Source: an uncultured Bacteroidales bacterium (lineage in GTDB: Bacteria; Bacteroidota; Bacteroidia; Bacteroidales; UBA932). Taken from it: a DNA stretch of 44,402 nt. The stretch spans positions 1 to 44,402 of the forward strand of contig CAJONI010000001.1 in the NCBI GenBank assembly GCA_905235995.1, in the 5' to 3' direction. Positions 1 to 44,402 of the stretch are shown in pieces. Under the pieces are notes generated by a model, which ran no database searches, was not told the DNA's origin, and saw only the letters and a program-made list of their open reading frames with translations. The position numbers and the translations under genes are program-made. Position 1 is the first letter of the stretch. Each line of letters opens with the position of its first letter.

Positions 1-40
1 AGCCGCGAGCTTTTTTTGCGAGCGGGACGAACACCAGAGC
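1..40. repeat. Intergenic hairpin repeat, copy 1 (truncated by window edge)
   Basis: Right half of a repeat seen again near 32061 and 41606. The shared core is GCGAGC (5-10), a run of seven T (11-17) and GCGAGC (18-23), then a right arm ending in CACCAGAGC. The left arm would lie before the window, so the stem cannot be checked here. It sits just upstream of the pseudouridine synthase gene. Confidence 0.6.
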
Positions 41-60
41 CGCTGAGCGAGCGCCAGTCG

Positions 61-1167
61 ATGTTTATATATGCTTTTTCAGGCATGGCAGGAGGAAACC
101 ATTTCGTGGAAGGGTTTGTGCCGCCTGTCTATGCCTACAGGCCGGAATCGATCAAAGCCCAGAGCCCCGAGCATTCGAGACAGCTGCAGGACTGGCTTTT
201 CTCCAAATATATAGTCTGCAACGGCCTCGGCGAAAGACGCTCGATACTCGACATCTTCGCCGAGCGCGGCCTCGTGCCACCCGCCGGCACCGGCGACTGC
301 GCCGCGCCCAAACTGCTCCATTACGCCCTGTCCCACGGGCTCAAGCCCATTGCATGGGGAGAATTCTGGTATGGAGCCTCCCCCTCACGGGAGATACGCC
401 GGAGCGGCGCGTTCTATCCCGCCTGCACGGGGAAATGCGGTCCCCTGCTCTCCTGGATGATGCAGGGGCTTGAAGTCGAGCCAAATCCCCTTGAAAGCGA
501 TGCGCACTGGCACCTGGCCGACCCGGTGGTCCGCTATGAAGACGATTCGATCGTTGTGGCGGAAAAGCCCGCCGGCATGCTGGCGGTGCCGGGCCGGCCC
601 CTGCCCGGCGTATCGCCGCGGCAGTCGCTTCAGGACTGGTTGGGCCGGTACTGCGGCTCCCCTGTCTACTCCTGCCACAGGCTCGACATGGACACCTCCG
701 GGCTCATGGTCTTCGCCAAGACTCCCGAAGCCCAGGCCGCGCTGCAGCGCCAGTTCGAAGAGCGCGAAGTGTCGAAGGCCTATCTCGCTGAGCTCCCGCC
801 GGATGAAGGAGCACGGCCGCTCGAGCCAGGCTCCCGGGACAAGATAGTCCTGCCCATCGCGCCGGACTGGTACGACCGTCCCCGGCAGCAGGTCGATCCC
901 GAAGGAGGAAAGAGCGCTGTCACTGAGTATGAAGTGCTTCGCGTCGCGCCTGACGGGAAGGTATCGGTGCGACTGATTCCCTACACCGGCCGTACCCATC
1001 AGCTGCGCGTCCACTGCGCCCATCCCGATGGGCTCGGGCGTCCGATCCTCGGCGACCGTCTCTACGGCGGCGACCCGGCACCCCGCCTCATGCTCCACGC
1101 CGCCCACCTTTCTTTCCGCCACCCCTCCGACTCCCGCCGCATGACTTTCGACTCGGAGTTCGGATAA
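61..1167 (+). CDS. RluA-family RNA pseudouridine synthase with an N-terminal extension
   Basis: Predicted to isomerise uridine to pseudouridine in rRNA or tRNA. The C-terminal two thirds (from about residue 165) is a typical RluA catalytic domain: HRLDMDTSG carries the presumed catalytic Asp (about D209), followed by FAKTPEAQ and a GRTHQLRVH motif. The first 165 residues (with WHLADPVVRYEDD at the junction) are not the usual S4 domain, and I do not recognise them beyond similar extensions in Bacteroidetes homologues. I chose the ATG at 61. An in-frame TTG at 16 lies inside the intergenic repeat and would add residues unlike a protein N-terminus. The gene stands alone, with tRNA-Cys 44 bp downstream. 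Family is secure; the target nucleotide is not. Confidence 0.9.
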   Translation: MFIYAFSGMAGGNHFVEGFVPPVYAYRPESIKAQSPEHSRQLQDWLFSKYIVCNGLGERRSILDIFAERGLVPPAGTGDCAAPKLLHYALSHGLKPIAWGEFWYGASPSREIRRSGAFYPACTGKCGPLLSWMMQGLEVEPNPLESDAHWHLADPVVRYEDDSIVVAEKPAGMLAVPGRPLPGVSPRQSLQDWLGRYCGSPVYSCHRLDMDTSGLMVFAKTPEAQAALQRQFEEREVSKAYLAELPPDEGARPLEPGSRDKIVLPIAPDWYDRPRQQVDPEGGKSAVTEYEVLRVAPDGKVSVRLIPYTGRTHQLRVHCAHPDGLGRPILGDRLYGGDPAPRLMLHAAHLSFRHPSDSRRMTFDSEFG

Positions 1168-1173
1168 AAAAAA

Positions 1174-1203
1174 TTGGCATATCAAAAAAAATCCATACCT
1201 TTG
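1174..1203 (+). promoter_or_regulatory. Bacteroidetes-type promoter of tRNA-Cys
   Basis: TTGG at 1174-1177 and TACCTTTG at 1196-1203 match the Bacteroidetes -33 (TTTG) and -7 (TAnnTTTG) elements, with 19 bp between the TTG and the -7 box. Transcription would start near 1210, just before the mature tRNA 5' end at 1212. Confidence 0.8.
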
Positions 1204-1211
1204 TAGTCCCT

Positions 1212-1282
1212 GGTGCCTGGGCCGGGAGGTTAGGCACTGGTCTGCAAAACCAGGTAGAGCGGTTCAATTCCGCTAGGCACCT
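1212..1282 (+). tRNA. tRNA-Cys (GCA)
   Basis: A 71-nt cloverleaf can be drawn by eye. The acceptor stem GGTGCCT (1212-1218) pairs with AGGCACC (1275-1281). The anticodon stem CTGGT/ACCAG encloses loop CTGCAAA with anticodon GCA at 1244-1246. The T arm is AGCGG-TTCAATT-CCGCT. The discriminator base is U (1282), the identity base expected for Cys tRNAs. CCA is not encoded. The D stem is short (GCC/GGC). Confidence 0.95.
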
Positions 1283-1330
1283 CAAAATAAAACAGGACCG
1301 CGTGCGGTCCTGTTTTATTTTGAGGTGCCT
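1275..1330 (+). terminator. Long perfect hairpin that overlaps the tRNA 3' end
   Basis: A perfect 27-bp inverted repeat, 1275-1301 against 1304-1330, with only GT between the arms. The left arm starts with the last seven acceptor-stem bases of tRNA-Cys, so the right arm ends with a second copy of the tRNA 5' strand (GGTGCCT). The T-rich stretch TGTTTTATTTT in the right arm suits an intrinsic terminator. The stem is far longer than termination needs. Confidence 0.7.
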
Positions 1331-1437
1331 GAGGGCACTGATTATACTGGGGGCTCTGCCCCCAGACCCCTGCGGGCCGTAGGCCCGGCGCTTCGCTTTT
1401 GTTTTGGAGGTGCCTCACGGCACCGATTCTACTGGGG
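1322..1437. repeat. Composite palindromic repeat downstream of tRNA-Cys
   Basis: Two direct repeats of 31 nt, 1322-1352 and 1407-1437, match at 27 positions. Each begins GAGGTGCCT, the complement of the tRNA 3' end, and forms a small hairpin (GTGCC/GGCAC). Between them are two GC-rich hairpins: CTGGGGGC/GCCCCCAG at 1347-1365 and CGGGCC/GGCCCG at 1373-1387. No open reading frame is evident. It resembles a REP/MITE-like element or integration scar. The region 1438-1485 is AT-rich and holds no promoter box I can identify with confidence. Confidence 0.65.
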
Positions 1438-1485
1438 CATCATATATAATTCCGTTATTTATCAAATAATTATTAAATTAGCGGA

Positions 1486-2070
1486 ATGAAACAGAAAAAT
1501 CTCATTCTCGTTGCCCTGATTGCCTTGATCTGCATGCCGGGGCTGGCCCAGGACAACAGCAAGGCCGTCCTGGACAACATCGCCTCCCGCAAGAGCGTGC
1601 GCAGTTATACGGACCAAGACGTAACTCCTGAGCAGGTGGAAACCATCCTCAGGGCCGCGATGGCGGCCCCTACCGGGATGAATGTCCAGCCCTGGCGTTT
1701 CGTCGTGGTCAGGGACCAGGCGGTGAAAGACAAGCTCGCCGGCGGCTTCAACAAGATGATTGCCAAGGCTCCCGTGGTCATAGTGGTCTGCGGACAGACG
1801 GTCCAGAAGAACGGACGGCCGAACAACAACTGGACGGCCGACTGCGCGGCCGCGACGGAAAACATGCTGCTGGCAGTGGAGGCCATAGGCCTTGGCGCCG
1901 TATGGACGGCCTGTTATCCCTATGAAGAGCGCATGAACCCCGCCATCGAGGTCCTGGGCCTGCCGGACGACGTGAAGCCTTACTGCATAGTTCCTGTGGG
2001 GCATCCTTCGGGAAATGACAGGCCCAAGGACAAGTGGAAGCCCGAGAACATCCACTACGACAGATGGTAG
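1486..2070 (+). CDS. Secreted nitroreductase-family flavoprotein
   Basis: A 194-residue protein of the nitroreductase (FMN-dependent oxidoreductase) fold. Residues 1-21 form a Sec-type signal peptide ending GLAQ with no lipobox Cys, so the mature protein should be periplasmic. The core starts with the family hallmark SRKSVRSYTDQDVTPEQ and continues with AAMAAPTGMNVQPWRFVVV (the FMN-binding region) and GLGAVWTACYP. The family reduces nitro groups, quinones or enones, or oxidises substrates using FMN; the substrate here is unknown. It is the first gene of the co-directional run leading to the NRPS and lies 18 bp before the MATE gene, so a role in redox processing of the exported product is possible but only inferred. 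Confidence 0.88.
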   Translation: MKQKNLILVALIALICMPGLAQDNSKAVLDNIASRKSVRSYTDQDVTPEQVETILRAAMAAPTGMNVQPWRFVVVRDQAVKDKLAGGFNKMIAKAPVVIVVCGQTVQKNGRPNNNWTADCAAATENMLLAVEAIGLGAVWTACYPYEERMNPAIEVLGLPDDVKPYCIVPVGHPSGNDRPKDKWKPENIHYDRW

Positions 2071-2088
2071 CGTGAATCCGGACGACAA

Positions 2089-3876
2089 GTGGCCCAACGG
2101 CAAGACTATATAATAAGCAAATCCTTCAGGACATATCTCACTGCGACTGTCCTGACGCTGGTCATCGAGCAGCTCTGCCTGATCTCCGACAGTATCATCA
2201 TGTCCCATCTCGTAGGGCCCGACGCCATGTCGGCCATCAACCTGATGGGACCTTTCGGGATGATAATCAGCGTGGTGTTCTTCCTGTTCTCGGTGGGTGG
2301 CAGCATCCTGGCTGGAAAGGCCATAGGCCGGCAGGATTTTACCAGGGCCCGCCAGGTGTTCACCGTATCGGTCGCTGCCGGCCTGGTCGCCTCGGCCGCC
2401 ATCATCGCGATCTGTCTGCCATCGCTGACCCAGATCGTCCAGTCGCTCTGTCCTGAAGAACACCTGCAGCCTTACCTGCGTGACTATATGTGGATGTACA
2501 TACTGATGACTCCGCTAATCACGCTCTCCGGCACGCTGAAACAATTTACTGGCGTGGATGGCAGTCCGACCGTTGTAACAAGGGCTGTCATCCTGACCGT
2601 AACACTTAACATAGTCTTCGACCTGCTCCTGGTTTCCGGCTTCGGCATGGGACTCGACGGTTCGGCACTGGCCACGGGCATTGGCGAACTGGGAGCGTCT
2701 GCCATAATGCTCCAGTATGTCTTCTCCCCGCGCAGTTCGCTGGGATTCGAGAGACACGTTCCCAATTGGAAAGAATTGCTCCTGGGCAGCGTCAGGGAGA
2801 GTTCCTCCCTTGTGCTGGGCATCATAATACTTCCTCCCATTATGCTGGGCGTCAACCGTATAGTCCTGAACGCCCAGGGCTCGGACGGCGCTTTCATCCT
2901 TTCGATATGCAACCAGTCCCTGTCCTTTACGATGCTGGTCCTCGCCGGTTGCGGCAACGCCCTCTCGGCATTGGGCAGCGTGATGATAGGAGAAAAGGAC
3001 TACCAGGGCCTGAGGATGCTCTTCTCCCACGCCTTCAGGCTTACTATCTCCTTCACCGCCCTGGTGACCGCCGTCATACTCATCTGGCCCGACGCCCTGG
3101 CGTCGCTGTTCGGCGGCTCCACCCAGCATTGGAGGGACCTGTGCCGTACTCCCCTGCGCGAATACTCGCTGGTATTCCTGCCCTATGCCGTCTACATGAT
3201 CAGCCGTTTCATCTACCTGCTGACAGACCACCGCGGGCTCAGCACCATCCTGGGCACGATGACCTTCGTGCTGTTGCTGCCCGCCATATGGATAATGGCC
3301 AGTTGGATTCCCGGGCACCTCTGGCTCGCCTACCCCACCGTAGCCTTGATTACCCTGGTCTTCCAGCTCGTATCGGTGACATGGATTTCCAGTAGGGAAA
3401 AGAACGACGTATACTGGTTTACGCTCATTCCCAAGGATGATGACGCCACCAACAAGAAGAGCCTGTCGATAGCCTACGACCGCTCCGACCTTGAGGACAG
3501 CCTGCTCCAGATCAACGATTACCTGAAGGGGCTTTCCCTGTCAGATACTATGGTGTTCCGTACAAGCCTCGTGGTGGAGGAACTCGCCAAGAACATCAGC
3601 TTACACGCTGTGACGCATCCCCGCCAATCCCAACGCTTCGACCTGATCTTATGCATGGACCACGACCGAAGCCTCAACCTGGTGGTGAAGGACGACGGTA
3701 CGCCTTTCGACCCCATGTCCCAGGAACCGAGGCAGTACACGGCCGAGGAACTTCTTGACATGGACCCCTCGGAGTTGAGATTCGGCCTGCTGCTGGCCAA
3801 GAACAGCTGCTCCGAGATGAGCTACCGTGCCATGTACGGGCTCAATGTAACCTACGTAACCATTAAGGAGGAATAA
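2089..3876 (+). CDS. MATE-family exporter fused to an anti-sigma-type HATPase domain
   Basis: Residues 1 to about 445 form a MATE multidrug/metabolite exporter with about 12 hydrophobic segments, normally driven by Na+ or H+. Residues 455-595 are soluble and look like an RsbW/SpoIIAB-type histidine-kinase-like ATPase (HATPase_c_2). The N box is VVEELAKNISLHA (E497/E498, N502), the G1 box is DDGTPFDP (D536, G537), and a FGLLLAKN segment stands where the G2 lid is expected. No histidine phospho-acceptor domain is visible. The start is a GTG at 2089; a stop at 2068-2070 in the same frame and no nearer upstream start fix it, and the next Met (2200) would remove a membrane helix. The stop is 4 bp before the ABC ATPase ATG, whose RBS (AAGGAGG) lies inside this gene. 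It may export the NRPS product under ATP-sensing or partner-switching control; that is inference. Confidence 0.88.
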   Translation: MAQRQDYIISKSFRTYLTATVLTLVIEQLCLISDSIIMSHLVGPDAMSAINLMGPFGMIISVVFFLFSVGGSILAGKAIGRQDFTRARQVFTVSVAAGLVASAAIIAICLPSLTQIVQSLCPEEHLQPYLRDYMWMYILMTPLITLSGTLKQFTGVDGSPTVVTRAVILTVTLNIVFDLLLVSGFGMGLDGSALATGIGELGASAIMLQYVFSPRSSLGFERHVPNWKELLLGSVRESSSLVLGIIILPPIMLGVNRIVLNAQGSDGAFILSICNQSLSFTMLVLAGCGNALSALGSVMIGEKDYQGLRMLFSHAFRLTISFTALVTAVILIWPDALASLFGGSTQHWRDLCRTPLREYSLVFLPYAVYMISRFIYLLTDHRGLSTILGTMTFVLLLPAIWIMASWIPGHLWLAYPTVALITLVFQLVSVTWISSREKNDVYWFTLIPKDDDATNKKSLSIAYDRSDLEDSLLQINDYLKGLSLSDTMVFRTSLVVEELAKNISLHAVTHPRQSQRFDLILCMDHDRSLNLVVKDDGTPFDPMSQEPRQYTAEELLDMDPSELRFGLLLAKNSCSEMSYRAMYGLNVTYVTIKEE

Positions 3877-3880
3877 GACC

Positions 3881-4552
3881 ATGATTGATTTCAAGGGTAT
3901 CCACAAGACCTATCCCGGTGAAGTTCCCCTCCACGTCCTCAAGGGAGTGGATCTCCATATCGACGAGGGAGAGCTGGTCAGCATCATGGGAGCCTCCGGT
4001 TCAGGAAAGAGCACCATGCTCAACATCATGGGCATACTCGACGATTACGACGAGGGCGAGTATCTTCTTGAGGGCAAGCTGGTGAAGAACCTTGACGACA
4101 GGACCGAAGCTATCTACCGCAACAAGCTGATAGGCTTCATCTTCCAGTCGTTCAACCTGATATACTACAAGAACGCCATGGAGAACGTGGCCCTGCCGCT
4201 ATATTACCGGGGCGTGAAGCGCAAGGAACGCAACGATCTGGCCATGGAGTACCTGGACAAAGTCGGCCTGGCCGAACACTGGCATCACCTGCCGATGCAG
4301 CTCTCCGGCGGACAGCGCCAGAGGGTGGCCATCGCCAGGGCACTGATCACCCACCCCAAGATCCTCCTGGCCGACGAGCCGACCGGAGCACTGGACAGCA
4401 AGACCACGCAGGAGGTGATGGACATGCTTTGCGAAGTGAACCGCAAGGAGGGGCAGACAGTGGTCATCGTCACCCATGAGCAGGAAATCGCCAACCAGAC
4501 AGACCGGAGGATATTCTTCAAGGACGGTGTGATATACAAGGACGAGAGATGA
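3881..4552 (+). CDS. MacB/LolD-type ABC transporter ATP-binding protein
   Basis: A 223-residue nucleotide-binding subunit. It has Walker A GASGSGKST (residues 37-45), Q-loop FIFQSFNLI, signature LSGGQRQRVAIARAL, Walker B ILLADEP followed by TGALD, and the switch His in VIVTHEQE. The length is normal for the LolD/MacB/FtsE subgroup. It is preceded by a strong RBS (AAGGAGG) and overlaps the next permease by 4 bp (ATGA), so the two are translationally coupled. With the two FtsX-like permeases and the membrane-fusion protein downstream it forms a MacAB-like tripartite exporter. The family moves substrates such as peptides, siderophores or lipoproteins from the periplasm outward using TolC. No outer-membrane factor is encoded here. 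Confidence 0.95.
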   Translation: MIDFKGIHKTYPGEVPLHVLKGVDLHIDEGELVSIMGASGSGKSTMLNIMGILDDYDEGEYLLEGKLVKNLDDRTEAIYRNKLIGFIFQSFNLIYYKNAMENVALPLYYRGVKRKERNDLAMEYLDKVGLAEHWHHLPMQLSGGQRQRVAIARALITHPKILLADEPTGALDSKTTQEVMDMLCEVNRKEGQTVVIVTHEQEIANQTDRRIFFKDGVIYKDER

Positions 4553-5778
4553 ACGACCTGATCAACGAGGTGCTGACCTCCATGAAGAGCAACCGCCAGC
4601 GCATCATGCTGACGGGCTTCGCCATCGCCTGGGGCATGTTCAGCCTTGTGGTGATGCTTGGGTCGGCAGGAGGTATACAGAAAGGCATGTACAGGAGTTC
4701 TTCCCTCGACATGACCCAGTACACCACCATCACCACCGGCAAGACGTCCGTGGCATGGAACGGCATGGGCACCGACAGGCTGGTGAAGCTTACCATCGAC
4801 GACGCCGAGGCCCTCGAACGGCAGCGCTTCGACCATGTCGACGACGTCTTCCCCGTTTTCAGCCAGCCCACCAAGGTTTCCACCGTAAACGATTATCTGT
4901 CAACCTCCCTTACCGGATGCACTCCGGGCTACATAGTCTCGCAGTACAACAAGATCATCCGGGGCCGCGACATCAACGACACCGACCTGCAGCAGCGCCG
5001 CAAGGTGTGCGTGCTTACCGACCGTATCTGCCAGGAGCTGTTCGGCGAGGGAAACCCAGTCGGCCGGCGCCTGAACTTCGACGGCAATTCCCTGCTGGTG
5101 GTCGGAGAATGCGAGAGCCTCCACGAATACAGCATAGTCGGGGCATATGCGCCCATCTCCACGGTGATGGCTATGTACAGCCCCGACGATCCTGCCCTGG
5201 GCATGATACAGGTGACGTATTCCGGCATCGAGGAGCTCGGAGAGCTGCAGCGCCTGACCTCCAGCCTGCGGGACTTCCTTTCCCCGCGCCTGATGTGCAG
5301 TCCGAAGGACAACAAGGCCCTGGTGATCAGGAACGACTTTGAAACGGTGATAGGCTTGTCGAAGATACTGACCTATATGGGCTTCTTCGTGTGGATCATA
5401 GGCATAGCCACCCTGATCGCAGGAGTGGTTGGCGTATCCAACATCATGCTCATCACGGTGCGCGAACGCACCCGCGAGCTGGGCGTGCGCAGGGCCATGG
5501 GAGCGAGCCGCGGGAGCATAATCCGGCTCGTGCTCCTGGAATCGGTCATCATTACCGCGATCTTCGGATATATTGGCATGATGCTCGGCATCGGGCTGAC
5601 CCAGCTGCTGTCGGCTACCCTGGGCGGCACCATCCCCTACTTCACCGACCCTACCGTGAGTTTCAGTACCATAATAGGATGTAACATAATCATGATTCTC
5701 GCAGGAATCGCAGCAGGATACGTGCCTGCGCGAAGGGCTTCCAACTGCAAGATAGTGGACGCGCTGATAGCAAGATAA
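4549..5778 (+). CDS. MacB/FtsX-type ABC transporter permease, first of two
   Basis: A 409-residue permease with the MacB layout. One N-terminal membrane helix (about residues 18-38, after KSNRQRIMLTGFAIAWG) is followed by a large periplasmic domain of about 230 residues (MacB_PCD-like) and three C-terminal helices (around 275-405). The conserved cytoplasmic loop VRERTRELGVRRAMGAS contacts the ATPase, and the tail is GYVPARRASNCKIVDALI. It overlaps the ATPase gene by 4 bp and is followed by a second, clearly homologous permease, so the exporter is probably a heterodimer in the membrane. Confidence 0.93.
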   Translation: MNDLINEVLTSMKSNRQRIMLTGFAIAWGMFSLVVMLGSAGGIQKGMYRSSSLDMTQYTTITTGKTSVAWNGMGTDRLVKLTIDDAEALERQRFDHVDDVFPVFSQPTKVSTVNDYLSTSLTGCTPGYIVSQYNKIIRGRDINDTDLQQRRKVCVLTDRICQELFGEGNPVGRRLNFDGNSLLVVGECESLHEYSIVGAYAPISTVMAMYSPDDPALGMIQVTYSGIEELGELQRLTSSLRDFLSPRLMCSPKDNKALVIRNDFETVIGLSKILTYMGFFVWIIGIATLIAGVVGVSNIMLITVRERTRELGVRRAMGASRGSIIRLVLLESVIITAIFGYIGMMLGIGLTQLLSATLGGTIPYFTDPTVSFSTIIGCNIIMILAGIAAGYVPARRASNCKIVDALIAR

Positions 5779-5789
5779 ACATTGTACAC

Positions 5790-5795
5790 AGGAGG
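5790..5795 (+). promoter_or_regulatory. Ribosome binding site that fixes the second permease start
   Basis: AGGAGG at 5790-5795 lies 4 nt before the ATG at 5800. An upstream in-frame TTG at 5782 precedes this site and would give an unlikely N-terminus, so 5800 is the preferred start. Confidence 0.6.
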
Positions 5796-5799
5796 GCTT

Positions 5800-7059
5800 A
5801 TGTTTGACAAGGATTTCTGGCAGGAGGTTTGGGAGACCATCAGAAGGCAGAAGATGCGTTCGCTGATGACCGCCTTCGGCGTATTCTGGGGCCTGGTGAT
5901 ACTGATGTTCATGGTAGGCGCAGGAGTGGGTTTCAACAGCGGCGTCACTGCGCAGACGAGGGCCATGTCGAGCAATACAGTGGGGTATTTCACCTTCCCT
6001 ACCACTATCGCATATGGTGGTTTTGAGCGCGGACGCCATTGGGTCATCACCGATGCAGACATCCATGCCATAGAGCAGAAGTTTCCCGGCTCCATCCATG
6101 ACCAGGTGCTTGTACTGGAGGTTCCTTCCCCCGGAGAGACCCAACTGGCAAAGAGCGATTCCTACAGCGACATGGTCATCGTGGCTGGCGCAACCGACAA
6201 TTATCCCTCCATATCTCCCCTCCGTATCCTCGACGGACGCTTCATCAGCAAGTTCGACCTGATCGAGAGCCGGAAGGTCTGCGTGCTTGGAGAGCATCTG
6301 GCCGCCAAGCTATTCCCGGGCCAGGAAGCCGTAGGGAAGGACGTCCATCTGGAAGGATTCAGCTGCCGGGTCGTGGGCGTAATGCGGAAGACTAGTCCGC
6401 TCTTCCACATGGGGCCCAATGAATCGGAAAGCCTCTACCTTCCTCTCACCACCGCACAGCTGCTCTACAACCATTTGAACGAACAGAACATAGCCTTGTT
6501 CCATCTGAACGAGGAATACCCTTCCGACAAGTATTACAGGCAGTTCGGAGACCTGCTCTACCAGAGACATTCCATCGCCCCAAACGATGCTGAAGCCATG
6601 TTCCAGGTCGACCTGAAGGCACAACTCAGCCAGATGAGCGTCGTGGGCGACGGGATCAACCTGCTGGTGTGGCTCGTGGGCCTGGGCACCTTGCTTGCCG
6701 GACTGATAGGCATAGCCAACATCATGATGGTAACCGTAAAAGAGCGTACTCAGGAAATCGGAGTGCGCCGCGCCCTGGGAGCGATGCCCTCCGCAATAAT
6801 ACGCCAGATCATGTGCGAGAGCCTGGTGCTCACCCTGGCCGCCGGCATAGTCGGACTTGTGGCTGGATTCTGGGGGGTGTATCTGGTAAGCAGCCGCCTC
6901 GCCACTGAAGAAGGCAGCCTGTTCGACAACCCGCACGTACCGTTCATCGCCGCCATCGCGGCCCTGCTCGTCCTCGTGGCAGGAGGCCTTATCGCGGGAT
7001 GGATACCCGCAAAGCGCGCGCTTTCGATCAAGGCGATAGAAGCACTCAGAGAAGAATAG
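5800..7059 (+). CDS. MacB/FtsX-type ABC transporter permease, second of two
   Basis: A 419-residue paralogue of the preceding permease: N-terminal cytoplasmic amphipathic stretch, helix FGVFWGLVILMFMVGAGVG, periplasmic MacB_PCD-like domain, then three helices. The conserved coupling loop is VKERTQEIGVRRALGAMP and the end is GWIPAKRALSIKAIEAL. It begins 21 bp after the first permease. Tandem MacB-type permeases with one shared ATPase gene are common in Bacteroidetes operons. The two copies have diverged well beyond a recent duplication. Confidence 0.93.
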   Translation: MFDKDFWQEVWETIRRQKMRSLMTAFGVFWGLVILMFMVGAGVGFNSGVTAQTRAMSSNTVGYFTFPTTIAYGGFERGRHWVITDADIHAIEQKFPGSIHDQVLVLEVPSPGETQLAKSDSYSDMVIVAGATDNYPSISPLRILDGRFISKFDLIESRKVCVLGEHLAAKLFPGQEAVGKDVHLEGFSCRVVGVMRKTSPLFHMGPNESESLYLPLTTAQLLYNHLNEQNIALFHLNEEYPSDKYYRQFGDLLYQRHSIAPNDAEAMFQVDLKAQLSQMSVVGDGINLLVWLVGLGTLLAGLIGIANIMMVTVKERTQEIGVRRALGAMPSAIIRQIMCESLVLTLAAGIVGLVAGFWGVYLVSSRLATEEGSLFDNPHVPFIAAIAALLVLVAGGLIAGWIPAKRALSIKAIEALREE

Positions 7060-7075
7060 TAAAAATCAAAATGAT

Positions 7076-8176
7076 ATGAAAAAGATCGTTAAAGCCGTTG
7101 TCTGGTGTCTCGTAGCCGTGTTCGTGGTCTATACGTTCTATTTCCTCTGGAAGCAGTCGCAGCCCGAACCGGAAGTCTACGAACTGATCACTCCGCAGAC
7201 ACGCGACATCCAGAAGACGACCGTGGCCACAGGAAAGCTTACGCCCCGCCGCCAGGTGAGCGTAAAACCTCAGATCACCGGCATCATCACCCAGATACTC
7301 GTAAAGCCGGGCGAGATGGTCAAGGCCGGACAGGAGCTGGCGCACATCAGGATCATTCCCGACATGGGCCTTCTCAACACAGCCCAGACGTCCGTCGAAA
7401 GCGCCCGTATCGAACTGGAAGAGCTGCAGCGCCAGTGGAACCGCGCCAGAAAGCTTTACGAGAAGGAAGCAATCAGTACGGAAGAGTACGAGCTGGCGGA
7501 GACACACTACAGGATAGCGAAAGAGAAGCTCGCCGCCGCCGAAGCCCAGTACGAAGTGGTTACCAAGGGCTCGTCGAAACGTTCAGGCAGCATAAATACC
7601 ACGATAGTCACCAGCCCCATGACAGGCATGGTGCTCAACGTTCCCGTAAAGGAAGGCTCATCGGTATCCGCGACCAGCATGTTCTCCGACGGTACCACCA
7701 TCTGCACCGTGGCAGACATGAACGATGTGATGTTCAAGGGCAGCATCGACGAGACTGAGGTGGCGCGGCTCCGCGTGGGTATGCCCACCGTCCTGGTCCT
7801 CGGAGCGATGCAGGACGTCGCCATCCCCGCCGAACTGGAGTATATCTCACCGGAAGGGGAAGAGAAGAACGGCGTGATAAAATTCGAACTGTGGGCGGCC
7901 GCCACCATCCCCGACGGCATCGACGTCCGTTCCGGCTACAGTGTCAACGCCAGGGTGGTCACGGAGGAGCACGATGACGTACTCTCCATAGAGGAATCGT
8001 CCGTGGTGTTCGACGGAGGCTCGGCATACGTCTGGCGCCTCACCTCCGACCCGGAGGACATCGAGACACAGAAATGGGAACGCGTGCCCGTAAAGGTGGG
8101 CATAGGCGACGGTATCTACGTGGAAGTGCTGGAAGGGGTAAGTGAAGGAGAATTTCTTCGCGGGGTCAGGAGATAA
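7076..8176 (+). CDS. Membrane-fusion (periplasmic adaptor) protein, MacA/HlyD family
   Basis: A 366-residue adaptor protein with one N-terminal membrane anchor (about residues 5-24, no lipobox). A biotinyl-lipoyl-like half motif (TRDIQKTTVATGKLTPRRQVSVKPQ is the first strand region) leads into a coiled-coil hairpin at about 105-165 (rich in E, Q, R and A). The second lipoyl half and beta-barrel follow (TIVTSPMTGMVLNVPVKEGS), ending in a membrane-proximal domain. It should join the two permeases to an outer-membrane TolC-like channel encoded elsewhere. Its stop is only 3 bp before the NRPS ATG, and AGGAGA inside its last codons serves as the NRPS RBS. That is the strongest positional link between exporter and synthetase. 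Confidence 0.93.
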   Translation: MKKIVKAVVWCLVAVFVVYTFYFLWKQSQPEPEVYELITPQTRDIQKTTVATGKLTPRRQVSVKPQITGIITQILVKPGEMVKAGQELAHIRIIPDMGLLNTAQTSVESARIELEELQRQWNRARKLYEKEAISTEEYELAETHYRIAKEKLAAAEAQYEVVTKGSSKRSGSINTTIVTSPMTGMVLNVPVKEGSSVSATSMFSDGTTICTVADMNDVMFKGSIDETEVARLRVGMPTVLVLGAMQDVAIPAELEYISPEGEEKNGVIKFELWAAATIPDGIDVRSGYSVNARVVTEEHDDVLSIEESSVVFDGGSAYVWRLTSDPEDIETQKWERVPVKVGIGDGIYVEVLEGVSEGEFLRGVRR

Positions 8177-8179
8177 GGC

Positions 8180-11100
8180 ATGATGGAATACGACCCCTCC
8201 GAAACCTTCGTCACCCTTTTCAGGAAGCAGGCAAGGCTCCACCCGGAAGCTACGGCGGTGGTGGATGAAGACAGCTCCATCACCTACGCGGAACTCGACA
8301 GGAAGTCGGATATCCTGGCCAGGAACCTGCTGCAGGCCGGTGTGGAGCAGGACAGCGTCGTGGCCATCATGCTGCCCAGAAGAAAAGAGTTCGTGGTGGC
8401 GGCGCTGGGAGTCTTCAAGGCTGGAGGAGCTTATATCGCCCTGGACAGTGAATATCCTGCAGAGCGCCTGCAATACATGCTGGAAGACTCTGAAGCGAAG
8501 CTGATTATCAATAACACGGACCTGCTGGAAGGGCCGGACTGCGGGCCTGTGGACAACAGCAGGCCGGAATCCCTGGCCATCATGATCTATACCTCCAGCT
8601 CCACGGGGAAGCCCAAGGGAGTGATGATGGAGCACAGGAACCTGACTAATTGCGTCCTTGCCCTAAGCCCGATCATGAAAAGCGGCGAACGTTGGGCTGA
8701 ATTCGTAAGTTTCAGTTTCAGCGCATCAGTGATAAGCACGTTCGGCCCTCTTGGAGCGGGAGCGACGCTTCATATCCTGTCGTCCGACATGCGACGCAGC
8801 CTGGACGGCATGGCCCGGTATTTCATGGACAATGACATCACCGCGATTCTCCTGGGCCCACAGGTGGGCGTTGACATGCTCACCGGTTTCGACAATCTTC
8901 ATCTCAAGAAGATGATCGTGGGAGGAGAGGCCATGAAGCCCGTCAAGCTTCGTACTGCGGGAGTAAAGGTCTTCAACATGTATGGCCTCTCGGAATTCCT
9001 GCCGGTATGCTACCATGTGGTGGAGCAAGGAAAGGATTATGACAGGATTCCCATAGGGCGGCCTCTGCCCGAGGTCACCATGTTTGTCGTCGACGAGGAG
9101 GGTAGGCTCATGCCCCGGGGCGAGGCTGGAGAATTGTGCCTTGTGGGAAAGATGCTGACGCGCGGCTACTGGAAACAGGAGGGACTGACGAAGGAAAAGT
9201 ATACGGAATGTCCCTTCATGCCGGGAAAGCGCATGTTCCATACCGGCGACCTGGTACGATGGAACGAAGACGGGGACATGGAATATCTCGGGCGTATTGA
9301 CAGCCAGGTGCAGCTGAGGGGTTTCCGCATAGAACTGGGAGAGATAGAGAACCGTGCAGGCAAGTTCGGGGGCATCAGGCAGGCGGCGGCGAAGCTTCAT
9401 GACGAGCGCTTCCTCTGCCTCTACTACACCGCTTCCGTTCCCATCGACAAGGAAGAGCTCAAGGAATTCATTTCCGAAGCGTTGCCCGGGTACATGGTAC
9501 CCACTGTCTTCAAGCAGCTCGACAGCATGCCCCTCACTCCCAGCGGCAAGATAGACAGGAAGCTGCTGCCTGAGCCGATAGTCGAACTGGAGGAAATCGT
9601 GCCTCCCGCAACGGAGACGGAGCAAAAGCTGTTCGACATCGTGGCTGAAATGCTGAATATGACCGACTTCGGAGTTACCAACAACCTGATATCCCTGGGC
9701 TTTTCCTCCCTGTCCGCGATGCGCCTGACTCTGGCTGTCCACAATCGCATGAAGGCACAGCTGAAAATGGCCGACATAATGAAGGACCCCACGGTCCGCG
9801 GCATCGCCGCCAGCCTTTCTTCTTCCGTCCCAATCCTTCCGTCATACGAGTGTCGCGAGCTGTACCCGCTGACCGGGAACCAGCGTGGCGTATACATCGA
9901 CTGGGAGATGAACCGCGGCACCACCCAGTACAACATCGCCACATCATACCGTTTCGCCTCCGCAGATGCCTCCAGGCTCGCCGGGGCGCTCAGGGCAACA
10001 GTGGACGTCCATAGCTACCTTAAGACACGGCTGGCGATGGCAGATGGCGCCGTGATGCAGGAGCGGCACGACGACGAACCCGCCGAGGTGATTCTGACAA
10101 CTCTGGACCATGAACCCGGAGAGGCTTACTTCCACGAGAAGGTTCGTCCTTTCGACCTCTTCAAAGACAGGCTATACCGCCTTGAGCTCATCACGACTCC
10201 CACGGCTGTCTTTCTGTTCATGGACATACACCATATCATCTTCGACGGCCTGTCGGCTTCCATTTTCATGGGCGACATGCTCAAGGCCTGTCAGGGCGAA
10301 CAGTTGCTTCCTGAAAGCCATCAGTTCTACGACTTCGCCCTTTACGAGCAGGAGATGGCTGGCGGAGAAGCCATGGAAGAGGCGGAGAAGTACTTCGACG
10401 GCATGGTTTCCGAGGCTGTGGCGCTGAGTTTCCCCGACTCCGCAAAGCCGGACGGCAAGGCATACGCCAAGCTCGAAACCATGGTTCCGGCCGCGTCCAT
10501 CGACGCTTTCTGCCATGCCAACGGCGTGACCGCCAGCAGTTTCATGCAGGCAGCCTTCACCGAGGCTATGAGCCGCCTGACACGTGAGGAACGCGGACTG
10601 CACCTCACTCTCAGCAATGGCAGGAGTTCTGGTCCCGAACTGATGTCGAGCGTCGGCATGTTCGTCAGGACGATACCCGTCGTGCGGCCTTCGACTGCCG
10701 AAGGAGTCACGACCAGCGACTTTGTAAAATCCATGCATGCACAGCTCCAGCAGAGCTATACGCATGAGTACTACCCCTATACCCGTTTCGTGGAACGCCA
10801 CGGGATACGTGCCGGGATGATGTTCGTCTATCAGGGCGGCGTCCTCGAAGACGGCAGGATCGCGGGTGCTGACCAACTCTCGCTGGATCCCGACCTGGCC
10901 AAGTTCCCGATCACGGTGACCGCCTATCCCAGGAATGACGCCTATGTCATCATGGTCGAGTATGATGGCAGGCTCTACGGGTGCAGGGACATGGCGCTGC
11001 TGGCCAATGCCATAGGCAACATGTCGCTCAGCTTGGCTTCCGGGAAACTGCTGTCTGACTCCAGGACCGTCAGCGCCGTGGAAGAGGCGCGCCTGCTCGA

Positions 11101-14100
11101 GCTGGCCAAAGGCGGGACGCCCGTACACGATGCCTCCGAAACCCTGGTCGACATGTTCCGCCGTCAGGCGGAGAAGACTCCCGACGCACTGGCCGTAGCC
11201 TTCCTGGACAGGAGGTTGACCTACCGTGAACTGGACGAGCTGACCGACCGCCTGGCCGCCTGCCTTATCGACAGGTACGGCGTCCAGCCGGAGGAGGCCG
11301 TGGGCGTGATGACGGAGCGTTCTGAGCTGCTGGTCGTCTATCCCCTTGCCATCATCAAGGCCGGCGCCGCATACATGCCTCTCGATTTCAACTTTCCTTC
11401 CGGACGCCTTGCCTTCATGTGCGAAGACGCCGGAGTCAGGCTGATACTCAGCGAAGGCTCACGCGTCCAGGAAGCCATGCCCGGCCATGCCGGAACGGTG
11501 TTTACAAGCGACATGCTGGCGTCACTGACGGAAGAGGGCGCCGCCGGCATCGAATCCCGCCGAAAGGCTTCGCCGGACGACAGATATGTCATACTCTACA
11601 CTTCCGGCTCCACAGGACAGCCCAAGGGAGTGTCGCTCACCCAGGGCAATATCGTGAACTTCTGCCACTGGTGCGTCAGGGAGTTCAATCTCACGCCGGA
11701 AGACAGGGTGGCCGCATACGCCCACTTCGGCTTCGACGTACACCAGGCCGACTTCTGGCCGGCCCTGAGCTGCGGCTCATCGGTTTTCATCATCCCGTCC
11801 GACCTGCGCCTGGACCTGCCGGCCCTTCACGAGTATATCGTAAAGGAGAAACTGTCGTATGCCAACATGACCACCCAGATAGGTCATCTCTACGCTTCCC
11901 TGTATCCGGAGTCCTCCCTGCGGGTGCTCTCGGTTGCCGGTGAGAAACTGCCTGCCGTCAGAAAGCCGGAATACCGCATGTACAACTGCTACGGCCCTAC
12001 AGAGGCCACGGTCTATGCCACTGCGCTCTCCCTGTATGCCGACTACGACGACGATTCCATCGGCCGTCCTCTGGACAACTGCAGCATCTACATAGTCGAC
12101 GACAGGCTCCAGCTCGTGCCTCATGGACTTCCCGGAGAACTGCTCATCGCAGGGGCGGGCGTGGCCCGGGGGTACCTGAACAGTCCCCATCTGACCGCAG
12201 ACAAGTTTATAACATTCAATGGTTTGAGAGCCTACCGCAGCGGCGACCTGGCCCGCTGGCGCGAAGATGGAGCCATCGATTTCCTGGGCCGCATCGACAG
12301 TCAGGTGAAACTGCGCGGCCTCCGCATCGAACTTGGTGAAATCGAAAACAGGGTCATGTCGTATGACGGCATCCGCCAGGCGCTCGTCGATGTCAGGGAA
12401 ATCAACGGGGTCAGGAATCTCTGCTGTTATTACACCGTAAAGGACGGCATGGCCGTGGATGAGCAGCTGCTGCAGGAACATCTGAAGGACGGCCTTGCCG
12501 ATTACATGTTACCCTCGGCCTTCATCCGGCTGGACGGGATGCCCCTCACGCCCAACGGCAAGATCGACCGCAAGCGTCTGCCGGAACCGGTGATGACCGG
12601 CGCTGCCGTTTTTATCGAACCGACAGGCGACGCCGAGCGTGCCGTTTCCGCCGCCATGCAGCAGGTATTGGGCATGGACGCCCCCGTGGGCGCCCTCGAC
12701 GGCTTCTACGAACTGGGAGGTGACTCCATCAAGGCCATCCGCCTGGTGAGCGTCCTCCGCCAGAAGGGGCTTTCAGTGCAGGTTTCGGACGTGATGAAGC
12801 TGAAGACGGTGCGCGCCATAGCCGCTGCAGTGCAGGACGATACCATAAGCATCAGCCAGGAACCCTGGAGCGGTGAGCTTCGCGACAGCGTCATCTTCTC
12901 ATGGCTGAAGGACCAGCATCTGGCCGACATGGGACGCTTCCAGCTGTCCATGCTTCTCGGCTGCCGCGAGCGGGTGGACGCCGCCATGCTCCAGCAGGCA
13001 GTGGATGCAGTGGTATTCCACCACGACATGCTGCGCGCCGTAATCCGTGACGGTCGGCTGTTCGTGCGCGGGGCGGAGACGAGAATCCCTGTCACGGAGC
13101 GGGAGCTGGGCCCGACGGACACGATCGGCGAGGCATGCTCCCGTATCGAAGAGTCGATGGACATGGCAGAAGGCCTCTTCCTGCCCGTGCTGCTGCACGC
13201 CGCCGAAGGGGACTTACTCTTCCTGTGCACCCATCATGCCGTGGTCGACGGCGTGTCGTGGCGTATACTGACGGAAGACCTGGAGACCGCCTTCAGGCAG
13301 CTCTCCGAGGGCCTGAGCGTCAGCCTGCCCGCGAAGACAGTCAGCTACCGGGACTACGTGGACGCACAACATGCCTACCGGAACAGCTATCTCCTGGGCC
13401 TTGAACTCCCCTACTGGGAACGCCAGCAGAAGCTTCTGCTACAACTGCCCGTATCTGACGGCAAGGACCTCAACCGCCGATTCGCCCGCATTTCCGTGAA
13501 TCTGAACGAGGCCGACACCCGTGCCTTCTCATCCGCCCGCCTGTCACGCTTCGGCGCTGACGTCAACGACCTGCTGCTGACCGCAGTGGGAAGGAGCTAC
13601 CGCAGGCTGACAGGGATGGACAGCATGTCCGTACAGCTCGAGGGCCACGGCCGCGAACCCATGGGCGCACCCCTCCGCACCGATCGCACGGTGGGCTGGT
13701 TCACCTCCGTATATCCTGTCATACTGAATCTTGGCGGTGACATCCGCCAAGACCTGAGGAACGTGAAAGAGGCCCTCCACCGCGTTCCCGGCAAGGGCAT
13801 TGGCTACAACATCCTCCGTTACGCCGAAGGAGACAGGCCCGTGTCGCTCGACAGGGACCGCGTGCCCCGGACGGGTTTCAACTACCTGGGAGTGATGAAC
13901 GGCGAAAAAGCCCTGACCGGCGGTTTCTTCACCATGATGGATTCCCTGAGGGGATCCCGCATGCGCAAGGAGCATTTCGGACCCCAGCTCGACCTCAACT
14001 GCATGGTCGTGGGAGGCGTCTTCCGCCTGACCCTCGACTACGACGCTGACAAATACAGCCTTGAAGACGCAGAGAGCTTTGCAAACGGCATTCTCCGGGA

Positions 14101-17100
14101 AATCAATGCCCTGACCCGGTATCTCGACAGCCATGAAGAGCAGGAGGTCACAGCCACCGACCTGGGAGAGAACGAATGGACGGACACGCAGTTCAAGCGC
14201 ATCATGGCCGACTACGCTTCCCGGGGCGAGCGCCTGCAGCGCATATACCCGCTGACGCCGATGCAGGAAGGCATCCTGCTGAAGCATCTGCAGGAGCCGG
14301 AGTCATGGGCCTACCGCCTTGTGAGCATCTTCGAGGCGGACTGCAACCCCACCGAAGCGCAGCTACGACGCGTGCTCGGGCGTCTCGCACGGAAACATGA
14401 GGTGCTGCGCACAGCCATCATCCACGATGGCGTGGAGCAGTACCGCCAGGCCATCGTCGACAGAGCACCCGGCCTGAGAATGACAGACCTGAGCCATGAA
14501 AAGAATCCCGAAGAGGCGGTAAAGGCGCTGCGCAGGGACATGCTCACCAATGCCTTCGATCTGCAGCGCAAGCCGCTGATGCAGTTGGTCTGCGCGAAAA
14601 AGTGCGACGAAGGCTGCTACCTGGTAATAGCTACGCACCATATCATAGTCGATGGCTGGAGCCTTCAGCTCTGCCTGGGCGACCTTTTCCGCTTCCTGCA
14701 GGAGGAATTGCATGGCAAAGCCGGTCAAACGGAAGTAGCTGCCAATGATGGTCGCTACGAATCCGCTGTACGCGAGATTCTTACAAAAGACAAGAACAAA
14801 GCCCTGGACTACTGGCGCGGGCTGCTGGAAGGCTACGCGACGAGGGCCGGTATCCCGTCGTGGGGCGAAGTGCCCGCCGCTGAACAGTCGGCTGAAGACT
14901 GGCTTTCCATACAGCTCGACGCCGCCACGACCCGGCGGCTGAAAAAGCTCTGCCAGCAGGAGCAGGCCACTCTGGGCAACGCCGTGGAGCTGGCTTGGGG
15001 ACTGGTGCTCCAAACCTGCAGCCGCACCGATGATGCCGTGTTCGTAAAAGTTGTGTCCGGGCGAGACAACACAGGCACCGATGTGAGCGACATCGCAGGC
15101 CTGTTCATCAACTCCGTACCGGTGCGCGTCCGGACCGGGAAAGACAGCACAGCCCGGCAGATGCTGCACACGCTGCAGCAGCAGGCCGCCGAATCGAACG
15201 CCTGCGACTTCTGCGCCCTTTCGGAAATACAGCAGATGTCGGAGACCGGCGACAGCCTCTTCCAGACCGTGACGGCCTTCGAGAACTATGACAGCGGCTT
15301 AGAGGCACTGAGTTATTCAGATTTCGGGCTGAACATAAGGCCGCTGCTGACCAGGGAAGAGAGTTTCGACGAGATATCCCAGACCGCATACGTCGACGAT
15401 GAGGGCCGGCTGGTGCTGAACATCTCCTTCAACCGGCGGCACTATCGCCGTGTGGAGGTCGAGCGTGTGCTCAGCCTGTTCCGGACGCTGCTGAGCGGAA
15501 TCGTGCAGTCGCCCGACATCCCCCTTGCAACGCTTCCGCTGCTGCATGAGGAAGAAATGAAAGACCTGTCGGCAATCGGCAATGGCGAGACCGGGGAGTT
15601 CGACAAATCCGACACGCTCGTCAGCATGTTCCGCCGCCAGGCAGCCGAAACTCCCGACGGAGTGGCCGTTGTCTTTCAGGACAGGAAGCTTTCCTACCGT
15701 GAACTGGACGAGCTGACCGACCTTCTCGCGGCACAGCTCGTCAGCAGGTATAATGTCCTGCCCGAGGAAGCTGTCGGCGTGATGATAGAGCGTTCCGAAC
15801 TGATGGTCGTCTATCCCCTGGCCATCATGAAGGCCGGAGCCGCCTACATGCCGCTCGACCACAGTTTCCCCGCGTATAGGCTGCAATATATGTGCGAGGA
15901 TGCAGGGGTGCGGCTGATTCTCAGCGAGAAAGACAGGGTACGTGATGCCATGCCGGACTTCCGGGGAGAGGTTTTCACGGCGGACTCCCTGCAGGATCTG
16001 CCCCGACTTGACGGACGGCTGCCTGGGCCGCTGCCGGCATATCGCTATGTAATCCTCTACACCTCAGGTTCCACCGGCAAGCCCAAGGGCGTCGCGCTGG
16101 AGCACCACGGCATAGTGAACTTCTGCCACTGGTACGTGAAGGAGTTCCGCATGACGTCCGATGACCGGTCCCTGGCCTTCTCGAACTTCGGTTTCGACGC
16201 CCACATGATGGACGTATACCCCGCACTGAGCTGCGGCGCGTCAGTCTGGATCATCGACAGCGGAATGCGCATGGACATCGACCGCATGAACCGCTACATG
16301 GAAGAGAATGGCATCAACATCGCCTTCCTCACCACCCAGGTGGGACATCTCTTCGCCTCCTCCATCGAGAACCGCTCCCTGAGGCTGCTCTCCGTCAGCG
16401 GAGAGAAACTGATGCCTGTCAGGAAGCCGCCATACGAGTTCTACAACTGCTGCGGACACACCGAATGCACCATCTACACTACATTCTACAAGATTGAAAG
16501 CGACTACGACTCCCCGGTCATCGGCCGGCCGCTCACCAACTACCGGCTGTACGTCGTCGACCCGTCCATGAGGCTGCTGCCGCGCGGTGTGGCCGGTGAA
16601 CTTATAATCTGCGGCGAAGGCGTCGGGCGCGGCTACCTGAATCCATCTGAAAAAGATGCCGACAAGTTCACGGACTTCATGGGGCAGCGCGCCTACCGCG
16701 CCGGAGACCTGGTACGCTGGAACGAGGATGGCCAGATGGAATATCTCGGCCGTATCGACAATCAGGTGAAGCTGCGCGGCCTCCGCATCGAGCTGGGAGA
16801 GATCGAGGCCTGTGCCTCCCGTTTCGACGGTATAGCCATGGCGGCGGCTTCCGTCAGGAGGATGGGTGGATCGGACGGCCTGTGCCTCCATTTCAGCGCA
16901 AAGCCTGAGGGGACGGTCGTCGACAGGGACGCATTGAAGGCTTTCCTCGCCGAAAGCCTGACAGACTACATGGTGCCTGTCGCCTACGTGCAGCTGGACA
17001 AGATGCCGCTCAACGCCAACGGCAAGATAGACCGCAGGCTTCTGCCTGAGCCTCAGGGCCCTGCATCGAGCTTCGAGGCCCCGGCCACGGCGTTGGAGGA

Positions 17101-18610
17101 ACAGCTCTCCGAAGTGTTCTGCAGCCTGCTTGGCATAGGGCGCCTTGGCGTGACGGACGAGTTGCGCTCCGCAGGCCTCAACTCCATTCTCGCCATGAAG
17201 GCCAGGATCGCGCTCCAGGAGAAGCTCGGCCTTGCCATCGAAGTATCTGCCATCCTGAAACTCGGCAACATACGCAATATCGCGGAACACGTCGAGGGCG
17301 GCGGCGCCAGGCGCAGCGTGCTGTTCCACCACCACCCCGTGCAGGAACTGTATCCCGTACCCAAGACCCTGGAAACCTACATGGCCGACTACAAGGCCGG
17401 CAAAGCCACGTTTACCGTCATGTCGGGCATACGCATGGAAGGAGCCCGTCTCGAGGCGATGGAGAAGGCCCTGCGGGCCGTATTCGCGGCCAATCCGAGC
17501 ATGAAGACCCGCACTGCATACATTGACGGCAAGGCCGTGATGCAGCGCGACGATTCCCTGGAAATACCCATTTCCAGGCACAGGCTGGACTTCGAGCCCG
17601 ACGCTGAACAGTTGTTCGGATATTGCCGTGAACCCCTGCAAATAGTAGGCGGCTTCCTGGGAAACTATGCGCTGATTGAGACCCCGGCCCATGGTTTCTT
17701 CGTTTTCATGGGGTCACATGGAAACATGGACGGTGCCTCAATGAACCTGATGCTCATGGAGTTCTGTTCAGCTCTGGAGGGGGGCGTGCCTGAGCCCGAG
17801 AAGTACACCGTGTTCGACTATGCGCTCGACGAGCAGGATTACCTCGGCTCCGAGGCCATGCGCGAAGACGAAGAGCATTATCGCAGGCTGACGGACGGCT
17901 TGTTGGAGAATGTGCTGCCCTTCGATGATGGGCCCGAGGATGAAACGGGCTACGCTGAAATGGTCAAGGTGGCCTTCGACAAATCTGCCACCGACAGCTA
18001 TTGCGAACGTAACCATGTCCGCCAGAGCAGCTTCTTCGCCAATCTCTACATGCAGGCCTTCGGGCACATGGGTGCCTGGGACAGGGTGATGGTCTCAAGC
18101 CTGCACAGCAACCGCACAAGTGCGGAGCTTGCCGGCATGATGGGCCTGGCCATGCGCAACTTCCCCCTTGTCTGCCGCCATGTCGTCCCTGTCGATGATC
18201 CCGGCTTCCGGACGGCCGTCCTTGCTGGAGTCAAAGACATAGAGCGACAGGTAGATGATGCGATGAACATCAGTTTCTACGACTATTACGGCTCCAACGG
18301 GCTGGGACGCAAAAGCCCCAATATCGCAGTGAAAACGGCTTTTGTATATTACATCGGCCTGTCGGACGGACTGGCGGATTTCCTCGGGCAGCACGACGGC
18401 TCAGCACATGAGATCCAGCTCATCGGTAGCGAATCCGACCGGAAGCCGGTGCGAGAGCTGGCCATGGAGCCTTTGGTGGCCTATGTCAACCGTAATGCCG
18501 ACGGAAACTACGAGGTGACGCTGAAATACAACCACCGCTGCTACCACACAGCCACCATCATGAGGATGGCGGACTACATGAGCGCTTATTTCGACAAGGC
18601 TACTTCCTGA
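8180..18610 (+). CDS. Three-module nonribosomal peptide synthetase (A-T-C-A-T-E-C-A-T-C)
   Basis: A 3,476-residue NRPS; domains were assigned by eye. A1 (about 8-470) has YTSSSTGKPKG and SGKIDRK. T1 has its presumed phosphopantetheine Ser in LGFSSL (S510). C1 (about 555-970) has HHIIFDG at 684-690. A2 (about 985-1465) has YTSGSTGQPKG. T2 has LGGDS (S1516). E (about 1565-1985) has HHAVVDGVSWRIL at 1685, EGHGRE, TVGWFTSVYPV and GKGIGYNILRY. C2 (about 2017-2460) has YPLTPMQEGIL, typical of condensation after epimerisation, and HHIIVDG at 2153. A3 (about 2476-2950) has YTSGSTGKPKG. T3 has GLNSI (S3002). The terminal C (about 3050-3470) has SHGNMDGAS at 3179-3187. No thioesterase or reductase domain is present. 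It should make a short product: starter acyl, a D-residue, then a third residue. Building-block identities cannot be read reliably. Confidence 0.97.
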   Translation: MMEYDPSETFVTLFRKQARLHPEATAVVDEDSSITYAELDRKSDILARNLLQAGVEQDSVVAIMLPRRKEFVVAALGVFKAGGAYIALDSEYPAERLQYMLEDSEAKLIINNTDLLEGPDCGPVDNSRPESLAIMIYTSSSTGKPKGVMMEHRNLTNCVLALSPIMKSGERWAEFVSFSFSASVISTFGPLGAGATLHILSSDMRRSLDGMARYFMDNDITAILLGPQVGVDMLTGFDNLHLKKMIVGGEAMKPVKLRTAGVKVFNMYGLSEFLPVCYHVVEQGKDYDRIPIGRPLPEVTMFVVDEEGRLMPRGEAGELCLVGKMLTRGYWKQEGLTKEKYTECPFMPGKRMFHTGDLVRWNEDGDMEYLGRIDSQVQLRGFRIELGEIENRAGKFGGIRQAAAKLHDERFLCLYYTASVPIDKEELKEFISEALPGYMVPTVFKQLDSMPLTPSGKIDRKLLPEPIVELEEIVPPATETEQKLFDIVAEMLNMTDFGVTNNLISLGFSSLSAMRLTLAVHNRMKAQLKMADIMKDPTVRGIAASLSSSVPILPSYECRELYPLTGNQRGVYIDWEMNRGTTQYNIATSYRFASADASRLAGALRATVDVHSYLKTRLAMADGAVMQERHDDEPAEVILTTLDHEPGEAYFHEKVRPFDLFKDRLYRLELITTPTAVFLFMDIHHIIFDGLSASIFMGDMLKACQGEQLLPESHQFYDFALYEQEMAGGEAMEEAEKYFDGMVSEAVALSFPDSAKPDGKAYAKLETMVPAASIDAFCHANGVTASSFMQAAFTEAMSRLTREERGLHLTLSNGRSSGPELMSSVGMFVRTIPVVRPSTAEGVTTSDFVKSMHAQLQQSYTHEYYPYTRFVERHGIRAGMMFVYQGGVLEDGRIAGADQLSLDPDLAKFPITVTAYPRNDAYVIMVEYDGRLYGCRDMALLANAIGNMSLSLASGKLLSDSRTVSAVEEARLLELAKGGTPVHDASETLVDMFRRQAEKTPDALAVAFLDRRLTYRELDELTDRLAACLIDRYGVQPEEAVGVMTERSELLVVYPLAIIKAGAAYMPLDFNFPSGRLAFMCEDAGVRLILSEGSRVQEAMPGHAGTVFTSDMLASLTEEGAAGIESRRKASPDDRYVILYTSGSTGQPKGVSLTQGNIVNFCHWCVREFNLTPEDRVAAYAHFGFDVHQADFWPALSCGSSVFIIPSDLRLDLPALHEYIVKEKLSYANMTTQIGHLYASLYPESSLRVLSVAGEKLPAVRKPEYRMYNCYGPTEATVYATALSLYADYDDDSIGRPLDNCSIYIVDDRLQLVPHGLPGELLIAGAGVARGYLNSPHLTADKFITFNGLRAYRSGDLARWREDGAIDFLGRIDSQVKLRGLRIELGEIENRVMSYDGIRQALVDVREINGVRNLCCYYTVKDGMAVDEQLLQEHLKDGLADYMLPSAFIRLDGMPLTPNGKIDRKRLPEPVMTGAAVFIEPTGDAERAVSAAMQQVLGMDAPVGALDGFYELGGDSIKAIRLVSVLRQKGLSVQVSDVMKLKTVRAIAAAVQDDTISISQEPWSGELRDSVIFSWLKDQHLADMGRFQLSMLLGCRERVDAAMLQQAVDAVVFHHDMLRAVIRDGRLFVRGAETRIPVTERELGPTDTIGEACSRIEESMDMAEGLFLPVLLHAAEGDLLFLCTHHAVVDGVSWRILTEDLETAFRQLSEGLSVSLPAKTVSYRDYVDAQHAYRNSYLLGLELPYWERQQKLLLQLPVSDGKDLNRRFARISVNLNEADTRAFSSARLSRFGADVNDLLLTAVGRSYRRLTGMDSMSVQLEGHGREPMGAPLRTDRTVGWFTSVYPVILNLGGDIRQDLRNVKEALHRVPGKGIGYNILRYAEGDRPVSLDRDRVPRTGFNYLGVMNGEKALTGGFFTMMDSLRGSRMRKEHFGPQLDLNCMVVGGVFRLTLDYDADKYSLEDAESFANGILREINALTRYLDSHEEQEVTATDLGENEWTDTQFKRIMADYASRGERLQRIYPLTPMQEGILLKHLQEPESWAYRLVSIFEADCNPTEAQLRRVLGRLARKHEVLRTAIIHDGVEQYRQAIVDRAPGLRMTDLSHEKNPEEAVKALRRDMLTNAFDLQRKPLMQLVCAKKCDEGCYLVIATHHIIVDGWSLQLCLGDLFRFLQEELHGKAGQTEVAANDGRYESAVREILTKDKNKALDYWRGLLEGYATRAGIPSWGEVPAAEQSAEDWLSIQLDAATTRRLKKLCQQEQATLGNAVELAWGLVLQTCSRTDDAVFVKVVSGRDNTGTDVSDIAGLFINSVPVRVRTGKDSTARQMLHTLQQQAAESNACDFCALSEIQQMSETGDSLFQTVTAFENYDSGLEALSYSDFGLNIRPLLTREESFDEISQTAYVDDEGRLVLNISFNRRHYRRVEVERVLSLFRTLLSGIVQSPDIPLATLPLLHEEEMKDLSAIGNGETGEFDKSDTLVSMFRRQAAETPDGVAVVFQDRKLSYRELDELTDLLAAQLVSRYNVLPEEAVGVMIERSELMVVYPLAIMKAGAAYMPLDHSFPAYRLQYMCEDAGVRLILSEKDRVRDAMPDFRGEVFTADSLQDLPRLDGRLPGPLPAYRYVILYTSGSTGKPKGVALEHHGIVNFCHWYVKEFRMTSDDRSLAFSNFGFDAHMMDVYPALSCGASVWIIDSGMRMDIDRMNRYMEENGINIAFLTTQVGHLFASSIENRSLRLLSVSGEKLMPVRKPPYEFYNCCGHTECTIYTTFYKIESDYDSPVIGRPLTNYRLYVVDPSMRLLPRGVAGELIICGEGVGRGYLNPSEKDADKFTDFMGQRAYRAGDLVRWNEDGQMEYLGRIDNQVKLRGLRIELGEIEACASRFDGIAMAAASVRRMGGSDGLCLHFSAKPEGTVVDRDALKAFLAESLTDYMVPVAYVQLDKMPLNANGKIDRRLLPEPQGPASSFEAPATALEEQLSEVFCSLLGIGRLGVTDELRSAGLNSILAMKARIALQEKLGLAIEVSAILKLGNIRNIAEHVEGGGARRSVLFHHHPVQELYPVPKTLETYMADYKAGKATFTVMSGIRMEGARLEAMEKALRAVFAANPSMKTRTAYIDGKAVMQRDDSLEIPISRHRLDFEPDAEQLFGYCREPLQIVGGFLGNYALIETPAHGFFVFMGSHGNMDGASMNLMLMEFCSALEGGVPEPEKYTVFDYALDEQDYLGSEAMREDEEHYRRLTDGLLENVLPFDDGPEDETGYAEMVKVAFDKSATDSYCERNHVRQSSFFANLYMQAFGHMGAWDRVMVSSLHSNRTSAELAGMMGLAMRNFPLVCRHVVPVDDPGFRTAVLAGVKDIERQVDDAMNISFYDYYGSNGLGRKSPNIAVKTAFVYYIGLSDGLADFLGQHDGSAHEIQLIGSESDRKPVRELAMEPLVAYVNRNADGNYEVTLKYNHRCYHTATIMRMADYMSAYFDKATS

Positions 18611-19170
18611 TTTCCGTAGCAGATGCTATAGACGTAACGACCTTCGGGGCCCGACAAAGTGATCAGCTCCGAAGGCCTTTCGTCGAGTACATGCCTCATG
18701 TCATCGACCAGTCCCCGTCCGGAGCACTTCAGCACGGCTTCCTTCATGGTCCAGAGACGGATGAATTCCATGTCGGGGCGCGGGGAACGCAATATCCGTT
18801 CTTTCTCCCGTCCGTTCATCACCTGGTCCAGCAGGGACTCGTCGTATTCGCGGACGCTCTCTATGTCGACTCCCACCGGACGGTCGCTCAGGACGCAGAC
18901 GGCGGCCTCCCGGCAGTGGCTCAGGTTGAAATGGATGCCGGCATGGCCTGAAAGGCGGGGCTTGCCGAATTCTCCGTATTCGAACAACGGAGGCTCGGCT
19001 ATCCCAAACTCCTCACGAAGTCCCTTGCACAGAAGGAGATAGGCCATGGCACTCAGTTTCCGTTCCCGTTCGAAGCGGAACTGCAGGGCCTGCTCCCTGC
19101 GCTGCGGGGACAGCAGTGGCAGCGAGGACTCGAAATCGAAATTCTTTATGTCGTCTTCCAGATATACCAT
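18586..19170 (-). CDS. Sfp-type 4'-phosphopantetheinyl transferase
   Basis: A 194-residue PPTase that would transfer phosphopantetheine from CoA to the T-domain serines of carrier proteins, including the NRPS opposite it. The metal-binding motif is VGVDIESV (D102, E104) and the second is WTMKEAVLK (W140, K143, E144, K148). FNLSH around residue 81 is the usual substrate-proximal motif. Its 3' end overlaps the NRPS 3' end by 25 bp in the convergent direction. On its own strand it follows the first ABC ATPase gene by 21 bp, so it is probably transcribed with the amino-acid importer. It could also be the housekeeping enzyme for fatty-acid ACP, since I cannot see whether the genome has another. 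Confidence 0.93.
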   Translation of the reverse strand: MVYLEDDIKNFDFESSLPLLSPQRREQALQFRFERERKLSAMAYLLLCKGLREEFGIAEPPLFEYGEFGKPRLSGHAGIHFNLSHCREAAVCVLSDRPVGVDIESVREYDESLLDQVMNGREKERILRSPRPDMEFIRLWTMKEAVLKCSGRGLVDDMRHVLDERPSELITLSGPEGRYVYSICYGNQEVALSK

Positions 19171-19191
19171 GCCATGGCCTTGGATTCCTGC

Positions 19192-20280
19192 TTACTTGTC
19201 CGGAAGCAGGCACTTCACCCGGAATCCAAGTGTGGTGGGTTCCTCTATGATGTCCTTTGCGAGGGCACGGACAGGTGCCAGAAGCTGAGGGTCGAGCCCT
19301 TTCAAAGGCGACTCGCCGAGGCCTGCGATCATGAAGTCGAGGGCAGTAACTTCCGACAGCTCGCTGAAGGTGAGGCGTAGCGTCAGGGGACGGTAATCCT
19401 TCAGCACATTGAACGCCATCAGGTCGACGATACGGTCTATGGCCCTGCGGCTGTCCACAAGGTTGTATTTGTTGCAGAACTGCGCCATTTCGGAACGCAT
19501 GCCGAGGACGTCGAAGCGGGGGCCATCCACCTCGAACACCAGCTTGTGTATGCGCTGCACAAAAGCCCTGGTGGCGCTGTGGACCGGCGCATCGAAGATC
19601 TGCTGCGGAGTGCCTTCCTCGTGGATGCGGCCTTCATACATGAAGAAGACCCTGTTGCTCACATCGTGCGCGAACTTCATCTCGTGGGTGACGATGAGCA
19701 TGGTCATGCCCTCCTTCGCCAGCTGGCGGATGACGCTGAGCACCTCTCCCACCATCGTGGGATCGAGGGCCGACGTGGGCTCGTCGAAGAGGATCACTTC
19801 GGGATGCATTGCCAGGCAACGTGCTATGGCCACACGCTGCTTCTGCCCGCCCGACAGCTCGTCGGGCATCGCCTGGGACTTCTCGGCCAGACCCACCTTC
19901 TCCAGCAGCTGCATCGCCTCCTCCTCCGCCGCCTGTCTGGTAATGTCTTTAAGCAGCAGCGGCACCTTGGTGATGTTGTCAAGGATGGAGAGGTGTTCGA
20001 AGAGGTTGAAGCTCTGGAACACCATGCCCACCTTCTGCCTCAGCCTGTTCAGGGAATAGCCTTTGGCAAGGATGTTCTCGCCGTCGACCAGGATCTCGCC
20101 GCTGGTGGGCGGGTCCATCATGTTGATGGCACGCAACAGGGTGCTCTTGCCGGTGCCGGAGGGGCCTATGATGCTTATCACCTCGCCCTGGCTGATCTCG
20201 CAGTTGATGTCCTTGAGTACCTCCAGCCTTGAACCGTCAGGTTTTACGAAAGTCTTTGTCAGATGTCTTATGCTTATCAT
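19192..20280 (-). CDS. Amino-acid-type ABC importer ATPase with C-terminal extension (system 1)
   Basis: Residues 1-240 form a GlnQ/HisP-type ATPase: Walker [11 protein letters not shown]-loop [12 protein letters not shown], signature [16 protein letters not shown], Walker [14 protein letters not shown], switch IVTHEMKFA. The family couples to polar amino acid permeases. GlnQ-like ATPases usually end near 240-250 residues. This one has about 115 more (245-362), including [11 protein letters not shown] and [20 protein letters not shown], matched by the same extension in the paralogue at 25015-26103. The extension is not obviously the NIL domain of MetN. It starts 4 bp after the stop of the fused binding-protein/permease gene (20285-21742), so they form an operon. 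Confidence 0.92.
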
Positions 20281-20284
20281 GGTC

Positions 20285-21742
20285 TTACTTGCTTTTTACG
20301 GTTAGGTCGAGAATCTTGCCCAGCAGCCAGGCCAGCATGAAGTACAGGACGGTGACTATAAGCAACGGGAAGAGGGCGTCGAAGGTGCGGGAGCGGATGA
20401 TGTCGCTGGCGCGCGTCAGGTCCTGGATGGCGATGTAACCGACTATCGAGGTGTTCTTGACCAGCGATATGCATTCCCCTTTGTAGACAGGTATCATGCT
20501 TCTAAGTGCCTGTGGCGCGACGATATGATGGAAAGTCTGCCTCCTGGACAGCCCCAGGGCCAGTCCGGCTTCGGTCTGTCCCTTGCCCACACTGAGAATG
20601 GCGGTGCGGAATATCTCGCTCACGTATCCGGCGAAGACAAGGGCGAACGACACGGAGGCCACCAATGTGCCGCCGACACCCGACTGGGAGAAGACCACGT
20701 AGAACATGATCATGAGGAACACGAGCATCGGGATGCCACGCATTATGCTGATATATACCGCTGCAACGTCTGAAACCCATTTCCTGCGGCTCATCCGCAT
20801 CCAGCAGACGAGTGCGCCGAAAAGCGAGCCGAGCAGGATGGACAGCAGCGATATTTTCACCGTCACCCAGAGCCCGTCAGTAATGTAGCGCCAGCGGTCC
20901 TCGACCACGAGATTGTTGTAGACCATATCCTTCATCCTTGCGAAGAAGCCCCCGGAAGCGGCAGCGTCCTTGTCGCACACGATGTAGGCCGGTCGGACGC
21001 TCAGGTGGCTCGTGGCGAAGTCAACCACCTTCTGCCGTTCCGGAGTGATGTATAGGGCTCCGGTAATGACGTCGGCCTTGCCGCTTTGCAGGGCGTTGAT
21101 CAGGGAGGCGAAGGGGTAGTACTCGATTTCCACCGGACGGCCCAAATAGTGGCCGAAGCGCTGGACGATCTCCACCTCGAAGCCTCGCCACTCTTCACCG
21201 ACCAGATAGCTGATGGGCGCCAAAGCCACACCGATTCCCAGGCGCAGGGGCTTTCCTTCAGGTTTCGGGCCAAGGTCGGGCATCGGTTCCTCGTTGAGAT
21301 TCGAGGATTGCAGCCAGCGCTCTTTTATCTTCTTCAGCTCACCGGTGGCGATAAGGGAGTCGATGAAATGCGAGAGCGTGTCGCGCAGCGCAGTGTCGCC
21401 CTTCTGCAGCGCGATACCGCAGGGCGAAGACTGATCGCCGAAGAAGGCGGCCTTGAATCCCAGGCGCTTCATCACGTCGGGCGTGAGGATGCAGTCGACT
21501 TCCACGTACACATCCACCATGCCTTTCGAGAGCGCGAGCATGGCGTCGCTCTCGGCCTTGTATTGCAGCAGTTCGATGTCCTGGCGGCCGGAGAGGTACA
21601 GCTCGTAGACGCTGCCCGCCACCACGCCCACCTTCAGCCCCGCAAGTTCGGCCTCCGAATGGGGCTCTTTGGTCTGCTCATGCCTTCCGACGCATCCTGC
21701 AAGGAGAACCATGGCGGCAAGTGCCAATAATGTCTTTTTCAT
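20285..21742 (-). CDS. Fused solute-binding lipoprotein/permease, amino-acid ABC importer (system 1)
   Basis: A 485-residue protein from the chosen ATG. A lipoprotein signal peptide ends VLLAGC (Cys17). Residues 33-105 look like lobe 2 of a type II periplasmic binding protein ([16 protein letters not shown] and [11 protein letters not shown]), and 106-148 like the return to lobe 1 with its closing helix (GIALQKGD to IKERWL). Residues 166-262 look like the N-terminal part of lobe 1 ([40 protein letters not shown]). Lobe order is thus reversed relative to the family. Residues 285-480 are a HisM/GlnP-type permease with coupling loop [14 protein letters not shown]. An ATG at 21754 with GGAAGG just before it is the alternative start. 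Substrate is probably a polar amino acid, unproven. Confidence 0.9.
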
Positions 21743-21764
21743 ATTCAATGTCATTTCCTTCCAA

Positions 21765-21780
21765 TCCTTTCGAAAGGATA
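21765..21780. promoter_or_regulatory. 16-bp perfect palindrome upstream of importer system 1
   Basis: ATCCTTTCGAAAGGAT is a perfect palindrome 10 bp upstream of the possible ATG at 21754 on the minus strand. It could be an operator or a small hairpin affecting translation. No matching site was noticed upstream of system 2. A near-consensus minus-strand box (TACCTTCG, 21803-21796) lies just further upstream. Confidence 0.35.
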
Positions 21781-21840
21781 AACCTTAACAGTTGGCGAAG
21801 GTAGTGAAAATTGCTCAGATGAACAGAAACAAATTCACTG

Positions 21841-21870
21841 TTGAAAGATTCAGGATTTGTCGTATATTTG
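21841..21870 (+). promoter_or_regulatory. Bacteroidetes-type promoter for the Na/Pi cotransporter
   Basis: TTG at 21841-21843 and TATATTTG at 21863-21870 are separated by 19 bp, matching the -33/-7 pattern. Transcription would begin near 21877, leaving a short leader before the ATG at 21890. Confidence 0.7.
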
Positions 21871-21889
21871 TAGTCTATATGACTTGCCT

Positions 21890-23575
21890 ATGCTTATTGC
21901 ATTGAAACTTCTGGGCTCGATCGCCCTCCTCATATACGGCATGAAGGTCATGAGCGAGGCCCTGCAGAAACTCGCCGGCCCGCAGCTCCGCCACCTCCTC
22001 GGCGCCATGACCACCAACCGCTTTACCGGTGTCGCCACCGGCGCTCTCGTCACCGTCGCAGTACAATCGTCCGCAGCAACCACCGTCATGACGGTGTCGT
22101 TCGTCAATGCGGCCCTGCTCACCCTGAGCCAGGCCATCTCGATCATCATGGGTGCGAACATAGGCACCACGCTCAGCGCCTGGATCATGTCGGCAGGCTT
22201 CTCCTTCGACATAGCCAACCTCGTATGGCCCGCCTTCCTGATCGGTATCATCCTCATCCAGGCAGGCAGGCACCGCTACATCGGCGACTTCCTCTTCGGA
22301 CTGAGCTTCCTGCTTTTCGCCCTTGCCATGCTCAAGGCCACCGGCGCAGAAATGGACCTTGCCAACAAGCCGCGCGTGGTCGAATTCTTCGACAGTTTCG
22401 AGACAAACTACGGCACTATCCTGCTCTTCCTGCTCATAGGCACCATACTGACGGCAATGGTCCAGAGCTCCGCAGCCCTGATGGCCATCACCATGGTGCT
22501 CTGCGCCACCGGAGCCATCACCATCTACCAGGGCATAGCACTGGTCATGGGTGAGAACATCGGCACCACCCTCACTGCAAACATCGCCGCCCTCAACGCC
22601 AACGTCCAGGCCCGCCGCACCGCAATGGCGCACCTGGTGTTCAACGTGTTCGGTGTGATATGGGTGCTGCTGCTCTTCTTCCCCTTCGTACGCATGGTCT
22701 GCAACATGGTCGGCCTCGACCCCACGGCCCCCGAGCAGAGCCCGACCCAGCTCTCCTTCGCCCTGGCCACCTTCCACACCTGCTTCAACGTGATCAACAC
22801 AGCTATCCTTATATGGTTCATACCGCAGATCGAGAAGCTCGTGTGCCTGCTTATCAAGCCTAAGACGGTGGAACAGGAGGAAGTGTTCAGACTGAAGTAC
22901 ATCAGCGCCGGTATCATGAAGACCCCGGAAATCTCCATCCTGCAGGCCCAGAAGGAAATCGCTGTCTTCGGCGACCAGACCCAGCAGTTGTTCCGGATGG
23001 TCAAGGAGCTGGCCCTTACCACTGACGACAAGGAATTCGACAAGCTCTTCGACCGCATCGAGAAGGGTGAGGAAGGCAGCGACCGCATGGAGAACGAGAT
23101 CGGACAATATCTCGGAGAGGTCGGCGAAGCCCATCTGTCCGACGACACCAAGGGGAAGATACGCAACATGCTGCGCCAGATAGGCGAGCTGGAGTCCATC
23201 GGTGACAGCTGCTTCTCCCTCGCCAGGATCCTGCGCCGCAGGCGTGACAACAAGATAAACTTCACCAAGGAGCAGGAGGAAGGCATAGTTCAGATCGCAA
23301 GGCTCGTAAGCCAGGCTCTCACCCAGATGAACGTCCTGCTCGCCGGGCATAAGGATGACTACGACATATCGGCTTCAATCGATATCGAAAACCGCATCAA
23401 CGAATCCCGCAACACCCTGAAGCAAAAGAATATCGAAAATGTCGACAACCATGTGTACGGCTACGACATCGGCACTGTGTTCAACGACCTGATCGGAGAA
23501 TTCGAGAAGACGGGCGACTATATAATCAATGTTGTACAGGCCCGCCTCGGCTTAGGCTATTCGATCGACGAATAG
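21890..23575 (+). CDS. Na+/phosphate cotransporter family protein with PhoU-like tail
   Basis: A 561-residue NptA-type (Na_Pi_cotrans) transporter. Two inverted repeats carry the family QSSA motifs: VQSSAATTVMTVSFVNA near residue 60 and VQSSAALMAITMVL near residue 185. GANIGTTLSAW and GENIGTTLTANIAALNA accompany them. From about residue 355 the protein is soluble and helical, resembling PhoU (QIGELESIGDSCFSLARIL). The frame is open back to a TTG at 21857, but that lies upstream of the promoter box, so the ATG at 21890 is preferred. It takes up phosphate, or a related anion, with Na+. It runs divergently from importer system 1. Confidence 0.92.
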   Translation: MLIALKLLGSIALLIYGMKVMSEALQKLAGPQLRHLLGAMTTNRFTGVATGALVTVAVQSSAATTVMTVSFVNAALLTLSQAISIIMGANIGTTLSAWIMSAGFSFDIANLVWPAFLIGIILIQAGRHRYIGDFLFGLSFLLFALAMLKATGAEMDLANKPRVVEFFDSFETNYGTILLFLLIGTILTAMVQSSAALMAITMVLCATGAITIYQGIALVMGENIGTTLTANIAALNANVQARRTAMAHLVFNVFGVIWVLLLFFPFVRMVCNMVGLDPTAPEQSPTQLSFALATFHTCFNVINTAILIWFIPQIEKLVCLLIKPKTVEQEEVFRLKYISAGIMKTPEISILQAQKEIAVFGDQTQQLFRMVKELALTTDDKEFDKLFDRIEKGEEGSDRMENEIGQYLGEVGEAHLSDDTKGKIRNMLRQIGELESIGDSCFSLARILRRRRDNKINFTKEQEEGIVQIARLVSQALTQMNVLLAGHKDDYDISASIDIENRINESRNTLKQKNIENVDNHVYGYDIGTVFNDLIGEFEKTGDYIINVVQARLGLGYSIDE

Positions 23576-23593
23576 TCCCGCCCCCACTAACCG

Positions 23594-24529
23594 GTGAATC
23601 ATCTTGGGGAGATTATATCGCTCTGCGTAGCAGTTTCCTGGACTTTTACGGCATGGTTCGCCGACAAGGCGAGCCGCCGGGTCGGCGCCATGGTCACCAA
23701 CGTCCTGAGGCTGGTGCTGGCTACCCTTTTCCTGGGCGTCCTGCTCTGGTTCACCATCGGCCGCCCCTATCCCCTGCACGCGGACGGCAACGCCTGGCTC
23801 TGGCTCGGGCTGTCGGCCCTGGTGGGCTACGTATTCGGCGACTGGTGCCTTTTCAACTGCTATGTCTTCATAGGGCCACGCTTCGGGCAGCTTTTCATGA
23901 CACTCGCCCCTCCAATGGCAGCCATAAGCGGCTGGATCATGCTCGGAGAGATCCTTTCATGGAAGTCGATGCTCGCGATGGCGGTGACGCTCTGCGGTAT
24001 CGCTATTTCGATCCTTAGCCGCGGCGGCGGGAACCATCTGAAGCTGGACCTGCCGCTAAAGGGAGTCCTGCTTGGCATCGGAGCCGGAATAGGACAGGGC
24101 GTCGGCCTGGTGCTCAGCAAGATAGGCATGGAGCACTACTCCGCGGCCATCCCTGCCGGAGCGCCAGCAGCCATGGAGACCATGCTGCCCTTCGCCTCCA
24201 CGATGATCCGGGCGATAATCGGAGGTCTCGGATTCCTCATACTGCTCAGCCTCCAGAATGGCCTCGGCAGACTGAAAGATGCGGTCAAGGACCCCGTGAC
24301 GATGAAATACGCCTCCATCATCACGCTCTTCGGCCCGGCGATAGGAGTATCGCTCTCGCTGATGGCCGTCCGCTACGCTCCGGCGGGCATAGCTTCGACG
24401 CTGATGGCCCTCACCCCGGTCCTGATAGTGGTTCCGGAAGTCCTGATAAACAAGAAGAAGATACGCCCGAAGGAGATAGTCGGCCTTGCGGTGAGCATCA
24501 CCGGCGTGGCAATGTTCTTCCTGCTGTAA
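23594..24529 (+). CDS. EamA/DMT-family transporter
   Basis: A 311-residue membrane protein with about ten hydrophobic helices in two EamA repeats (roughly 5-140 and 155-310). Conserved features include the end-of-repeat helix SMLAMAVTLCGIAISIL and, in the second half, LTPVLIVVPEVLINKKKIRPKEIVGLAVSITG. The family exports or exchanges small metabolites such as amino acids, purines or nucleotide sugars, and the substrate cannot be told from sequence. The start is a GTG at 23594, 18 bp after the phosphate transporter gene, with which it is probably co-transcribed. Confidence 0.9.
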   Translation: MNHLGEIISLCVAVSWTFTAWFADKASRRVGAMVTNVLRLVLATLFLGVLLWFTIGRPYPLHADGNAWLWLGLSALVGYVFGDWCLFNCYVFIGPRFGQLFMTLAPPMAAISGWIMLGEILSWKSMLAMAVTLCGIAISILSRGGGNHLKLDLPLKGVLLGIGAGIGQGVGLVLSKIGMEHYSAAIPAGAPAAMETMLPFASTMIRAIIGGLGFLILLSLQNGLGRLKDAVKDPVTMKYASIITLFGPAIGVSLSLMAVRYAPAGIASTLMALTPVLIVVPEVLINKKKIRPKEIVGLAVSITGVAMFFLL

Positions 24530-24555
24530 CGACAATCAATGGTGCTTTAAATGAA

Positions 24556-25011
24556 ATGAAAAGATCTGTCATTTTGTTCATGAGCCTGTGCCTGGTGCTC
24601 TCATGCGGCATCCCGAGGCAGGCCCTGCAGGCAACCCCGAATGAGGATGAGCTCGTAGAATATATCTGGTCGTTCAAGGACTCGCATCCGGAGGGCTTCA
24701 CTCTTTCGCTCATTACGCTGACTGAGCCGAAAGAAGGCATCAGCGTTGCTTATGAAACCTATGTAACCCCAAGCGACTCCAAAGAGTACCTGAAGGCCAT
24801 CATAGCTTATGCAATGTCGCACGACGGCTACATCGGCGGCTGGCTCGATTCCAGGGACAGCACCTACTGTTTCGACGCCGTGAAGATTTTTCCGGAGGAC
24901 CGGATGGACGAAGCGAAGCAATTCGCCATAGACAACAATCAGGCAGCCTATTACGTTCTCTCCACCTCAGAAGAGATCTGGCTGGAGAAAAAGGGGCAGG
25001 AAGAAAAGTAA
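24556..25011 (+). CDS. Small predicted lipoprotein of unknown function
   Basis: A 151-residue protein with a lipoprotein signal (LCLVLSC, Cys at about 17), so it is probably membrane-anchored. The mature part is about 135 residues, acidic and mixed alpha/beta, containing YVTPSDSKEYLKAIIAYAMS and GGWLDSRDSTYCFDAVKIF. I do not recognise a family. It follows the EamA gene by 26 bp on the same strand and ends 3 bp before the convergent ATPase gene of importer system 2. Signal peptide and codon pattern like its neighbours support a real gene. Confidence 0.75.
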   Translation: MKRSVILFMSLCLVLSCGIPRQALQATPNEDELVEYIWSFKDSHPEGFTLSLITLTEPKEGISVAYETYVTPSDSKEYLKAIIAYAMSHDGYIGGWLDSRDSTYCFDAVKIFPEDRMDEAKQFAIDNNQAAYYVLSTSEEIWLEKKGQEEK

Positions 25012-25014
25012 GGG

Positions 25015-26103
25015 TTACAGGATGAATTTCACCCTGTAGCCACGGCTTGTAGTTTCTTCAACCGTCCGCTGGCAGAGAGCCTCCGCTTTCTTCCATTCTA
25101 CCCTCGTGCTGGTATAAGGGGCCTGCAGGGTCGAAGGGTCAGCGCCTTCCAGCATGAAGTCGAGCGAAGCTTCTTCCGACAATTCGCTGTAGGTGATACG
25201 GATCGTCAGCCTGTGTCCCGTCTCCATGCAGACGGGGAGAAGCATCCGGATAAGGGAAAGGGCCGAATCCGACTTGCCCGCGATATTGTACTTGATACAG
25301 AAGCGGTTGATGCTCGTCTCCATGCCCAGGAAGTCGAAATTGTCGGTGTCAACCTCGAACACTTCCTTGCGGATGCGCTGCACGAAGGCCTTGGTGGCGC
25401 TGCGTCTGGGATTGTTGAAGATCTGGTCCGGAGTGCCGTCTTCGTGGATGTAGCCGTCGTACATGAAGAAAATGCGGGTACTCACGTCGCGGGCGAACTT
25501 CATCTCGTGGGTGACTATGAGCATCGTCATCCCTTCCTTGGCCAGCTGGCGCATCACGCTGAGCACCTCACCCACCATCGTGGGGTCGAGGGCCGAGGTG
25601 GGCTCGTCGAAGAGTATGGCCTCAGGATTCATGGCCAGGCAGCGGGCGATCGCCACCCTCTGCTTCTGGCCGCCGGAAAGGCTGGAGGGGAGCACGTCGG
25701 CCTTCTCTGCCATGCCCACCTTGCGCAGCAGCGCAAGGGCTTCGCTACGTGCCGCGTCCTTGCCCTTTTTCAGTATGGTGACCGGCGCGTACATCACGTT
25801 CTCCAGCACGGTCATGTGCTCGAAGAGGTTGAAGCTCTGGAACACCATGCCCATCCTCAGGCGAAGCTTGTGCACGGGATATTTCCTGGCCAGGATGTTC
25901 TCCCCGCCGAAGAGTATCTCGCCCCCTGTGGGCGGGTCAAGAAGATTGAGCGCCCTGAGGAAGGTGCTCTTTCCGGTTCCGGAAGGGCCGATGATGCTTA
26001 TCACCTCGCCAGGCCCGATCTCACAGTTTATGTCCTTGAGTACCGTGAAGGTACTTCCATCAGGATTATGATATGCTTTTTGCAGATGTTTTACTGTAAT
26101 CAT
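25015..26103 (-). CDS. Amino-acid-type ABC importer ATPase with C-terminal extension (system 2)
   Basis: A 362-residue paralogue of the ATPase at 19192-20280 with identical architecture: [50 protein letters not shown] and IVTHEMKFA in the first 240 residues. A C-terminal domain follows with [17 protein letters not shown] and [20 protein letters not shown]. Long stretches of the ATPase core are identical between copies, while the C-terminal domains have diverged more. It overlaps the upstream fused permease gene by 4 bp, so they are translationally coupled. Confidence 0.92.
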
Positions 26104-27596
26104 AGCACATGTTTCTTGGGGTAGGCGGACCTGATGAGCAAGCCCAGCAGCCAGGCCAGGATGAAATATATCACTGTTACCACGAGCAGGGGCACGAAAG
26201 CATCGAAGGTGCGGCTGCGGATAAGGTCACCGGCACGTGTAAGGTCCTGGATGGCAATGTATCCGACTATGGACGTACCTTTGAGCAGCGAGATGCACTG
26301 GCCCTGGAAAAGAGGTATCCCGCGAGTGAGCGCCTGCGGAAAGACTATGCGCAGGAAAGTCTGCAGTTTCGTGAATCCGAGGGCGAGTCCGGCCTCGGTC
26401 TGCCCTTGGGGGACCGAATCGAGGGAGGAGTTGTAGACGTCGCTGGCTCCGGAGGCGAAGTTCAGTGCAAAGGCGACCACCGCCACCAGCGTGGGATCGA
26501 TGCCGCTCTTCGCAAACACCACATAAAAGAGGATAAGCAGCAGGACCAGCATGGGAATGCCGGCCATCAGCCAATTGTAAAATCCTGCGACTGAACGTAT
26601 CCACTTGCGGGAACTACGGGTCATGGCACATATGCCAGCTCCGAGGATCGCGCCGAAGAAGATGGACAGAAGTGTGATCTTCACGGTCTCCCAGAGACCG
26701 GAAGTGATGTATTTCCAACGTTTTTCGGTGATCAGGTTCTTCTCCAGGCTCTTCCCTATCTTCTGCCAGAAGCCTGCGCCCGATTCCTCAGCCTCGGTAT
26801 CGAGCACGAAATATGCCGAGCGGTAGGAATGGTAGGGATCGGCGAAAATGAAAGTTTCCTGCCTCTCCGGAGTTATGAACAATCCGCCTATCAGGACGTC
26901 GACCTGACCGCTGCTGAGGGCCATCAAGCCGGATGCCGCCTCATAGAGCTTGATATCCAGGGGACGTTTCAATTCTTTGGCAAGTTGCCTTACAAGGTCG
27001 GTCTCCAGGCCGAACCAATCGTCTTCCACCATGAACGCGAGGGGCGCCATGTTGACTATCGACGCTACTCTCAGCGGCTCACCGGATTCTTCCGGAGGGA
27101 TGTGGGTATGAACCTTTTCCTCAAGATATTCGTCGGTCAGCCAGAACAGCTTGAGCTGCTCCATGCTTCCGTCTTCGTGCATCCGCCGCTGAACGGCATT
27201 GAAGGTCTCAGCAATATCGGCCTCGTCTTTCCTGAAGGTCAGGGCGGTCGGGAACAATTTCGAGCCCTTGCACGCGATACGGATGCGATTGTCCCTGCGA
27301 ATCTCAGAATTGAAGATGGTCTCGTCGTCCACGATGACGTCGGCCTGATGGTTCAGGAGAGCCTGAAGCATGTCGGAAGCAGTATTGAACAGGGACAGGG
27401 AGATATCCGTCCTTGGAGACAGGTCAATGTCGTAACAGCTTCCGGCAACGGTGGCCACGCGAAGGCCCGAGATGTCATCCTCGCTCTGCAGCTCAATTCC
27501 ATGACTGCCTTCCGAAGAACAGGATGCAAGGATCAGCACTGCTGTAGCGCACAGGAAAAGGATAGCTGCGAGTACGCTGATAAAGGATTTTTTCAT
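26100..27596 (-). CDS. Fused solute-binding lipoprotein/permease, amino-acid ABC importer (system 2)
   Basis: A 498-residue paralogue of the gene at 20285-21742. The signal peptide runs from MKKSFISVL to a lipobox Cys (ILASC, Cys26). Lobe-2-like sequence comes first (about 42-115: [27 protein letters not shown]), then the returning strand and closing helix (116-155). Lobe-1-like sequence follows (174-266: [40 protein letters not shown]), and the permease domain is at about 300-490 ([14 protein letters not shown]). The ATG at 27596 is preferred over a possible start at 27614, which would add six residues before the signal peptide. A near-consensus minus-strand promoter box (TACATTTTG, 27627-27619) lies upstream. 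Confidence 0.9.
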
Positions 27597-27652
27597 AATC
27601 CGCGAATTTAGCAATTTTCAAAATGTATCATTATAATTTTTTATATAAATTA

Positions 27653-27672
27653 GTGTTTTGAAAACAAAACAC
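27653..27672. promoter_or_regulatory. Perfect short hairpin between divergent genes
   Basis: GTGTTTTG (27653-27660) and CAAAACAC (27665-27672) form a perfect 8-bp stem with loop AAAA. It lies in the AT-rich 96-bp spacer between importer system 2 and the DUF308 gene, about 20 bp before the latter's ATG. It may be an operator or leader hairpin. No exact TAnnTTTG box for the plus-strand gene was found. Confidence 0.35.
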
Positions 27673-27692
27673 AACTTAAACCTCTTTTGTCC

Positions 27693-28268
27693 ATGAAAAC
27701 AAGCACCAAAATCTGGCTCTGCATCGCAGGCCTTCTCCTCATCGTCCTTGGCGTGATCTGCATCGCCAGGCCCGACATCACTCTCGTCAGCGCAGCGTGG
27801 ATCCTCGGCTGCATCACTCTCTTCGCCGGTATTTCCAAGCTGGTGTTCGTCTTCAGGACGCAAAGCTTCATGCCCAACAGCGGCACCCGCCTGCTTGTCG
27901 CCCTGCTCGACATCATCTTCGGCTGCTTCTTCCTGTTCAACGTCTACCTGACCGCATTCACGATTCCCGTGGTCTTCGCCCTCTGGGTGCTGATCGAAGG
28001 CGTTGTGATCGCTGTCCAGAGCTTTGACTACAAGAAAGTGGGCTTCGCCAAGTGGTGGGTCATCTTCCTCCTCGGCGTGGCCGGCGCAGTGCTCGGCTTC
28101 CTGGGCCTGAAGAACCTCGATGAAGCCGCAGAAGTCCTCTCTCTCTTCATCGGCCTGTCCGTCATCATGAACGGCCTTGCCTACATCCTCGCAGTGGTCG
28201 GTGTAAACCGTTTCGAGAAAGCGGTGAAGGAAGTAGTGGATGGTGCCACCAAACCCGTCGTAGAATAA
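27693..28268 (+). CDS. DUF308/HdeD-like membrane protein
   Basis: A 191-residue protein with six predicted membrane helices arranged as three hairpins (e.g. IWLCIAGLLLIVLGVICIA and WWVIFLLGVAGAVLGFLGL). It has the repeated Gly-rich helix-turn pattern of the HdeD/DUF308 family. HdeD in E. coli is linked to acid resistance, but the biochemical role of the family is unknown. The ATG at 27693 is used; an in-frame TTG six bases earlier is less likely. It ends 10 bp before ftcD, so it may be the first gene of the hut transcript. A functional link to histidine breakdown is not otherwise evident. Confidence 0.85.
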   Translation: MKTSTKIWLCIAGLLLIVLGVICIARPDITLVSAAWILGCITLFAGISKLVFVFRTQSFMPNSGTRLLVALLDIIFGCFFLFNVYLTAFTIPVVFALWVLIEGVVIAVQSFDYKKVGFAKWWVIFLLGVAGAVLGFLGLKNLDEAAEVLSLFIGLSVIMNGLAYILAVVGVNRFEKAVKEVVDGATKPVVE

Positions 28269-28278
28269 TCTTTTACAC

Positions 28279-29988
28279 ATGTCCATGCAACAAATAGTCG
28301 AATGCGTTCCCAACTACAGCGAGGGACGCGACCGATCTGTCATCGACAGCATAGTTGCGGCAATCGCCAGCGTCGAGGGCGTGAAAGTTCTCGACGTCGA
28401 CCCCGGCGCCGCCACCAACCGCACGGTAGTGACTTTCGTGGGAGCTCCCGGCCCGGTTTGCGAAGCAGCGTTCAGGGGTGCCGCCAAGGCGCAGGAACTC
28501 ATCGACATGCGGCATCACCACGGTGCGCATCCCCGGTCGGGGGCGACTGACGTGCTGCCGCTCATCCCCGTTGCAGGCATCACCCTTGAAGAATGCGCTT
28601 CGCTGGCCCGCGAGCTGGCGAAGCGCCTCTTTGCAGAGCTGGGCATACCCTGCTACTGCTACGAAGCCTCCGCCTACAAGCCGGAGCGCAAGAACCTGGC
28701 GGTCTGCCGTGCAGGGGAATACGAAGCCCTGCCCGAGAAGATCGCCGACCCGGAGCGCCGGCCCGACTTCGGTCCCGACGCCTACAACGAAGTGGTGGCC
28801 CGTTGCGGAGCGACCAACATAGGAGCCCGCAACTTCCTTGTGGCCGTCAACTTCAACCTCAACACCACCTCCACCCGCCGCGCCATGGCCATAGCCTTCG
28901 ACGTGCGTGAAAAGGGCCGCAAGGCCCGCGAAGGCGGCTCGCTCACAGGCAAGCTGCTCAAGGATGAGGACGGAAATCAGATATGGATTCCCGGAACGCT
29001 CAAGGGCTGCAAGGCGATAGGCTGGTACATAGACGAATATGGCATCGCACAGGTGTCGATGAACATCACCGACATCGACGCCACCCCGCTCCACGTTGCC
29101 TACGAAGAGGTATCACGTGCGGCGGCGGCCCGTGGCCTGAAGGTCACAGGCGCAGAGATAGTGGGCCTTGTGCCGAAGAAGGTGCTGCTCGAGGCCGGCA
29201 GGTTCTACCTGGCCCGCCAGCAGCGCTCCCTCGGCATAGACGAGGCCGGGATCATGAAGATCGCCGTAAAATCGATGTCACTCGACGACCTCAGACCCTT
29301 CGACCCCAGGGAGAAGGTCATCGAATACCTTATGCTCGACGAAGCCGAAGAGACGAAGAAACACCGCCTCGTGCGCATGAGTTCCGAAGCGTTCGCCCGC
29401 GAGACGGCCAGCGAGTCCCCCGCCCCCGGCGGTGGCTCCATCTCGGCCTACATGGGCGCCCTTGCGGCCGCCCTCGGCACCATGGTGGCCAATCTCTCTT
29501 CCCACAAACGAGGCTGGGACGAGCGCTGGAAGGAATTCTCCGACGTGGCGGAGAAGGGCCAGGCCCTCATGCAGGAACTCCTTGACCTTGTGGATGAAGA
29601 CACTGCGGCCTTCGACCGCATCATGGACTGCTTCAGCATGCCCAAGGGCACCGAAGAAGAGAAGGCCGCACGCGCCGCCGCCATCGAGTTGGCGACGCTC
29701 TACGCCGCTTCCGTTCCCTTGATGACCATGGAGGCGGCCCTCAAGACCCTGCCGCTGGCCCTGGAGATGGCCCTCAAGGGCAATCCCGCCTCAGCATCCG
29801 ACGCCGGCGTAGCCGCCCTGGCCGCCCGTGCCGCATGCCGCGGAGCCGAACTCAACGTGCGCATCAACGTCGCCGGGCTCAAGGACAAGACCCCGGCGGA
29901 GCCGCTCACCGCACGCGCCGCGGAAATCCTGAAAGAAGCCGAAACTCTTGAAGCACAGGTACTGAAAGCTGTCAACGAAAACATATGA
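28279..29988 (+). CDS. ftcD: Bifunctional glutamate formimidoyltransferase / formimidoyl-THF cyclodeaminase
   Basis: A 569-residue fusion enzyme for the last step of histidine degradation. It transfers the formimino group of N-formimino-glutamate to tetrahydrofolate, releasing glutamate, and then forms 5,10-methenyl-THF and ammonia. Residues 1 to about 325 are the transferase (IVECVPNYSEGRD, DMRHHHGAHPRSGATDVLPLIP, and NFNLNTTSTRRAMAIA later). Residues 350-565 are the all-helical cyclodeaminase (FARETASESPAPGGGSISAY). The length is close to the bifunctional mammalian enzyme. The ATG at 28279 is used; another ATG two codons on is equally possible. It overlaps hutU by 4 bp. Confidence 0.95.
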   Translation: MSMQQIVECVPNYSEGRDRSVIDSIVAAIASVEGVKVLDVDPGAATNRTVVTFVGAPGPVCEAAFRGAAKAQELIDMRHHHGAHPRSGATDVLPLIPVAGITLEECASLARELAKRLFAELGIPCYCYEASAYKPERKNLAVCRAGEYEALPEKIADPERRPDFGPDAYNEVVARCGATNIGARNFLVAVNFNLNTTSTRRAMAIAFDVREKGRKAREGGSLTGKLLKDEDGNQIWIPGTLKGCKAIGWYIDEYGIAQVSMNITDIDATPLHVAYEEVSRAAAARGLKVTGAEIVGLVPKKVLLEAGRFYLARQQRSLGIDEAGIMKIAVKSMSLDDLRPFDPREKVIEYLMLDEAEETKKHRLVRMSSEAFARETASESPAPGGGSISAYMGALAAALGTMVANLSSHKRGWDERWKEFSDVAEKGQALMQELLDLVDEDTAAFDRIMDCFSMPKGTEEEKAARAAAIELATLYAASVPLMTMEAALKTLPLALEMALKGNPASASDAGVAALAARAACRGAELNVRINVAGLKDKTPAEPLTARAAEILKEAETLEAQVLKAVNENI

Positions 29989-32000
29989 CATTCCGAGAAG
30001 ACATACTGCAGGGCATCCCCGACATCCTGCCTGAGCCGCGCCCATACGACGCCACCGTCAGCCATGCGCCCCGGCGCAAGGACATCCTCACGCCTGAGGA
30101 AAAGGCCCTTGCGCTGAAGAACGCCCTGCGTTACTTCCCCCGTAAGCACCATGCGGTGCTCGCCCGGGAATTCGCGAAAGAGCTGAAGGATTACGGCCGC
30201 ATCTACATGTACCGCTTCCGCCCCGTGTACGACATGTACGCAAGGCCCATAGACGAGTACCCGGCCCGCTGCGCGCAGGCGGCGGCCATCATGGCCATGA
30301 TCCAGAACAACCTGGATCCCAGGGTCGCACAGCATCCCCACGAACTTATCGTCTACGGCGGCAACGGAGCCATCTTCCAGAACTGGGCGCAGTACCGCCT
30401 GACCATGCAGTATCTGGCCACGATGACCGAGGAACAGACCCTCGTCATGTATTCCGGCTTTCCGCTGGGCCTCTTCCCTTCCCACAGGGACGCCCCCAGG
30501 GTGATAGTGACCAACGGCATGGTGGTCCCGAACTACTCGAAACCTGACCATTGGGAGAAGTTCAACGCGTTGGGCGTCAGCCAGTACGGCCAGATGACGG
30601 CCGGCAGCTACATGTACATCGGCCCGCAGGGCATAGTGCACGGCACCACAATCACGGTGATGAACGCCGCCCGCATGCAGCTTCGCAAGCGCGGGCTCAG
30701 CGGCGACGACCGAAGCGGCTTGCTCTTCGTCACGGCGGGCCTGGGCGGCATGAGCGGTGCTCAACCCAAGGCCGGCAACATCGCCGGGGTGGTGAGCGTG
30801 ACGGCCGAGATCAACCCCCTCGCAGCCCGCAAGCGCTTCGACCAGGGCTGGGTGGACGAACTCCACGACGAGTTGGACGAACTGATCCCCCGCATACGCA
30901 AGGCTGTCGCAGCAAAGGAAGTCATCTCGCTGGCCTACGTGGGCAACGTGGTGGACCTCTGGGAACGGCTGGCAGCCGAAGGCATCCATGTCGACCTGGG
31001 ATCGGACCAGACCTCGCTCCACAACCCCTGGGCCGGCGGCTACTACCCTGCAGGCTACAGTTTCGAGGAGTCGAACCGCATGATGGCGGCCGGGCCCGAG
31101 CGCTTCAAGCAGGCTGTGGAGGCCTCGCTCAGAAGGCAGGCCGCAGCCATCAACACCCTTGCCGACAGGGGGATGTATTTCTTCGACTACGGCAACGCCT
31201 TCCTGCTTCAATGCTCGCGGGCCGGTGCCGACATAATCAAACCCGACGGCAGCTTCCGCTACCCGTCCTATGTGCAGGACATCATGGGTCCTCTCTACTT
31301 CGACTACGGTTTCGGCCCGTTCCGCTGGGTGTGCATGAGTGAGGATCCTGAAGACCTGGCGCTGACCGACGCCCTTGCAGTGAAGGTCCTGCAGGAATGC
31401 GCCGCTACGGCTCCGGAGAGCATACGGGGGCAGATGCTCGACAACATACGCTGGATCGAGGAGGCAGGCCGCAACCATCTTGTCGTGGGCTCGCAGGCGC
31501 GGATACTTTACGCCGACTGCGAAGGCCGCACGAAGATAGCCCTGGCCTTCAACGAGGCAATACGCGACGGTCGCCTGCGCGGCCCGGTAGTGCTGGGACG
31601 CGACCATCACGACGTATCGGGCACCGACTCTCCTTTCCGCGAGACTTCCAACATCTGCGACGGTTCGCAGTTCACGGCCGACATGGCGGTACAGAACGTC
31701 ATCGGCGACGGCTTCCGCGGCGCCACCTGGGTGAGTATCCACAACGGAGGCGGCGTGGGCTGGGGCGAAGTGATCAACGGTGGCTTCGGCATGGTGATCG
31801 ACGGCAGCGACGACAGCGCCCGCCACATACGCGAGATGCTGTTCTGGGACGTGAACAACGGCATAGCCCGCCGCTCCTGGGCCCGAAACGAAGGCGCAAT
31901 GGAAGCCATACGACGCGAGATGCAAAGGACACCCGGACTCAAGGTCACCCTCCCCAACATAGCTGACGACGACCTGATCAATTCCGCACTAATATTATGA
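29985..32000 (+). CDS. hutU: Urocanate hydratase (long form)
   Basis: A 671-residue urocanase that hydrates urocanate to 4-imidazolone-5-propionate using tightly bound NAD+. Diagnostic stretches include ELIVYGGNGAIFQNWAQYRL, TMTEEQTLVMYSGFPLGLFP, AGSYMYIGPQGIVHGTT, and FRGATWVSIHNGGGVGWGE near the end. Classical bacterial HutU is about 555 residues; this one matches the longer form found in animals and many Bacteroidetes. It is coupled to ftcD by a 4-bp overlap. A 156-bp spacer with a hairpin repeat separates it from hutH. Confidence 0.95.
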   Translation: MTFREDILQGIPDILPEPRPYDATVSHAPRRKDILTPEEKALALKNALRYFPRKHHAVLAREFAKELKDYGRIYMYRFRPVYDMYARPIDEYPARCAQAAAIMAMIQNNLDPRVAQHPHELIVYGGNGAIFQNWAQYRLTMQYLATMTEEQTLVMYSGFPLGLFPSHRDAPRVIVTNGMVVPNYSKPDHWEKFNALGVSQYGQMTAGSYMYIGPQGIVHGTTITVMNAARMQLRKRGLSGDDRSGLLFVTAGLGGMSGAQPKAGNIAGVVSVTAEINPLAARKRFDQGWVDELHDELDELIPRIRKAVAAKEVISLAYVGNVVDLWERLAAEGIHVDLGSDQTSLHNPWAGGYYPAGYSFEESNRMMAAGPERFKQAVEASLRRQAAAINTLADRGMYFFDYGNAFLLQCSRAGADIIKPDGSFRYPSYVQDIMGPLYFDYGFGPFRWVCMSEDPEDLALTDALAVKVLQECAATAPESIRGQMLDNIRWIEEAGRNHLVVGSQARILYADCEGRTKIALAFNEAIRDGRLRGPVVLGRDHHDVSGTDSPFRETSNICDGSQFTADMAVQNVIGDGFRGATWVSIHNGGGVGWGEVINGGFGMVIDGSDDSARHIREMLFWDVNNGIARRSWARNEGAMEAIRREMQRTPGLKVTLPNIADDDLINSALIL

Positions 32001-32023
32001 TAATCGGTTTGAGCTACAGTACT

Positions 32024-32142
32024 CCGGGCAATTGCTCCGGAAACGTCGCGCAATTGCGGGTGATATTTCGTTCAGCGAGCATTTTTTCTGCGAGCGGAAC
32101 GAAATATCAGAGCAATGGAGCGACATTAGAATTGGAGCGACA
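32024..32142. repeat. Intergenic hairpin repeat, copy 2, between hutU and hutH
   Basis: The main hairpin has 13-bp perfect arms, 32061-32073 and 32097-32109. Its 23-nt loop contains AGCGAGC, six T, CTGCGAGC: the same core as at 5-23 and 41621-41637. Upstream are two smaller palindromes centred on CAATTG (32024-32040 with one unpaired base, and 32049-32058). Downstream TGGAGCGACA is directly repeated (32116-32125 and 32133-32142). No gene or clear promoter is visible. The hairpin could terminate or attenuate transcription inside the hut operon. Confidence 0.7.
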
Positions 32143-32156
32143 ATAGACCAATCATT

Positions 32157-33641
32157 ATGCATTACATATCACACGATCATCTGACGCTGGAGCATATAAG
32201 GCAGACTGCCATCAATCATGACAAGCTGGCGCTGTCGGACGAGGCCGTGGCCGCCATCGAGAAATGCCGCCGCTATCTCGACGCCAAGATGGAAGACATC
32301 GACCGCCCCCTCTACGGCATCACCACCGGCTTCGGCAGCCTCTACAACGTCACCATCCCCGCCGAAGACCTGTCCCGTCTCCAGCATAACCTCGTCATGT
32401 CGCACGCCTGCGGCACCGGCAAGGAAGTACGCCCCGACATAGTCCGCCTGATGCTGCTGCTCAAGGCACAGTCGCTCTCCTACGGCCACTCCGGCGCCCA
32501 GCTTGTCACCGTGCAGCGCCTCATCGACATGTTCAACGACGACGTGCTGCCCGTCGTCTACCAGCAGGGCTCGCTCGGCGCCTCCGGCGACCTCGCCCCC
32601 CTGGCCCACCTCTCCCTGCCCCTGATCGGCATGGGCGAAGTCCGCTATAAGGGCCAGGTACGCCCCGCCGCGGAAGTCTGGAAGGAACTCGGCTGGGAGA
32701 CCATACACCTGCAGTCGAAGGAAGGCCTGGCCCTGCTCAACGGCACCCAGTTCATGAGCGCCCACGCCATCTGGTCGCTCATCCAGGCCAAGAGGCTCTC
32801 GAAATGGGCCGACCTTATCGGCGCCATGTCGCTCGACGCCTACGACGGACGCATCGAGCCCTTCCTGGCACTCACCCACCAGCTCCGTCCCCATATAGGC
32901 CAGATCGAGACGGCCGAACGCTTCCGGACGGTGCTTGAAGGCAGCGAACTCATCTCCCGGCCCAAGGAACACGTCCAGGACCCCTACAGCTTCCGCTGCA
33001 TACCCCAGGTACACGGGGCGGTCAAGGACAACCTGTACTATGTGGAATCGGTCATCGAAAACGAGATCAACTCCGCCACCGACAATCCGAACATCTTCCC
33101 CGACGAGGACATGGTCATCTCCGCAGGCAACTTCCACGGCGAGCCCATAGCCATCCCCATGGACGCCATGACCATAGCCCTGTCGGAGCTCGCCAGCATC
33201 TCCGAGCGCCGCACCTACCGACTGATCCACGGTCAGAGGGACCTTCCCAAGTACCTGGCCCCCAACCCCGGGCTGAACAGCGGCTTCATGATCCCGCAGT
33301 ACACCGCCGCATCGATAGTAAGCCAGAACAAGGGCCTCTGCTGGCCCGCATCCTGCGACTCCATCCCCTCCTCACAGGGACAGGAAGACCACGTGAGCAT
33401 GGGCGCCAACTCCGCCACAAAACTGGTCAGGATAATCGACAACGTGGAGGCGGTGCTGGCCATCGAGCTCTTCAACGCCGCACAGGCCCTCGACTTCCGC
33501 CGCCCGGCCAAGTCATCGCCTCTCATCGAGCGCATACACGCAGACTATCGCAAGACCGTCCCCTTCCTCGAAGAGGACGACTACATGCATCCCCACATAA
33601 TCCGGAGCATAGAATTCATCCGCGAGAACCAATACATCTAA
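32157..33641 (+). CDS. hutH: Histidine ammonia-lyase
   Basis: A 494-residue enzyme that eliminates ammonia from L-histidine to give urocanate, the first step of the pathway. The self-processed MIO prosthetic group comes from Ala142-Ser143-Gly144 in GSLGASGDLAPLAHLSLPLI, at the same residue numbers as in the Pseudomonas enzyme. YGITTGFGSLYNVTI supplies the catalytic Tyr loop, and NPNIFPDEDM and QDHVSMGANSATK-like segments complete the family pattern. Length is near the usual 500-510. It is followed 4 bp later by hutI. Confidence 0.96.
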   Translation: MHYISHDHLTLEHIRQTAINHDKLALSDEAVAAIEKCRRYLDAKMEDIDRPLYGITTGFGSLYNVTIPAEDLSRLQHNLVMSHACGTGKEVRPDIVRLMLLLKAQSLSYGHSGAQLVTVQRLIDMFNDDVLPVVYQQGSLGASGDLAPLAHLSLPLIGMGEVRYKGQVRPAAEVWKELGWETIHLQSKEGLALLNGTQFMSAHAIWSLIQAKRLSKWADLIGAMSLDAYDGRIEPFLALTHQLRPHIGQIETAERFRTVLEGSELISRPKEHVQDPYSFRCIPQVHGAVKDNLYYVESVIENEINSATDNPNIFPDEDMVISAGNFHGEPIAIPMDAMTIALSELASISERRTYRLIHGQRDLPKYLAPNPGLNSGFMIPQYTAASIVSQNKGLCWPASCDSIPSSQGQEDHVSMGANSATKLVRIIDNVEAVLAIELFNAAQALDFRRPAKSSPLIERIHADYRKTVPFLEEDDYMHPHIIRSIEFIRENQYI

Positions 33642-33645
33642 ACCT

Positions 33646-34866
33646 ATGAGGACTCTCTTCAAGAACATAGGCTGCCTGGCGGGCATAGTCCCCTTCGGCG
33701 TATTCCGCAAGGAAGGCCAGGACATGGACCAGGTGGAAACCCTTGAAAACGCATGGCTTCTGGCCGACGGAAGCCGCATCGGGGCCTTCGGCTCTGTGTC
33801 AGACCCCTCGCCCGAGCAGGTCGACGAGGTCGTGGACTGCGAGGGCGGCCTGCTGATGCCGGCGTTCTGCGACAGCCATACCCACATCGTCTACGCCGGG
33901 TCGCGCGACGGGGAGTTCCTCGACAAGATAAAGGGCCTTTCCTATGCGGAGATAGCCGGACGCGGCGGGGGCATACTCAACTCATCCGACCTGCTCAACG
34001 CGACCCCCGAAGACGAACTCCTCGAACAATCGATGGAACGCGTACGTGAAGTCATGGCCAAGGGCACCGGCGCCCTCGAGATCAAGAGCGGCTACGGCCT
34101 TTGCACCGTGGGCGAGATGAAGATGCTCAGGGTCATCGACCGAATCAAGGCCATCGTGCCTGCGGAAGTGCGGGCCACCTTCCTCGGCGCACACGCTGTC
34201 GGACGTGGCTACTCCCACGATGATTATGTCAACCTGGTCTGCAGGATGATGCCCCAAGCGGCGCGGCTCGCCGACTTTGTGGACGTGTTCTGCGAAGAGG
34301 GCTTTTTCTCTGTCGACGACGCCGGCCTCATCCTCGACGCCGGCCTGCGTGCCGGCATGAGGCCCAAGATCCACGCCAACCAGCTCGCCGCGAGCGGAGG
34401 AGTGCAGGTAGGCGTGCGCTACGGAGCCCTGTCGGTCGACCATCTGGAGCATTCCGGCCAGGCAGAGATCGAGGCGCTCCGGGGCAAGGTGACCATGCCG
34501 ACCTTCCTGCCGGCTTCCTCTTTCTTCCTCAGGCTGCCCGACGGCCCGGCCCGCGACTACATCGACGCCGGTCTCGGAGTGGCCCTGGCTTCCGACTACA
34601 ATCCAGGCTCTTCCCCGGCAGGAGACATGCGCTGGATATGGGCGCTGGGATGCATCTGCCTGAGACTCACTCCCAACGAAGCGTTCAACGCCGTGACTCT
34701 CAACGGGGCATACGCCATGGGCGTCGCCGACCAGGCGGGCTCCATCACCGTTGGCAAACTCGCCAACCTCATACTCACCAAACCCGGCTGGACCCTCACC
34801 CGCATCCCCTACCTCCATCAAACCCCCTGCATACGCACAGTCTACCTCTCAGGAAAACCCCTGTGA
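33646..34866 (+). CDS. hutI: Imidazolonepropionase
   Basis: A 406-residue metal-dependent amidohydrolase that opens 4-imidazolone-5-propionate to N-formimino-L-glutamate, the substrate of FtcD. Metal-binding HTH lies in CDSHTHIVYAGSR. The family landmarks ALEIKSGYGL, FLGAHAV, KIHANQLAASGGVQ, VDHLEH and ASDYNPGSSP are all present. It is the last hut gene. A hairpin and a new promoter follow. No hutG or hutF is present, consistent with the formimino-transfer route. Confidence 0.96.
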   Translation: MRTLFKNIGCLAGIVPFGVFRKEGQDMDQVETLENAWLLADGSRIGAFGSVSDPSPEQVDEVVDCEGGLLMPAFCDSHTHIVYAGSRDGEFLDKIKGLSYAEIAGRGGGILNSSDLLNATPEDELLEQSMERVREVMAKGTGALEIKSGYGLCTVGEMKMLRVIDRIKAIVPAEVRATFLGAHAVGRGYSHDDYVNLVCRMMPQAARLADFVDVFCEEGFFSVDDAGLILDAGLRAGMRPKIHANQLAASGGVQVGVRYGALSVDHLEHSGQAEIEALRGKVTMPTFLPASSFFLRLPDGPARDYIDAGLGVALASDYNPGSSPAGDMRWIWALGCICLRLTPNEAFNAVTLNGAYAMGVADQAGSITVGKLANLILTKPGWTLTRIPYLHQTPCIRTVYLSGKPL

Positions 34867-34869
34867 CCT

Positions 34870-34889
34870 GTGGGGTTCAAAATCCCCAC
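34870..34889. terminator. Short hairpin after hutI; possible terminator or operator
   Basis: GTGGGG (34870-34875) and CCCCAC (34884-34889) flank TTCAAAAT. It starts 3 bp after the hutI stop and 8 bp before the next -7 box. The following sequence is AT-rich (ATTATTATT) rather than a pure T-run, so termination is only possible. An operator role for the next promoter fits equally well. Confidence 0.4.
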
Positions 34890-34897
34890 ATTATTAT

Positions 34898-34905
34898 TAC
34901 CTTTG
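34898..34905 (+). promoter_or_regulatory. Bacteroidetes -7 box for the phosphatase-cupin operon
   Basis: TACCTTTG at 34898-34905 is an exact TAnnTTTG. No good -33 TTTG lies at the normal distance, where the hairpin sits instead. Transcription would start near 34912, giving a leader of about 29 nt before the ATG at 34941. Confidence 0.6.
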
Positions 34906-34940
34906 CAGCTTGCTGTCCAGAACGACAGCCAAGCAGTGAC

Positions 34941-35786
34941 ATGACTCTATTCCCAGCAGGCCAGGATGCAGCCGAACGCATCATCCACTTTGAAGCAATT
35001 GAAAACGCCCGTGACCTTGGCGGTCTGGTGATGCAGGACGGGCGGAAGGTACGCCCCGGATTCCTTGTCCGCTCAGGCAATCTTTCCCGCGCAACCGATT
35101 CCGACGTGGCGGTGCTCAAGGAGCGCTTCAATCTGACCAACGTCTTCGACTTCCGTTTCGACGAAGAAGAAGCCGACGCTCCCGACCGCAGGATCGAGGG
35201 CGTGAACTATGTTCGCCTTTCCACCCTGCCCCAGCGACTGATCGACGGCTTCACCTCAGGGCGCGCAGACAACAAGCAGTTGAGCTCCAAGGATTTCGTG
35301 GAGAACCTCGTAAACTTTGCCTTCATGCCCCACGCCCAGCAGGTTTCAAGGATGATGTACACGGCCATAGTGTCGGAGCCCAACTCCCAGATGTTGTATG
35401 GCATGTTCATGCACGGAGTGCTGAATGCCAGGGCCGGGGTGCTGTGGCACTGCTCCCAGGGAAAGGACCGTGCGGGCTGGGCCACCGCGTTCCTACTCGC
35501 GGCACTTGGCGCCTCCAGGGAGACCATCGAGGCCGATTTCGACCTTTCCAACCGCTATTTCGCCCCATTTCTCAGGAAAATGCTGGCTGATGTCATAGGC
35601 ATGGGCGGTGGTGAGCGTGAGAAGGAGTTCCTCCAGGCCATGGTCGGCGTAAGCCTGAAGAATTTCAGGCAGGCCCTCGACATGATAGAAGGAAAGTACG
35701 GCTCGCTGCAGGCTTATGTCGAGAAAGCCCTGGGCTTTTCGAAGGCAGAGCAGAGGAAACTCCAGAAGAAATATCTGACATCCTGA
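34941..35786 (+). CDS. Tyrosine-protein phosphatase (Tyr_phosphatase3-like)
   Basis: A 281-residue protein phosphatase of the LipA/MptpB-like group. The active-site loop is WHCSQGKDRAGWA, giving the C-X5-R signature with nucleophile C171 and R177. The N-terminal ENARDLGGLVMQDGRKVRPGFLVRSGNLS is typical of this family, as are FDFRFDEEEADAP and the helical tail. The frame stays open back into hutI, but the ATG at 34941 follows a -7 box and gives a family-like N-terminus. Family members dephosphorylate protein tyrosine or serine, or phosphoinositides. No signal peptide is seen, so it is cytoplasmic. First gene of a six-gene run. Confidence 0.88.
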   Translation: MTLFPAGQDAAERIIHFEAIENARDLGGLVMQDGRKVRPGFLVRSGNLSRATDSDVAVLKERFNLTNVFDFRFDEEEADAPDRRIEGVNYVRLSTLPQRLIDGFTSGRADNKQLSSKDFVENLVNFAFMPHAQQVSRMMYTAIVSEPNSQMLYGMFMHGVLNARAGVLWHCSQGKDRAGWATAFLLAALGASRETIEADFDLSNRYFAPFLRKMLADVIGMGGGEREKEFLQAMVGVSLKNFRQALDMIEGKYGSLQAYVEKALGFSKAEQRKLQKKYLTS

Positions 35787-35805
35787 AAACAACACACACA
35801 AGGAT

Positions 35806-36189
35806 ATGAAAAACGACAATAACGACGAAGTACAGAAGATCGAACTGCTCCGCACCAGCCAGACCTGGGACGGAGCCGAATTGCCTGACTACCCCGCCGG
35901 GCGGCCTGAACTGGTATGCCTCCGCATGATCTTCCCCGCCGGAAAGAAGCTTGAATGGCACCACCACCCCGTGATCAACTTCGGAATAGTCGAGCAGGGA
36001 GAGCTGACCGTCATATCGCTGGACGGCAGGACCAGGACCTTCCATCAGGGAGAGGCGCTCTCCGAAATGGTCGGGACAGTGCACCGCGGAGAGAACCGTG
36101 GCGACGTCCCGGTCATCCTCAACATGTTCTATGTCTCCCAGAAAGGCGTCCCGGTAACCGTCGCCCATCCCGATATTCCGATTGAATAG
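35806..36189 (+). CDS. Small cupin-domain protein
   Basis: A 127-residue single-domain cupin. The first conserved motif is at about residues 43-70 (FPAGKKLEWHHHPVINFGIVEQGELTV, with clustered His as metal ligands), and the second at about 75-105 (EALSEMVGTVHRGENRGDVPVILNMFYV). Such proteins bind a metal and act as small oxygenases, isomerases or ligand sensors. The substrate cannot be deduced. AAGGAT precedes the ATG, 19 bp after the phosphatase stop. Confidence 0.87.
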   Translation: MKNDNNDEVQKIELLRTSQTWDGAELPDYPAGRPELVCLRMIFPAGKKLEWHHHPVINFGIVEQGELTVISLDGRTRTFHQGEALSEMVGTVHRGENRGDVPVILNMFYVSQKGVPVTVAHPDIPIE

Positions 36190-36193
36190 GACG

Positions 36194-37159
36194 ATGAGAG
36201 CAAACTCGTTTTTCCAGGTCGCTTTCGCCATCCTGCTGGTCACCCTGACCTCGTGCAGGAACTCCAGGCCTGCCGAATCCATACCCAAGGCCCCGGACTA
36301 CAGCGAAGCCATGCAGTGGTATGTCACAGCCCGCGGCGGCGTGGCTGACATTTTCTATGTGACCTCAACGGAAACAGGCGATTATACGCTCCAGGACGGT
36401 ACGCCGTGCCACTATGCCGACGTCTATGCCGAGGAAAGACGCACGCCCCTGCTCGCCGAGATGGAGGGTGTCGACGCTCTCGTAGGCGGGAACCTGAACT
36501 TCTATGCGCCCTACTATCGCCAGTGCTCGATCGAGTCGTTCCTCGAAGACAGCCTCTCCATGGAGCGGCTGAAGCTGCCGACGGAAGACATGCGGAACGC
36601 ATTCTCCCATTATATTGCCGACCAGAACCCTGACCGGCCATTCATCCTTGCAGGCTTCAGCCAGGGGGCGATGATCGCCCTTGAACTGCTCCGCGAGATG
36701 GACGACGAGGCCTTCTCCCGTATGGTGGCGGCATATATCATCGGAGCCAACATCACCCGGGACGACCTGGAAGCCTCACCGCGCATCATACCGGCGCAGC
36801 GTGCCGACGACACCGGCGTGACCATCTGCTACAACTCCGTGCGAGACGCCTCATGCGCCTTCTGGAGCGGCAGCGCAGTGGCCATCAATCCCGTGAACTG
36901 GTGCACCGACGCCACTCCTGCCACGCTCATCACCGTGCCTTCGCCCAACTTCCCCGTGGAAGAACAGCAGGAAGATACGCTTAACGTCCACGTCGACGAG
37001 GCTTCGAAACTGGTCTTTGTCGACGGATTCAGGGGAACCGACTACGTCACCCCGGTCGTAGGCAGGGAAGGAAACTATCACTCCCGCGAAATCTGGTTCT
37101 ACCGCGACCGGCTTCGCGAAAACATGGCCCTCAGGGTCGAATCTTTTTTAAACAGATAG
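36194..37159 (+). CDS. DUF3089-family lipoprotein, predicted alpha/beta hydrolase
   Basis: A 321-residue protein with a lipoprotein signal peptide (MRANSFFQVAFAILLVTLTSC, Cys21), so it is membrane-anchored in the envelope. The core has the DUF3089 pattern: WYVTARGGVADIFYV near the start of the mature part, NLNFYAPYYRQ, then the nucleophile elbow ILAGFSQGAMIALELL (Ser156). WCTDATPATLI follows. Likely an esterase or lipase-like hydrolase of unknown substrate. The ATG at 36194 is chosen over an in-frame TTG at 36182 that lies inside the cupin gene. Confidence 0.85.
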   Translation: MRANSFFQVAFAILLVTLTSCRNSRPAESIPKAPDYSEAMQWYVTARGGVADIFYVTSTETGDYTLQDGTPCHYADVYAEERRTPLLAEMEGVDALVGGNLNFYAPYYRQCSIESFLEDSLSMERLKLPTEDMRNAFSHYIADQNPDRPFILAGFSQGAMIALELLREMDDEAFSRMVAAYIIGANITRDDLEASPRIIPAQRADDTGVTICYNSVRDASCAFWSGSAVAINPVNWCTDATPATLITVPSPNFPVEEQQEDTLNVHVDEASKLVFVDGFRGTDYVTPVVGREGNYHSREIWFYRDRLRENMALRVESFLNR

Positions 37160-37957
37160 ATGATGGTCATACTGATTACAGGCATTTCCTCGGGCTTCGG
37201 GCTCGCCATGGCAAGGCAGCTTGCCGCCGACGGCCACACGGTCTACGGCACGGTAAGGCGTGAAGTAGAGCCGCTTCCGGGTGTAAACTATCTTCATGCC
37301 GACGTGCGCGACACGGGTTCCGTGCAGGCTGCCGTGCAGGCGGTCCTGCTGACCGAGGGCCGCATCGACGTGCTGATCAACAATGCCGGCATGGGCATAG
37401 GCGGCCCGGTGGAATTCGCCCCGGAGGCCGACGTGCAGCTCCAGATGGACACCAACTTCATGGGGCAGGTGCGCTTCACTCAGGCAGTCCTGCCGGCGAT
37501 GCGTCGGCAAGGCGGCGGCAAGATCCTATGCTTCAGCTCCATAGGCGGAGTGATGGGGCTTCCGTTCCAGGGCTTCTACTCCGCCAGCAAGTTTGCCATC
37601 GAAGGTTTCTGCGAAGCCCTGCAGACAGAGGTCCGCAAACACGGCATCAAAGTGGTCCTCATAGAACCCGGCGACTTTTCGACCGGCTTCACGGCCGCCC
37701 GCATCAAGCAAATCTCCGACGAGGCTGCGGCAGCCTATCCCTCGCTCCTGCGCTCGGTGAGCAGCTTCGAGAAAGACGAACTCACGGGCCTCAAGCCCGA
37801 GTTCCTGGCCCGCAGGATCTCGAAGATAGTCAAAAAGAAGAATCCGAAGTTCCGCTACGTGATAGCCACCTTCATCCAGCGCCTCTCCATACCCCTGAAG
37901 CGCATCCTTCCAGCGCGTCTTTTCGTCCGCGTCCTGTCGATGTTCTACGGGGTGTAG
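37160..37957 (+). CDS. Short-chain dehydrogenase/reductase
   Basis: A 265-residue classical SDR. The NAD(P)-binding TGISSGFG is at residues 7-14, followed by DVRD, NNAG and the catalytic Ser and YSASK pair (FSSIGGVMGLPFQGFYSASK). IEPGDFSTGF lies after the active site. An Arg-rich start of the second strand (TVRREVE) suggests NADP(H). The helical tail from about 215 is typical of SDRs acting on lipid-like or steroid-like substrates; substrate unknown. The gene starts directly after the DUF3089 stop; a second ATG one codon later is possible. Confidence 0.92.
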   Translation: MMVILITGISSGFGLAMARQLAADGHTVYGTVRREVEPLPGVNYLHADVRDTGSVQAAVQAVLLTEGRIDVLINNAGMGIGGPVEFAPEADVQLQMDTNFMGQVRFTQAVLPAMRRQGGGKILCFSSIGGVMGLPFQGFYSASKFAIEGFCEALQTEVRKHGIKVVLIEPGDFSTGFTAARIKQISDEAAAAYPSLLRSVSSFEKDELTGLKPEFLARRISKIVKKKNPKFRYVIATFIQRLSIPLKRILPARLFVRVLSMFYGV

Positions 37958-37976
37958 GACCGTCGCTACAGCAGAC

Positions 37977-38345
37977 ATGATATTCACGCTTCCTTTCGCC
38001 AAGGCCTGCTTCGACCGCTTCAACCGGGAGTTCTTCAATGGAGAGCTGCCCGAGATCCCGATAAGGCTCGGGCGTGCGAAACGTTCGCTCGGGACCTGTA
38101 CCTGCAGGATACGGCGAAGATGGTGGCATATCGTCCGCTACGATTTCAAGCTTCGGTTCAGCACCAGTTTCGACCTGCCGGAAGCTGAGCTGGAAGACAC
38201 CGTTCTCCATGAAATGATCCACTATTGGATCTGGCTCAACGACCTACGCGACACTTCAGCCCACGGCAAGGTGTTCCGGGAGCAGATGGCCCGGGTCAAC
38301 GCTGCAGGGCGGCATGTGACCATCTCCCATAAAACACACAATTAA
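37977..38345 (+). CDS. SprT-like zinc-binding protein
   Basis: A 122-residue SprT-like domain protein. The zinc motif is HEMIHYW (H78, E79, H82), with a later His in SAHGKVFREQMARVN as the presumed third ligand. The N-terminal FDRFNREFFNGELPEIPI is the family signature. It is shorter than E. coli SprT (about 165) and lacks the C-terminal Zn ribbon. Eukaryotic SPRTN relatives cleave DNA-protein crosslinks; the bacterial function is unclear. It lies 19 bp after the SDR gene and 11 bp before scpB. Confidence 0.87.
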   Translation: MIFTLPFAKACFDRFNREFFNGELPEIPIRLGRAKRSLGTCTCRIRRRWWHIVRYDFKLRFSTSFDLPEAELEDTVLHEMIHYWIWLNDLRDTSAHGKVFREQMARVNAAGRHVTISHKTHN

Positions 38346-38356
38346 ACAACAACCCA

Positions 38357-39163
38357 ATGCTTGTCAATTCTATCATCAAGGACCGCATCTGCTTCGTCGA
38401 AATGCAGAACGGAGCGCACTTCAACTGCCTCAGCGGCGACATGTGCCGTGAACTCACGGACGCCATACGCGAGGCCTACAAGGCAGAATGCGTGGGCATA
38501 GTTCTCAAGGCCCAGTCGAACAAGGGCGTCTGGAGTGCCGGTCACGACATACGCGAACTTCCGCAGAACGGGGAGGACCCTCTGTCCTACGACGTCCCCA
38601 TGGAAAGGCTCCTGCGCTGCGTGCAGGAAGTCGCCATCCCGGTCATCGCCTGTGTCGACGGTTCTGTCTGGGGCGGAGCCTGCGACCTCTGCCTGTCGTG
38701 CGACATGATAGTCAGCTCCGACAACGCCACCTTCGCCATCACCCCGGCCAAGATAGGCATCCCCTACAACGCCTCGGGCATCATGCACTTCATCAACCAG
38801 CTGGGCATCAACAAGGCCCGCGAGATGTTTTTCCTGGCTACCCCCATCACCGCCGCCGACGCTCTCAACGTGGGTCTGATCAATCGCGTCTGCAAGATCG
38901 AAGACCTTGACAGAGTGCTTGAAGAGCAGTTCCTCGTTCCGCTGCGCCGCAACAGCGTCATGTCGGTTAGTGCCATCAAACGCCAGTTCCGCGTCCTGGC
39001 AAAAGGGATGTCGGCATTGCCCTCCGAGAATTTCGAAAAGATCAACGCCCTTCGCACCAAAGTGTACGAAGGAGCAGACTACCTTGAAGGCATTCGGTCT
39101 TTCCTCGAGAAGAGAACTCCTCAGTTCTCAGGCAAGGCCTCTGACCTGGATTCTGCGGAATAG
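38357..39163 (+). CDS. scpB: Methylmalonyl-CoA decarboxylase (crotonase fold)
   Basis: A 268-residue enoyl-CoA hydratase/isomerase-superfamily protein that closely follows E. coli ScpB (YgfG) in the segments I can compare: VWSAGHDIRELPQNGEDPLS, CVDGSVWGGACDL, FAITPAKIGIPYNASGI and YLEGIRSFLEKRTPQFSGK. ScpB converts (R)-methylmalonyl-CoA to propionyl-CoA and CO2 in a succinate-to-propionate route. Bacteroidales usually use the biotin-dependent decarboxylase for this, so an ScpB would be an extra or alternative exit. The last 43 bp overlap the convergent nhaA gene. Final gene of the phosphatase-led run. Confidence 0.85.
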   Translation: MLVNSIIKDRICFVEMQNGAHFNCLSGDMCRELTDAIREAYKAECVGIVLKAQSNKGVWSAGHDIRELPQNGEDPLSYDVPMERLLRCVQEVAIPVIACVDGSVWGGACDLCLSCDMIVSSDNATFAITPAKIGIPYNASGIMHFINQLGINKAREMFFLATPITAADALNVGLINRVCKIEDLDRVLEEQFLVPLRRNSVMSVSAIKRQFRVLAKGMSALPSENFEKINALRTKVYEGADYLEGIRSFLEKRTPQFSGKASDLDSAE

Positions 39164-40572
39164 CTTTTCTTGCCCGAGACCAGACTGATCAACAGCGAGC
39201 CCAGGACTCCGGCGCAGACAGAACTCAGCAGGACCGCGATCTTTCCTGCATCGCGCAGGGTATGGGTGATTTCCGGGTCGATTCCGGGGCCAGCGAATGA
39301 CAGGGTATCTACGAAGATGCTCATCGTGAAGCCTATGCCGCCGAGGCAGGCCACTGCGAAAAGCATGGGCCAGTTCGCCTTTGCCGGCATGGCCCCAACC
39401 TTGAACCTGATGGCCAGCCACGAGGCCAGGGTGATGCCTATGGGCTTGCCGAGCACGAGCCCCAGGAAGATGCCCAGGCCCACGCTTCCGGTGACTGGAT
39501 CTATAGCCCTGAAGACGTTGAAGAGCGAAGGGTCCTTGATCTCGACTCCGGCATTGGCCAGGGCGAAGATAGGCATGATGATGAAATTCACTATGGGATT
39601 GAGCAGGTGCTCAAGTCGGTAGGACGGCGGGATAGTTCTGACACTCAACTTGCTGAGCTCCCTCAGATAGTGGCGCTCCCGGGTGCTGGGAAAGACCTCA
39701 TCGATGCGATCAGCCTCAGATGACTTAAGCCCGGCATAGATCCTTCGGCTCTCCCTTTGGAACTTGGTCTGGCTGTAGCGGGCTTCCATGGGGATGAGCA
39801 TGGCCATCACGACACCCGACATCGTGGCGTGTATCCCACTGTAATAGAACAGGAACCACACTGTTATGGCAGGTACTATATAAAGGCCCGTGCGCTTTTC
39901 GCCCAAACGGTTCATCAGCACCACGAAGAGGATCACCAAAGAGGCGATGCCGAGCAGAGGGAGGTTGATCTGGCCTCCGTAGAAGATGGCTACCACCAGT
40001 ATTGCGACAAGGTCGTCGGCTATGGCCAGGGCTGTGAGGAACACCTTGAGCGAAATGGGCACCTTGTCGCCGAGGATGGAAAGGATGCCCACTGCAAAGG
40101 CGATGTCGGTCGCGGTGGGAATGCCCCAGCCGGAGGCCGCGAGTGTACCTTGGTTGACCACGGTGAAGAGCAGCGCGGGAACCAGCACTCCGCCGAAAGC
40201 CGCGATCACGGGCAGTATGGCCTTCTTGAAGGAAGACAGTTCCCCGCACACGATCTCGCGCTTGATTTCCAGCCCGACGGTGAAGAAAAACACCACCATC
40301 AGGATGTCGTTGATGAACTTCTCCACCGTCATGCCGTGGGGGAATACCCATTCCACGGTGCCGCCGGGAGAGATGATATTGGCGGTCATTTCCGTGAGGA
40401 GGACGGCGTGATAGATATCCTTGGTGAAGGGAAGGTTGGCCAGCAGCATGGCCACGACCACACAGGCAAGGAGCACCACACCGTTGGCCCAGGGCTGTTT
40501 GAAGAAGCTGGATCGGGAAATCCTGAAATTACGGAATTCCTTTCTCCACCAATGAATCGGGATGAGCTCCAT
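39121..40572 (-). CDS. nhaA: Na+/H+ antiporter NhaA
   Basis: A 483-residue antiporter that expels Na+ in exchange for protons. Recognisable parts are FFFTVGLEIKREIVCGEL, WGIPTATDIAFAVGILSILG (D156) and the ion-binding Asp pair LAIADDLVAILVVA (D186, D187), then FALANAGVE and GFTMSIFVDTLSF. It is longer than E. coli NhaA (388), with a cytoplasmic insert of about 60 residues near 265-320 (KFQRESRRIYAGLKSSEADR) and a short charged tail. The last 43 bp overlap scpB tail to tail. It has its own promoter, divergent from the S66 peptidase gene. Confidence 0.94.
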   Translation of the reverse strand: MELIPIHWWRKEFRNFRISRSSFFKQPWANGVVLLACVVVAMLLANLPFTKDIYHAVLLTEMTANIISPGGTVEWVFPHGMTVEKFINDILMVVFFFTVGLEIKREIVCGELSSFKKAILPVIAAFGGVLVPALLFTVVNQGTLAASGWGIPTATDIAFAVGILSILGDKVPISLKVFLTALAIADDLVAILVVAIFYGGQINLPLLGIASLVILFVVLMNRLGEKRTGLYIVPAITVWFLFYYSGIHATMSGVVMAMLIPMEARYSQTKFQRESRRIYAGLKSSEADRIDEVFPSTRERHYLRELSKLSVRTIPPSYRLEHLLNPIVNFIIMPIFALANAGVEIKDPSLFNVFRAIDPVTGSVGLGIFLGLVLGKPIGITLASWLAIRFKVGAMPAKANWPMLFAVACLGGIGFTMSIFVDTLSFAGPGIDPEITHTLRDAGKIAVLLSSVCAGVLGSLLISLVSGKKSYSAESRSEALPEN

Positions 40573-40595
40573 GTTTAGTTTAGTGAATCAATCCA

Positions 40596-40626
40596 CAAAT
40601 ATAGTCAAAATATGCTACCTTTGCAA
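40596..40626 (-). promoter_or_regulatory. nhaA promoter (minus strand)
   Basis: On the minus strand TATATTTG (40603-40596) is an exact -7 box, and TTG (40626-40624) lies 20 bp upstream of it as the -33 element. Transcription would start near 40589, about 17 nt before the nhaA ATG. The -33 element overlaps the plus-strand -7 box. Confidence 0.6.
40616..40623 (+). promoter_or_regulatory. -7 box for the S66 carboxypeptidase gene
   Basis: TACCTTTG at 40616-40623 is an exact plus-strand TAnnTTTG 21 bp before the ATG at 40645. A clear -33 element is not seen at the usual distance. It abuts the divergent nhaA promoter. Confidence 0.6.
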
Positions 40627-40644
40627 TGAGAGAAAACTCAAAAA

Positions 40645-41571
40645 ATGAAAGAACGCCCCATGGACCAGTACATCCGTCCCGAATTCCTGAAGAGAGGCGA
40701 CACTGTCGCGGTGGTCGCTCCCGCATCGGCCCTGAACGAAGAGAGCCGCAAAGCCACGCACTGGAAGGAGTTGCTGGAGTCGTGGGGGCTGAAGGTCAAG
40801 ACTGGCAGGCATCTGTATGACAGCATGCCCGGCGGGTTCGCCGGAAGCGAGGAAGATCGTGCAGCCGACCTGTGCGGGGCCCTGCTCGACCCGGAAGTGA
40901 AGGCCATCATCTCCTTCCGCGGCGGCTACGGCTCGATGCATGCCGTCAGGTCGGTCGACACTTCCCTTTTCAGGGTGCATCCGAAGTGGCTGGTGGGTTT
41001 CAGCGACATCACCGTGCTGCATGCGGTGCTGCAGAGCTATGGGATAGAATCGATACACGGGGCGATGCCAAGCACCCTGGGAGAAGATTCGCGGGTCAGC
41101 GAAGAGTCGCTGCGCAAGGCGCTCTTCGGGGAGCTGTGCTCCTACCGCACGGCCAGCCACCCGTTCAGCCAGACGGGGCGTGCGGGCGGCAGGCTCCTTG
41201 GCGGCAACCTGAGCCTGGTCTGTTCCTGTCTTGGGACTCCCTGGGAAGTGCGCATGAATGAGGGCGACATACTGCTGATCGAAGATGTCGACGAGAGGAT
41301 GTACAATCTCGACCGCATGCTGCTTACTTTGCAGCAGGGAGGGGTTTTCGAGCGGGCCGGGGCCATCATCGTCGGCTATTTCACCGACACGGAGGGCGAA
41401 AAGGAATGGCAGCGCACGGCGCTCGAGCTCGTCCGCGAATACATGCCCGCCGGCAAGCCCGTCCTCTTCGGCTTCCCCGCCGGCCACGAACACCCCAACC
41501 TCAGCCTCTACCTCGGCCGCCAGATCGACCTCACAATAACAGATGATGGTGGATATATCCAATTTAGATAG
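40645..41571 (+). CDS. LD-carboxypeptidase (peptidase family S66)
   Basis: A 308-residue S66 peptidase. The family cleaves the L,D bond that releases terminal D-Ala from murein tetrapeptides in the cytoplasm; other members inactivate microcin C-like peptides. The nucleophile is in VGFSDITVLHAV (S120). The Glu and His of the triad lie in LLIEDVDERMYNLDRML and AGHEHPNLSLYLG. IISFRGGYGSM is the N-terminal domain signature. No signal peptide is seen, which fits the cytoplasmic murein-recycling role. The gene stands alone, bounded by hairpin repeat copy 3. Confidence 0.92.
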   Translation: MKERPMDQYIRPEFLKRGDTVAVVAPASALNEESRKATHWKELLESWGLKVKTGRHLYDSMPGGFAGSEEDRAADLCGALLDPEVKAIISFRGGYGSMHAVRSVDTSLFRVHPKWLVGFSDITVLHAVLQSYGIESIHGAMPSTLGEDSRVSEESLRKALFGELCSYRTASHPFSQTGRAGGRLLGGNLSLVCSCLGTPWEVRMNEGDILLIEDVDERMYNLDRMLLTLQQGGVFERAGAIIVGYFTDTEGEKEWQRTALELVREYMPAGKPVLFGFPAGHEHPNLSLYLGRQIDLTITDDGGYIQFR

Positions 41572-41599
41572 TAATATGTCTGGCGATTAGGGCGTAGCG

Positions 41600-41665
41600 G
41601 CGGGTGGTGTTGCGTAAGCCGAGCATTTTTCTGCGAGGCTTCGCAACACCAGAGCCGCGAAGCCC
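41600..41665. repeat. Intergenic hairpin repeat, copy 3
   Basis: Arms 41606-41614 (GGTGTTGCG) and 41642-41650 (CGCAACACC) pair perfectly. The stem continues inward through AAGCC (41616-41620) with GGCTT (41637-41641) past one bulged T. The loop holds GAGC, A, five T and CTGCGA, the core shared with copies 1 and 2. GCGGGTG before the stem and CAGAGC after it are also shared with copy 2. It lies between the S66 and DUF853 genes. A T-run in the loop rather than after the stem is unlike a standard terminator. Confidence 0.7.
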
Positions 41666-41702
41666 GCAGATTGATATTATTTGATATATAAAACAAAAAC
41701 AT

Positions 41703-43328
41703 ATGTTAAAAGACGGACAACTTTACATTGCGCACAGTGACAACGGAAATGTCAATCTCATAGGGAAAATGGCAAACAGGCACGGGCTGATAGCCGGCGC
41801 CACCGGCACCGGCAAGACCGTCACCCTGCAGGTCATGGCCGAAACCTTCTCCCAGGCCGGAGTCCCCTGCTTCATGGCCGACATGAAAGGCGACCTGAGC
41901 GGCATCAGCCAGGCCGGCCGCCTCAGCGGCTTCATCGAGAAACGCATGCCAGAATTCGGCATCGAAAACCCGCAGTTCTCAGGCTGCCCCACCCGCTTCT
42001 ATGACGTCTTCGGCGAACAAGGCTACCCCATGCGAGCCACAGTCTCGGCAATGGGCCCCCAGCTCCTGGCAAGGCTCATGCAGCTCAGCGACGTCCAGGC
42101 CGGAGTACTCAACTCCGTGTTCCGTATCGCCGACGACAACGACCTGCTGCTCATCGACCTGAAAGACCTTCGCCTCATGCTCGACTTCGTGGGCAAGAAC
42201 GCCTCGAAGTTCACCACCAACTACGGCAACATCACCTCGGCCAGCATAGGCGCCATCCAGCGCGCAGTGCTCCAGATAGAGAGCGAAGGCGGCGACAGAT
42301 TCTTCGGCGAACCCGCCTTCGACGTGGAAGACCTCTTCGCAGTGGAGAACGGCCGCGGCGTGATGAACGTCCTGGCCGCCGACAGGCTGATGCTCAATCC
42401 CAAGCTCTATTCCACCTACCTGCTGTGGCTCATGACCGAGCTCTACGCCCGCCTCCCCGAGGTCGGCGATCTCGAGCTCCCGAAGTTCGTGTTCTTCTTC
42501 GACGAAGCCCACATGCTCTTCGACGGCACCTCCAAGGCCCTGGTCGACAAGATCGAACAGGTGATAAGGCTCATCCGCTCCAAAGGCGTGGGCATCTACT
42601 TCATCACCCAGGTACCCAGCGACGTCCCCGCCAGCGTCCTGGCCCAGCTCAGCAACAGGGTGCAGCACGCCTTGCGCGCCTTCACCCCCCAGGACCAGAA
42701 AGCCGTCCGCGCCGCCGCGCAGACCTTCCGCCCCAACCCCGCCTTCAAGACCGAAGACGCCATCCTGGACCTCGGAACCGGCGAGGCCCTCGTCTCCTTC
42801 CTCGACGAGAAAGGCGCGCCGGGCATAGTGGAGCGCGCCAAGATACTCTTCCCTCTCAGCCAGATCGGCGCCATCACCGCCGGACAGAGGCTCGACATCC
42901 AGGCCGCCGCCCCCCAGAAGATCAAGGACTACGAAAAGGCCTTCGACCGTGAAAGCGCCTATGAAGTGCTTTCCGAGGTGAACCAGCAGCTCGAAGAGCA
43001 GAAGGAAGCCGAACGCCAGGCCATCGAAGAGGAGAAAGCTGCGAAAGCCAGGGAGAAGGAAGAGAAGAAGAACAGCAGGAAAAGCAGCGTGGGCCGTACG
43101 ATCCTTGGCACGATGGTGGCCGCAGCCGCCACCAGCTTCGCCCGCAGCGCCGCCACGCAGGTGGCCAAGAACATAGGCGGAGGTTCCAAGAAGTCGTCCT
43201 CCAAGAAAAGCTCCGGCAAAAAAGACACTTCCGTCCTCGGCACCGCCGCAAAGAAAGCCGCCCAGACTGCCGCCACCACCGCCACCCGCAAGGTGACCCA
43301 GGAAATACTCAAAAGCATCCTCAAGTAA
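41703..43328 (+). CDS. HerA-like DUF853 P-loop ATPase
   Basis: A 541-residue relative of E. coli YjgR in the HerA/FtsK superfamily. Walker A is GATGTGKT (residues 32-39). MADMKGDLSGISQAG, the long central helicase-like domain with Walker B FVFFFDEAHMLFDG, and FITQVPSDVPASVLAQLSNRVQHALRAF (sensor/Arg-finger area) identify DUF853. The tail from about 415 is Glu/Lys-rich coiled coil, then Lys/Ser/Ala-rich low complexity, which may bind DNA or membranes. Function is unknown; HerA relatives pump DNA with nucleases, but no nuclease is next door. The stop overlaps the next ATG (TAATG). Confidence 0.92.
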   Translation: MLKDGQLYIAHSDNGNVNLIGKMANRHGLIAGATGTGKTVTLQVMAETFSQAGVPCFMADMKGDLSGISQAGRLSGFIEKRMPEFGIENPQFSGCPTRFYDVFGEQGYPMRATVSAMGPQLLARLMQLSDVQAGVLNSVFRIADDNDLLLIDLKDLRLMLDFVGKNASKFTTNYGNITSASIGAIQRAVLQIESEGGDRFFGEPAFDVEDLFAVENGRGVMNVLAADRLMLNPKLYSTYLLWLMTELYARLPEVGDLELPKFVFFFDEAHMLFDGTSKALVDKIEQVIRLIRSKGVGIYFITQVPSDVPASVLAQLSNRVQHALRAFTPQDQKAVRAAAQTFRPNPAFKTEDAILDLGTGEALVSFLDEKGAPGIVERAKILFPLSQIGAITAGQRLDIQAAAPQKIKDYEKAFDRESAYEVLSEVNQQLEEQKEAERQAIEEEKAAKAREKEEKKNSRKSSVGRTILGTMVAAAATSFARSAATQVAKNIGGGSKKSSSKKSSGKKDTSVLGTAAKKAAQTAATTATRKVTQEILKSILK

Positions 43329-44317
43329 TGCCCTTCGGCGATTTCTACGCGAACCGCATCTACCCCGGCGTATCGGCAGCACTTTCGTGGCTGGGATCGC
43401 CCTTCGGTTTCTCATTGACCGAATGGGTGGTCATCGCCGCCGTCGTCGCGGTTCCGTGGATCATCGTCAGGTCGATAGTAAGGAAGAAACCCTGGTGGCG
43501 CTGCCTCCTGGGCGAGGCCGGCCTGTTGCTTGCCGTCATTCTCTGGTTCTACTTGGGCTGGGGATTCAACTACCTGCGAAGCGATGTCTACACCCGTCTC
43601 GGCACCATCCCGACCCCATACGAAGAGGCTGAGTTTCAGGAGTTCATGGACATCTTCGCCCGGGAGCTGAATGAGAACTGGTGCGATGCCAGGGACGTGG
43701 ACCGGGAGGCCGTGGAACGGCATGTGAAAGCATGGTACGCAGAACTCCCGCCCGAGGCCGGCCTCTGCAAGCCGCGCGCCTGGCACCATCCCAAGCGGCT
43801 GGCTTTCAACCGGCTCTATTCCGGCGTAGGAGTGCTGGGCTTCATAGGCCCCTTCTTCGACGAGATGCACGTCAACGCCGACGCCCTGCCCGTGGAATAC
43901 CCTTCGGTATTCGCACACGAGTACGCCCACGTGCTGGGTGTCAGCAGCGAGGCGGAAGCCAATTTCTGGGCTTTCGAAGCCTGCCGTGCAGCCGAAAGCC
44001 AGGCCATGCGCTACAGCGCCTGGTTCTCGCTCCTCAACTCGACCGGCGGCAACATCCGCTCCCTGCTCGGCGAAGAGGCCTGGCAGGCATGGTGGGCGGG
44101 CCTGATCCCCGAGGTCAAGGCCGACGTTGAAGCCTCGCAGCTCCACTGGATGCAAATGCGCTGGCCCTGGCTCTCACGCCTGCAGCACAATATGTACAAT
44201 GCCTTCCTGCGCGGCAACGGCATTGCCGAAGGCACCAGGAACTACGGCCAGGTGCTCCGCCTGGTTCTTTCCTTCTCCGACCTGCACGGTCACGAAGACG
44301 GCCATGGCGAAGAATAG
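43328..44317 (+). CDS. DUF3810 membrane protein, putative metallopeptidase
   Basis: A 329-residue protein with two N-terminal membrane helices (about 30-50 and 60-80: EWVVIAAVVAVPWIIV and AGLLLAVILWFYLGWGFNYL) followed by a soluble domain. The HEXXH site is AHEYAHVLGVSSEAEANFWAF (H197, E198, H201), with a downstream Glu as the likely third ligand. This is the DUF3810 pattern, common in Bacteroidetes and Firmicutes. It is read as a membrane-bound zinc protease of unknown target. The ATG overlaps the DUF853 stop by one base. Confidence 0.88.
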   Translation: MPFGDFYANRIYPGVSAALSWLGSPFGFSLTEWVVIAAVVAVPWIIVRSIVRKKPWWRCLLGEAGLLLAVILWFYLGWGFNYLRSDVYTRLGTIPTPYEEAEFQEFMDIFARELNENWCDARDVDREAVERHVKAWYAELPPEAGLCKPRAWHHPKRLAFNRLYSGVGVLGFIGPFFDEMHVNADALPVEYPSVFAHEYAHVLGVSSEAEANFWAFEACRAAESQAMRYSAWFSLLNSTGGNIRSLLGEEAWQAWWAGLIPEVKADVEASQLHWMQMRWPWLSRLQHNMYNAFLRGNGIAEGTRNYGQVLRLVLSFSDLHGHEDGHGEE

Positions 44318-44402
44318 CGAACAGCTGTCCAAGACCAATGCCGTGCGCCTGCTCGACGCGGCGGGGATAGCCTACGGACTCGTCCCCTATGAGGTCGACG
44401 AC
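44304..44402 (+). CDS. YbaK/EbsC-type Cys-tRNA(Pro) deacylase, N-terminal fragment
   Basis: The first 33 codons of a gene cut by the window end. KTNAVRLLDAAGIAYGLVPY matches the N-terminus of YbaK-family aminoacyl-tRNA deacylases, which hydrolyse mischarged Cys-tRNA(Pro). The ATG at 44304 lies inside the last codons of the DUF3810 gene (14-bp overlap, different frame). The catalytic region is outside the window. Confidence 0.7.
   Translation, partial: MAKNSEQLSKTNAVRLLDAAGIAYGLVPYEVDD

Follow-up and report, generated by a model that had tools for sequence, protein, structure and literature searches.

The window (the whole 44,402-nucleotide stretch of DNA analyzed) encodes a MATE transporter joined in one protein to an ATP-binding domain of apparent RsbW/SpoIIAB type, and this fusion is confirmed as a real protein architecture, with chance and artefact excluded. 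Its recurrence in dozens of rumen/gut Bacteroidales, often by NRPS genes, suggests that export is switched in these bacteria by a known type of signaling module. The fusion gene has a GTG start and forms a single open frame without an internal stop; it is co-oriented with an NRPS gene, and a phosphopantetheinyl transferase gene is nearby:

2089–3876, plus strand: MATE–HATPase fusion gene, 595 aa (full-length AlphaFold model with mean pLDDT 84 and pTM 0.84)
2089–3408, plus strand: MATE half, residues 1–440, assigned to the DinF subfamily from best PDB sequence matches, Foldseek and residue counts
3454–3873, plus strand: C-terminal HATPase_c_2 domain, residues 456–595, assigned to the RsbW/SpoIIAB type from Pfam and predicted fold
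3881–4552, plus strand: ABC transporter ATPase of MacB/LolD type, beginning 4 nt after the fusion gene
4549–5778, plus strand: MacB-like permease 1 (profile match)
5782–7059, plus strand: MacB-like permease 2 (profile match)
7076–8176, plus strand: HlyD/RND-type periplasmic adaptor (profile match)
8180–18610, plus strand: NRPS of 3476 aa, with four condensation, three adenylation and three carrier stretches
18586–19170, minus strand: 4'-phosphopantetheinyl transferase, at the far end of the run

The location claimed in the earlier note on this DNA, directly upstream of a biosynthetic exporter operon, is borne out by the ABC/HlyD/NRPS run that starts immediately after the fusion. The window also contains two ABC importer pairs (19192–21754 and 25015–27614), each consisting of an ATPase and an SBP_bac_3/BPD_transp_1 fusion protein in which a family-3 solute-binding domain is joined to a permease.

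The fusion scores 96.6 bits against PF01554 (MatE; cut-off 24.9) and 98.0 bits against NCBIfam TIGR00797, below the cut-off of that model (147.4). The best PDB sequence matches of the MATE half are DinF-BH (BH2163) and then PfMATE, and the top Foldseek matches of the full-length model are all MATE proteins, with target-normalized TM-scores mostly of 0.8–0.86 and the two-lobed MATE fold present. D34 aligns with an Asp that is Asn in 5c6n and corresponds to DinF-BH D40; across the 89 fusions it is conserved in 85, with N174 and D178 each in 83 and T/S196 in 84. On these residue and sequence matches, the MATE half of the window is predicted to be a DinF-type antiporter with the cation-coupling residues of the N-lobe in place.

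The C-terminal domain matches HATPase_c_2 (PF13581; Pfam cut-off 27.4) with 29.0 bits for the whole sequence, rising to 33.1 bits when residues 447–595 are searched alone. It carries an N box (E497/E498...N502), a G1 box (D535-DG-TPF) and a C-terminal signature (Y579-x4-G584-x-N586), and four ATP-site residues are intact: E498 (catalytic Glu) and N502 (Mg-binding Asn) in the N box, and D535 and G537 in the G1 box. Among all PDB sequences, a search with the domain profile matched a single protein, SpoIIAB (1tid; E 0.0094), whose N-box Glu/Asn pair and G1 Asp-x-Gly fall in the same columns as those of the family profile. An AlphaFold2 model of the domain, built with 16 family members (pLDDT 83.8), had SpoIIAB, RsbW, UsfX/SigF complexes and SiaB as its 19 best Foldseek matches in the PDB (E 6.7e-8 to 1tid). 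VIA-align gave Z 14.8 to RsbW 6m37_C (rmsd 2.1 over 115 residues) and Z 13.2–14.8 across SpoIIAB/RsbW/UsfX/SiaB, with the Rv1364c RsbW domain and LvrC, a response regulator of Leptospira, in the same range. A sensor histidine kinase was considered and rejected: a HisKA domain was looked for and not found, and such kinases reached a structural Z of at most 7.6, against 13–15. By predicted fold, the domain belongs specifically to the anti-sigma kinase branch (RsbW/SpoIIAB type). This cytosolic domain directly follows TM12 in the full-length model, in which confidence is low chiefly at the termini and in the long ATP-lid region (541–565). Of a G2 box, only a partial motif (FGLLLAKN) is seen. The earlier note had proposed a MATE exporter fused to an RsbW-like ATPase domain, with an N box at E497/E498 and N502 and a G1 box DDGTPFDP; these residues are where it placed them (the G1 box being D535-D-G537-T-P-F-D-P), and the fold scores to SpoIIAB and RsbW are good.

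Gene neighbors across the family were compared, within 8 kb, with those of 40 MATE-only genes taken largely from the same genomes. NRPS domains were found near 21/40 fusion clusters versus 0/40 controls (p = 1.3e-8), and PP2C/SpoIIE or STAS genes near 8/40 versus 1/40 (p = 0.014, uncorrected), with any member of a cluster scored, which tilts these counts slightly to the fusion side. When each cluster is reduced to one representative, NRPS is retained at 18/40 (p = 3e-7) and PP2C at 4/40, which is not significant; the PP2C/STAS enrichment near fusions is modest. In unbiased clustering of neighbors, NRPS came top with 23 clusters, followed by a PP2C-containing group with 11; 7 of the 20 members of the latter are without a PP2C match. 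The genes named in the earlier note (NRPS, STAS and PP2C) were all encountered beside relatives of the window fusion.

Several loci bring these genes into close contact. On one strand of L166, the most compact of them, a STAS gene (7101–7403) overlaps the fusion (5318–7108) by 8 nt and an NRPS lies 10 nt on; L165 encodes, also on one strand, a PP2C-HATPase, a STAS protein, one gene, the fusion, one gene and an NRPS. The order is STAS, one gene, fusion and NRPS in L168, and PP2C, STAS, ligase, fusion and NRPS in L136, while PP2C-STAS is divergent from the fusion in L062. A STAS and PP2C set next to the fusion is complete in L062, L136, and L165, and partial in L146, L166, and L168. The fusion overlaps the NRPS in L264, from a genome of another family. 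In Prevotella sp. MA2016 (L095/L138), a non-MAG record, the fusion is canonical and adjoins NRPS and AMP ligase genes; a PP2C gene lies about 4 kb off. STAS proteins adjoining fusions keep a phosphoacceptor-type Ser in [S/A]-S-x-G-L. In four other loci, a conserved Cys-rich protein of about 270–295 aa (CxxxCP...CC motif) is encoded directly upstream of the fusion (L056, 9664–10515; L090, 737–1537; L091, 6059–6916; L096, 6070–6954), in three of the four between the fusion and a PP2C gene.

Elsewhere in the genome of the window, STAS genes are present on three contigs (C33, C65, and C3) and SpoIIE genes on four (C33, C65, C37, and C52). On C33 (L012, 3159–13000), a PP2C-HATPase and a STAS gene are arranged head to head with a PP2C and a STAS gene, and this complete partner-switch set (two STAS, two PP2C) is divergent from, and adjoins, another NRPS; a MATE gene was not found on C33. 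The same genome encodes a second fusion (L011, 6682–8427, on contig C74) with 29% identity, which has His in place of N502 and Ala in place of D535; it lies two genes from an HtpG/HSP90-like gene, with no NRPS nearby.

Because a switch domain and a transporter are combined within NRPS operons, sometimes with STAS/PP2C genes, post-translational control of export, or else sensing of export, is the best explanation of the fusion. Our preferred reading, held tentatively and at slightly less than even confidence, is that the protein is an exporter dedicated to the NRPS product, its domain acting as the kinase arm of a STAS/PP2C switch and STAS docking gating export. In this mechanism, the DinF-type MATE antiporter would export the NRPS product of the same operon, with the RsbW/SpoIIAB-type ATP-binding domain permanently tethered to its cytosolic C terminus. 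In members with an intact site, that of the window included, the domain would bind a STAS protein and, with ATP, phosphorylate it; a sensor PP2C (SpoIIE-type) phosphatase would reset the STAS protein, and STAS docking or release at the cytosolic face of the transporter would gate export. Architecture, sequence family, predicted fold, conservation, selection and gene linkage are observed; that the domain binds ATP, contacts and phosphorylates a STAS protein and gates export, and what is exported, we infer. However, the 44.4 kb contig of the window carries neither STAS nor PP2C genes, most fusion loci have none within 8 kb, and the STAS genes near NRPS clusters may serve separate PP2C-HATPase proteins. 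The more general claim, that secondary transporters are gated directly by a built-in anti-sigma-type serine kinase and that PP2C-set STAS docking licenses the release of nonribosomal peptides, we regard as possible rather than probable.

The main alternative is that the exporter acts as a sensor: whether the MATE half is transporting or occupied would set the kinase activity of the domain, and the phosphorylated STAS protein would report substrate load to a regulator, whether of NRPS cluster transcription or of a stress response, such that the protein would be a transceptor and not a gated pump. Anatomy and neighbors fit this arrangement equally, RsbW-type kinases normally signal via STAS proteins (PMC8256260), and PP2C sensor proteins with Cache/HAMP domains are present in these genomes. 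The adjacent PP2C proteins, however, have sensor domains of their own, and the analysis identified neither a sigma factor nor another regulator as the target; we consider a sensory role unlikely.

ATP-site conservation bears on a further possibility, that the domain is not a kinase and instead stabilizes, dimerizes or docks, with nucleotide sensing at most. Across the 89 fusions, G537 and N586 are retained in all, E498 and K534 in 86 each, D535 in 63, and N502 in 58. The strict E/N/D/G set is complete in 56/89, including the window fusion, and absent from 33/89; E498, K534, G537, and N586 are kept almost always regardless. The domain is under purifying selection with dN/dS of about 0.13, the median being 0.125 for canonical pairs and 0.13 for others, compared with 0.10 and 0.16, respectively, in the MATE half. 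Thus, about one third of members have lost ATP-site residues (N502 and/or D535) from a domain that is still under selection, so the domain may also dock without kinase activity. This degenerate-site subset shows that some members can probably do without the kinase step, much as pseudokinases do, and the loss counts against the gated-exporter proposal insofar as kinase activity would not be essential to the family. Against a purely non-kinase role stand the majority with a complete set and the residues retained near partner genes: all 14 fusions near PP2C/STAS have the ATP-site residues, with Asn or Ser accepted at 502, versus 46/75 of the others. This association has p = 0.004 by gene and 0.08 by cluster, the latter not significant, and the cluster-level figures are those to use, as genes within clusters are not independent. 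By cluster, an intact set also goes with NRPS proximity (17/24 canonical clusters versus 4/16 others; Fisher p = 0.009). On balance, a non-kinase role for the domain appears rather unlikely.

A role of the domain in regulating the neighboring ABC exporter, or else the NRPS, with the MATE half serving mainly as an anchor at the membrane site shared by assembly line and export, would account for the MacB/HlyD genes and NRPS that accompany the fusion in the window, L181 and L183. Yet an ABC exporter is absent from the surroundings of most NRPS-linked fusions, with HlyD near only five fusion clusters, and the N-lobe residues of the MATE half are conserved in more than 90% of members, which makes an anchor role improbable.

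The 89 fusion genes, from the genus of the window, Prevotella and other gut Bacteroidales, form 40 clusters at 70% identity. Fusions were identified in 10/40 genomes of the window's genus and, in the genus of Prevotella sp. MA2016, matches at E ≤ 1e-18 occur in up to 61/398 genomes, almost all of them in frames of 575–630 aa. Samples drawn at the level of the class (395 genomes), the order (393) and the phylum (395) contained one further clear fusion beyond the window's genome (G1094), and the other matches are different open frames, mostly stand-alone (about 140–200 aa) or PP2C-sized (>700 aa); elsewhere in Bacteroidales and Bacteroidota the fusion is rare. A scan of 84,980 genomes from all phyla returned 15 loci, all in Bacteroidales, using two narrow patterns that a wider range could escape; the profile searches covered Bacteroidota. 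The record titles of these loci are mostly rumen and horse feces, and they include the named strain Prevotella sp. MA2016. A scan of IMG/VR found no close relatives. A plasmid tblastn match (H1, Aeromonas) with 96% query cover was rejected, as it comprises a MATE gene of normal length and an opposite-strand gene and is not a fusion. Some Prevotella copies have an in-frame stop (G728:C16, G847:C27, G689:C46, and G661:C66), and the gene may sometimes be lost. Two fusions with degenerate ATP sites (L184 and L187) share a strand and are separated by about 4 kb; no NRPS was found in their vicinity.

In a tree with MATE-only proteins drawn largely from the same genomes, one side of a branch (support 100) is made up of the MATE halves from the 40 clusters, and the intact-site HATPase domains are split from stand-alone and PP2C-fused RsbW domains, also with support 100. 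In these unrooted trees, a single origin fits both halves and would be the simplest reading. A near-ortholog of the window fusion in a sister genome has 82% identity, an identical junction, and dN/dS of 0.17 relative to the window in both halves. This ortholog (G001:C13; L025, 8742–9161, and L054, 8923–10554) has an N-terminal frameshift near residues 47–64, which is either a MAG error or real, and its MATE–HATPase junction is intact despite it. That frameshift is the one point in favor of a frameshift, assembly join or chance fusion as the source of the architecture, a possibility that the earlier note had raised for a frameshift or join and that is refuted by the recurrence of the fusion in 89 genes and 40 clusters, by the unbroken frame in the window, by the junction shared with the ortholog, by both halves each forming one side of a branch, and by their similar dN/dS, leaving it next to no probability.

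Partner switching is known mainly as a means to free sigma factors. If our preferred reading is true, the output of a partner switch would be membrane transport instead of transcription, and an exporter family with the kinase side of the switch beside NRPS genes would extend partner switching to direct transporter control. The family would also offer a handle on the release of little-studied nonribosomal peptides by rumen/gut Bacteroidales. A search of the open-access literature found no description of a MATE–RsbW fusion.

Among known systems, RsbW, SpoIIAB, and UsfX have their fold, N box and G1 box in common with the fusion domain, as well as the STAS/PP2C company seen in some fusion loci. 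They are, however, soluble proteins that stand alone or are joined to PP2C/REC, whereas the fusion domain is joined to MATE, has a conserved Y-x4-G-x-N C-terminal signature and has no known sigma partner. DinF-BH and PfMATE resemble the whole MATE half, including the positions of D34 (DinF-BH D40) and N174/D178/T196, but stop after TM12 with no C-terminal domain, where the fusion continues. ClbM (structure 4z3n) is a presumed exporter of the product of its NRPS(-PKS) cluster. As the MATE transporter of the colibactin cluster (PMC7949106), it shares with the fusion a location among NRPS(-PKS) genes but has no regulatory ATPase domain. In TciR of Vogesella indigofera, a REC-RsbW protein governing indigoidine pigment production in a bacterium with no RsbV homolog (PMC12826045), an RsbW-like domain also occurs in a fusion, although in a response regulator and not a transporter. 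In SypE/SypA of Vibrio fischeri, an RsbW-like kinase has a STAS protein as its target and the output is post-transcriptional and does not run through a sigma factor (PMC12826045, PMC10120452), as proposed here, but the kinase is a soluble biofilm regulator without a transporter. SulP/SLC26 transporters, which have a STAS domain fused C-terminally (PMC8256260), likewise place a domain of partner-switch type on the cytosolic end of a secondary transporter; they carry the STAS partner, whereas the MATE fusion would carry the kinase side.
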